Shown piece after piece: positions 1 through 64,000 of a DNA stretch of 64,000 bases (position 1 is its first letter; the number at the start of each line of letters is the position of its first letter). A model generated the notes under the pieces. It worked only from the letters and a program-made list of their open reading frames with translations. It made no database searches and had not been told where the DNA came from. This stretch comes from Lunularia cruciata. Lineage: Eukaryota; Streptophyta; Marchantiopsida; Lunulariales; Lunulariaceae. The stretch covers positions 26,366,517 to 26,430,516 of the forward strand of contig OX419755.1 of assembly GCA_948567375.1 (NCBI GenBank). The letters run 5' to 3'. Both the position numbers and the translations under genes were made by a program.

Positions 1-573
1 TGGAATCGCTAGTACTGAATACACAGCTCAGTCACTTGCTCACTCAAGGCACGAGTCTTCTCAATATATATTGCATTACAATATACTTCTATATAGTCAT
101 ATGAAAGTCACGTGCATGTGAGCGCTCGATGAGACTAAAGTTTCTCTTCCATTTGCCATGATAATTGCTTCAAGTAACTCTAAAGCACACTCCATTTAGA
201 CCTCGCCTTCCTTTAATTTGCTTAAAGAGCTTGCATTTCATCAACAAACCTATACCGTGAGATCTTCATAAGGGTTTGGTCTAACACATCCGAGATAGCG
301 AAAAATTCTAAGCAACGTGACTAATCAAGTGTGTTTGCTGGATAGATCTCGCGTGGCTCATTCATCTTGAGGGCATTGGTTATCATATTGACGTGCCTCT
401 CGTAAGTCCAATCTTGCTCGGCAGACGCAGTGACTCATGCTAGAAGGAAGCTTGTGAACGTTGAGGAAAAAACGAGAGAAGGACGTTGTCGAATCAGGCG
501 TCGTGGCTCTACAGTCTCACGAAAAAGAGTAAACACGAAAAGAAAGGATGCTCGTAAACAAAACAAAAATGAG

Positions 574-590
574 GATGGGAAGACCCCATC
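574..590. repeat. LINE-tail hairpin motif, divergent copy
   Basis: The stem GATGGG, loop AAGAC and stem CCCATC match the tail hairpin of the LINE family seen at 22175, 23879 and elsewhere. The flanks match only weakly (a following GCAAGCAGTTCAAG versus the usual GCCGTACAAG), and no target-site duplication was found. It may be an old copy or a chance match. Confidence 0.4.
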
Positions 591-899
591 GAGCAAGCAG
601 TTCAAGAAAAGCCAAGCGGACTAACAGTAGTCAACCCAACAGTATACATCAGCAACTCTCAACACGTTTGAGTTGTGCTGGAGAGAAGCAATGGACCAGG
701 TGGATGCGTGCAAGTAAAGTGGGGATCTCGGTTGCAGATTTGCCGGGTTCTTTACAGGTAGACCCTCTTTACCCGTCATAACATAACGGGCAATCATCTA
801 AACTCTTGAATTCGTTTCTGAAGGTTGCTCTAACAAATTAGGGAGTTATGCAAAGCTTTCCTTAGGCGAAATTTTGGGCGAATTTAAACTCATTATATC

Positions 900-1330
900 T
901 GTGGATTCCAGTAACCCCGTAAAATTTTACGAGTACCGTACTTCACATTCCCGTATAATTTCCTACGGCTGCGGACATTTTCCCGTAAATCTCAAGTATC
1001 TTTTGCTTCGCTACCCTAAAACCTTTACAAAATGCCCATAAAATTAGATATGTGAAAATTCCGGGTACCCGTATATCCCCAACAGAACTCCGGGCCAGTT
1101 TTAAGTAGAGCTTTTTCATTATCTATAAAATGTTAATGAAATTATTTGGATATCTAAAAGTAAAATTTACGGACAAAGTGCAAAGGTAGTCTTTATTTAT
1201 TTTCGGGGAAGACCCCATAGTCATACAATATTAACGGATCATAAAATTCATAACCCGAAGTGTTCTACGGAGTTCCCCGTAAGTTTTAATTAACCCATAG
1301 AGTTTAGTTAGGGTCATTAATCATAGTTTG
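900..1330. repeat. CCGTAAA-word-rich block
   Basis: The words CCCGTAAA, TTTTACG and CCCGTAT recur many times here in both orientations, including the perfect palindrome CGTAAAATTTTACG near 918. The same word set recurs at about 12890-13730. No ORF or terminal repeat explains it. It may be a degenerate DNA transposon or satellite remnant. Confidence 0.3.
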
Positions 1331-2129
1331 GAAATGTGTCATCTCGATATGAAGCAAACCATTGATTTCTTTTGAAAGAAAGAGTTGTGGTGGGCGATGG
1401 GTTCTCCTTCCCTTGTGTTTTCATTTGTTGTGAGAACTTTTGAATTGTGTGAAATTGTACGATATGGTGTTGTAGCACATGGCAAATATCGATATTTTTG
1501 GTATGTATTCAATTTTTGTGAGAATTTCCTTGTATGTTTTCATTTCTGGTGAGAAATTTTCATTTGTGTGTAAGATGCAGCATTGCAACACACACAAAAA
1601 TTTTAACAAAGGAAATTAAGAAATACATACAGAAACGGATTTCCAATAGTGAATTCACTAGAAAGTGAATTGGCTTTCGTCAATGGTAAGTGGACGAGGG
1701 GATCGGAGAATTAGAGTTTAGGAAAATTGAATGAAACATGAAATGACAACCATTCTCACCAAATTCTCACAGGTAGAAGAAGATTGGACGGAGAAGGTTC
1801 GGGAGAAGAGAGGGTGTAAAATTAGTAAGAGAGAAGTAATTATCTGAAGGAAGTTACTTTTAGAAGGACTAGGAGAGAAAAGCAGAAGGTTTCTATATCT
1901 CTCTTACTAATCTCTTTCCAAATCTAACCTAGGGTCTAATACCATTGGAATAGAGCAACAACTGTAGTATTCTATGCCAATGGATCTCTCCTGCTTCATG
2001 TAGTTTGTAAATTCCTTTTATAATATGGCCAATACCAAGCTCAAGCTCAAAATCAATAAAAATAAAATAAAATCTAGTTGCTATCTCCTTATGTGCTACA
2101 TGTTATATTCTAGTATAATAAAGACACTA

Positions 2130-3190
2130 TTGTCAGAGGAGGAGAAAGAAGAACCATGTTAGTGGATATATGGGATCATGTGCAAAAAATTCATGTGGTA
2201 AATAAAAAGCATATCGAGGGGAAAATGCAATATTGCGGATGCTGCTCTTTATGTCTCTCCATTGCTCCAGCAACCCGAAGTAGCCCTTAAATAAAAGCAT
2301 ATCCAGCATGGAGTTGTGAGAGAAAGAGAAAGAGAAGCCATGATAGTGGATATATGGGATCATGTGCAAATAAATCATGTCTAGCCTCATTATGGAAGGG
2401 AAGGGAGTATATAAAATGACTATGAACTCAAAAAACTGATCTCAAATAACCCAAAATACAACTTACTTAGATTGCCAATCACTCCAAGAACTTGACTAAT
2501 ATAGCAATAAGAATAATAAACATCCATCAAGAAGTAGTAATGAAATGGACATACCTTATATGATTTCCAATCTAAACAATCCTGATTCAGTTGCTTGCTG
2601 CACATAGATATCCAAGTGCTTGAATCACAATCCTTGCATATCCTTCCAACATGTATCTTAACTTAGAGAGATAAAGAGTCTATGACACTAAGCATGGTCT
2701 ATCATGCAACATTCTAAGCTCAGAAAAGCCATAGCTAGCACAACGAAAATGATATTAACAAATGAAATCCATAGTGTAACTTCTCCACCTGCCAAACTGC
2801 AACTTACTAACACCTCACCTCATAAGTGTAAATGTAAACTCTTGAAATCCCAAAAACTAAAAATACTCATTAATTCCACACTCCGATATTTTCAAACTTA
2901 GTCCCCGTAGAACATAGTGAGAAAACCTATACTTAACAGAAAAAGAAACCTGAAAACCTATACTTAAGAGAAAAAGAAACCTGAAAAATCATTTAAATAT
3001 TGTAAAAATACAACTAAATTCTATAATCAAAATTTCTCCATAACCTTCAATGTGGATGCCTATGGAACCAAATTGAAAAATAAGAAAACATTAAGTGTAA
3101 TTTCTCCTTGATTCATTGATTGCTTTAAGATAATTACTGAATAAGATTCAGTAATTAATTTTAAAAACTAACTCTTTTTCCATTGCCCTA
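2130..3190 (-). repeat. Repeat copy related to 52250-53150 (LINE 5' region)
   Basis: Several blocks match 52250-53150 in the same order and orientation. Examples are CTCAAATAACCCAAAATACAA (2440s) versus CTCAAATAACCAAAATGCAA (52370s), TAGCTAGCACAA versus ACAACTAGCACAA, and CTCCATAACCTTCAAT versus CTCCATAGTCTTCAAT. In the larger locus this segment holds the N-terminal finger and 5' leader of a LINE on the minus strand. An internal duplication of about 184 bp (near 2138 and 2323) repeats AGTGGATATATGGGATCATG. No intact ORF remains. Confidence 0.5.
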
Positions 3191-4939
3191 TATATACAAA
3201 TATATTTTTAAAAAGTTGTTTTTTTCTCGAGCGGTCAATGTTTACATCCAGTGATGTTAACACAAAGAACATTGTCCATGATGCTTTGCAATGGCCTTTC
3301 AATGCAACTGTCGCTTAAAATAAGAACGGATTAAAACCTCAAAGCGTTCAACTCTATCATGCACTAGAGAAGAGAGTAAACCGGTTCTCTATTGATCTGA
3401 GTGATATATTCATACTTGACTGTTCAGAGCCTCGTACTCTAAATCTGCATTTGAATTTTCAGATGGACACAGGTACACCTATTCTTATCTACCGACGTCG
3501 TCTTCTAGGCTAATTCGGTACTATAGAATCATGGCACGTTATGTACGTTAACATACTTACCAGGGTCAGATTTCTCTGCTTGCAATCCTCCATGTACGAG
3601 TCTTCTGGCGCAGCTTCTTCAGCCATCCCAATCGAATCCAACGAAAATCTCCGTCAAGGCCTCACTGGGTATACAGTACGATAAGTACCGTAGTATGTCT
3701 CAGAATTAGGAAAGTCCGCAGTGACTTGTCGTAGGACTAACTAGTGTACAGTGGAGTAGGGCATCCTGATCTTTATCTTAATAAGTTATTAACCAGTACA
3801 GTAGCATCACGTCCTTTCGACTACAGTGTTTCTGTTTCATAGTACAGTCCTCCTAATTTATCGGGTGATCTTTGCGACAAAATTGGATCACGGCTTCCTT
3901 TATGAACCCGTTCAAATCACTGGATGCTGCAGGCGTATTCTATTCATATGATGGGCTGGAGCATTACCTTATGAGAGATGTTCATGCAGACAACAATCTT
4001 ATGCTTTTGAACCTGTAAGCGATCGTAGTTACTGTTTCTCAGAAGAATCTTCATGACCGGCTTTTGGCGTGTAAAGGGAACAGGATGACCACCGGGAGCA
4101 AGCATCCATGCTCAAGCACTCATCGATTCATACCTCATGATGGTAACAATGAGGGACACATCATTGACAGTTCGTTTCGATTCACAATGTACACATTTGA
4201 TTATCAGTCAAGTAGAGATACTTCCTCTCACTTCCTACCAAAGGTGGTGGTCAAGTGATCATGATCTTGTAAACTTGAGCTTTCCCTTGTAGCTCGACTT
4301 GCGTTCTAATCGTTACCTTGCCGTAGGCACGTAGGGCAAGGTAAACTTCTTGACTTGTAATGAAAGCCAGACTCAAAACTGTAATTCCTCTTAATTCACA
4401 GAAACATTCGCCTTGCGTGCCGTGTGGCGCTCTGACGATGTGCATGAGCTACGGTATGGGGTACTCAGAAGTATCCGTGTCACTGGCTGACTTCTTCACG
4501 AGAAACGTTGCAGTTCTTGAACACTTAGTTCTCCTAGGGAGAGTTCATTTCTCGGTAAGTGGATTTGATTAGGCGTGATGGAATAAGAAAGGTAATTGCA
4601 AATTGATTTCAGAATTATCTATAGCGCAACATCAGAGTCACGAACAATACAAGCAGTAGAAGGCTGGCCAAGCACACTTTTTGCAAACATGGGCGAGGAG
4701 ACCCTGACATTGTGGTTGTCACAAGGCCGCCATTCGCCTGCAGACAAGAACATGTTTATAGATGAGAAATAGGAGACACAGAGAATGATGTACAGATTTC
4801 GTTAGGTTGGATGCACTGAACAAAATATGAAGAGAACTAATGACCTCTACACTAACCTAAGACTCGATAAACATACTCCGTATAAATTCCGAGGATTATG
4901 TCCTGTGCAACTCAAACCCCACTGACGAGCCTTAATTGT
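3191..4939. other. Intergenic, 3' side of the amylase gene
   Basis: Only ORFs shorter than 75 codons are present and none is recognisable. The 3' UTR of the minus-strand amylase should lie just below 4940, but no clear polyadenylation signal was chosen. Confidence 0.4.
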
Positions 4940-7900
4940 CTATTTATTCCCGTCAGACATTTTCCTTTCAGCAGGGTCCACCAGCTCAGGCACCTCTTTC
5001 AAAATGCGCTTTTTCGTCTCTGGAGACATTTTCTCCGTAAGATGTACAGGGTGGCTTGGCCGGTGTTCGATTTCTTCTCGTGGGTCTGGGGCTTGGGCGT
5101 CATGGTCATCCGGTAGGGGAGCTAAAGGCCTGTTGGTTTCCCACACTGCAAAATCTAGACCAGTTAAAACTAGGGTCCAAGAAGCCTTCTCTGGAAGAAG
5201 CCCGCCCATGTCCATCCTGCACAAAAAGTTCGTCAAATACTACTAACTAGGCTTTGTCAAGCCATGGAACGACAGCGAACCACGATTTTGAGAAATATCA
5301 GATACAGGAGTAATGGGAGCAGAAGCCGTTCACCGAAATTTCTGATATAGTTCAGATATAGTTCTACCTTGAACCGAGCTTCACGATTACTCGCTCATCA
5401 ATTTTCGCCACATAAATATGTGCCTCCGCTTTCTGAATGATTACTTTGCTTTTCCAACTGATCCGGTTGCGTTTTCTCAGCTTCACCAATTTCCTGATTT
5501 CGCTCTTCAGCTTGAATTCGTATATATGATCAATGAACTGTGGCATCCAGTCAAATGAAGGCGCATTCTCAGGGTGAGCCTTCGAGGATCTGCTGTCGTG
5601 GATTGTTATATACCTTGACTACTCGTGCGCAGTTAACAAATCCTGTAACTGATGCTCTTCTCGAAAGATGACAGGAACAAGCTAGGCAGGGACAACGCAC
5701 AGGCAGATGATACTAACCAGTTCGAGAGTAGGAATTAAAAAAGCTCTAATAATCTTTGATCCAAAAAACCGAAGGGTGATACAAAAACTTCGCGAAGAGA
5801 AACTTCCAAGCACTAAAGATCATCAAGAATGAAGAGAAGGGCCAGGTGAAATCGAAATGGGATCTAAATAGATGAAGACATCCAGGAAGGTAAATGATAA
5901 GATCTTACAAGGAAGAACTGAAAGAGCAGGAGAAGCCATGTAAAAAGGGAGGTAAGCCGAAGAAGGAACGGAAAACAACTTGTGCCGGTGTCCTAGTCAA
6001 GAATAGCCTTCTAGCCGATATACTCTTCTCAGGTCCAGCTAGAATCCATACGAATCCAGGGCACCAACTTATCCAAAGCGTAGGAATGCCCTTTTGGCCG
6101 GATTGATATGGTCCACCGCTGAAACACTTTGCCTGATTATTGTACTGCAACGAAACCTCAAGATAGAGACAGCGGGAAAGGGGGCGCTTTCTTACTTACA
6201 ATACAGGGAATGCCCGGATGAGTAAGTATATAAGCGTAACCCTGCAGTACTCTATTGTCCGGGAAGCACCAATGCCGCTGAGTTGATCCAGTGTCGTGGT
6301 TGTCAATGAAAGTCACAGCTTTTTGTGGATACCAACCTGCAAATATAGAGAAAAGAGGAAGTTCAAGGTAAGGTTGCTGTATTGCGTCCGTCGGATAGTA
6401 ATCTAGTGAATCTGGTTGTCATATCTGCTCATTATTGTGGGAAGCCTAAGTCTAAGATCATCCGATCACTCCTAAGACATTTGCAGCTTTCTCCACTCAT
6501 CAATCCGGTCACAAGACCTAGTAAGTATGCTCCCGACATGGTGGACTCGAAAAACAAATGACTAAGAATTTCATCTGAATTCAGTACATGAGCATTTTGA
6601 TGAAAAATGATACTACCAATTAAGCCTGGGGGCTTGTTCTTCTCGTCTCTAAGGCGCCAAAACTCCCCTTCAACAGCACATTGAAGAATGCCTTTGGTCG
6701 TGAAGTCAAAAGCACAAGAAGAACCTTTCGCCCCGTCAATCCAGTCGCATAATACTTGCCGATGTTTATCTGAAAAGATAATTTTCAGCAACATTTTGTT
6801 TTGAGTCTATTTTGAGCAACATACCATGTATGCTTGCGGGATGAAAAGCATGAGAATTGGGATAACTTTCCAAGTCACTATATCCACATATGCAACCAGG
6901 ACCAACAGGAATTCATATCTGGCAACTGAACGGGAACGTAATCCATCCCACTCAAAGTTGGAGCAAGAAATTTGCTCTTTCATCATGGAGACCAGTCATT
7001 TGAAGACAATTAAGTGCGACACTTGAAACCGACCAGACTTCATACGACTGAACGACTGGAACTCGTACTTTGATCCCAAGCAAGCGTTCCATTATAGTAC
7101 TCCAGAGAAGTCCACAGCTCCCCTACAGCAAAAGTTGGATTCGTCCTTTGACAATACCTGTTCCCAGTTGGTAACAGCAGAGATCACGCAGAAGTTAGAA
7201 AAGGGAATTTGCGTATGCGATTTTAACCTGATGAACCCCTTCACATGTTTGACAGACCACAGACACCAAGTGGGGTCTGTGGTGATGGTATGTAATTAAT
7301 TCCTCGATCATCCTCAGACACTTCAAAAGTCTACAGCCATTAGCATGTTGCATGACATTTTTCTGGCAAAGATACACGCACATGTTGGTATATTTGGGAT
7401 GGTAGCCTTTGACAAAATCAAACCGCCAACCATCAAAACCAATTTCAGCCCGCATCCAGTTCATCCAGTCCGTCAACTCATCCTGGACTTGTTTGTTAGT
7501 GTGATCCAAATCTGGCGCTGCTCCATAGCTCTCCCCCGTGTCATGCTTTCCTTTGCCACCACTGTCGTACACATCATCATCTACCACCGCCCATGGACCC
7601 CAGTCAAGTCTTTTATCTTTGTTCCCTCCTTTGAATATGTTCCAGTGGCCTTTGGAGTCCTGTTTCATTCCACTACGGTGATTGATCACAATATCTGCGA
7701 TACAGCATATATCGTGTCGATGAAACTCATCGATTAACTCCTTCAATTGAGTTCCATTGCCATAAGCAGATGCATCCAGATTGTACAGCTGGCTCGGAAG
7801 GTACCCTGTTCACTATCCAATTCACAATTCAATATTGCAACATGAGAAATGCAACTCAAAGAACCAGAATGAATTGTTAATCAAGATGAGCAAGATCTAC

Positions 7901-10870
7901 TGAGAGATGTTTCACCTCTAGGTTGCTCGCTTAAGTCAAGCTAGTTCTAGTGGTGTGTGAAAGTTAACAGACACTCAAAAGAGTCTCGACAGAGACAAAT
8001 GAGCATGTGAGAAAGACGTCGACAGTAAAGAGAGAAACGAAATGCAGGGATGTAGACCAAGTCGACTCAACGTGGGGTACAATTCGACCACTCTGAGGCA
8101 TGGTACCAGCCCGTTTGTGAACCCAAAGTCACATCAAAGTCCCAATCATGTGGTGAGGAGCAACATAGGTATAGTACCAGAAAATACAGGCCGACAATTC
8201 AGCTTAAAAAGTGAAAGGGAAGAGAGACAGAGTCAGCTAAGGAAGGTAGTGCCTCAGAGGATCTGTATCAGAGTTGTGAAAAAGTCAAAAGGACATACCA
8301 ACACATTTAGTTTGCCCCTTGTGCTGATTACTGGTTGGTTATGCATGTAACTTATAGTAGCACATTCTCTGTTTGAAAGCTCAAAATATGCACCAAAGTG
8401 AGGTCTTCTTTGAATCATTTTCTATGTACTCACCCTGCCCGTCAACTGACTGTGAAACAGGAGGAAGCCATACATCTGTGATACCCAAGGAACATAGCTC
8501 TTCTACTTTTGTCTTCAAAGTGACCCACCAATCGTGTTTGTGAGACTCCCAGTTGAACCCCTGCACAACGAATTCATAAATAACAGAAGGAAACGACTCA
8601 TTTAAACAATGTCTGTTTTGAGGACTAAGATAATATGAAAAGATCAGAGCAACAAGGATCGATATTGAGAAATGAGGGCACTCGCCAAACTAATCCATTC
8701 TTCCCATGGAGAAAATCTGCAAAGTGAACTGTAACCGGTAACATGCTCTGCTCAAATCACATATGCCATGTGTCCGACAGGAGAATCAGTTTAGGTCTAA
8801 GTCTGAGTTCCTTGCCACCAAACGGCGTAGCATGTATCATTCACTTAATGCATTGAGCCTATGAATATGTAACCCGTTCGTTACAACACGGTTCTATACC
8901 AAATTAAGACTGGACAAGACATGACATGGTGAACCAGGTATAAGTCAATCCCTCATAACCATCATTCACATATTGCGTAATGAAAAACAGAACCCGTTGT
9001 TAACGACCCGGTTCCGTACACATGTCTGACAGGACTGACACTGAGCCTGACATATGATAGTAACCCAGTAAGATCGTCATAACCATAATTATATCGAGAG
9101 GTAAGCATGCGTAAGTCTATACAGGGGTTAGCATGATGTTTGTTATGCATAGGGACCTTCAGGACATTGTGAGTGCGAGCAAGTGTGACCATGAGAGAGA
9201 AGCACGACGTGGTGACGGAATCAGACTGTTAGTGCATAGGACATTAATTGCCAGAGTCTCAATATGAGACGCCCCGGGAGTGAGTTTATGAGGACTGGGA
9301 TTAACCCCTGCGTGCTCTATGTCAGCATGAGTCCGACGACACTACAGAACACAGATTTTTCTTAGTGAGTCTGCACGATGACACCCACGACTTCGTCAGT
9401 ACCCTTCGGGGTGCCAAGATGGCTGGATGCAATGCCAGCATCTCCCGTCCCGAGTTTGTGATCTTTTGCTCATGGTGTCCCAAGCCACATCATTCACACA
9501 TAGTGGTAAGCAAACTCTCTTGTTTATTCGTACCTGCAAGCGAAGGTACGAATGTGACGAAAGTATCCTCGATGACTAGTCACAATGCAATAGACCTTAT
9601 TAAAATACACGTCGTAGCGCGGCTAAATGTAAAGCCAAAGTCGTCCTAAGTTGCCGTCACTAAATATATGAGGAATGAGAGCAGAAGTCGTTCGTAGAAC
9701 GGGTAATCCACACCCACTTACAACAGAACCGACTCAAACTGAAACATGCAAATCTAAGCGACTAATATCATCCACTTAATATATGTTCATTACCATGATT
9801 GGGTACAGATGTACAACCGGTCCCAGGCCATTTTGGAGGGGCCAATGCGAAGAAGTAGAGAAAAGGTTGGAACTCTTGACAGAGAACTTGTGCCATCTCT
9901 GGCACAAGTTCACCAAATTTCTCACGAACTCTCAGATTCCAGTACCTTCCCGGCTCACGTTTCTACCACTATCATCACTATCAACGAGGGGTCCATTTAA
10001 AGTTTCCCCTAAACTTCAATATTATGATAAGCAGGCCTGTTGGCAACAGGATGTGAACAAAGAAACGGATGTAGCGTTATTTACAAAAGTTTCTTGGAGT
10101 TTTGAGCTGACTGTAAGAGATGCCAACGGTGATTTGAAAGCTGAAACAACGTACTGAATTGGAGCGTGGATGTAAGCAGTTTGGAGATGGCAGAATCTTC
10201 TTGATTGGTGAGGCGGGTCCCTTGTGGAAGCTACATATATCTCTGGGGAGGGAATTTTCACAGTGTAAAAAGCAGCAGCTCAAGACAGAGGAACCACAAA
10301 AGGATGCATACGCACCTGGAGTAGAATGTTGTTAAGTGGACCTTGGGGAGCCGGCCGGCCAGGTCTCATTCGTCGTCCATGAACTTCAGAACGAGTTCGT
10401 GGACTCTCATGTTGATGCTTCGGCTTCTCAGCACCATCCTTCTCCGCCTGAGCCAACACAGTAATGAGTCTCCTCCTTTGGCCACTGGCAATCCTTGGGT
10501 GCCACAAATAATTACTATAAGTCGTCCCTTTGGGATGAATCCCCCTCGCACTACAACGTCTACATTGGACCTTGAATATTTTCACACTGCTGGACTTTTC
10601 CTTGAAAACTCCTCCAGGCTTCGGAATTCGCACACTCCACCCAACCCAAAGCTTTTGGGGATGATTTGTATCCCTAGATTTGCCATCTGAACTGCCGATT
10701 CTGAAGTTGCTGACAAGTAGCGTTGCGTTCGGCTCCTCTCTTATGTCATTACGAGTAGCAACACACCGAGAATGTAAAGGGCACCTCAAGTTCGACGAGT
10801 GGGCAGTGAACACCTGGGGCAGGAGAACCATGTCTGTTTGGCAATTACCATGAGAACTCAGGAGGCACAA
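4940..10870 (-). CDS. Alpha-amylase (GH13), probably plastid-targeted
   Basis: Endo-hydrolysis of alpha-1,4-glucan (starch). The model has eight exons: 10870-10316, 8560-8434, 7805-7382, 7157-7069, 6769-6617, 6336-6200, 5537-5368 and 5216-4940. All introns are GT-AG and the frame is continuous, giving 643 residues. Exon 1 ends ILLQ and exon 2 begins GFNWES, the usual plant amylase junction. All GH13 catalytic blocks are present: DIVINH (265-270), GWRFDFVKG with nucleophile D357, FAVGELW with acid/base E382, and FIDNHD with D464. The domain ends in FAVWE as in plant amylases, then about 70 charged residues follow to the stop. The first 185 residues are Ser/Arg-rich, resemble a plastid transit region and show no obvious CBM45. 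The start could be M1 or M14. Family call is firm; targeting is inferred. Confidence 0.9.
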
Positions 10871-13800
10871 TTACGATGATAAATGTGGTTGTACAGGATC
10901 AACTAGCGTCGCTCAGCAACTTGAATCAAATGGCGGGATGTTCTTGAAGCCTGCACGAGTTCTTTCGACTCCTTTATTCCCAAACTCTGTACTACGGAAG
11001 GGGGAGGATAAGAGATCTCTGAGACTGGACGCACCCCACTGTCAACCACACGTTGACAAATAAAATGTTCCATAACTTCCATAAAACCATCCTGAATTGA
11101 CTTCCTTTATCCCTCCTTCCCTGGTCTGATTGAATGATTCCAGTCAATATTTGCTTTCAGGCCGCAGAAGGTCCGCCTCCTGCACTCAATGCTCTTGACT
11201 CTCAGAAAGTCCGTCTGAGTCAATCGGACGTCCCTTCTTTTCCTCAAACGTTAGCTGTTATATGTCATCTCGTTTATCTACCCAGGTGTGATCTTCCGCG
11301 ATAACGTTTAACACTTTTGACGAAGGTACGGCCTCTTGTTGACTTCTATGGTAACAGCCTCGGTATTTGGTGTTCCAAATGAAGGTCTGCTGCAGTTGTA
11401 CCTCAACTTCTGTCCCGAGTACCACAACGGCCGTTATCAATCAAGAAAGTATTCTGGGCTGAGCGAGCGTCCGTGATCCGAATTACTGAGCGAGTTCATT
11501 GGCTCCAGTTTTCCTTCACCAAAGTTGATGGTGTTCTTGTCGTGCAATGTCAAGTTCAGTAGGTGGCAAGGATGAGTGGATTCTTCTGTCGGACTGGGCA
11601 AGATATCCATCCCCATCGATGCAATCAGGTTCGTATCAAGTGTTTTATATTTATTCAAACAACTATTGGTTTGCATGGGGAAAGGCGTTGGCATTGCGTC
11701 AAAATGTCATCTACGTTCAACTCCCTCTAGTTACTATGATGCATGCGCTACAAATGCGGGAAATAATCATAATGGAAGTATCCGCGACTATATTTTGCTC
11801 TAAAGTTCATCGGTTTACATAAGATAACCCGGATAACGCATTTTCATGCGTTCGTGGCCCTTTAGTAACTTGTGCATTATTTGGCCTCGTTTTTTAGAAG
11901 ATATATTTTCGTTGTATCCAAATTTACTCCCATTATTAACCAAGATGTTTGATACGGATACTAGAAGATATTGACCGATTAGCTTATGTATACTCAATTT
12001 CAATTCTTGTTTGTTCAAGTGCTTGTCTATGGCTTTTAGCTTTTCTTCGTAATATTGAATGATATATATCTTTCTAAAAGTTGAGGGTGCTACACACAGA
12101 AAATCGGAAATCGGAATCGAGTATTCGGATCAAGTCATACTAGTTTAGTAGCTTTCCAATGGTTATTAAAGCCATAATTGATTATCAAGTATCACTCTGG
12201 GCTCTCTGGGATTAAGGAAACCGAGTTGATTTCTTGTGCTCAGGGAATATTTACATCTCTCGTTAATGAAGAAAAAGAAATCAATATAAGTCTAATAAGA
12301 CATTTGATTTACACATCTTATATGATTAAAAACTGATATAATTCAAGCTTCGTAAGTTTCTGAATCTATAACTTGAACTTTCTCTGTAAACAGGAACAAT
12401 ATTCCTAAAATGTTGTTATATGTTATATGTTGTTATTGTTATATACAATGAGAAAGTAAAGTTATAAGTTGATAAAAATTTTGATTTCCACATGTTAAGA
12501 TTCAGAAAAATTTATTTTTCAAGCTTAGTAGGTTACTTGGTCTATGTGCCTAGACATAAAAACATACTTCTAAAATTTTTTTTCAACGGCGATGTACAAT
12601 GGGGTTTTAGATGTAAGCTTTTTCAGTTCTGTACAAATCCATAAAGAAATTTGTACAAAACTTACTGGGAACTTGAATCGTGGCACGTAAGAATTTAGGA
12701 GTTAAGAACATTCTGCACACTTTAGAGAAAGTCTTTTCTTGCCCAAAGTGTATCATTGACATTTCTCTTTCCCCTAACAGGCATACACTCAACGTCATTT
12801 TGTCATATGGTTCATTAAATAGTTTCCGTAATTCTTTTTGGAATCTCTGCCATAATACTATCAGATAATTTTTTAAACAAAAAGCTCCAGAGACATTCAT
12901 CACCCATAAACTTTATATGGAATTCTATAGGAATATTTCCATCACCCGTAAAAAATCCAAATCCTTCAAATCCAACCGAGATCTGAAACTCCCAATAGGG
13001 GGTTTTAATCTCAAATTTATGGGTTTTCTACGAGTACCTGCAAGACCGTAAATTTTGTGTAGAGAACCCGTTTGTTACAGGGACCCGTAAAGGAAGTGGA
13101 GGTTTTAATTAATAGGGAGTTTCAAAATTCCCTTTTCAGCGTAAATTATATTTCGATGGGGTCAGTTGAAGAGAATTCATGAGGTGTCTAAAAAATGCTC
13201 CCGTGGCCTTTAGAAATGTGACGGTAATTGAAATTGTGCCCTGTAAATAATTAAGGGTGGTCCATTGGCCGTATCTGTTGACAATATAGCTCCGAAGAAT
13301 GACCCCAAAAGAAACCATCTCAAACCCTAAATTTTTATCGGTGGTTTCATAAATGTACTTGTTTTAGTTTAAGGGACCCATCGAAAAATTACAGAATCGG
13401 ACCACACAAGATGAAAAAAAAAAAAAATTTGCTTAATTCCAATACAGTCGGTGTAAAAAAATCTGCCTATGGCACCTAAGATATCTATGCTATGCAAACC
13501 ATAATATCTAGAAACTACTAGGCATCCAAATAAACATGAATTAAGGTATTCTCTTCTCACACCCCTTGACAATATAGATGCCAAAATTGCTAAAGTGAAA
13601 CCCCCTCCGTGTAGCTTTATGGATTTTTAATGTCTTTACAGGAAGTAATACTTCCTGTACAGACATTTTCGGGAATTTTACGAGTAACAGTAAAACGGTA
13701 ATTAAAACCCCCTAAAAAGAAAATTTTCTCATAGTATCAAGGGGAGCATATGAATTTGATTAAAGAAAATCACTTCCCAAATTATAGATGTGTGTTCCTA

Positions 13801-15138
13801 AACACTTGCACCTAAGTTGAGTCTGATAGTAACCGAAGTCACTTTGAGTAATATCACCTCTATGTTGAATGACGTAACATCATAATCTTTTATTAAATTT
13901 CAGAAAATAATATAGTAATTTTCTACAATATTTATTCCACAAAGAATCTTAAGATTCCCATATGGAATAAACCAGTAGTCGAAAACTTAAAGGAACAAAG
14001 ATCTCATTAAATACATACAATTAGACGAAGTTCGATTTCGCTGAGGTTTAGTTCATGAGGTTCGGTAGGAATTAAGAAAATCTAACGCAAATCTAAACTT
14101 AGCTGATGTTTATTCCAATAAATCCAGTTGAGATAAAAACTTCATTTTCATGGTAAAAAAGTTATCTTGACTCCTTAAAAGAGTGAAGCTTGACTTAAAT
14201 TCTTTTAGGTTATAAATAAAAGCTCTTGTTAATTTTTATGAGTATTTAACTCATCTACTCTTATTCAATTACAAATTAAAAGTCCAAAATATATAGATTA
14301 TTAAGACTACATATGGTTCTCGTATTCACATATTAATTTTATTCTTGAATCTCACACTTCATTCCTTAGTCAATGAATGTACAACCTACCCATTGATAAG
14401 AACTTAATAAAATAGAGATATGTATATAATCCAAGATTTAAAACTTTGACAAATATTACATCAATACACAACTTGACAACGACTTCCTTTGATTTATTTT
14501 TATTTCAATGATACCAACCACAACTATGGTTTTATTAAATTAGCTTAGCTAAGTAGAAGATTCAGACCCATAGAATAGAATGATCCTTCTCATTCCAAGT
14601 ATGCTTTGCAAAGCACTAAGATTATTCAAGTCTCTTTCTTTTTTTTACAATCATACTCACTCTCTCTCATTAAGAGAATTACTTTTCCTTCTTCCCTCTC
14701 TATCATTTAATCAAGCATTATGACCTTGATTCGTGAGCAAAATCTATATGATTGCTACAATTCACATTCCTTCTCCTTGCTACATTCAAGTAATCATTAA
14801 TTAATTTCATTAATGCAAGTTTCTTTTCTCCACCCTACCAACCATAGGTTTTTTTACATTCCTTTCTTTTAAACAGATATAGTCTTTTAAAGAGATATAG
14901 AGCTGAGGAAAGAAGATAAAAGAAATTTAACAAATATCAACTTGCATAATAGCAAAATTTTAGGGTCAAAATCTTGAAGTCCTAGATCTTTGACGACACT
15001 CCCTCATATTGTATAGGTTGCTTAGTGGCTTAATTAGGTGTAGAATTCTTGCCTCTATTAAGTCTATTAAGAGGTTGCAATTTTACATCAAGAAAATAAA
15101 ATTTGCTAAGATATAAAGTAGCTATATTGCATCTTATG
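10871..15138. other. Intergenic, AT-rich
   Basis: 10.9-11.8 kb is the upstream side of the amylase gene, with short ORFs on both strands and no recognised domain. 11.8-15.1 kb is strongly AT-rich with scattered stops. It holds a second CCGTAAA-rich block (12890-13730), a 15-base A run near 13410 and a small inverted repeat around ACAGGAAGT/ACTTCCTGT (about 13640-13660). No gene is supported. Confidence 0.5.
12890..13730. repeat. Second CCGTAAA-word-rich block
   Basis: This block contains repeated ACCCGTAAA, ACCGTAAATTTT, TTTTACGAGTA and GGTTTTAAT words, like 900-1330. The two blocks share vocabulary rather than a clean alignment, so they are either very old copies of one repeat or the same low-complexity class. 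Confidence 0.3.
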
Positions 15139-15519
15139 TGTTGTAATATATAGTTAGAAAATGAGTTAGTAGTCTAAGCTAAATATAACAAAAGGAAGTA
15201 GAACTAGCCTAAGAATTTGCTAGAAGCATCAAGAAAGCTTATGGGTAGAATATTCTAGAAGCATCCAAGAAGCTTCTAGGAACTTTCCAAAGGTAGAGTG
15301 ACTTGTATGCCAAGTAAATGGCTAGCTTAGCTTGTAGTCTAAGTAAGGTGACTCCTAGAAGGAACCTTGGGAAACTCCTTGGGAGTCTATACCCAAGTTA
15401 CCAATGAATACCCAACCCAATCTCAAACTAGGCATTTGAAGTTTCCCTCACTTGAGAGTCCCAATGTGATGTTCCACTCCAGTCTTCTATTTTTCTATTT
15501 TTTTCCTCAATCTTTTACA
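15139..15519 (+). repeat. 5' LTR of the chromovirus
   Basis: 381 bp beginning TGTTGTAATATATAG and ending TCTTTTACA. It aligns with 21654-22100, for example at AGGAAGTAGAACTAGC, GGGTAGAAT, CTAGCTTAGCTTG and CACTTGAGAGT. The TATA-like TATAAATACC of the 3' copy has decayed here to TGAATACCC, so this LTR has probably lost its promoter. Confidence 0.82.
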
Positions 15520-15520
15520 T

Positions 15521-15534
15521 TGGTAATTAGATGG
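15521..15534 (+). other. Degenerate primer-binding site
   Basis: TGGTAATTAGATGG begins two bases after the 5' LTR. It resembles the initiator-Met tRNA complement TGGTATCAGAGC once one inserted base and some changes are allowed. Position fits better than sequence. Confidence 0.45.
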
Positions 15535-16969
15535 ATGGAATCTATGGACCACCAAATCTATTTCCCCCAAATCATTCAGATTTTCATGTCCATGTACTAC
15601 CAAAGCATCATTTCATGCTTTGGGCAAAATTTTCTACACACGATTACTTTGTTTGATGAACCATTGATATTTCCAATTGTAACTTACAAGGAGGGGTAGA
15701 CATGTTGCATCTATGTATTGACTTAGATAATTGTAAGTAGGTAGTTTGATAGAGTAGTAGTTATGGTGGTGACACCTAAATTTATCATTATTCTATAGTA
15801 ATAAATTGAGAATCTTACTAGATCGTTGGAAGAGAGAGATCATCAATGACAAGAGCACATAGAAAGAGTAGCATTTCAAGAAAGAGAAGATCAAATTCAT
15901 CTTCCACAGCCAAAAGTATTTGAAGGCAAGAATCTCCAAGATATAGTGGAGAATTTTGTGTTTAATTACAAACATTATTTTGATACTGCATATCTTCAAG
16001 ATGAACAAAGATAAATTATGTTTGCTTCAAGCCAATTAGCTGGAATGGAAACACTATGGTAGCAACTCCGGGTGGAGCAAGCTCAATGGTAGTTTGCTGC
16101 ACCACTCTTGACATGGAAAGAATTTGAGAGTGCAATAGTTGAGATTCCAAGTGGTAAATTAGCATTTAGCATTAGCAATTAGCAAGTAGCATGAGATGGA
16201 TTGGCCAAGTTGAAGCAGATTGGTTTTATGAGGGCTATATCACTCTGTTCCAAAACACCATAGTGTAAATTCTTGAGATGTTAAAAGGTGAAGCTATGGA
16301 TTGATTTGTGAGGGGCTTGACATCATGCATCAAATTAGAAATGACCATGCAGGAGCCCAAACACTTAGAAGAAACCATGTAGTTAGTTGAGAGCTTTAAT
16401 TCCTTAGTTGTCACAACTTGGTGTTGAGTTAGACCTCCACAACCTTACAAATACATCACATATGGTAGGAGAGCCAGAACCAATGGAGATTGGTGCCATC
16501 TAACAAAGACTACTTGGCACTACAAAAAGTAGAGAACAATTACAAAACTTTATGGTTGCTTTTATTATCACCAAATAGGACATCCCATTGCCAAATGTCC
16601 AACTAGGAATCGACTGAAAGCTGGCTTATCTCTCACTCAAGATGAAACTCTAATGGCTACTATGGTAGCGCACCATAGACTAAGAAAATAAGGAACCCTA
16701 ACTCCATCATACTCCTCCAAGGCTAGAACTCCAATGTACTTGCCAAGACTCAAGACATAGCTCACTAGAGAACTTAGTGAGAGAGATAGTTGCAAAGTAA
16801 AGGATGATGAGTACCTCCTCACCTCTAGCTTATATGCTTGTGAAAAATTTACACACCAAAATTATAGATAACTTGAGTAACTCAAGTTACTAGGCCAAAA
16901 GTCAAACAAAGTCTAGAATCTAAAAGAATATCCAAGCACATGAGAATAATCCCATGAGTAGGTGGTTTT

Positions 16970-17340
16970 ATCCTCACCTACCAAAATAAGTCAATGATTC
17001 TTTCACATGGGCTATTCTTGGACTATAGAAAAATTCACACCAACTAGACATGTGTGCCCAATAGTTATTAACTCTTTCCTCAAAGCCAAATAACTAAGAG
17101 TAATACCAAGTCAATACACTACAAGGTAAAATAGTGATGCTCACTCTTTCTCCTTCCTCTGGAATATGGTCACATTTATCTTAGCTAGGACCAACTCAAG
17201 CTAATCATGACTAATGTAGAAGTTTGGCTAAATTCTATATACATTATATTTCTCAACTATTTTCAATACCAAACTTAATATCCCTATAGAGTATACATGC
17301 ACCAATGAACGTTACAAGACAACCTCAACCCATTTCTCAA
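16970..17340. repeat. Segment shared with the copia element at 48900-49260
   Basis: Blocks such as TTCACATGGGCTATTCTTGGA, CTCTTTCCTCAAAGCCAAA and GCTAATCATGACTAATGTAGA occur here and at 48940-49160 in the same order and orientation. Here the block sits inside the gypsy gag-protease interval, antisense to its usual copia reading direction. It is probably a copia fragment inserted in the gypsy element. Confidence 0.6.
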
Positions 17341-17699
17341 ATGGAGTTCCTAGAACATGAATATTAAAGAAACAAAGAATTCCAATAGGAGATATTGAGC
17401 CATTTTCTTCAAACTTGATTTGTTCCAATGGGATTGAAGGCTTGACCTTTGCAAGTTTGATATATTTGCAAGGTATGATATCTAGTTGTTGCTATAAGAT
17501 TTTGGTTGATTATGTAAGTTTGAGAATTGCATGTTTATTCAATTAGCAAAGGAATTACGTATTTTTATCTAGCCAATATGTAGTAGCAGATTAATGAGGG
17601 TGGATTGTAGTAGTATAAGATAGAAACATACAAGATTGGAATTCTTAAAAACTCACATGTCTCAAAGGACAATTATGTCTTTATTATATAGTAAGGAAG

Positions 17700-17960
17700 A
17701 TTCACTCTAAGGGAGCTAAACCATGAGCTTAGATAAATAGATTTGTGATTTGTCAATTCTAGTTCCATTTGGTTGGTCAAACTTGTTTGACCAAAGAGAA
17801 TATTTTGGGAATCTTAATATAAGAAGCTCAAAATAGCATGGAAGAGGTATTTTTGAAAAGATCTTGACAAGAAAAACCAAGAAAGGGAAAAAAGCAACAC
17901 CTTGTTCTCCAAGAGGGAGAGAAGAGTCCATTTTTGAGGCCTAATTCTTTTGTTTAGGCT
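17700..17960. repeat. Segment repeated inverted at 44740-44945
   Basis: GGTTGGTCAAACTTGTTTGACCAAAG and TTTTTGAGGCCTAATTC appear here, and their reverse complements appear inside the LTR-like insert at 44740-44945, in reversed order. This shows one further repeat family carried in opposite orientation by two different hosts. Confidence 0.5.
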
Positions 17961-18139
17961 CCTAAAATTGGCTATGAAGCTATCAATGAGTTTTTGGTAT
18001 ATTTTTTACCTCTACCCTATTAGTGGAAGTCCTCTTTCAGTGATTCCTCTATCTTATCTCCTTTGAAAATCATATATAACATCTCTAAAGATATTACCAA
18101 GCTAATTTCACCTTGAGATACTTAGTGGTATTACACGGA

Positions 18140-18232
18140 AAAAAGGCAACCACGTAGGAAAAATGAAGGATGGGAAGACCACATCAAGCCGTACAAGGGA
18201 GAGCAAAAAAGGTAACATGGGGCTAAGCTCCA
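18140..18232 (-). mobile_element. 93 bp LINE-tail mini-insert with TSD
   Basis: The insert carries AAGGATGGGAAGACC, GCCGTACAAGGG and GGGGCTAAGC, the 3' tail of the LINE family in minus orientation. It is flanked by TAGTGGTATTACACGGA (18123-18139) and TAGTGGTATTCCACGGA (18233-18249), a 17 bp target-site duplication with one mismatch. It lies inside the gypsy element, so it is younger than that insertion. Confidence 0.8.
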
Positions 18233-21041
18233 TAGTGGTATTCCACGGATGGTAGAAGAGTATTTTGCATTATTTACTTTACATTCTATTCCATTCAATT
18301 CAAGATTGGGAAGGAGTATTCAAAGTTTATGAGGTTTGTAGTAGCTCTCCTACACTATGATCTTATTTTAGGTCTACTTTGGTTTGAATGCTATAAGGTT
18401 CAACTTGATTGGAACCAATAATAAATTCAAGTATAGTACCATGTAAAAATTATCAATTAGGTGATTTGGCACCTTTGAGTAAGACATCTAAGAATAGTCA
18501 GTCCTAAGATGGGAAGTTTGTTATTATTGTAGCTATAGAGCAAGCTTTGGAAAAATATATTCCTTTTTTATTGTGTGGATTAAGCCAATTGTGCAAGGAG
18601 AATTTGATGAGGGTAAGCAACCTCAAAAAGCCAGAGCTGATCAGATTTTTTTAATGTATTTGTTTAGATGATCTTCCAAAAGGATTACCTTCTGATTGAG
18701 GTATGCTCTTCAAGATCAAGGCTATTTCCAAGTAGTACTCTTGTGAGTAGACAAATCTATAAGCTCACTAAAAGAGCTATAAGAGCTTTGAACAACACTA
18801 ACCAAGTTGTTGGAGAAGGATTTCATATGACATAGTACATCTGCTTGGGGAGCACCAATACTCTTTGTAACAGAGAGGGATAAAGGATTTTGATTTTGTA
18901 TTGACTGTTGTGGCCTTAATAAACAAACCATGAGGAATGTGTACCCCTTACTTTGAATTGATGACTTGTTGGATCAATTTAATGGAGCATGATACTTCTT
19001 AAAGTTGGGTCTTCAAAGCAATGCTTAGTAGATTCTCATTGATAGGAAGGATGTGCAAAAGATAACCTTTTGCACAAGGTATAGATATTTAAGTGGAGAG
19101 TTTTACCTTTTAGGCTCACTAATGCTCAGACAATTTTCTTGTCTCAAATGTATTGGGTGTTAGATGGGCTATTAGATTGATAAATGGTGTGATCTTGGAT
19201 GAAATTGCAATCTACAACAAGACAAAGATAGAACACAAGAATCATATACCAAAAGTCCTAAGACTACTATGCCAATGGAACTTCCATTGCAAGAAGTCAA
19301 AGTGTACCTTTTGGTATAGAGAAGTTACCTTCTTGGATCATAAGGTCTCATTAGAAAGGATCAAGATGGAAGAGGAGAAAAGCAAAGCCATTACCAATTG
19401 GCCTACTCCCAAGGATGTCACAAAAGTGCAAGCATTTAATGGATTGGTAAGTTTTTACAAACAATTCATCTACTATTATGCTTATTTGATCGCTCTATTG
19501 ACCAATCTCTTAGGGAAGACATTAAGCTTTTAGTGGATCACTGAGCATGAAGAAGCTTTGAAGAAATTAAAGCACATGGTGTCTTAATGACCCATCCTCC
19601 AATCATATGATCCTCAACTATCTTGTGTGGTTGATTTTGATATTTCTAACTTTGCTAGTGGAGTTGTGTTATAATAAGAATTTCTAAATGGATTATATTC
19701 TATTGCCTTTGTGTCTTGCTAATTAAACACCACAAAAAAGAATTACTCTGTTTGGAATCAAGAACAACTAGCAATGATATATGCCATAAAGATATGGAGA
19801 CATTATCTCTTGGGGAAACAAGTGATACTATAAACCAATCATAAATCTTTGTTGTAGACCTCACATTTATAGCATATTAAGAGTTGATATCATTGATGGA
19901 AGGAACAATTACTATTGTTTGACATCAAGCTTGAGTACAAACTTGACAGATTCCATGTCATCCTTGATGCTCTATCATGATGATATGATTTGAAGACTCT
20001 TCCTCAATCTCTCATAATAATAATAATTATTACAACAATGTTTGTTGACTCAAAAGTCAAAATTGAGTTTAGGACTAATTTACAACAAGACCGCTTCTTT
20101 CAATTTATACAAGGTTGTCTTGTAGCACATGATAAGGAATACAATACTTTCTCCTTCAAGGAAGGTATTCTATTCTATAAGAAGTGGATTTATATTCCAT
20201 GCTAGGGTGATCTATAACTTGTATGACTTCAAGAGTCCCATAATTTACCAATCATTGGTCACATGGGTATGGATAAGACTTTGAGTATCCTACAATGTTA
20301 GTAGTGGTGACCTAACATAACACTAGATGTTTGAGAGTTTGTATGATCTTGTGAGAGTTCCTAGTAAAAATAAACCAATAACCAAAAGTTGAGTGGCCTT
20401 TTTCAACCACTACCTATTCCATCTATTTTTTGGTAACATGTAAATTTTAGACCTCATCACTTCATTATAAAGGACAAACTTGGTCATACAACCATCATAT
20501 TGTTTGTTGATAAGCTCAACCAACTTTTTCATTTTGCACCTACCATTGGATACATTGGATAAATTGATGCTCCAACATTGGCATAGATCTACTTTGACAC
20601 CATCTTCAAGCACCATGGGATGCCAAGGATTCTCATCTTTGATCAAGATCCTTGCTTTACTACTAAATTTTGGCAAGTATTTTTTAAACTCCTTGGTACC
20701 AAGCTTGCATTATCTATAGCTTATCCTCATCAAATTGATGGACAAAAAGAAAGGAGCAAATCACACTTTGGAAGAGATGCTACATGCATTTGTCAATGGT
20801 CACCACACTAATTGGGATACTTGTCTCATAGCTATCAATTTTGCCTACAATAATTCCAAGAAGGCAAGCATCTACTTTTCTCCCTTCTACCTTAATTATA
20901 AGCAAGATCCACTTGTTCCAAATTCTTCTTTCTCCTCCACCATCTCAGGTCCCACATACTTCTACCTCCTTGTCCAAGTTATCTAAATTCTTACACATAG
21001 CCAAGTCTCATCTTATTATTGCTCAAAATTGGCAAAAGAAA

Positions 21042-21211
21042 TATGTTGATAAACATCATCGTGATCTTACCTATCAACTAGGTGATAAGGTAATGCTTTC
21101 TACCAATGACCTTCCTCTCTTACCTATATGTTGATAAACATCATCGTGATCTTACCTATCAACTAGGTGATAAGGTAATGCTTTCTACCAATGACCTGCC
21201 TCTCTTACCTG
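21042..21211 (+). repeat. 85 bp tandem duplication
   Basis: Two adjacent 85 bp units, almost identical, begin TATGTTGATAAACATCATCG at 21042 and 21127. They duplicate the integrase C-terminal segment of the chromovirus. The near-identity says the duplication is younger than most of the element's decay. Confidence 0.9.
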
Positions 21212-21653
21212 ATACCAAAGTCCATAAAATTGCTCCCAATTGGATAGGTTAATTTATAATACTTAGATCATTACTTAGAATACTTAGATCATTTTTCCCA
21301 TTGCCTATCAACTTGCTCTTCATAATCATATGCAGATCCATCTTGTCTTCCATGTTTCAAGGTTAAAACCCTCTTGTTTCCAACCCATCTTCCTTTCCAC
21401 TTGTATCTAACCTCCTCCTCTTCCCATCCCTATCAAAAATCATGAGGAATATAAAGTTGATTGCATCCTTGCATGTCGTGATATCCAATATAATCACCAA
21501 CAACACATTGAATATAAGGTCCTTTGGAAAGGGTATCCCCTTCATGATGCTACATGGGAGCCTCTTTCTCATCTTCACAATGTACAAACAACCCTACAAG
21601 GGTTTGAAGGTTTGATGGCGACAAGGACATCACCAATTAGCAGTAAGGGAATG

Positions 21654-22100
21654 TGTAATAATATGGAGTTAGGAAACAAGTTAGCAGAAGCTAATGAATT
21701 AGTAGTTTAAACTAAATATAGCAAAAGGAAGTAGAACTAGCTTAGGGATGTGCTATGAGCATTGAGAAAGCTGGTGGGTAGAATGTTTTAGAAGCATCCA
21801 TGAAGATTCTTGGTGAGAAGCTTTTAGTAACTTTCCAAGGGTAGAGTATCCTATACATCAAGCTGATGGTTAGCTTAGCTTGTATGCCAAATAAACGATT
21901 AGCTTAGCTTGCAATCTAAATAAAGTTGCTCCTAAAAGTAACCTTCCTTGGAAACTAATTGTGAGTCTTGTACCAAAGTTACCTATAAATACCCGAGCCA
22001 AGCTCGAGCTAGGCATGTGGATTTTCCTTCACTTGAGAGTTCAAATGTGATATTCCACTCCGGACTTCCATTTTTCTATTTCTTTCCTTTGTCTTTTACA
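21654..22100 (+). repeat. 3' LTR of the chromovirus
   Basis: 447 bp from TGTAATAATATGGAG to GTCTTTTACA. It is preceded by a short purine run (AAGGGAA) in the polypurine-tract position. It keeps a TATA-like CTATAAATACCC about 110 bp before its end. It aligns over its length with 15139-15519 and with both ends of the insert at 44164-45301. Confidence 0.82.
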
Positions 22101-23813
22101 ATATGGTTATACTAGCGACCCATTTGCAAATGGTAAGTAAAGTGAGAAATGTGACCATGTAAGATAATAAGAAGGATGGGAAGACCCCATCAAGCTGTAC
22201 AAGGAAAAGTCATAAGTTGTAAAAATGACACAAAGCCTCAATGGTACTTAAAGTTGCGTTTATAGTGTTTATCATTATTAATTGTAAGTGATAATGATGC
22301 ACATGTCGTATTCATGTACATGGTCTTTCATTTTATGTGAAAAAAGAAGCAGAAGAATCATTTGATGAAACATTCTCAACCGATATGTCATTTTTGAGAC
22401 TTGCAAAAAATCATCAGGTGTAAAATCATTGGTGATAGTATCGGTGAACATCAAAAGGTTTGAAGTGTTAGTAATATTGATTTATCAACCTTGGTCTAGT
22501 CCTCATATGTAATAACATCGGCTTCGTGAGTGTTCTGCTATATCATTTATACATACGAACCGTATAATATTCAAGTGATTGAATTGCATATTCTACCTCC
22601 TTTTCTCAATCGTCCTATTTCACTTGTCTCTAGAGTTCTTATGATCGACTAAATGTATGCTTTATCGAAGCGTATGAAAAATATATTTTTTGAATAAAAT
22701 CTGTAAGCTACCATCGGTTTCAAAACATCCTAATAGGTACTCTGAAACATCCTAATAGGTACTCTGAACTTAGAATTGACGGTTCATAAAACATGTTTTC
22801 ATTTTGCACAATAAAAACGTATAGTATGCTCCAAAGAAGTCTCCTTAATTAGTCTCAACGGAGACAAATTGAGGATATCTGCCAGCATACATATATACAT
22901 AAAATTATTATGTATTTCTTTTTATCCTCAAAAATATCTAAACTTTTGTGACAAATTAGTAGAGAGACTGTTTGCGCACTACTACATGATAGTTTTGCAT
23001 GTAATTGCCTAATAAATTTTTAATACCTAAATTATTATTTTTTGTAACAAGGCAATAGAACATATGTCGTAGAGATGTCGTTATGAAAAGATATGCATGA
23101 GAATTGAAATTTTTGAATAAATATAAGACAAAATTTGGTGGTGAAAATAATTGATATTTAATTAGAAAGCAATAAAATAATATTTACAAGACGATACATA
23201 ATATTCATTGCACATTTGACATGGTATGTGAATCCAATATTGCAACTACTTCACCAAATACATAGAATTTACATTTAGAATGCCCATAAATATACATAAA
23301 ATTATGTATCTCTAAAACTATTACAACATATGAGTTATTGTGTTTGAATGCTTAGAGTAATGCATAAATTTAACTTCTTATTAACATTCACAGTTAAGAT
23401 CTTTTATTTTTAGTTTAATATTTAGAACTATAAAGTCAGGGTTTGAAAGATATTTATTATAGCAATCATCGACTTTAAAGACCATCAGGTAGGTAGGAAT
23501 ATTTCACTAGTAATAAATTATTTTTAACTTTATTGAAATGTAATTACCTTTTAGTTTAGATCACCAGTTAAATAAGAATATTTTCACTAAAAATTCTCCA
23601 ACTTTCTTTTATTAAAATTCAGTACTGAAACTGAAACGGGATTACCTTTATTCTAACCTAAACTTCCCATCGTAACACAAACCCTTAATACCTTGCAAGA
23701 TATATTATTTCTGAAGTCACGACTCCAATCTTGACACAAAAATATGAAACGTTAAACACCAAGGAGTACGATTAAGTCTTTCTCTCATCATGGGACACCC
23801 TACAGTCTGGTTG
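22101..23813. other. AT-rich intergenic DNA
   Basis: Apart from the 96 bp LINE-tail insert, only AT-rich sequence with frequent stops is seen. A short tandem duplication of ACATCCTAATAGGTACTCTGA lies near 22725-22770. No gene is supported. Confidence 0.5.
22144..22239 (-). mobile_element. 96 bp LINE-tail mini-insert with TSD
   Basis: It contains the perfect GATGGG-AAGAC-CCCATC hairpin (22175-22191) and AAGCTGTACAAGG. AATGGTAAGTAAAGT (22129-22143) and AATGGTACTTAAAGT (22240-22254) flank it, a 15 bp duplication with 13 matches. Its length is close to the 93 bp insert at 18140. Confidence 0.7.
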
Positions 23814-23845
23814 ACAAGTTTAGGGTCTTTGCTTATGTATAAGTC

Positions 23846-23902
23846 TAAAGAAAAAGGCGCCACTTAGGAAACACAAAGGATGGGAAGACCCCATCAAGCC
23901 GT
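23846..23902 (-). mobile_element. 57 bp LINE-tail mini-insert with TSD
   Basis: The insert carries the hairpin GATGGGAAGACCCCATC (23879-23895) and little else. It is flanked by two 32 bp copies of the target (23814-23845 and 23903-23934), beginning ACAAGTTTAGG and ending TATAAGTC, with about 27 of 32 positions identical. Confidence 0.7.
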
Positions 23903-23934
23903 ACAAGTTTAGGATCTCTACTTGTATATAAGTC

Positions 23935-25031
23935 AGAAGCAGGCTACCGTGTAGAAGAAACGAAGGATGGGAAGACCCCGTCAAGCCTTACAAGAGAGAG
24001 ACAAAAGAGGTGATATGCGGCTAAGCCCCAATAGAGTCTATATGAGAAATCTACCCTACCGCACCTAAGATATCCGAGCTATGCAAGTCGTACGGTCTAC
24101 ACACAACTGGACCATGTGAAGAAACATCACCTAATGTGATTGCTCTCCTATGGATTGCACCAGCCACTGCCCTTGGCAAAGCAATGTACATACACTGTCT
24201 AAAATAAGCTACAAAGTATGAGAGTGAGAGTGGTACCCCTGACTCCTAACATGATAAGCTCTCCCGCACTCCCTAACAAATGTGTCAAATGCCATGTCCA
24301 TTGCTCCATATAACTCCAAGGCTAGAGGAACAAAGAGGTGACCTCGTTGTATGCCCCTATACTTGGAGACCTTGTGACCTGCTGCTGCACTCGCCGCCCA
24401 TCCAAGGGGATGGGTAATCACTCCTTCCAAAATTGTATCCCATATAGGGTCCGTAACCACAACATCCGCTATTGTCACTTGATCATTTGGGACCAAGTAT
24501 AAGTCTACCCTGACACGTGCAAAGCATACAAACGCTCCTTCCAAGCCAAGTATCCACTCTCTCGTGCCATAGCAAACACTATGTCCCTAATGACATCATG
24601 GGTAGCTATCCTCTGTCCTCCAAAAGGACATCGTGTCATGTATACCGTTGCTACCTCTAGTGTAGAACCACACTCACAAGTGAGTAATGAAGATGCAGAT
24701 GGGTGGACCAAACCTAGGCGAAACCTCATCGCGATAGAGAAAGTAGCTGGTGCGAGTTGAAATGCCCTAATGCACAGTCGAGCGAAGATCCAAGAGCCTG
24801 GACCCTTGCCGGAGCAAGAGCGAAGACGTGCTCTAGTAACATGAAGAATGGACGAGTCAACTAAGAGAGAATGTAACATATGTTCACCGTGTCGCTCCAT
24901 CAAAGAAAACTGTAAACCTCTAGTACAATCTGACGAGAATGAAACATAAGGTGTAAAATCCTCTCGGGCCGTGGTGATAGACCATCTCACTTATATATAA
25001 ATTTTCGTGGCCATGGGGATAGACTATCTCA
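23935..25031 (-). mobile_element. 5'-truncated LINE copy A
   Basis: This minus-strand copy keeps the C-terminal nuclease region and the 3' tail with its hairpin (23966-23982) but lacks the reverse transcriptase, as expected of 5'-truncated target-primed insertion. CTTGTATATAAGTC (23921-23934) and CTTATATATAAATC (25032-25045) flank it and match at 12 of 14. A duplication of about 50 bp around CTCACTTATATATAAAT lies at the 5' end (24985-25045). The insertion ends about 350 bp before the start codon of the ropporin-like gene and could affect its promoter. Confidence 0.75.
24209..24990 (-). pseudogene. LINE C-terminal Cys/His and restriction-like nuclease region
   Basis: Two overlapping reading frames join by one frameshift near 24520. 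The first has a cysteine/histidine block (CECGSTLEVA, RCPFGGQRIATHDVIRD) and ends WKERLYALHVSG. The second continues RVDLYLVPNDQVTIADVVVTDP. The order Cys-x-Cys, His/Cys, R-x-x-H-D, Glu, R-x-D-L, A-D-V-x-V-T-x-P fits the restriction-like endonuclease of R2-type non-LTR elements (their R/KPDL and DVTVT blocks). This is my assignment from motif order, not a search result. A related but more decayed copy lies at 49804-50450. Confidence 0.65.
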
Positions 25032-25391
25032 CTTATATATAAATCCGGGCACAGGGAAAAGTTAAAAGTTTACCTCGAAAAGACCCTACTTTGTAATCCT
25101 TCGTGTTTTCTTTTGTAATCTAAGTCCGAAAGGTCGTATTGACGTTGAAGTGTAGAAGTTAGACGATGAAGCTATTCAGGTTGATTCAGACTGTACTCAC
25201 GAGCTTCATTTGAACGAAGAACGCCTGTGGAGATGAGCATTGATTTCCTCGGCTTTAGGTCAGGGTTCATTCGATGTTTGGGGGCACATGGATTGATCGA
25301 TCGATTGAGCATCAGAATTTTAAGCGGTGAGAATGATCTCAGTCGATTAGACTACGGTAATTGAAATTGAAGAAACCCGACGTGTAGCGAG

Positions 25392-26253
25392 ATGGCGAAT
25401 CTGTTGGATCAAAACCCCATCTATTGCGTTGAGCAAATCCTCATACCCGAAGGTTTGCCGGCAATGTTGAAGGTGTTCGCTAAAGAAGCAATTCGCCATA
25501 ACCCTACAGATCTCGAAACTTTTGCTTGGAGATACTTTGAGAAGCTTGCTGCAACTGTCAAACTCGATGATACTGCTCCACCTCCAACTATACAGCAGGT
25601 TTATCATCTCATACTGTTATGCTCTCTCCTCCTCCTAAAAAAGCGGAGGAGCGCCTGCCCGGCTGGTCACCTGCGTGAAACTTATGTGAATCTGCCAAGG
25701 ATCCGTCTCCTTTGTAGCCTGTCAATAATGTCATTAATTTATACGCAGAGAATACGCAATTTATCCTCTAACGGGGTTAAAAGGTCAAGCCGCTGCTGGC
25801 GTTTATCTTCCCGCATCTTCTCAGATATCCCTCCCAAACTTCAACATTCTTGTTTGAGGAAACCAACACAGTTCGCATCAGGGTTTATACAGCATACCTC
25901 GCTCCTCAATGGAAACTGTGCTTTGCACACAAGGAGTGCTTGAACTCCATCCCCAGTGCAGTTAGTGACCTGCGCGTTAACTAGTACATTGTAGTTGGGT
26001 TTTGAGTTCAGCAAGTATGTTCTTTGTCCGTCCTCTTTCCGCTGCGAAAATAGTCAGTAACGCAAGGAATTACGGCGGTGGAAATCGGAATGGCATGGTC
26101 CGATATTGAGTCCTTTTTTCTAAACAAGAGCATACCATACTGGCCGTGGTCCTTTCAAACTTCGACAATTAAGCTTGTTTTCTGTGACGAGACCAACAAC
26201 TTGTGCGAGATGAGCGGTGCGGTATTCGGTAGATATAAACAGCTAAAGTTTTG

Positions 26254-26311
<58 letters not shown>

Positions 26312-27155
26312 CGGTATTCGGTAGATATAAACAGCTAAAGTTTTGAAGATCTCTCTCTCTCTCCAATCCAAGCTGCTTATAAGCTTCTATCCAAGTTAGC
26401 TGCTAGTTTGAGGATCTCCTTACTTGGTCCATGACCGCTTGCTTAAGTCGTAGCTTCATTAGGAACTGCAAAAATCACACTCACTGCTGTACGCTTGTGC
26501 AGATTACATCTGTGTGGGAGAAGTGTAAGGATCTTGAGTTCACCAATCAAGAATCTATGCGAAAGATCATAACATCATGCGGCATTGCTACAAATGCATG
26601 TGACAACATCTTCAAGCTGGCAGACTTTCCATCCGATCTCATTGAACCTAAAGAAGTCATTGTTCTTCTCATTACATCAACTTGCAAGGTGTCGCACCAT
26701 TTCCTTTATGCTTTGCAGATTGAAAAATCTCACTCTTTTACTGGAAGGATGGTGCATACATTTGCTACTGAATAGGCCTGGAAGAAGCCCTGCCCATTCG
26801 GTATGGGAGGAAACAACTTAAACAACTTCTACAACTTCAACAGCTACCGAAACACCCTATATAACCATTACCATAAGATGCAAGAGTTGAGATAAAAACA
26901 TAGTTCAGAACACAGCCCCCTTCTTGTGTCTTGGGTGCTTTTACTTTTAAGATTGAATGTGTGGGACGTTGTTTGTCAATCGATTCTGTGCAACAGAGCT
27001 TCGTAGCAATCATGAGAGGCATATTTAAGGTGTTCGGAGTTCAGACGAACGAAAAACTCCCTTTCCAACTTTTCTTTATGCTGATTAACTTCATTGCCCG
27101 GCGAAACAAGGACATACCCGCAACGACGATATCTGCACTTCATCAAGACCTGTGA
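25392..27155 (+). CDS. Ropporin-like RIIa-domain protein
   Basis: Three exons (25392-25598, 26503-26688, 26997-27155) join in phase 0 with GT-AG introns to 183 residues. Residues about 8-60 form an RIIa-type docking domain: CVEQILIPEGLPAMLKVFAK, then EAIRHNPTDLETFAWRYFEKL, similar to the N-terminus of ropporin/ROPN1L. These proteins bind A-kinase anchoring partners in radial spokes and the sperm fibrous sheath. The rest (VWEKCKDLEF, and MRGIFKVFGV near the C-terminus) fits the ropporin C-terminal helical region. It is shorter than animal ROPN1L (about 230 residues), so a small exon in intron 1 may be missing from this model. In plants the family is expected where sperm have flagella. A LINE copy ends just upstream. 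Confidence 0.75.
26215..26348. repeat. (CT)n microsatellite between two identical 42 bp copies
   Basis: The (CT)n tract at 26257-26307 is bracketed by identical 42 bp copies (26215-26256, 26307-26348) that begin CGGTGCGGTATTCGG and end TTTTGAAG. It lies in intron 1 of the ropporin-like gene. The exact identity suggests recent slippage or unequal exchange. Confidence 0.9.
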
Positions 27156-29516
27156 GTAGCACCGTAGAAATTGGCTTGAGATTCTGATCTCACTTCACAC
27201 ATCCGAGGCACTTGAAATAAAGAATCGTTAATCAAGTCGCGTTCCTCTCCGGACCAGTAGAACTTCTTCATGTATGAGGGCTTCTCATGTTCTCTTCTTC
27301 TTCTTGTTCTCACGTTTGATCAGTTCTGTCGACCTTTCACCAGTTTTAATTTCCGAAAAGGTTTTGAGGCAATCATAAGCCCAAATAAATATCGGAATCC
27401 ATGAACACGAAAGCTTAAAGTCAAAACTGCCTTCAAGTTCATGACGACCATTTACGCTCCATTATGCAGGAAAAGTAAGCAAGTAAAAGAGATACGTTTT
27501 GACGATATCAATATTAATCCGGTAATGACAGAACTTATGAAAATTTACTAAGATCTACAGTGTTAGTGCATCACACGAGAGTTTGAAAGTCTCATTGACA
27601 GAAACGATCGGTTGCTCCGAGAGGTCAATAGAAGAACTGAAAGGGTACACCCTTGAATGCTTTCCGTGGACTTCCCAAATAAAGCCAAGACTGTGGAAAG
27701 ATATGTGCAACTATGAGAAGTGCGAAAGGTGTGGGACTGTGTAGGCATTACTTGACAGACCGCACGTCTGTTCGCAACCATAGGCATGGCTCTGGGGATC
27801 TAATCTACTGCGGTGACGAAATTACTGTATTGGTGATTCCCTGTTGATAAACTGGACCTACAAAACTTATTTTCTTTTACTGTCATAAGCTTCCACATTC
27901 CCTATTGCGGAAAGTAAATCTTCTGAAAGAAAATTAACCTTTTCTAATTGATGTCCAGTCAAATGAGTAGCACTACAGAAAATGACAGGTGAAACTCTTG
28001 GATTTCTACAAATGCTCTAAGGACCAAAGAAAAGCACCACTTGGTACTGTGTTAGTTGTGCATGTGTCTGCCATACGTATTCCGCTGTCCGTACGGAGAT
28101 CGTGTAACTAGAAACAATAGAAAGCACGAATTATTCTCATTTTTTCAACTTTTGTATTTGAATTACAAAGAGGGTATTTCATATTAACTTAAATACTCTT
28201 TCTAGACTCGAACAGATACAAACGGTTAAACTTAGTGGATAAAAATAACTGTAAGTCATTTTAAAAGTTTCAGTATTTGATTTAAAAGAAGTGTCAAAAT
28301 AAAATAAAATAAAATAATAGACCAAGCCCAAGGAAAGAAAACAAATGAGTAGGTCCGACAGTGGACTCAAAAACTGCGCAGATTTTTCTGAATGTAAAAG
28401 GATTGAAATGATCAAAGACCAAACTTGAACTACAACTAGAGAGCTATGTAGAGTAGAGTGAAGATAGAAACATATAGAAACAAAACAGATATAAAGTATT
28501 CTATGTTGTGAAAATTGGAGTTGAAAGACCTACGTGGGCATAGATTCACATCCCAAAATTTAACGTTAAGAGCATCATATGAGCCCTTGGAAATTTGCCT
28601 ATTTAGGGCTAAATGATAGACTTATATTACTTGAGGACGTGGTGCTTTTACTTCAGTATTCTGCATCTTTTTCAACGTAAATTTGTGAGCATTGTAGATT
28701 AGTTCGTCGTAGAGCACGAATCATGGTAGTTTGTTCTAATCCAAAACATAAACAAAGACATGTCATTTGAGATGGCATCAAAAGGGTCACTCTTCACTTT
28801 CAAGAAGGGTCCACCTACTTTTAACTCCGTTGAAATAAAGAAGAACGGACTAGGTTCAGAAAGGGAGAGGATGAGTAAAACATATGAACTAACAAGATTT
28901 ATTAGAGATCAATCACAACTCTCTGTCGTGGTGGAATCAGAAATGTCTGGTGCAACGTAGCAAAGGATTGAGCCAAAGTCACTATAGGTCGTTTGGAAAA
29001 GCGCCCAACGACGAAAGAAACAAGGAATGAATGCAGCGACCGACAGATAAAGTCCGGCGGATTTCCTCAAGAAGAAAGGACGGGCCAATCGGGAAACTCA
29101 TGCATGTGCATGAGTCGTCTTCCGGGATTTACACTTGTCTCATCCTCCCATACTATCAGGCAGGCTGGCTAGATAATGCCATAATGTGATCAGGCTGGCG
29201 TAATGTGATCCCATGTGACTACTATTACATTAGAAGAGAAGTGTGTATTCCATCTGCACTCCTTCCGGGTGGGTCGGTCAGTTGCGGGTCAGGAGGAGGA
29301 GGACATCCTGTGCTGCTACTGCTGGTAAGTCATGTCGCCTTTCGTTCGTTCGTTGGGTCGGTCGGTGGTCGCTGTTGTGTGGAAATGGAAACTTGTCGTT
29401 GTTGTTGAGGAGCTTATTTGTGGAGGTTTTGTTTCCTTGCATAGGAGGGAGGTTTCTCGGTGAAGGGTTTTGATCTCTGGTGGACGCTTGTACTTGTTTC
29501 TTGTGACAGGCTACAT

Positions 29517-29595
<79 letters not shown>

Positions 29596-30851
29596 GGTGT
29601 AAGCCAGCAATTGGACTGTTATTAGGCAGATCGAGTGAGGAATTACTCTCAATTTATTCCTGACCGAAGAGATTAATCTACCAGCGGGAGGAAGGAAGTA
29701 GTATCCTGTTTTTTTCGCTTGCCATTTGAGTCGCGGCGAGTCTGCGATGTGTGTTAGAGAATGATGTTTCTCTCTTGCTTTACGTTTCGTCCTTCCGCTT
29801 TTCTCTGGATTCGTGCTCCCTACCCGAGCTTAATTGAGGTCACTGCTGCAGCAGCCAATTCCGCCGCTGAATGTCATTGATTTTAGAGTTTTTTTGGCCT
29901 TGCGCGTACCAGTTTCTTCGCAGACTGGTCTTGAAGAACTTTCTGCAAGAGTAGGTAATAAAAGTGCTACTCTTGTGAAATAAATTCTCCAATTCCAGTA
30001 TTTTGTCCCCCACGTTCAAATCCAGCGTTGCATGGACGTTTTGTTGCCTCTCTTATCTTGCATGATCTGGCTCGAGGCTTTTAAGAAGCACGAGCCACTA
30101 ATTGGATTACCCTGCCATCTGTCAGGCCTGATCAGCTGTTGAAGATCTTCAAAATTGCCCTTCTCTCCCCTAGGTAGAGGGGTGTCCCGGTCGATATCGG
30201 AAACTTAACTAGGTTTTGAATCTGTTTGAAGCAGATAATTTAAGAAGCTTAGAAAAGAAAGAGGGAGCGCTTATGCGGGGCCCCTCGTTCTGGTGTTCTG
30301 TCTGCTTTCTATGTTGCTGTTTCCTTTGCTGTCGGCCTCGACGTCGCCGTCCACGACGAACGACCGTTTTATTCTGACGTCTTGATATACATGATGTTAG
30401 GTTTGTTCTTCCCACATTCCCATGTTCCAGTGTCCAACTGAAGCAATTGCCAACAGGAATCAACTTAGGAGATATGTAGTTATCTGTCATGAGCAAGGTT
30501 TCGGAATAGATCCTGTTGTTGTACTTGGTTCTGCCGGGTCTATTGTTGCTGTGAGCATGTTCGCTGGGTATCATGCAGCGCACTCCAGATAGGGCACGAG
30601 ATTATCAGAGTCAAATTATGGTGCTTACTTGTGCTTCTGTTTACAAATTTTAGGGTTTAGTATAGTATACCTATCGACGCGTGGTGCCGGAGGGGTACTG
30701 CTGGAATCTTCTTAACCTTGGTTCAGAAACACACATAAACTGTTTAATGCATGAGAGTCCATCTCTCAGATATTCATGAAGATACACATGGCTGATAGTG
30801 ACGTGCTTTGATGTTAAGCAGGTTCAGAGTTCTCTTGGGGTCCAATGAAAC
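27156..30851. other. Intergenic, upstream of the coiled-coil gene
   Basis: Only short ORFs are present and no known domain. 29.2-30.2 kb is less AT-rich, contains a (GA)n tract and may hold the promoter or untranslated exon of the gene starting at 30852, but no transcription start can be assigned. Confidence 0.4.
29521..29588. repeat. (GA)n microsatellite
   Basis: About 34 uninterrupted GA units. GA/CT tracts are common in plant 5' leader regions, and this one lies about 1.3 kb before the next start codon. The ORFs that read through it are artefacts. Confidence 0.95.
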
Positions 30852-33763
30852 ATGGAGATTGCAAGGATGGTGGTTGAATTAATCTCACTTGCTATCAGTG
30901 TAGCTGGATCTGCTACGAGACCTTGGTGGCGACTCTTATGGTTCGCCCTGTGCATGTACATCTCTGCTTGGACCACTGTTCTCGCTTGGGGTCTACGACT
31001 AGTAAAAGCGCCTTTCCATTTGCTGTCAGCACCTGCCCGAGAACGCCAGGTTAATTTTTCCCTCTTGGTAGTCAAGGCTTAACTTCTCATGTTGTGATTG
31101 ACGTCTCTTTTGAAATAGGTCTTTTAGAGCAAGATATATACGAGCTATATACTGACTGACTGCAAAGACTTTCATGTGGCACTTGCAACAATGTAGAGAA
31201 CTTATAGAACTTTCAGTTCCTCCATAGGTTTTGCAGTTTCCTCGCCGTTTCTGAGTCCACCATAATACTGCCTAACTAGTCAGATATCTGAAGTGTAATG
31301 TTTTTGAATAGATTACACTCTTTTTCCTTGGCCAGAGTTGAACTCTTCTGCTTTCTGCGTCACTTTTCGGTAGTTTCTTGGTCCGTTCTGGATAAAATTT
31401 CACAGTACTTATCTCAAAGCTAGGTACTGATTGGACCTGGCTTTGATGAGAACTGTTCTGTTTAGTTCTGTCTTGCTCACAATGACTGTGAGCAAGACAG
31501 AACTAAGGTAGAAGTTCTTCAAAAGACCCTAAACAAAAATGATTTTGAGCTTCAAGCTGGATTTATTAATTTAGTTTGTTCAATTGATTTAGTGTTTTCT
31601 TCCGGTCCTGGAGAGACGCAGCCCCGAATTGGTGCACAAGGTCAGAGGCCCCGATGAAAACCCACATTGTTCTTTCCTACAAGCGACTGTTCTGATCATG
31701 TCCATGGAAGCGGACCATATAGTTAAAAGACTAAAATAGGAGAGACATACATTGTAGTCCATAGACACCAGATTTCTTGCCCTTGCAAGAAGTCGGGGAT
31801 CCATCCCTCTACATCCTTCAACGTTGTATCCGACGGCGAGTGACAGCGTCTGTTAGTTTAGTTTGTAAAAGATTGTCGAGCTTTTGGTGTGTGTGTCGCT
31901 CTTCTAACCCCTCTTGACCTCTCTCTTCAATTATGTTGAATAGAGATTGTGTATGGTTGAACCTGTACGGTGTCCGAGGGCTTTCTGTATCTTGTAGCTG
32001 TTGCAACAGAAGTATTTGCAAGGAAGATTTGCTTTTCTCCGAGAGTCTACTTCAACAGAATCGCTTGACTGGGTTTGCCCATTATTCAGAGTATGTACGT
32101 GCACTTGGAATGGTTCATTTCGAGCAGGCGCAAGCCTGCACTGAGCTCACCGGAAGTTGGAATCCAAGAGGCACTTTTGTTAACTTTAGTTGATAACTTT
32201 AGTTGAAATAATATTCATCCTTAGCTGCAGATTCAACAACAAGCAGCGATAGTATCTCCTAGGCAGCCTGGATATGTCGAATTTGGATACGACGATCACG
32301 GCGTGTTAATATACTCATCACTTCCATTTTGATTGGATGAAAACAATTTTGTTGATACATTTAGTTGACAAGAAATTCACCCGTAATCTGCACATTCAAC
32401 AAGAAAAAGCAATAATATCTCAGCCCATTTTGACATTGGATGAGAAGGGACTGTTTTGAACAGCAAGGCTTTGGACGTTTTTAGTTACCTTTGACTATTT
32501 GTTGAGATTGATCATATCTGTACATCTTTCATGTTGTAATAACAGGGTTTACTTTTTCAGATTGCCGCACAACTGGGTAAACTCAAATCTGAATACAAGG
32601 GCCTTCAGATTCTAAATCATGAATTAGAGAAAAAGCAGAAGTTAGCCGTGCGTGAACATCTTCGAACTGAAAAGGGTTTGCAAGATGCTCTGGTTTTCGA
32701 AGTCAGCAGAGCCACAAAAACCTCCAAGCTCTTGAAGTTGAGGGTAAGTTGATTCACTAGTGAAATCATGTAACGGTCTTGGATGCTGAAACAAACTGCA
32801 TAGCCTGCCATTCATCTACTGGTGAACCTGCTAGATGTAAGATCATAGGAGAAGATGCGGACGGTGTGTGTACTAACACTAGCCAGTCGGTATAGGCTTG
32901 ATTGATTAGGTCGGTATGTGATTATATTTCTTGACTTGAAGGTGCATGTTGTTATGGGCGGAACTGCTTCACGGCTTCGTCATACATTCCCTTAGTTCCA
33001 AAATTTGGTCTCTACTTTGGATTTAAGCCTGCATGGTTCTTTGGTCTTAATTCCTGACCTTAGTAACGTTTGTTAAGAGTTTGACAACTTGTGGTCGTTG
33101 GTTCATGCCTACTAGATAAGGGAACTGGAAGAACAAAATGTCCAGCTGCAAGAATTCCTCCGCAGGAAAAGCTTAGGGTACGATATTTTCGAACCCAAAG
33201 AAGACGTTGAATTTGACAAGCATGGTAAGACCCTCCTATTGGGGACATCACCAGGAGCTGAACAGAAGTGGGACACAACACTTGCTCTCAGGCCTGGATC
33301 TCAGGTTACCGCCAATGGCTTCCCTGCAGAAAGTGGTGAGGATGTCAGGGGAAGGAGCTGGACTCTACTGGAAGATCAATCGAGAGGAATCGCTTTTGCT
33401 TCGAGTCTTTTCAGTGCTTTTTTGACTGCCTTGGTGGCGGTGATAGCTTGGCAGGCCCAGGACCCGTGCATGCCCCTTGTTATTGCGCTGCACATTGTGG
33501 TGGGTATGTCCTGTGTCAAAGTTGCCCACTTTGTCTCGAAGTTGCCTAACCGATTAGACCTTGACGCCATGGTGCTTTTGAGTTTCAATTCCTTCATTTT
33601 AGGTTCGTTGGCTTCCCCTTTCTTCCCGTATATAGCAAAGTACTTTGTACCCCCAGCAGTTCAACTTTGGTGGCGGTTACTGGGTTGGTTCGGTATGAAA
33701 TCGGAGATCTTGATATCAGAGCAGTTGCAGGATATGGCTACGTCAACTCTGGTGTCTGATTAG
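30852..33763 (+). CDS. Membrane-anchored coiled-coil protein, function unknown
   Basis: Three exons (30852-31049, 32561-32743, 33116-33763), joined in phase 0 by GT-AG introns, give 342 residues. Residues about 24-52 form a Trp-rich hydrophobic segment (PWWRLLWFALCMYISAW). Residues about 64-150 are charged with heptad-like leucines (QLGKLKSEYKGLQIL, IRELEEQNVQLQEFL), a likely coiled coil. The C-terminus has about three more hydrophobic segments (roughly 219-238, 247-267, 278-297) around DPCMPLVIALHIVVGM and LLSFNSFILGSLASP. The overall plan recalls an uncharacterised land-plant membrane protein family, but I cannot name it. The gene converges on GatA, with 1.1 kb between the stops. Confidence 0.78.
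31462..31506. repeat. Perfect 20 bp inverted repeat with 5 nt loop
   Basis: Arms 31462-31481 and 31487-31506 are exact reverse complements (TTAGTTCTGTCTTGCTCACA on the left), with loop ATGAC. It lies in intron 1 of the membrane coiled-coil gene. It could be a tiny foldback element or a transcribed hairpin. No flanking target duplication was evident. Confidence 0.9.
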
Positions 33764-34910
33764 TTGCTGTTTGCAATCCTCTACGTAGTCTAGTCTCACT
33801 CTTACACTGTAACAAAAATGGTCATCTCACGCGCTCAATTTGTAAATCTGATAGACACTTCCTAGAGAAGGGTGCTTGATTGCCTCCGACACAGTCTTGA
33901 GTTCATGCGCTTGTAACATAAATTGAAGTTGACGAGATCCGCAACTTAGAAAAGTCAAAGAGCATACTACTGTTCTGCTACTATAATTCTTTTGTGCTCC
34001 AAACACCCTTTCTCTCGACATTTAGCAAGAACATTTTATCTATCTTAAATTTTAAACTCGAATTTGTTTGGTTATTGTACACTCTTACTGGTATTGTTTG
34101 TTCATATTGCTGATGTTCAGGTTTATCTGATAACGTCTGAATCGTCGGATTCTTTTCTAAGCGTTATATGCATATGCAACCACTACGCTGGGAAATAGGT
34201 CCTTGTAAATGTTCTTTCAACTTCAATCAAAATTTCGGCCAACAAATTAAACTGTCCAGATATATCATATGCAAACTCTTAGTCACCTTGTCAATTTTAG
34301 CTATTATTCACCTGAAAGTAACAATCTGCAGTTCCTCATTAGAAATTGCATCTGTATTAACCAATTGTGCCACATTTCAAAAGAATAACGCCCAACAGGC
34401 CTAACAGGTGTACACACTCAAGTAAATCCCCTATGCACGTAGAGCGGCGATGGTCGTTTAGAGCGTCTCATCAACATCCGATGTTCCGTAATTCCATACG
34501 AGAATCAAGGGTACCTTCTATTGTTACATAGATTTCGCGTCCGACTTCACACAATCCTCTCTGCACGGTTTTGCGGTCTACGTCCCAAAGTAGCTCACTG
34601 CCTCCTACTAGCATGCAATATTCCTGCGAAGACGGGATAAGTACAAGACAGAAGAAAGTTACTGGTCTTCCAAACCCCAATACTAAATGCGCTTCTGTTC
34701 TCGAGGAGATTTACAAGCAGAACTGAAATCTGTCATGAATCATGTGTATTATTGCAATCCGTTGCACAATGTTCCCCTGCGAACGAGCTTCCGAAAGTAG
34801 TAGATCCAATCGTAGTCCAACTTTCATGATGTACCACACGCTCTCAACCCGGAGAAATAGAACCTTCACTTCTGCTTTCATCTTCATATCGATGAACTCA
34901 ACTACATCAA
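33764..34910. other. Convergent intergenic region with a possible orphan exon
   Basis: On the minus strand, a reading frame follows a splice-acceptor-like CTTCGCAG near 34626 and runs to a stop at 34471, encoding EYCMLVGGSELLWDVDRK and TVQRGLCEVGREIYV. It is about 50 residues, looks protein-like and lies beyond the GatA stop, but has no recognisable family. The rest of the interval is AT-rich with no signal. Confidence 0.3.
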
Positions 34911-37900
34911 CTATTGCACAAGTGGAGGGAGGTCGTGGCACCAATGCGGCGCAGTCTGTTCAAAAATGTGTCCTAGACGCAACAATTCCGCCTGCAAGTA
35001 ATTACTGCATGAGTCAGTCCGGAGAAACAGTTTCGACAAAACTACATCCCGATAACGAATGCATTTATAGTGAAGCCAATCAACTTGAGCGACCCGTACC
35101 TCAGCAAAAGACTTCCCAACCATTTGTAGACCTATTGGAAGCCCGTAAGGTCCACCTTCGGCAAGCCCACAAGGCACTACGAGAGCTGGAAGGCCGGCCA
35201 GGTTTACATTTACCTGTAAACGCACGAGTAATTGATGCCGATCAGATGAACACGTCCAACGATCCAGTAAAGGATGCATAGCTACGGAGGAAACTCAAGA
35301 ATAATGGCAAAAGGCAAAAGGCCCTCAACAGGTGAGACTAAGCAGGCTAGTTTGACGAGCAAATGGTTCTGAATCCCGTGGAGATAACAGCATCAGCATA
35401 ACATGTGGTTGCATACCGTCATCAGATCTCCAGCATACATGGACAGTGGATCATCGGCTTTTTCACCTGCAATCACCAGATATTCGGAACCTCCGTAAGC
35501 ACTGAGTTTCAGGAACCAAGCGGCAAGTAGGAGTCTAGAGCAGTGCAAGCAGCTCAAAGAAGATAGGTTCAACTGACAAACCTATCTTATAAGCAGGTGT
35601 TGGAGCCACCGGCGACAACAAGACATCAACGTCTTGCAGAACTTGTTGCAGATCCGTCTGGATAATTCTGCGTACCTGAAAGGCCAACCACGCAGCTGAT
35701 ATCATTCCCTCTTTGTCACCTATGATTCGGAACTCCGTTTAGCAAGCAAAACGAACACCAATACTTGAAGTTTGACAGCAAGCTGCAGCAATTGCCTGTT
35801 GCAACTTTTGAAGTCTGTACCTGTTGAGCACGCTTATAGAAGGCGTCATAATAGCCAGCTGACAAGGCATATGTACCCATCAATATACGTCTCTTGACCT
35901 GCAACAAGTACATTGCACTTGGTCAGACTTGGTTACTCTAATTTCCTAAACGGTTTACAGGACACAAAGGAACCATGCATATGACGCAAAAAGACGCAAG
36001 TACGTACCTCTGCACCGAGTCCTTTGGATCGAGAGTTGCCATACATCGGTATGAGCTCTTGTGCATCCGCCCGATTGCCATACCTGGATTGTCAGGCCAA
36101 TAACCACAAACCAAAAATCCTCAGAATAACTCCAAGTGACAATCAATATAGGGTAGAGAACATAAACGTGTTGAAGAAATAACAAACACCTGTCTGTGGG
36201 TGGTACTTCATTCACCATCCCGGAATAATGTCTTTTGACCATGCACAATGACTAGAGAAACGTCAAAGGGTCGAAGACTCAGAAAGAGAACAATAAGAAC
36301 CATTCCAGCTTGTGATCCTGCATGGGTAACAAATGCTGTCGGAAGACCAAGATACTTTGAAGGAAGAGATAATTAGAAACATAGAATGGTGAGATTATAA
36401 CTACATATGATATGAATGATAAGGTAAGCATTCAGGGAGGGGAAGATGAAACAGCTTCTTCAAGATAGCATTTCTCATCTTGAAGATTCCCTAGTCCATA
36501 GACAAACTCAAAACAGGTGATGCTCTTCCACTTTGGTCTGGATAAAATTAAGACTCTAGTAACCGTTCCCTTCCTTACCTCGCACCATCATAACGAGACA
36601 GGTTGGATGAAGCTTCAGATGCTGCAAGCACATAGTAGGCCGGCAAACCCAGGGAAAACCTTGGCAACTCGACCTGGCAAGCAACCATTCAAACTAATTA
36701 TTTGCAGTGAGTTGAGTGTCTTCTCATTTCAGAGTGCAATATTTAGCGACATGAGATTTGCAAGGCAGGATTATCAGAGTTGAGCAGTTTGTGTCTCTAA
36801 GACTTCTGGTACACGTGGAACAAAGTCGTGCGATACAAGACAGACAGACAGACATTTTTAGAGCTTCTACAGCATCTTTCCCGTTTCAGGAAGCTTTGCA
36901 AAATCTGGTGACAAGAAAGATAAGGGAGAATATCTAAGCTGCACTATCATATTTTGCCAAAGTATTTAGTGCACAAGTCTTGGAAACAAAATTTAGCAGA
37001 TGTCTACAGGGTTTGCATGGTTTGCTTGCAGCTTCAAATCTCGAAGGATACTTATGACTCTTAGCTAGCGTCGACGCCGTGGATTCGGAGTCAGTTCGTC
37101 AGGCAGGGTCATAAACAGAAGTAGAAGCAAGCCAGACGTACATTCAGTCAGACAACATCTAGCCTGGTCAACTAAGTCAGTTCTTAGTCCTAATACTCCG
37201 AACAAAATCCAAATTTTGACAGAGCGCCTGGATTTTGACAAAATTTTGAGAAGCTCTGATGCGTCGATGGGAGAAATAAGCACCTCAATAACTTGACCTC
37301 CAAGGTCTTCTAGATGCTTGGCAGCAGAGCGAATGGCCGAAACAACACTTGAGTCAACTCCTTCACCCAACGTTTCTTTAATGAGACCAAACTTTATTCC
37401 AGCTAGCGGCTTACTGCTGAAATCTTTTAGCTGAAGGAAGTTTTCCAAAAACTTCGGCACATCCTATCAAGAAAGAAATGTACTTTGTAAAGATTCCACC
37501 TCCAATAAGTTCTGTGGAAATCAACATGCGGAGAAAAATTTGTATCAATTTTGTGGAAGATAATTAACATCCGGTCAGAAGTCCTACTCATCTTTTGACT
37601 ACAGGGTTCCGCCAGGGTTCCGCCCTGGCGGAACCTGGCAGAATAATCCTCTGCTAGGATATATAAATTATACATATTCTCCGAGTGTAAGGACAATAAT
37701 TGATGTCAACCTATACACTAGTGAGAAACTTGGACCACGGGGATTTTCGTCAAAGACATAAAGTTTACAAAAAGGTACAACATGGACCACAATCTAGTCC
37801 TTAGAATAGAGACGTAAACTCCTCTCAAGTTACCCTCAAACTACTGAGCAAGATCTGCTAACAACAAGGATATACCACGCAAGGAGCTGGCTGAAAGAAG

Positions 37901-39687
37901 GAATTATTCACTACCTTAAGACTACTTGTAGAGTCACTTCTGTCATATCCGGCAATACTCTGAAGGAGAATCGCAACATCTTCAACAGATGAACCGAAGC
38001 AGCCCACGACATCCAAAGACGAAGCATAAGCCATCAGCCCCGAGCGAGAGACACGTCCATAGGTGGGCTTCAGTCCCACAACTCCACAAAACGATGCAGG
38101 TTGTCTAATACTACCACCCGTGTCACTACCCAACGCTCCTGTTTCAGACGACAAGACGACACCCATGGTTTATCGCTCCGAAACTAGAAGTTTTTTCTGT
38201 ACGGAAGAATGTGACTCGAAGTTTGGTTCTTGTTTTCAACAGTTCAGGAAAGTAGTGATCAAATGACAGTGGACATGCTACGTTTATAGTACTCACAAGT
38301 ACAACAAGCTCGGACACGTTGCCAAGATAACAAAATCAGAAAGCATGAAAAACTTGCCAGCACACTGTTTAGCGGCCACCGCAGCAGCAGAACCTCCGGA
38401 AGATCCACCTGGAATGCGAGATAGATCCCAAGGGTTCGCTGTGACCTGTTAACAAAGCATTACAACTCATTATACAGTACACCAAAAGAAAGCTGCAATT
38501 AAGGTCTCTTCTTTTAAGTAAGCAGTACTAGAAAGAAGAAAGGTGACGCAAATGTAGAAGATCAAGTATGTTTAATGTTGAGAATGAACCTCTTGGCCCA
38601 AACACATATCACCTATGGCAACTGACACTCTAAATGGGATACATTGAAGAAACGAGAAGTCTCGGTGTGTTATAATTGGACATACTCTGAAGACAAGGAG
38701 AAGGTGTACCTTCCGATGATAGTTCCTTGATCAAGTGGGAAGAGAGACACCAGGATGCTAGCTGTAGAGTTGCTTTAGAAGCGAAATTCCAAGACGAAAC
38801 TACGATGGATAAATGCGCTCGGGATATGTTTCTGTGATAGCAAAGAAGATTGCTCACATTGGTTGGCATGCGACTATGGATGTGAAAATGAGCAGGAAGT
38901 GTCAACAATGAGGACATCAGTCTAAGACTCTGTAGATCACAACGCTTACGTACGATTAACTTGTAGTCACGCCCTTGTATCTGTCCAATTTAGACAAAAA
39001 TTCGGGGTGTACGAAGGAAAAGGAAGTCCAAGATTAACAGCTTGACAACCTTAACCGGACCGGTGAAAAACAATTTTCACCTGGACACACCTTAAATGAA
39101 GAACCTTCAGTAGTGCTACCCATGCCGAATTCATCCATATTGGTCTTCCCCACGATAATAGCTCCACCTTCCCTCAACTTCTTCACGGAAGTGGCATCAT
39201 AAGGAGGTCGATAACCATCCAAAATTCTCGACCCGCCAGTGGAGGGCATGTCTTTGGTGCACAAGTTATCCTTAACTGCAATCGGAACTCCAGCCAATAA
39301 TCCAATTTCAGCCTCCTTCTTCTGAGCTACCATTTCATCAATTAACTTAGCTTCTTCCAAAGCTCTTTCCGAAATGTGTAAGAAACTCTGCACATGAGGC
39401 TCCCTGTCCCGCAGACGCCCTAGGTATTCCTCCATCACATCTACTGCACTCCTCTCCCTATTCACCAGATTCTCTCTGATTTTCCTGATCACTGAGCTCG
39501 GTCTTTCTGTCCTTCTTAAACTTTCAGGACCATCGTATCCTTTTTTCAACGTTTCCGGGACGACCTGACTCGACGAGCTCCGCACAATGCTGCTGCACAT
39601 CGTCGAATTTGTGGACAGTTTCAGCACGGCTTGGCTTCTCCAGTTGCTGATGCCCGGGACCTGATGGGGCAAGGTCCTGAACGCCAT
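34911..39687 (-). CDS. GATA: Glutamyl-tRNA(Gln) amidotransferase subunit A, organellar
   Basis: GatA is the amidase subunit of GatCAB, which converts Glu-tRNA(Gln) to Gln-tRNA(Gln) in chloroplasts and mitochondria. Eleven exons: 39687-39091, 38445-38358, 38138-37915, 37463-37284, 36673-36579, 36083-36008, 35898-35821, 35675-35582, 35466-35417, 35213-35100 and 34991-34911. The frame stays open, giving 558 residues. The amidase triad is complete: K139 (PIAVKDN), cis-S214 (IPGGSSGGS) and S238 ([13 protein letters not shown]), with family spacing 75 and 24. Other family blocks are [31 protein letters not shown] and [19 protein letters not shown]. The Ser-rich first 45 residues look like an organellar transit peptide. 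Intron 2 has a GC donor (G|GCAAGT); the others are GT-AG. Confidence 0.93.
37605..37635. repeat. 13 bp perfect hairpin in a GatA intron
   Basis: GGTTCCGCCAGGG, loop TTCCG, then its reverse complement. It is far GC-richer than the surrounding intron 3. It may be a short foldback insertion. Confidence 0.8.
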
Positions 39688-42630
39688 TCCTTTTCTAAAA
39701 TCAGGACCACCAGCTCCACCTGAAATACTTCAATTGATATTTGATTTCGTCCGCCTGCTCAATCTGTTCTATCAGTCTGCATTCTCCACCCCAACCGATC
39801 CACCATAGCTTTCTTTCTTTTCTCTCTGTCTATCGTTCGCAACGTCACATGTGGATGAATCCCAGGGTTTTATGAGGAGCTGTGGTCCACCTTACCATGA
39901 CTTTTACTACTCCTATCCACTGTGACCATGGTACTTCACTATACGTATCAGGCTACGGTACCACATAGTAGTCTCTGCGCTTCGACAGAGTCAGATATGG
40001 TTCTGTTTCGGACACCAAACAATCTGCCATGTGAAAAAGAAACTCCAGTTTGTGGAGCAACAGGGACACTCCATAAACCCTAAACGCACCTCACTAAAAA
40101 GGGTTGATGGGATTCTTATGAATAGCCATAAATTTGGTAATGCTTATTGGATCTACATATAAACATGTTGAATTGTATTACTCCAACTTGAAAATGAATT
40201 CAAGATTCTAAAACTCAAAACAACTTCTTTAGAAGTTTCCCCTTTATATACTTATTGTGGATAGCAACTATATTTTTAAGTTTAAAGTATATAATGAGAT
40301 TTTTCCTAATATTATTATATAACTTGTATCACTATTCCATTGTCCAAGTAAATATAATTTTCTAGAACGTGAGTGACATTGGTATATGCACTATGATCCT
40401 AGATTAAGATTGATATCCGTGGAGAATTATCAATATTTGAATAAAATCAATGTGATTTATATTATAGAATCATATTTTATATAACTTAGGAATTTGGAGT
40501 TAAATTTTATTTACGTTTAAAACATGATTTTTGCCTTATTGTAGTTGGCACGAGGCCGGAGAAAGCTTGTGTGCAATGACCTGACCGAGAGGAAAATACA
40601 CTAATGTTTCTATTGTGGAAAAAAGCAATAGTTTCCTGCATGCTGAACCTCGAGGTTGTCCCTAACTCCCTATGGACGAAGAATGTGACAGATTAAGATT
40701 TGGAATTCAAGATAGACTTTGATTAAAATCGTCTTTTCATAAAGGGGCATTTGATCATGATCGCAGAGGTCCCAGGAATTATCGTCTGGAATTTGCTATC
40801 TATAATGTATATGAGAAAAGAACATCATGACTTAAATTGTTTTTGCATTAAAGATAAAAGCACTTAGATGATGCTGATTTGACATTGTGTATCAATTGTC
40901 TTTTTTTGCTGAGGTTGAACTGAAGATTGTATTGTTCATTTCTGTTATGTAGTGTATTATTATAACGTTATTTAAAGTTAGCAAGAGTGTAAATCATCTT
41001 CCAAATCTCCTTTAGTAGAATAGCATGCATGAAGGTTATCTCTCTTGCTTAATTTAGTCTTCTTCTAATGAATAAAATATAACTCAATAAACTAAGTAAA
41101 TAGTATAATTGCATGTGACATATCTCAAATTATAAATGTCTATTTTTAGAAAAAATTATTGAGTGTAATATATTTAAAGGATGCTTACGGGAGAAGTAAA
41201 ACCTCAAATGTACCATGAAGTAAATTACAACTCAATCTAAGAAAAAAATGTCACTAATGAGCAAAACAAGTAAGCCAATTGGTTGATATTTTACAAGGTA
41301 TAATTCTACATGATAAAAAAAATTTTATTATGTACAAAAATTAATTTATACATTCTAGTCAAAGAAGATATAGGTAACAACAAAAAAATCATTGGATCAA
41401 AGTTATTTGAAATTGATAAGAGAGAATAATAGCAATTAAAATTACTCATAAAGGTCATAAACCACTTAATTCAAGAGAATAAGTAGAAAAAATAAAATAG
41501 ATAAGATGGTTCAAGAATTAAATAGAAAATAATCCACATATTAAAGATGGGCCAAGAATGTTTTCTATATTTGAGATGGTTATAGATTCTTTTATTAAAA
41601 AGGAATAGATTAATTTTCTACTTGAATTACTCAATCTTGTAATTAATAGAAATTTAATCAACTTCATATTCATCACTATCATTGATTCCTAAGGGTGATT
41701 GTAAGCAAAGAAAATTGAATCAAACAACCATTACAACTTTGAGAAGTAAGAATGGAGTAGTTTATTTGAGAAATCATTTTTATATACCTTAATATCAAAG
41801 AGTAAATTTGAAACTGAAATATAAATCATGGAAGAGCTGAGAGTCAAAAGGAATATATATACTACAAATCACAAGTGTCTATGAATATCTAACTAGTCTA
41901 TAATATATTCATGTGATATAAATTAATTTATATTATATACTTCCCTAAAGCTAAGAAAATACTCAGTTACAAAGAAAAATTTTCTCACAAAATAGAAAAG
42001 AAAGATAATTGCAATCTATATCAAACATATTGTTTTGTAATCTGATTTACATCAAATTAAGCTTTGGTTTTTTCCAAAGAAAATGATAATTTAAACAAGT
42101 AGATAGAAATATTGAGTACATATAGAAGTCAGTGGAGTGAAAAAATGGTAAGGAACAAAGTGATTTTAGTCATAATTAAGATAAAAAGGAAAAGAATCGA
42201 TTAAAAATGCAAGGATGAGATTCATCTAATAAATTAATTAGTTCATATAAATTTTAAACTTAGTTCATGATTTAGCTTGTTCATGCTTAAGATTTCTCAT
42301 TCACCAAATTGTTCAATATTTGACTTAAAATGCAAATATTGAATTATTGTGTAAGTTTCTAAAGTGTTATTTCACTTTCTTTATATTTATTTTAGTCCAT
42401 TTATTCCTTGAGCCTTCAACATCTTATTAAACCCTTTTGCTTTACAATAAATAAGATATAACGACATAGCTATTACTAGAGTTCAATTTAAAACATAGTT
42501 TTTATAAAATTTCTATACCAACAATTTTTCCAATTGTCCTCTTTTAAACGGAAACTTTGAGACATTGCTTTAGTTTGTGAACTCTCTTTTATAAAATTCA
42601 GCAATGTTTATAGATAAAAAAAATTTATAA
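39688..42630. other. AT-rich intergenic DNA
   Basis: 39.69-40.1 kb is the GatA upstream side. From 40.2 to 42.6 kb the DNA is very AT-rich with no ORF over about 80 codons. Near 40590-40650 a frame reads CFYCGKKQ, a stop, then FPAC, like a decayed retroviral-type zinc knuckle, so an old gag relic is possible. Confidence 0.4.
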
Positions 42631-42664
42631 AAGAGAAAAGTGAAAACGTGTAGGAAACATGAAG

Positions 42665-42729
42665 GACGGGAAGACCCCATCAAGCCGTAAAAGGGTGAGA
42701 CAAAATAGATAAAATGGGGCTAAGCCCCA
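42665..42729 (-). repeat. LINE B 3' tail with two foldback motifs
   Basis: GACGGG-AAGAC-CCCATC (42665-42681) and TGGGGCTAAGCCCCA (42715-42729) lie in the order seen in the other tail copies. In the element's own sense they form the 3' end of its RNA, where R2-like elements carry structures used to start reverse transcription. That role is inferred. Confidence 0.6.
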
Positions 42730-42932
42730 ATCGTGTCAATATGAAAAATCTGCTCTACAACACCTAGGATATTCAAGCTATGCAAGTCATACTATCTACA
42801 AAAAAATAGAGCATCCAAAGAAGCATCACCTAGTGTGATTTCTCTCTTATGGATTGCATTAGCCACTACACTCTGTAGAGCAATGGACACATGCTATCTA
42901 AAATATGCTACAAACTATGAGAGTGAGAGTGG

Positions 42933-43193
42933 TGTTTGATCAATCTGACGAGAGATACAACAACATACAAATTACAAGTGAGTGTACACATTAGACAAGA
43001 GTACATGGTTCACCTCGATGTGAGGCTACATCCACGAGAAACTTCAAAAAGAAAAACTTTACTCACTAAGCCTCTTGTCATGTGCAAGTCCAATACCACC
43101 ACCTTCTCACAGTCCACTCTCATTATCACCCATGCAAGTGAACCAAAATCCCAAATACAGAGTAACCTTAAGGCATAAGAGTAAAACCTAACA
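42933..43193 (-). repeat. Copia LTR (3' in coding sense)
   Basis: 261 bp from TGTTTGATCAATCTGACGAG to GTAAAACCTAACA with TG...CA ends. It aligns along its length with 49540-49798, for example at GTGGTTCACCTTGATGTGAGGC and CCTTAAGGCATAAGAGTAAA. Confidence 0.9.
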
Positions 43194-43194
43194 A

Positions 43195-43206
43195 CTCCCC
43201 CTTGAC
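43195..43206 (-). other. Copia polypurine tract
   Basis: On the minus strand GTCAAGGGGGAG ends one base before the LTR, the position and composition of a plus-strand primer. Confidence 0.8.
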
Positions 43207-43844
43207 TAATGTCTTGGGGTTAGTAACCTTGCAACAATTTATCACTCAGCAGGAAGTTCTAGACAAACAGCCGATCACTTAACCCCTCCTTTAAACTAGG
43301 ATAAACTAGAACTTATAATTGTTGCACATATAGGGATAGAGTAACCAAAACAGCCAAGTTCACCTCCAATGCTAGGTCGCCCTACTCATGATCTACTTGC
43401 ACAACCTATAGGGTATCACGATGCCTAAAGAAACTTTCTAAAGGTATGACTTTGGTAAAGGCATCAGCCGGGTTGAGCTTCCTATCAATCTTGACTAGAT
43501 TAAACATTTTCTCAAACACAATTTGCCTAAGAAAGTGATACCTGATGTCTATATGCTTAACCCAACTATCCATCACCTGATTTTCAGCTAGGTGTAAAGC
43601 ACTTTGACTGTCACAATGAAGCATTACATTACCATGCATTAGCCCCATTTGAGCAACAAGTCTATCCAACTAGATCGCCTCCTTTGTTGCTTCCGCTGCT
43701 GCCACATACTCAAATTCTGTAGTAGACTGTGCAAGACACTTATGCAAGGTATATCTCTAACTAATGCACCCAAAACCAAGTGTGAATACATACCTTGTTT
43801 TTGACCTCTGCTTATCCAAATCTTGTCCCTAGAAAGCATCTACT

Positions 43845-44248
43845 TAGCCATCTAATGATGCGGCATTCATCAATCTTCTATCAAATAAGAGCCCATAGTC
43901 TAATGTACCTCTCAAATACCTGAGAATCCACTTAATTGCTTCCCAATGTATCCTTCTTGGATGTAACAAAATGGAGATTAATGATGAAGTTAGTAGAGCT
44001 AACAAAGTTTAGGGTTGACAAAGTTTAGGGCTAACAAAGTTTAGGTTAGCCATCTAATGATGCGGCATTCATTGATCTTCTATCAAATAAGAGCCCATAG
44101 TCTAATGTACCTCTCAAATACCTGAGAATCCACTTAATTTCTTCCCAATGTATCCTTCTTGGATGTAACAATATGGAGATTAACAATGAAGTTAGTAGAG
44201 CTAACAAAGTAGCAAATAAGACAAATTAGCCTAGAATATTCTAGAAGT
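43845..44248. repeat. About 202 bp tandem duplication
   Basis: TAGCCATCTAATGATGCGGC starts at 43845 and again at 44047. Both copies run through the copia RNase H segment into the first bases of the gypsy-type LTR (TGTAACA...ATGGAG). The duplication therefore arose after that LTR inserted. Confidence 0.85.
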
Positions 44249-45301
44249 ATCTAGGAAGCTTCCGGCTAGCTTAGCTTCCCAAGTAGGTAGCTTCTAGAAG
44301 GAAGCATCTAGAAGCTTCCAACTAGCTTAGCTTGCACACCAAGTAAGCGGCTTCTAGAACATTCCCAATTAACTTGGCTTGTACTCCAAGAAAGTGGCTC
44401 AATGTAATACCACAAGCTAGCCATATGATCTAGATGTGAAATTTGGTTTGGTAACATCTAGAATGATTTTATACATGATGGTCAAAATAGATCAGATAGA
44501 AGTATCATCAAAAAAGTACTTCTACTAATAGAGCAGAAACCAAAATAGACTTGAGAACCTTATAACCAATAGCTAGACATATGATTTAAAGGTGAGAATT
44601 GGTTTGATAACATCTGGAAGGATGTTACACATGATGGACTAAACAGATCAGAAAGAGGTATCACCAAAAGGAGACTTCTACTAATAGAGTAGGAACCAAA
44701 ATATACCTGAAATCTTTGAAGGCAATTTCGGAGGACTAAAGGGATGAATTAGGCCTCAAAAATGTGCAGTCCCCCCCCCCCCCTTCCGATGAAGGTAAGG
44801 CTGGCCTTCCCTCCACCCTGGTTTGTCTTGTTGAGAGCTTTCTAATGGTACCTTACGTGATTTTGAGACTCCTACAAGAAGATTCCCTAAAAGATTCCCT
44901 TTGGTCAAAGCTTGTTTGACCAACCAGATAGGACCTAGACCGACATGTCACCCATCCAAGTAAGTAATCCAAGGGTGGAGCTTGATGACATGTCACCTAT
45001 CTGTGTGCCTAATCCTATGGTGGAGCTTCCTTGGAGGAGATCCTCTTTGTCTATATAATAAAGAGAAGGTGCTCCTTTGGAGCACCAAATGTTGAGTGTG
45101 TAATCTGTGTTTTCTCTTTTCTTTTTTCCTCGGAGTATTACACTCAAGGAAGCTTCTTGAGAAGCTTCTCAAGGGTCTTGTATGCTCCCTATAAATACAA
45201 GAGTTAAAGCTCATGCTAGGCATTCGGAGTTTTCCCTCATTCAAGTGCGCCAATGTGAGCTTCCATTCTTCTCTTTCCCTCCTTGGTCTTAGACTTTTAT
45301 A
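44164..45301 (+). mobile_element. Solo gypsy-type LTR inside copia pol
   Basis: The ends match the chromovirus LTRs: TGTAACAATATGGAG at the start, and CCTATAAATAC, GCTAGGCATT, CTTTTATA at the end. TTGGA (44159-44163) and ATGGA (45302-45306) flank it, matching at 4 of 5. Removing the insert and one repeat restores copia reading MSNPRRIHWEAIKW in frame. It is about 1.1 kb, longer than the LTRs at 15.1 and 21.7 kb, because of extra internal sequence: the segment inverted relative to 17700-17960, a 13-base C run (44771-44783) and a partial repeat of GACATGTCACC near 44940 and 44990. Confidence 0.8.
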
Positions 45302-45970
45302 ATGGATTTGACATATACATGCACACCTTACCTATTGCTAGGGAATCAGGTCTAGTGCAAGTCATCAAGTACATAAGACTCCCAACAGCCTCCTCATAAC
45401 AAAGGTTTGCCATCAAACCCTTCTCCACTGCATCTTTAGGACAACATGCCGCTGAAAGCTTGAAATGAGAAGCTAGAGGAGTACTTACTGGTTTATAGTT
45501 CTCCATGTTGAACCTAGCAAGTACCTTCCTAGCATACTTACCTTGCATCAACCACAACTTACTAAACTGACTGAGTGCCCAAGTTTCTCTTGATCTCCAT
45601 GCCTAATATCCTTGTGGCCAATTTTAGATCCTTCATCTTGAACTCCAAACTCAAGAGCACCTTGAGCTTGTTCACCTCAGATCTATCCTTGGCAACTATC
45701 AACATGTCATCCACACAACACAAGAATAATAAAACCAAATGTCTTATTACTCATTGGTTTCATGTATACATAAGGATCAAAAAAACTCCAATTAAAACCT
45801 TGAGCGTGCATAAACACATCAAACCTCCTATTCCATTGGCAAGGTGCTTGCTTCAATCCATACAAGGACTTTAGCAATCTGCATACCTTGTCTTCCTGGC
45901 CTTTCTTAACAAACCCCACATGTTGTGTCATGAAGATCCTCTCATCCAAGGTGCCATAGAGAAATGCCAA

Positions 45971-48484
45971 TGTTGTCGAGAAAATAGCCCATGTGTACTA
46001 TTGATGCCATTTGGTGTGAGATTTTTGATTTCTTGTGTTTCAATGACTTCGGGTTTTTTAATTATTGTGTCTTTGGAATAAATTTCATGCCATTGTGAAG
46101 TCTGAGGTTCTTTTATATTTCATAAGCTTGAAGTTTTAGAAATGATGCATAAACTCAGGAGTATCTATTAGTTGCATAAAAATGGGAATTCTTTTGAATT
46201 ACACAAACTCAGGGCTTAAATTTATGTTACACAAGCTCAAGACTTTTGTTTTATGTTTCAAGAGGTCTTTGGAAATTGACAAGCCATAAGGGTTTAGTGA
46301 GAATGCTTTGAGGGGACAGAGGAGATCTCTGGCTGATGACAGGACAGTGAAGGATTTGGAGAAAGCTTCAAGTGATCAGGAGGGTTTCAGGAATGTTTCA
46401 GGAGGTCTTTGGCAATTGACAGGCCATAAGGGTTTAGTGAGAATGCTTTGAAGGGACAGAGGAGATCTCTGGCTGATGACAGGACAGTGAAGGATTTGGA
46501 GAAAGCTTTGAGTGATCAGGAGGGTTTCAGGAGCGTTTTGGGAGGTCTTTGGCAATTGACATGCCATAAGGGTTTAGTGAGAATGCTTCAAGTGGATAGA
46601 GGAGATCTCTGGCTGATGATAGGATAGTGAAGGGTTTGGAGAAAGCTTTGAGTGATCAAGAGGGTTTTAGGAATGTTTTGTGAGGTCTTTGGCAATTGAT
46701 AGGCCATAAGGGTTTGAGAGAATGCTTTGAAGGAGCCTTTGGCTAATAAGAGGCCAGTAAGGTTTTGGAGAATGCTTCAAGTGACCAAGAGTGTGGAGAG
46801 AAAGCTTTAAAGGAGTCTTTGGCTGATGACAGGACAGTGAAGGGTTTGGAGAAAGTTTTGAGTGATCAGGAGGGTAAAAAATGTTTTATGAAGCCTTTGT
46901 TAATGACAGACCAATAAGGGTTTGAGAGAAAGCTTTGAACGAGTCTTTGGTTGATGACAAGACAGTGAAGGGTTTGGAGAAAGCTTTGAGTGATCACGAA
47001 TGTTTCCGGAGGTCTTTGTCAATTGACAGGCCATAAGGGTTTAGTGAGAATGCTTCAAGTGGACAAAGGAGATCTTTGGCTGATGACAAGATAGTGAAGG
47101 GTTTGGAGAAAGCTTTGAGTGATCAGGAGGGTTTAAGAAATATTTTTTGAAGCCTTTGTTAATGACAGGCCAGTAAGGGTTTGAGAGAATGCTTTGAAGG
47201 AGTCTTTGGCTGATGACAGGATAGTGAAAGAGTTGGAGAATGCTTCGAGTGACCAGGAGTGTGGAGAGAAAGCTTTGATAGAGTCTTTGGCTGATGGCAG
47301 GACAATGAAGGGTTTGGAGAAACTTTGAGTGATCATGAGGGTTTCAAGAATGTTTTGGGAGGTCTTTGGCAATTGACAGGCCATAAGGGTTTTGTGAGAA
47401 TGCTTTGAGTGGACAGAGGAGATCTGTGGCTGATGACAGGACAGCGAACGGTGGTGGTGGCTGCAAAGGAGAGAAATACCGGAGGGAAGACAAGTGAATG
47501 TGCAGAAGCAAAGGGAGAGAAGAATTTTTGTGTGCTTCTAAGATAGGGGGAAGAGATATCAAAGGCTGAAGAAATATGAGCAGAGAACTTTAGAGGTGAG
47601 AGATATTGCTTGCCTAAACAGAGAGGAGGGAAGGAGATGATGCATCAAATGAGAAAGTGAGGTCCAGGAAGGGGAACCCTCAAGGGGAGAGTCTGGACTG
47701 AACAAAGTGAGAAATGCTTGGTTGTGCCAAGACAGAGAAGAACAGAAAATTTTCAAGAATGAATTTTTGAATTGACTGTGACAAGGCATAGAAGAGAAGA
47801 GGTTGAGAGAATTGGTTGTTTGTGATATGAGAAGGAGAGAAGATTGGCTGGAATGAATTGCTTGGACAGTTGAGGAATTTAGGTGTGGTCACTGCATAAG
47901 AATAGAGTTGTTTGGCTTTGTCCAACTTATAACTGCATGGCTGGTAAATATGATGATTCGTGAGCAAATGCATGTACTCTAAACTATGGATATTGACAAG
48001 GGAAGGACTCTATTTTAGGAGCTCTCAATCCAATTTATGTGAATGACATAGTTTAGTGATCTGGATGCCGGGTATGAGTCCAATAGATTGCTTGCGGCTA
48101 TTCTACAAACCTCACCAGATCCAGTCTTATGAACCTATCTGGTCCAAAACCACAAACCTAAACTTCAAAGGTGAACTGGAAACAAGACTATACATGAGTA
48201 AAGAGCCACAAACTCAAACTTGAAAAACCCAAACACTTCTATGAACGTCAACGTTAACCTGCAAGATAAAACACACAAACCCCAAGAAGAGCCTACCACT
48301 AGGAGTGATTGGAAACAACCTGCTCCAACAAGGGTGAGATTGCCAACCATACAAGAGTAAGAGAAAGAGTGTCAAACTACAAGAATCCTTGAGTCTTTGA
48401 CAACAAAAGCAATTTAAGCACAAGCAGCCAGGTGCCCAGCACACTCTTGAGACCAGACAAACCCCGTGTGACACCATGACAACA
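45971..48484. mobile_element. 2.5 kb segment interrupting copia reverse transcriptase
   Basis: The segment separates RT motifs that are normally adjacent (LTFDQMNV and AFLYGT). Its ends are TGTTGTC and GACAACA, inverted repeats typical of LTR-type termini, but no matching LTR pair or target duplication is visible. It is mostly a tandem array plus purine-rich sequence. Mobile origin is inferred. Confidence 0.45.
46240..47440. repeat. Tandem array, unit about 138 bp
   Basis: GGCCATAAGGGTTTAGTGAGAATGC recurs near 46286, 46424, 46562 and 47031, with variants between and at about 47380. Other unit words are GGAGGTCTTTGGCAATTGACA and GGAGAAAGCTTTGAGTGATCA. The first units are about 138 bp apart, later ones are irregular. 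About eight units. 138 is a multiple of three, but stops make coding unlikely. Confidence 0.85.
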
Positions 48485-48806
48485 TTCATTTGATCGAAAG
48501 TAAGACCAAATAAAGCAACAAGCATACATGATAGACTTATTGTCAAATACTTTGCAACATGAGAAAAGGCCTCATTGTAGTCCACCCCCTTCTCTTGACT
48601 GAACCCCTTTGTTACCAACCTATCCTTATAGATCTTTGATCCCTCTTTAGGACCCTCCTTCAACTTGTGGATCCACTTGCAATCTATCACTTGTTGATCC
48701 TTAGGTAACCTAACTAGCTTACAAGTCTTGTTATCCCTTAAGGATTCCATCTCCCTCTCCATAGAGCCAAATTACTCATCCTTTTCACTAAAATAACATG
48801 CCTCAT

Positions 48807-48855
48807 AGAAGGTGATACCCTCATCCTACATTGTAGGATGATGGTATCACCTTCT
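48807..48855. repeat. 24 bp near-perfect inverted repeat
   Basis: Arms 48807-48830 and 48832-48855 pair at 23 of 24 positions with a one-base centre. It lies just upstream of the copia reverse transcriptase relic. Such a tight foldback suggests an inverted local duplication. Confidence 0.85.
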
Positions 48856-49524
48856 TCCATGACCAAAGCATGAGCATCATCCCTAGAAGATGGTTGGATC
48901 AAGATCTTATCTTGACCCAACCACTCAGTCAAGGATTCCTTCACATGGGCTATCCTTGGACTATAGAAGAATCCAAAACAAAAAGGCTTGCGGGCCCAAG
49001 AGTTTTCAACTCTTTCCTCAAAGCCAAACACCTAGGAATAATATCAAGTCAACACACTAGAATCCAAAATAGTGGTGCTCATCTTTTCCACTTCCTCTAA
49101 AGTAAGGTCTCCTCTATCTTAGCTATGAATAACTTTAGCTAATCATGACTAATGTAGAACCATCTTTTATCTCTTTATAAATAATATATCTCAAGTACTT
49201 GTAATACCAAGCTAAATATCACAATACCACACACATGCACAAATGGGTGTTACATACTTTGTCTCCCGGTTTCTCTTGCTCTCAACTCCTCCCTACCTAC
49301 TTGCACTAGCTGCAATGTTCATTTGTTGGTTCTACCACCTAGCACAATCCTAGAGGCTTTCAGCTCCCTTCCTCTCCAAAAACTACAGAGTGTGGGGGAA
49401 CAGATGATTGACTAAGGTCTCCAAACTGAGGTTCAACCTTTAGTACAAAATTGCTTTAAGCATCAGCTCCATTGAGCCACCCCTTGTCTCAATTTCCCGT
49501 GGCCTCCAGCATCAACATCAATGC

Positions 49525-49536
49525 GCTCTAATACCA
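49525..49536 (-). other. Copia primer-binding site (initiator Met tRNA)
   Basis: TGGTATTAGAGC on the minus strand differs by one base from TGGTATCAGAGC, the complement of plant initiator-Met tRNA. It starts three bases after the LTR. Confidence 0.88.
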
Positions 49537-49539
49537 ATT

Positions 49540-49798
49540 TTTTTGATAAATCCGATGAGAGACAACAACATACAGATTACAAGTGACTGTACACATAAGA
49601 CATGAATATGTGGTTCACCTTGATGTGAGGCTACGTCCATGGGAAGCTTCAAAGAGAAAAACTTTACTCACTTAACTTCCTCTCATGAGCAAGTCTAGGT
49701 CCACCACCTTCTTATAGTCCACTCTCACTATCACCCTTGAGAGTGAGCCAAAATCTTGAATACATGGTAACCTTAAGGCATAAGAGTAAAACCTAACA
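49540..49798 (-). repeat. Copia LTR (5' in coding sense)
   Basis: 259 bp partner of 42933-43193. Its inner terminus has decayed from TGTTTGATC to TTTTTGATA, while the outer terminus keeps CCTAACA. Confidence 0.9.
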
Positions 49799-49803
49799 AG
49801 TGG

Positions 49804-52606
49804 TACTCCTTGGCACCTAACATGATAAGCTCTCGCACACTCCCTGACAAATGTGTCAAACGTTGTGTCCATTGCTCCATATAACTCCAAGGCTAGAGGA
49901 ATAAAGAGATGACCTTGCTGCACCCCTATACTTAGAGACCTTGTGAGCTTGCTATTGCACTCACCGCCCATCCAAGGAGATGGGTAATCACTCCTTCCAA
50001 AATTGTATAATGTGTAGGGTCCATAACCACGACATCCACTACTATCACCTAATCATCTTGGACCAAGTATAAGTCTACCATGACATGTGTCATTTGCAAA
50101 GCATACAAACACTCTAAGCCAAGTATCCACTCTTTTGTGCCATAAAAAACACTATGCCTCTAATAGCATCATGGGTAACTATCCTCTATCCTCCAAAAGG
50201 ACACTATGTCATATCAACCACTATTGCATCTAGTGTAGAACCACACTCATAAGTGAGTAATGAAGATGCAAATGGGTAGACCAAACCTAGGCAAATCTCA
50301 TCATTGTAGAGAAGTAGCTGGTGCAAGTTGGAATGCCCTGATGCACAATTCAGCTAGGATCCAAAAATCTACATCCTTGTTGGAGCAAGAGCAAATATAT
50401 GCTCTAGTAGCATGAGGAATGGACGAGTCAACTAAGAGAGACTGTAGCGTGTGTTGATATTGTTGCTCCATCAAGAAAGACTATAAACCTCTAGTCCATT
50501 TGCCAATAGTGAAGAAATCTATCTCCACAGGCACATGTGCCTGTGGAGATAGACTATCTCTTGTTTGCCACAATAACATCAATTGAGAAAAGGAGTGTCA
50601 TCTCCTCCATAGATAGTAAGCCAACCCCTCCATATATAGTAAGTCAACCCCTCTACATGAGATCAGTAAAGATGTCTATTTATGTGCCAAATCCACTATC
50701 ACACACTCAAATGTCCTTGTTCCAATAATATCACCAAAGATTCCCATAATCCTCCAATCCAAGGTTCTCAAACATAATAGGAAGGTCAAGGAGGAGGGAT
50801 CTATGTGAAGGAGGTAAGTTAGTCAATGAGCAATACTAAAGGAGAGTATACCAAATGCCACTTGCAGATCTCTTAGTAAAGGAAGGTCATCCACATGGAG
50901 AATACCCTTTGCAAGAGCAATGTCTAAGAAGTGTGTGACAAAATCCTTATATCCTACCGACACTCCAAGAACATGTAGTCCATCTATAGATATGATACAC
51001 CATTTTGGAAGCTTAAGGTGAGGAGGGATACCTAAAGGGCACCACACCCTGCACTTTGACACCTTGACTCTCAAGCCTACTAGATGTAGCTCAGTAGTCA
51101 AGTGGTCAAAGGCCTACCTAATCTGATCTATAATGCCTACAATGTATACATCATCTACCAAGGAGGGAAATACACAACTTGGCATAGCCAAAGTAGAAGA
51201 TAAGAGAGCTCTAAAGTGAGCCATGGTAAATAATGGTCCCCCTAAAAGATCTTGTTGACATGCACCAATAATTGACTCTAAGTTGGTGATTCTCTTGTGT
51301 GAAAAATTGTGTTGGTAGTAAAGGGAAGCAAGAGAGCCATAAAAAGACCACACAAAAGGAATTAGACTCACCAAGGATCCACCAGCCTCCCTAAGCTCTC
51401 TAAAGATGGATCCTCATAAGATGTTATTAAAAGTGTTCTCAATATCCACATGTAGGATTATCCACTCTAGATGGATATCTAGGAGTGCACTAATGCCTAA
51501 AGATATAGCCTCACATCCTCCAAGTGTAGCTATTCCAAACTGATGTGGACTATGGTGCTATTGAAAGTGGGAACTATGCTAAATGACAATAGTGTGGCTG
51601 ACCAAACACAAAAGATCTCTCTAATAACAATTGGTCTAATGCTTCTTGTGTCCTTCTCCATAGCAAAAAGTTGATTAGCACCTAACATCCAACTAATAGA
51701 CATAGGAATATCTCCTCTTGCTATTATTATAGCTTCCTTAAACAACTCGATAAAACCACTAGAAGGATCATCTACTTGAAAGCAATATTTAAGATGCTCA
51801 TATACTATCCCTAACAAGCCTCTTGAGGAAAGGCAAGGGCTATACACAATGCTTGTGCAAAAAGTGAACTATCAAGATATAAAGGCTGCCCAAGATGATA
51901 ACCTAAGACCTCTAGTGGTAATCTTGTTCTTGCCATAGGATATTGTGAGAGTATGGAAGAGATAGTCTCATCAATAGGACTAGCCATAGACAAAGGATGC
52001 AATGCTTTTGTTGCTCTACTAAACTCTCCCGTCTGACCCAATGTCATACACCGTTGTAATCAAGTGGACTCTATGGCATCCTGTGGCAAAACCTCTCTCC
52101 TAAAATGTGTAGCCCTAACAGAATCTTCCTATAGTGCTGCTCAATTCCTTGCTTAGAATCAACAAAATCTAGTAGCCACCTCTCTATGTTCTGTACGTCT
52201 CACTCTAGCATAACAAAGACACCATTGAAGGAGTAAGAGGAATATGAACCAAGCTAACTTGTCCAAGGGATCATGTGCCAAACAATCAAGTGGTAGGCAA
52301 AAAGCCTATTTAGCTTCATCATAGAGTGTATGAGGTAGCCTATGGAATACATATGGACATGGAAAACTGGGCTCAAATAACCAAAATGCAACCCACTTAA
52401 GAAGCTAATCACTCCCACAACTTGATATGTATCCTTGGAATGGTCAAAAAAAGGATATAGGAAGCGTGCGTAATCTTGAGAGTCATTGTTGTTGATGTGG
52501 TTGCTCACCTCACGTGACCATCCCAAGTGGTACAATCATAGTCCTTATGTATCCTCCCCACATGGATCACTCCTTGTCAGGTAAAGCGTTGTTGACACAG
52601 TATGCA
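49804..52606 (-). pseudogene. R2-like LINE protein relic: finger, RT, nuclease
   Basis: In coding order: a C2H2-like finger (52606-52547; C-x2-C, ten residues, H-x4-H; one stop inside). A segment with GEFSRATKALHPLSMAS follows (about 52025). Reverse transcriptase comes next: GLLGIVYEHLKYCF, GIATLGGCEAI, motif A HVDIENTFNNI, motif B region GACQQDLLGGPLF, motif C FPSLVDDVYIVG (YADD changed to LVDD) and WCPLGIPPHLKLP. The nuclease region (about 50450-49804) is very broken but keeps HDAIRG-like and LELYGAMDTTFDTFVRECAR blocks shared with copy A. Both catalytic aspartates remain in the RT. Stops and frameshifts make the copy dead. Confidence 0.7.
50518..50553. repeat. Perfect 36 bp palindrome
   Basis: Two 18 bp arms meet without a spacer at CACATGTG. 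The arms include ATCTCCACAGG and its complement. It lies between the RT and nuclease parts of LINE copy B. Copy A has only a related right half (GGGGATAGACTATCTC), so the palindrome arose after the copies split. Confidence 0.92.
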
Positions 52607-53150
52607 TGGCGTATCCCGAGCTGCTTTGGGTGGCCTCACATGGGAAAGTGTAGCCACAACTAGCACAAAAATAATGATAATAACACATGATGCTCCTCTC
52701 CATCTCTTCCCATACTTGCAAAACCATAACCCTTCATATCCCAACTCACATGATAAATACTATATGCAAACCCTAAAAAACTATAAACCCTCTTAATTTT
52801 TAATTCCCATCTCTAAAATTTTCAAACTAAGTTCTCATGGAATTATAACATGAATACCTAGAGGTTAAAATTGAGAACTCCTGACCCATCAATCTCAATG
52901 TTTAATAATCATTCTAAACCCTAAAAATCCCTATAACTTTCTACTCAATTCTCCATAGTCTTCAATCTAGGTACCAATAGAACCGGAATTGAAAAACAAA
53001 CAGAAGTATTATTCACTTAAGTGCTATATGCTAGAGGACACTCAGAAAATGTATATCTTTCCTCTCACATCTCTCCCTCTCCTTTCTCGTCTCCACACAC
53101 TCTTCTTATAAAATAGTCATAGAGGCTCTACATGATTTTATATATTCATA

Positions 53151-54560
53151 AATAAAATCACTATGTACATATGGACTCAAATAGATCATATTTTTATATT
53201 ATAAATTATATTATATTAAAATATATGAAATAAATTAATCTATCTTATATATAAAAAACCAAAGTAAAATAGCAAAATATTAAAGTGTTCAAGATTATCC
53301 CTAAATAAAATATCCAAGATACAAAATATTTCTTTACATATAATTTAGAAAATTAGTCTTAATATTGAAAATTTAGTAAAAAATCAATAAAACATTAATA
53401 TACATGGGATTTCAAAATCTCTACAATGATCGAACTTTTAACAAACAAGTTTCATAGATAAAAGTTAGAATGTTTCAATTTTTGCTCCATACAATCTAAA
53501 AAGAACAGTTTTTAATAGCTTGATTGTCAAAGGTTACAGTTTAAATTTTTTATATTTTGATTACACAGAATATATGTTAAAAGTATCAAATCAAACAAGA
53601 TAACAAATATATTGTAGCCACTTTACCATTAGAAAAACTTTCAAGAATATTAGAATATTACAAGATAATTAATATCAAGATTATATATTTTAACCAATCT
53701 GCCGTTATATAAGATTTCAAATGATTATGATAAACTTAGTCTCAACAAATCAAAATCTTAGATAAAATATAAAAGAGGAAGATTGAAATTTTGCAAAACA
53801 GTCTTACCGAGAGAGACAAATATATACCATATAAAGTCATAGTTATTCATAATAATGCTGAAAATTAATCTTGAAAATTTGAAAATAGATCTTGTTTTTG
53901 TTATGTCTTGAATTTTTTTTTGCTAAAACAAAATGTTTGAATATAATCTTTTGAAAGTTTTAAACTCTCACTTGACTAGACTAACACACACCATTCACCT
54001 AGACATGGAGATATGAAACCCTCAATGCCACATTTCTTGACACCTGTAATGCATGCATCGATGACAAACGAGACACAGAATGAACTATATAGCCATGAAA
54101 ACAATATCCAGGAGTCCTTCTACAGACGGCGGATCAAGCTGCAGGCACCTACTACGTACCTTGAGGCTGGTTTGAACTCTACAAAGAATTGTCGGGCTGC
54201 CTTGTTCGCACATGCGAGATATGTTCAGCCAATGATACTGCATTCCGCTTGCCGTCACATGCAGCGCACGTGTCGATGAAACAATGAAATGACGGATCAT
54301 CATCAATCTATCTGGGCAGGCTCAGCATTCAGCCGGTCTCTCTAAAAGCGTGAGATCTCTCTCGACGACTACTCTTGCAATGGCAATCACATGGTCCTCT
54401 TTCAACGTTTGCCGACTATGCTTGACTTCGTCCTCCATCCCGTGCCTGGGCAATTTGAGTCATGTTATTCCTCTTTAACCTAAATCCCAAAGTAGATCAT
54501 CATGATTTAGCAATAAGGAAAATCATATTTACAAGTCACATCTCTAGAGTACACTAATGT
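53151..54560. other. AT-rich intergenic DNA
   Basis: Extremely AT-rich to about 53.95 kb, then mixed composition with ORFs under 90 codons. No gene or repeat structure was recognised. Confidence 0.5.
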
Positions 54561-54562
54561 AG

Positions 54563-54977
54563 GATGCTTTCTCCATATCTCCGTTTTCTCTACAAGTCAC
54601 TTTTGATCGGATGCATGAGTGGTAAGATATTTTCCTTCTCTCCAATTAGGCAGGCTCAATTTCTTAATCTCACTACTGTCTTATGTCTTTAGAAGAAGGT
54701 GACCGAGTGCGATGACAAGAAGGATGGAAGACCCCACCAAGCCCGTACAAGGAAAAGATATAGAGAGTAAAATAGAGCTAAGTCCCAATAAAGAATAGAT
54801 ATAAAGGGTAAAACGAAGGTAAATCCCAATAGTATTGGTAAGAGGAATGTTATGTTTTTTAACCTCTTGTGTCTTATCCTTGTGCAGCTTGATGAGGTCT
54901 TCCATCCTTCTTGTTGTCCTGCGCGGTCGCCTTTGACTTATTCAATGGCAGATGCTTTCTCCATATCCCCATTTTCC
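54563..54977. repeat. Inverted pair of LINE tails between 27 bp direct repeats
   Basis: One tail (about 54695-54762: AAGAAGGATGGAAGACCCC, CCGTACAAGG) and a second in opposite orientation (about 54883-54941) face each other. GATGCTTTCTCCATATCTCC (from 54563) and GATGCTTTCTCCATATCCCC (from 54951) flank the block, matching at 24 of 27. It looks like a foldback retroposon or a twin-primed insertion with its target duplication. Confidence 0.65.
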
Positions 54978-57900
54978 TTGAGTATTTGAATCGCAATTTC
55001 TCATTCATTTACAAGTGCATGGAGGTGACGGGGACCTGGATAAGACGGATGAGATGTGACTTGGACCTTCTATCTTTCATACTTTTCTAGTCCCCTTGGG
55101 TTGTGAAAATGTATTCTTTGACTAGTCTATTGCGCGTTCACCGGACACAAGAGAAAGAGAAGGGAAAATTTGAACCCTAAGAACCTGTTTCGTTCAATTC
55201 CCAAAAACGTCTGTTTTGACACTTTGTGGCAAAGTCAAATTCCGTCTGTCGCTTAAAACGAACATAGCCGGAATCTAAAGGGATTCCGTCATCCGCGCTA
55301 AGGATCGCCAGAGAGTTTTCTTTTATAGAAATAGAAGGCCCGTTCGACAACCAAGGCGATTCCTCTCCTTCGAGATGTTAGATTGGAATGGTCCACTTTG
55401 TTTCCATCCCTCTGTCAATCCTCTCAGGAGTGGATAATTGGAGTATCAAGCTCTTGATGGGTCCAGCCGTGGTTACAAACAAAGCGTCTATGCCGTTTCC
55501 CAGAGATCGCAAGCACAATTTGCCACTAACACTTTTCGACGGACTACACTCCAACCTTGTTATATGTCCAACCTTGTCAAACATTTCGAAAATGTAACTA
55601 ATAACACTTCAAGCCCAGGGAACAGTACACAGCACTGTAACTTGCTATCCTTGCCCTCTTGGAAATCCTCAACTACGGTACTGCTGACGGTGTAGGTCTA
55701 AATTTCCCCTGCTCGATCAGAGAATCTGCATCTCTTGCGAAAGCGGGAGTTTTCGTCCTCCAGTGTCTCAGCGACTGCCTGTGACGTGAGTTCAAGAGCA
55801 CTACGATAGCATCTTCTATTTCACCTAAGCTCCAGGCTACCTACTTACCATTTCGATCAATGGTCTCATGACTCCGTGGAGCCTCAGCACTTTCTTTCAG
55901 TCGCCAGCGTGAGCACAAGGTGTGAAAGCGACATGATATCACAGCAGGCCTCCACCGTTCCTCTTGTCAACACTCACTGTGCGCAGTTAGGCCCGTATTC
56001 CTCAACCTCAGTACCGTATATAGAACTGGACATAATTTTCCCTTCCAGATCATTGACAGCACCATTTGTCTTTGTTCAAAGGACAATGTCATCGACTGAG
56101 AAGAGAAGGGCGGCCTTTGAATCATGAAATCATACGTTCAGCGGCGAACAATCACTGAAAAATCCATACGGTACCTTACTAAACCTTCCGAACTCTTCGA
56201 GTGCGTTTTACATTGAGGAACTGGCTGTTTAGGTAAAATATCAGTGTTGCGATGCTTTTTCTTCGCCAATTTGAATGCTTATGAGAATCATTACTATGGC
56301 CAGTAAGCAAGCTTACTCATAGACCAAGGAATCAGTGCTTCAATCCAAAACGGACTCAACACTCGGGTATTGGGCACAGCACTCGGTCGTGGAAAAGGGG
56401 TTTACTGTACAAACTCCAACAGTCTCCTCAGTGGCCATGGCATTGGTTAGAGAGAGCTGTGTGTGACGTGGACATGTTTATCTGCTGTGACAGCCGAGAT
56501 GTCATCTAAAACGTAAACAAACGCATGGGGATACGATCAGGTAGAAGATTTCTACTTTGAGTACGGGGAGCAAGTCAGAAATCTCCTCCTTCCGTCATTG
56601 TGGGACCAAGCCTTTCCCGTTTCGCTATCGAGGCTTGGCCTCTTTTCACCTTTTGGGTTTTCTTTTACGGGTCTCCCCATCCTTGCAGTGTTATGCGCGC
56701 CTTTTCCCGTTCCGTTCCGTCCGTCGAGTTAGGAATCAGTAGGACAAACAACATACGAGTTGAGGACAGGGTATGGCAAGGACAAAGAAACGGGTTTGAT
56801 GGTGATATCCGCGCAAACGAGAACTCAGGTTTATCATCTTTCAGCTTTACGCTTAGCTGCTTCGAGGTAATTAACTGCCTTCTACTCAGTGAGATTCGAA
56901 TGGCCCTGGCCACCCATAGTAAAACTGGAGTGAAAGATAAACATATACACTCTGGTCGGAGCGGAAATGCCATCGCCTTCTTCTCAAAACCAGGGTTAAC
57001 TCGCAGGATGAAGGGTTTGCTTTCCGGTGGACGCGATCGCATGAGCCGTATAAAGGCTTGCGGCTGCTCAACGGAGTGCGCGGAAACGCCTATGCGGAGT
57101 AGAATTCCGCGGAACCTCCCATACATGGTGGGGCCAGCACAAGGGAGGACTCTTTGCTCTTCACAGTCGTACGTGTGAGTCGGTGGGAATAACAGCCTTT
57201 CCTCCGGCAAGGTAGGACCAGGATTAGGAATAGGGCAGGACTGCCCTATTCCTTCACCTGGGCGTGACACAAAGGAGCCGTAAACACATCCGGGACTGTT
57301 GTACATACTGTCGGAGGCGAGAACGGTACTGCCGTAATAAACTTGCGGCAACAGAACGAACAGGCGGGCCCGCCCACAGCTCTGATAGGAAGAGTTAATG
57401 CGAAAAGACTCGTGAACTTATCCATTGAGCCTATGTAGGCTCCGAAATGGCAGATTCCGAGCTGAGCCATTATACTCCGGGTTTGAAGGGTCAAAACCGC
57501 CATTATTTACTTCTTCCAAAAGATTTGCATCTCCCTTTCGCATGTCAACGAGAAGTCTACGGTAGTAGTTAACGATTTTAACGGAATTTTAGAATTCACC
57601 TCTGGGTACTCTATCGGGATTCTTCGTTATGATTCTGAAAGCAATGGTCAGTTGACACATGGAAAAGATGTAAATATAATAGTGCAGGACAAAACGTAAT
57701 TACCACACAACATTCATCCCACTTCACTAACAATCTTGCTACAGTAGGGCGATGGGATGGGATAGTTGGAATTTGGTGTAAGACATCGTTTCTCAACTTT
57801 CTCAAGAAGACAATTCCTCCGTCACTCTCATCACCGTAAGTGCATTCCAAATTCCTTGTCTCTTTAAAAGTTTTGAACTGGAAGGACAAAATTGGAGGAC

Positions 57901-60087
57901 CATTATCTCTGGAAATTTATTCTGGTCCAACGACCGCAATCCTCCAAGTTCAGCAATTACGGTGAAATCATGGCTCGTAAGAAGGGCCAAGAAGGGCCGA
58001 GTTGAAGTACCCACGTTAGACATTATGAGAACATGGAAATTATAAGTAGAACTTAGAGGGTTCGTCAATAATCATGTCATCATTGCGCGAAAAGGTGCCG
58101 AATTTACAACTGAGCCAAAATATGTACTGTAGGTAGTTCATGCTTTCATCATTGAGTGAGAGCATGACTTGTACTTGCCTGATACTACACTACCTTGGAA
58201 GGACTCCTCACTCAGTGGCAAATCATGCATCGATCTTTTCTAAAGTAGATGAATTAATATTCTCCACATTGTAGTAATGTGCCTGGACCCAACCGCAATT
58301 TGGGAATCCAGAAGGTAGAGATGGATGTGGAGGACAGTCCTTTTCAGAAACGATAATGATAGAGCTCTGCTTGTTTATGAGCTACAGTAAAGTAAGACAT
58401 TGAGTTCCATCGTCTTCGGCTTAAAGAAGAACCGAGATTCCATGTTTGGAGTGATTTAATCGAACCACTGAGGGATGAAAATCTTAATATAGATCGAGCA
58501 CTTATAAGCTACAGCTGTAGTACATGAGAGCTGCCGTTTCACTCACTAGCGGTATGTAGTATCTGCGCTAAAGACCTAAAACTTGGCAACCCTTAGTTAC
58601 CCTACCTCGTGCAAGGACGGAGATTGCAATCAACTTGCAAATATTCAATGGTTGAAAATCGTGCTTATTCCTCGCACAACTGTAATTTTTGAAAGAACTT
58701 GCCCAAGTCGATGCAATTTCACTGTGTGTGGTCGGATACGTGTGAGCATGATTGTTCTGTGCAGGCACACGTTACATATCAACAGTTGACACAGTTTTCG
58801 AGTTCACTGGTTAATGCTGCTGTTGCGGTAGCTTGGTTTTGCGTCTTCAGCATGGGAAACCGGACATTTACACATGAGTTAAACCAGGGTCTGCTGCTTA
58901 GAATGCATCTGTTCATGGACACAACGAGATTTTCTGCCCTCCCCGACTTACAGTGGAGAGGTTCATCTGTCGCGCTTGAATTTATTTACGGTGCAAAGTT
59001 CAAGTAGAAGAAGAAATTTCACGGGTCCCTCGCGCCCATCCTCTTCAACCCTAACAGTGGCATATCAATACGTCGTTAACGTTAATATGTCCTCACACGA
59101 TCTCCATTCTCAGACAGCAGGTAACTCCATCAGCTAAGTTGGGTAATTTCGTTTTTAAGTGATCATCAGGAAGGTTCTGATGATCAACCTTCAGATTGAC
59201 GTCGCGTAGCGCACATGTGCAATCTACCATTGTCTAGCTATAGTGTTCTTCAAAAGTGGTGCGTTACTTATCACGCTTCCACATACCGCCTTTGCCCTCA
59301 TGAGGGCGGCGTTTTGGTTTGTCGATGTCAAATTCTGATAGGTCTTCATAAAATCTTCCCATTTGCCGGGCAGGTTCACCAAATTGAGATGTGCTCAGGT
59401 AGGTCAAACTTGCGATGTTTCCGGGGTGCGAATTTGCGTGGATTGAATGGTGCGGTCGTAATTCTACTTCCATAGTCCTTTGACCATGCACGCAACGTAA
59501 TCGGCCGTCCGATAAAAACAACTCGTTCTGGTATGGTTTCTCTCTGAAACGTCACACGAGTATATTGAAACTTCCTTACCGTCGATCTATTAGATGAGAA
59601 TGAGATAGCTCTGTGAAGCAGAATCACAAAATTCGAAGGTAGTATGACGAAAACAATCAAATTCATCAGGAAATTCAGATCGGTAAAGTGACACCGTGCT
59701 TGACATAAAGTAGAGCTCTTCTGAGTCAATTGAGAAGGGATGTAACTTACAAGACGGACCTATATTACAAAAGTATGTTCGGTTTTCTCTTACCAGGGAT
59801 GTTGCTTCTACTCGGACAGCGTCCAGCTAGCGATGTACAAGCATGAATATACATTTGTGGTTGTTAGGATGATGATGCTAGCAAACGTCCATCCCGTCGC
59901 CGCGATGTGTAAGGAATTCCCTTACAATTTTCACTCTACTTAAAAAGAATTTCAGTAAAGAGTGGAGGTGGAGGGGAGGGGCTGTACGTGGAGCCTGTGG
60001 CACAACATTCGACACTCTAACTTCTGTTCAAATGACGAACAAAGAATTTGTTGTTGCTGTAAGAAATATATTTCCTCCCTACTCTCT
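54978..60087. other. Region without a recognised gene
   Basis: Composition is more balanced than in the repeat blocks, so genes are possible. Minus-strand frames at 55378-55584 (GNGIDALFVTTAGPIKSLIL) and 57802-58068 (HDFTVIAELGGLRSLDQNK) look protein-like but could not be assigned or spliced together. At 56600-57351, long open frames lie on both strands (192 codons plus, 228 codons minus) with no recognised domain. Confidence 0.3.
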
Positions 60088-61059
60088 TCATTCTACCGAC
60101 TCGAACTTACGCCTCTTGCTCGATGACACCGGCGGTGACCCGAAGTCCAAAGCAGCGGAGGTCCCACATCTTGGGCACATGGGATTTGCCTTAGACAGCA
60201 TGACAAACATTAGACAGTTCTTACAACCTCCCACCATGACCATCTCCTTGGCCGTAGTGTCAACTTCACCGTCCAAGTTCTGCACCGTCGTATCAGCAGC
60301 AGCAGCGAGTCGTTTGTTGCTATTTTGGTTCTCCTTGTCCAGTAGTTGGTAGCTCACTAAAGACGGACGTTGCTGTTGTGATGATGTCGATGTGGACGAC
60401 GATGAGGTGGAAGGCGAAGGCGACACATTACTCCTCAGAAGTTGTTGATCCGGTAGCGACACGCAGCTCTTCCCGAGCATTTTCTCCGACCGCATTAGGG
60501 CCATTTCTACCTTCTCAAGCGTGCAGACGCTGTGTTGTTGGGTCTTAGCGTGGAGATTTAGCTTAAGCTCGAGTCCGTTAATGGTAGCATCTCCTACAAC
60601 GCTCGAAGTGGTGCGTGAACGTGCCCCTCCTCCCAGCCATCCATGTCCCCACTGCTCGCGAGTCCCATTGAAGGTAGATGACGGTTTGCATTCGTCCCTT
60701 GCATCCCGACCGGAAATTGATGGGCATGGGGGAGATCTGCCAGCTGAAGGATAATCTCCCAGTTTCTCATTTTCAGATTCCTTGCTCCCTAGAAAGTCCC
60801 GGGTCTGTGGCGATAATGAAGATTCAGCCTCCGAAATCATGATGGATTGTTTCCTAGGATCGCTGTATGTTTCAGAGCCCGTGTGACGGTTGACGTAGTA
60901 TACCTTTCCAGACTGCAATTCGCCACTACCTTTATCAGTGATCCCTTCGAGACAATTCACAATAAACTAATGTACAGCAGCAAATCTTCAGAGACACGAT
61001 AAGGTCAGTCCCGGCTGCGTGAGTAAGGACTATGGAGGAAACAGCAACTTCACGAACAG

Positions 61060-61122
<63 letters not shown>

Positions 61123-61587
61123 ATTCCGAAAACCAACGCAAAAGTTTGATAGTCTGATAGTGACACTCGGAAATCATCTAGTAAGAAGGTTAACCTTAAG
61201 GTCCAAACATTTCTCCCATCCCGATGGTAGGGGAAGGTCTGGGTCCAGTTCCACAAACTCGTCAGGTTGGCCGTCGTCGGTAGATGCGGGCGCAGACGTG
61301 CTCCCGAACAAATCTAGTGTGGGGCAGCTCTCATGAACTTGGCCCATCATCAGCTGCAGGACTTTTTGAGGATCCGCTCCTCCCCATGAAGACGACGAGG
61401 TGGCCGCGGACGGAGCTTTGTGTTTCATATGAGAGTACGAAGGGCTAGCAAGGTCTGATCCTCTCCATCCCACTTCCATCGCCACTGCCATCATGCGTCT
61501 TCCCTCCCAGTATGTTCCCTCCAGATCGCTAGCAATTCTGAACCCCTGGTGTAATCTTCCTCCTTTCCTTGTCAAGTGCTGCAGCAA
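60088..61587 (-). CDS. WW-domain and zinc-ribbon protein, CFL1-like
   Basis: Two exons (61587-61195, 60912-60088), joined in phase 0 by a GT-AG intron, give 405 residues. The intron splits a WW domain: LPLPSGWEKCLDLK at the end of exon 1, SGKVYYVNRHTGSETYSDPR at the start of exon 2 (residues about 117-151). A C-terminal four-cysteine ribbon (C361, C364, C377, C380; CKNCLMF and CPRCG) and a basic SSKRRK tail follow. This pair matches the plant CURLY FLAG LEAF 1 type, which acts in cuticle and epidermal regulation with HD-ZIP IV factors in angiosperms. The middle is Ser-rich and likely disordered. An alternative start is MMAVAMEVG near 61495. Role here is inferred from family. Confidence 0.8.
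61064..61119. repeat. (GA)n microsatellite in the CFL1-like intron
   Basis: About 28 GA units inside the single intron. ORFs through it are artefacts. Confidence 0.95.
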
Positions 61588-64000
61588 GAATCTCCAATCC
61601 TTCCTCGGTGTGTACCTGAGCAGAGAGGGAGGGGGGAGAGTGTCTCGCGAGAGGAGAGCGGAGGAGGTGAGAGCATGAAAGAAGAAAGCTTCGACGGAAT
61701 GACGGTGGTGATTCTTGAAGACTAGAAGGCTAAAGAGGTGGGCCGAGAGAGAGCGTGAGAAAGATGGGGCGAAGAGGCGTCCGAGCGACAGACTACAGGA
61801 GGTAGAATGGGAGTTAGAGAGAGGTTAAAAGTCAATCATAGTGGGAATTAAAGGAGGGCAACCCGTCGTCAATCAATTCATCGCGAAGTTGTTTTCTCTG
61901 CTCATCCTTCTTGAATGACATAAACGGCAGTACTGTGTGGAGTGACCACCCTCATAAACACACTGAGAACAACATGGTCTTTCTGAAGGACCTCGCAGAC
62001 CTGTGTACGTTTTGTCTTGTCTCAAATAAGATTGCTGCTACAAGACAATAGAGACGAAGTAGTAGCCTTCCTCAGTAATTATCTCCCAACACCAAGAAAG
62101 ACAGGCACATGGAAGAAAAGACAGAGATACCTTGCCTCCCGCAGGACCTTCCTCCTTTAATCCTAAACAATATGCTTTCACTACCATTCATACTTAATGT
62201 TCTACATAATCTAACAGGACCAAACCTAACAAGCAACAATGACAACGAAGTCGATTACACAACCTCATGTAACTCAGGTTGTCTTCCGTTTTGGAGTGAC
62301 CATTCCACCTCAGGTATCAGAAAAGTTAATCAGGCTGCTGGTACAAGCAGGTGATATTTGAGCCATTCACAACTTTGCGGTATGTGTGGCAAGACAGAGG
62401 ATGTATGCATCCAAGGTGAATATTCACTTGTATGAATCTGAATAATTAGGCTGAATACAATACATAGGATTCTTGCTTCAGTGTGGTGTACTAGATCTTG
62501 TAAAAAGATGACTCCTACTACTCAGTGGAGTCTTAGCTCTTGTTTCAAAACAAATAAAATAGTATACTCCAGAACAATATATCTCCACATCTTGTAATGA
62601 GAGCTTAGGGGCCTAGTGGAGAATACTCCTGATTTCTCCTGTTGTCGATGCTATCCACTAGAATATCCAAACATTGTCACTACATGTAGCGGTATGAAAT
62701 CTCTACAGTAAGCACCTGGCTAATGCTGGCTTATCACGTGGAAAATTTACTGTAATTACAGTACTCGCAAGTGCTGGCAACGGATAGAAAGAAAGCGATA
62801 TCCGATCGAAGGGAAGATAAGGATCACACTCCACTTGTGAGTTGTCAATATGATTGTATGTACTCTGTAATAACAAACCTTAGCAATGCGTTGATTCCAG
62901 TAATCATCAGGACATTAAGTAAACCAGGAAAGGCATCAAGTGCGAGCGAGCGAAAAATTTGAAAGCTAGCGATAGTTGCGCAACAGACACAGCTCTACAA
63001 TTGACAAACGTATTGACTTGAACTTCCTGTCAAGTGATCATGTCTGCAACTTTGAGAGAGCAATGTGATCGTCTTGAATGACAATAAATCCTCTAATTTT
63101 AGAGACCGGACTTCTTCCTCCTCCTCCTCCTCAATGTACTAGTGTGCAGTGCTGCTCGATGGAAGGACTACTAATGGCCCTGAAATAGACGAGAGGATTT
63201 GCTTCATAAAGAACAAGACCGGATTATTAAGAACACAAATCAAATTAAATCATCACTCGTCTGTTCTTCATGAAGAACAAACGATCATAAAACCCCCCCT
63301 GCATATTTAGAGGATGAGACACGAGCGATAAATGAGGTTCAAATAAAGTACAATTGCAAGTACCATCATGAACGTGTGTATGCGTCGATAGGAATGGTGT
63401 TGCTATTCATTAGTGCGGTCGTCCTCAAATGCTGATTTGAAATGGTCCTACCATCAATGCAGTAAAAATGAACCCCTTTTTCCTCGGTACAATATACTCT
63501 TATTTGGGAGCCTTCTTAAATGAGATGTGGGTACAGTGATCTAAATAGGCCCCGCTTTAAAATACTCGATGATTTTGTGGAAACACTTTCGGAAAAGAAT
63601 ATTGCCTTCGTTTCCTAAGACATTCGTTATCAACGACCCACATAAGGCGCCTATACAGCGTCTTTACGCCCGCATTCAATGCTCGGGTCTACCAGTCGCC
63701 GGTTCTTTCCAAAGCAAGTAAACTGGTCGCTATGTCCGTCGGAACTTGTGCACCGGCGTCGGGTATCAGGGCGACTCCAGGGGGTCAAAGCTCCGACCCT
63801 ACTACTGTACGCCGGCCCTCGTCTTCCCGCCTATTAATATCATGTTAGTCATAATACTTCGCAAATCTCTCTCTATCGTTTTGGATTTCGTTTTCCCCCC
63901 ATTTATTATTATTATTATTATTATCTTCTTCTTCTTCGGCTGTGTATATATACAGTAGCACGTCTCTCTCCATTCCGTAAATTTTCTCGTTCCCGCTAAA
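61588..64000. other. Upstream and intergenic sequence
   Basis: 61.6-61.8 kb is GA/GAG-rich and is probably the 5' leader of the CFL1-like gene. No other gene is supported. A run of ATT units followed by CTT units lies at about 63903-63937, and a CTC-rich stretch near 63115-63132. Confidence 0.45.

Follow-up and report, generated by a model that had tools for sequence, protein, structure and literature searches.

Features of the window

The window, the whole stretch of 64,000 nucleotides from Lunularia cruciata analysed here, contains two long copies of a LINE, both on the minus strand, a Ty1/copia element nested in one of them, and short 3'-end fragments of the same family. The features are listed in window coordinates; element positions and residue numbers refer to intact copies elsewhere in the genome.

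13439..13557, minus strand: C-terminal/3'UTR fragment (element 3540-3661; 74% identical)
18138..18232, minus strand: 3'-end fragment (element 3659-3754), between CCGTGGAATACCACTA and CCGTGTAATACCACTA
22147..22215, minus strand: 3'-end fragment (element 3683-3750), with ACTTTAAGTACCATT / ACTTTACTTACCATT near its two sides
23851..23907, minus strand: 3'-end fragment (element 3695-3752), directly downstream of copy 2
23941..24988, minus strand: LINE copy 2, 5'-truncated at element position 2692; 89.2% identity to the element over 1057 columns
24464..24505, minus strand: restriction-like endonuclease (RLE) aspartate pair of copy 2, RVDLYLVPNDQVTIADVVVTDP
42636..53105, minus strand: LINE copy 1, near full length, first ~40 bp missing; split by the copia element (49798-42933)
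42636..42722, minus strand: 3'UTR of copy 1 (element match up to 42647, plus 3' flank)
42723..42932, minus strand: copy 1 coding sequence past the nested copia element, residues 986-1055 (tblastn)
42933..49798, minus strand: Ty1/copia element nested in the LINE ORF, with LTRs, primer site, RVT_2 and CCACT duplication
49799..52654, minus strand: copy 1 coding sequence up to the nested copia element, residues 2 to ~985 (tblastn with the 1055-aa protein)
50034..50075, minus strand: RLE aspartate pair of copy 1, VDLYLVQDD*VIVVD; Asp at 50075 and 50036, 13 residues apart
50619..51808, minus strand: reverse transcriptase (RT) region of copy 1 (tblastn with P0009, P0010, P0005 and others); stops and frame changes
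52547..52606, minus strand: N-terminal C2H2 zinc finger of copy 1, CILCQQRFT*QGVIHVGRIH; first Cys at 52606; internal stop
54693..54793, minus strand: 3'-end fragment (element 3653-3752; 76% identical)
54867..54934, plus strand: 3'-end fragment (element 3683-3750)

Compared with the full element (genomic copy L019), copy 1 matches at 53102-50620, 50594-49799 and 42933-42647, about 110 bp of element sequence being deleted near 50620-50594. Its flanks, CTATTTTATAA (53116-53106) and CTCTTTTATAA (42635-42625), are identical at 10 of 11 positions. An earlier note on this DNA had proposed a finger, RT, Cys/His and RLE block in that order, and all four do follow one another on the minus strand of copy 1. 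The RT contains a VDD motif at 51155-51150, and the RLE aspartates are equivalent to D996/D1009 of Bombyx R2 (alignment numbering) and to D895/D908 of the intact copies. The nuclease motif, given in the note as R-x-D-L / A-D-V-x-V-T-D-P, is exact in copy 2 (24505-24464), but over the full motif copy 1 reads VDLYLVQDD*VIVVDVVVMDP. By the nuclease, both copies have a degenerate Cys/His block (YECG..D..*C and CECG..Y..C).

With 28 stops in its aligned pieces (4+6+0+15+0+3) and several frame changes, copy 1 must be considered dead; the aligned pieces of copy 2 contain one stop and frame changes, and neither window copy is intact. A Pfam scan of eight decayed window pieces gave just a sub-threshold DUF7949, and a protein search with a single query, the read-through chain, returned one protein. 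The 91 homologous proteins from a first alignment-based search produced 118 tblastn matches to the window (E<=1e-3) and none to the reversed window; the likeness of the window blocks to LINE proteins is therefore not due to chance.

The interval originally delimited, 49804..52606, is real but too short, copy 1 extending from 53105 to 42636 with the nested copia element included. It ended at 49804 because the Ty1/copia element sits in the LINE ORF there; the LINE picks up again at 42932, past this element, and copy 2 is unbroken at the equivalent point. The copia element has a 5'LTR at 49798-49540 and a 3'LTR at 43193-42933, with TG ends, the pair being 84.6% identical (42935-43194 and 49542-49799 in the self-comparison). 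A primer-site-like TTGGTATTAGAGC starts from about 49538, RVT_2 is found at 48771-48214 (E=2.4e-14), and CCACT is duplicated on both sides (49803-49799 and 42932-42928). A 328-bp piece of the element (48927-49254) recurs at 16989-17316 with 77% identity. Within the copia interval, 46223-47452 is a strongly G-rich tandem array with a GC skew of 0.49 and units of ~128-140 bp.

In the self-comparison, the two halves of copy 2 resemble those of copy 1 with 82.8% (24229-24927 and 49799-50498) and 80.5% identity (23948-24234 and 42647-42933). The count of two copies in 64 kb holds for long copies, with six short 3'-end fragments present besides; a further, weak internal piece of the family lies near 2.1-2.8 kb of the window. 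Fragments of 3' ends occur side by side at 23851-24030 and in the 5' flank of genomic copy L046, which may point to a preference of insertion for the vicinity of older 3' ends. Elsewhere in the window, an ORF at 25371-25943 on the plus strand matches RIIa weakly (E=0.0024, below the Pfam cut-off). RIIa-type proteins occur in flagella, and such an ORF would be in keeping with a plant whose sperm swim.

Intact copies in the genome

The genome searched comprises 565,766,749 bases on 74 contigs. The earlier note had anticipated an abundant family, and this is borne out: DNA of copy 1 as query found 6,868 candidates, of which 40 were scored, the relative P0010 found 17,780, of which 67 were scored (the matched part is free of stops in 52), and a 27-base 3'UTR pattern, allowing at most two mismatches, occurs at 7,194 sites (3,640 + 3,554), the reversed control giving 0. 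Further family matches were present in 10 of 38 flank sequences (53,503 bases of flank sampled).

We took the 30 best-scoring genomic copies (L009-L038), a choice by protein score that favours intact ones. In 20 of them the ORF is 1000 aa or longer, and L015 is 97.3-99.9% identical to the other 29. Among the 24 copies without 5' truncation, the pairwise difference is 0.71% on average (median 0.63%, range 0.03-2.09%), with a pN/pS of 0.53. The element, read from L019, is about 3.73-3.75 kb long, with one ORF of 1055 aa at 501-3668. Near-identical, intact-looking copies in the same genome suggest, at the level of sequence, that this LINE family has been recently active; we infer its enzyme activities and its present-day mobility.

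Both RT aspartates, D895, D908 and K939 are kept in all 30 copies, as are the first Cys and the His of the Cys/His knuckle, the two positions checked there. The zinc finger, CPVCHRRFTSQGVKTHVGRMH in intact copies, is a C-x2-C...H-x4-H at residue 18, with its first Cys kept in 29 of 30; it is a motif reading, and the Pfam scan of the 1055-aa protein did not report one. Rfam revealed no ribozyme at the element 5' end, the one match, to SOX2OT, being at chance level (E=0.53), and the 3'UTR folds no better than its shuffles (z -0.53), 47 of 200 of which do as well.

Domain organisation and endonuclease type

In the intact 1055-aa protein, Pfam identifies RVT_1 (6.6e-15) and nothing else above threshold, DUF2225 being sub-threshold. 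As the earlier note had expected for full-length copies, there is no AP endonuclease in a scan up to E=10.

An RT-only profile compared with the PDB finds vertebrate R2 first (3.3e-14), human L1 and Bombyx R2 being tied at 1.9e-05 each. The proposed nuclease likeness of the C-terminus is upheld by a C-terminal-only profile, for which R2 proteins are the top three of six PDB matches (R2Tg, 2.5e-05 and 3.4e-05; turtle R2, 0.002), followed by CheY at 0.25. The whole-protein profile A3, built from 46 sequences, matches R2Tg at 1.5e-49 over the RT, knuckle and RLE. Against Bombyx R2 its RT and RLE stretches are matched separately (RLE 4.9e-05), and against human L1 it matches the RT only (1.4e-22). 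A structural model of the relative P0002 (mean pLDDT 88.2) retrieved R2 as the top seven chains in Foldseek, the best at 7.1e-24 compared with 5.9e-14 for the best L1, a fold search that bears on named families only; P0002 modelled without an alignment was unusable (pLDDT 37.4). The knuckle and RLE columns C, C, H, C, D, D and K are invariant in all seven aligned sequences.

With a finger, RT, Cys/His knuckle and RLE in a single protein of 1055 aa, the family is very probably an RLE LINE, that is, R2-type in the broad sense. This is the kind of element that the earlier note had recognised; the three observations it had named as speaking against such a reading were all looked for, and none was seen.

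Insertion pattern and proposed mechanism

The 3' end GCGGTCGCCTTT is common to 29 copies and is followed by TT(T) and then mostly C (19 of 29 at position 4). Past this end the flanks are unrelated and T-rich, and all 29 differ beyond the first bases; L015, in which the 3' flank and 5' end read differently, was excluded from these counts and from the duplication test. Six of the 30 copies are 5'-truncated within their locus, each starting at a different internal point. Where the 5' junction was read, 9 of 13 copies lie between exact repeats of 9-14 bp, compared with 2 of 156 mismatched pairs. Rfam found no rRNA, snRNA (U2) or other family at ten loci (37,960 bases).

The common 3' end, the 5' truncations and the short target duplications fit target-primed reverse transcription (TPRT) at dispersed sites. 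Transposing the mechanism of R2 to this family, the protein would bind its own RNA by the 3' end and the RLE would nick one strand of the chromosomal DNA. The freed 3' end of the nicked DNA would then serve as primer for reverse transcription of the RNA, beginning at the RNA 3' end. A cut of the second strand a few bases away would give rise to the short target duplications, and many 5'-truncated copies would be expected. Insertion is dispersed through the genome, with no single target gene.

All chosen copies but L015 end in a T-run, which may be a transcription terminator or derived from the target.

Relatives and phylogeny

A search with an intact copy found 417 proteins, 120 of which were listed. 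The named relatives among the matches listed are from the liverwort Riccia fluitans (P0009), from strains of the streptophyte alga Closterium and, further off, from moths; P0009 is the nearest of them. An RLE-block profile (A4) matches 152 of 197 fetched relatives and 90 of the 99 that are at least 900 aa long, six of the proteins scored having also helped to build it. Two family RT proteins, P0143 and P0174, are labelled as bacterial MAG (Pseudomonadota, Polynucleobacter) and are probably eukaryotic contamination of bacterial bins. Searches of plasmids and viral contigs found nothing.

The RT tree has 45 rows: the family, 40 of the 197 fetched proteins, R2 (three rows) and L1 (one row). P0010, which has the closest score, was omitted for its partial RT. 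The family pairs with Riccia (94/89). A wider group takes in six unnamed proteins (100/97), and a still wider one three Closterium rows (99/94); another two Closterium rows attach at 90/59, and Closterium does not form one clade. The three R2 rows lie outside the 41-row group (100/99), beside the long L1 branch, a placement to which a long-branch warning applies. The earlier expectation that the RT would not group with L1/RTE agrees with these results, the RT-only profile finding R2 first and the tree placing the RT with RLE-bearing proteins and away from the single L1 row, although the L1 and R2 branches are long. P0049 has an RNase H upstream of its RT (65-165 and 511-732), a layout reported as unique to oomycete Utopia. 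This protein, Utopia-like by its RNase H, falls in another cluster (92/88), apart from the family.

Class assignment and alternatives

We classify the family as an RLE LINE of uncertain clade, set apart from R2 sensu stricto and from Utopia by target. The term R2-like, used at the outset, is apt in the broad sense of an RLE LINE and fails in the narrow, 28S-targeting sense, since the flanks differ and there is no rRNA at ten loci.

It is rather unlikely that the family is R2 sensu stricto or belongs to the Utopia/NeSL group, and is thus a known target-specific RLE clade merely unlisted for plants. Utopia does share the domain order, with one to three N-terminal fingers, RT, and finger plus RLE (PMC4640811, in the passages cited), and a distant homologue, P0049, has its RNase H placed as in oomycete Utopia. 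However, both were rejected by target, given 29 different flanks and ten loci with neither an rRNA nor a U2 gene, and the tree joins the family to Riccia and unnamed proteins, then to some Closterium, with P0049 elsewhere and R2 outside all 41 rows.

That the copies come from contaminating oomycete, alga or arthropod DNA is very improbable. Many homologues are unnamed environmental proteins, but the copies lie on eight contigs of 60-85 Mb, together 558 of the 565.8 Mb, the 3'-end sites are spread genome-wide, copy 1 of the window is split by a copia element, and the nearest named relative among the matches listed is itself on a 60-Mb contig of Riccia fluitans. That this is a plant L1 or RTE LINE of the ordinary sort, misread through decay, can be practically dismissed, as the intact copies have a C-terminal RLE and no AP endonuclease upstream of the RT, and end in GCCTTT and a T-run rather than in poly-A or GTT repeats.

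As for the history of the RLE LINE, we tentatively consider, at somewhat less than even chances, that it belongs to a streptophyte RLE-LINE clade that predates land plants, was kept in Closterium and liverworts, lost its target specificity and is live genome-wide in a land plant; plants would thus carry R2-type machinery beside L1/RTE. In the passages cited from a 2022 review of land-plant transposable elements, plant LINEs are L1 and RTE only (PMC9033089). Utopia is described as the most widely distributed target-specific lineage, plants not being named in that part of the source (PMC4640811), and the portions used of PMC5348765, PMC7650587, PMC12885004 and PMC9985172 do not name a plant RLE LINE. 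A search of open-licence papers, without Repbase, found none, and such an element may still exist in an unpublished or unlisted entry.

A land-plant RLE LINE with recent activity would widen the host range of R2-type machinery, and the family would be a plant source of R2-type proteins, which, according to abstracts, now serve to insert DNA in animal cells. It also makes the loss of target specificity open to study, the RLE being kept and insertion dispersed. For Lunularia, a relatively large share of repeats has been denoted unknown (PMC9985172, in the part cited), and our results suggest that repeat libraries based on L1/RTE may leave RLE LINE copies in this category.

Comparison with known systems

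The family shares with R2 (Bombyx mori R2Bm, Taeniopygia guttata R2Tg) a single ORF with N-terminal finger, RT, Cys/His knuckle and C-terminal RLE, the aspartate pair 13 residues apart (D996/D1009 of R2Bm) and 5' truncation. It differs in being dispersed, without a 28S rDNA target, and in its RT, which falls outside the three R2 rows (on long branches). Dualen/RandI is a green-algal LINE with an RLE plus an AP endonuclease; it is likewise a green-lineage LINE with an RLE, and was rejected as a class for the family by its AP endonuclease, which the 1055-aa protein does not contain.

Compared by description, Utopia/NeSL elements also have fingers, RT, and finger plus RLE, but Utopia inserts in U2 snRNA genes, whereas the family has no U2 at the tested flanks and no RNase H; the hosts given for Utopia in the passages cited are Amoebozoa, SAR and Opisthokonta (PMC4640811), in contrast to the green host here. 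BLAG, the non-site-specific R2-like element of Blattella, combines an R2-type protein with dispersed insertion in the same way (PMC7650587, in the part cited), but has an animal host and, by description rather than by sequence, forms a separate clade adjoining R2. Plant L1 and RTE elements are likewise LINEs with an RT and 5'-truncated copies; they have an AP-type endonuclease and a poly-A or GTT tail (PMC9033089, in the passages cited), where the Lunularia family has an RLE and a T-run end.
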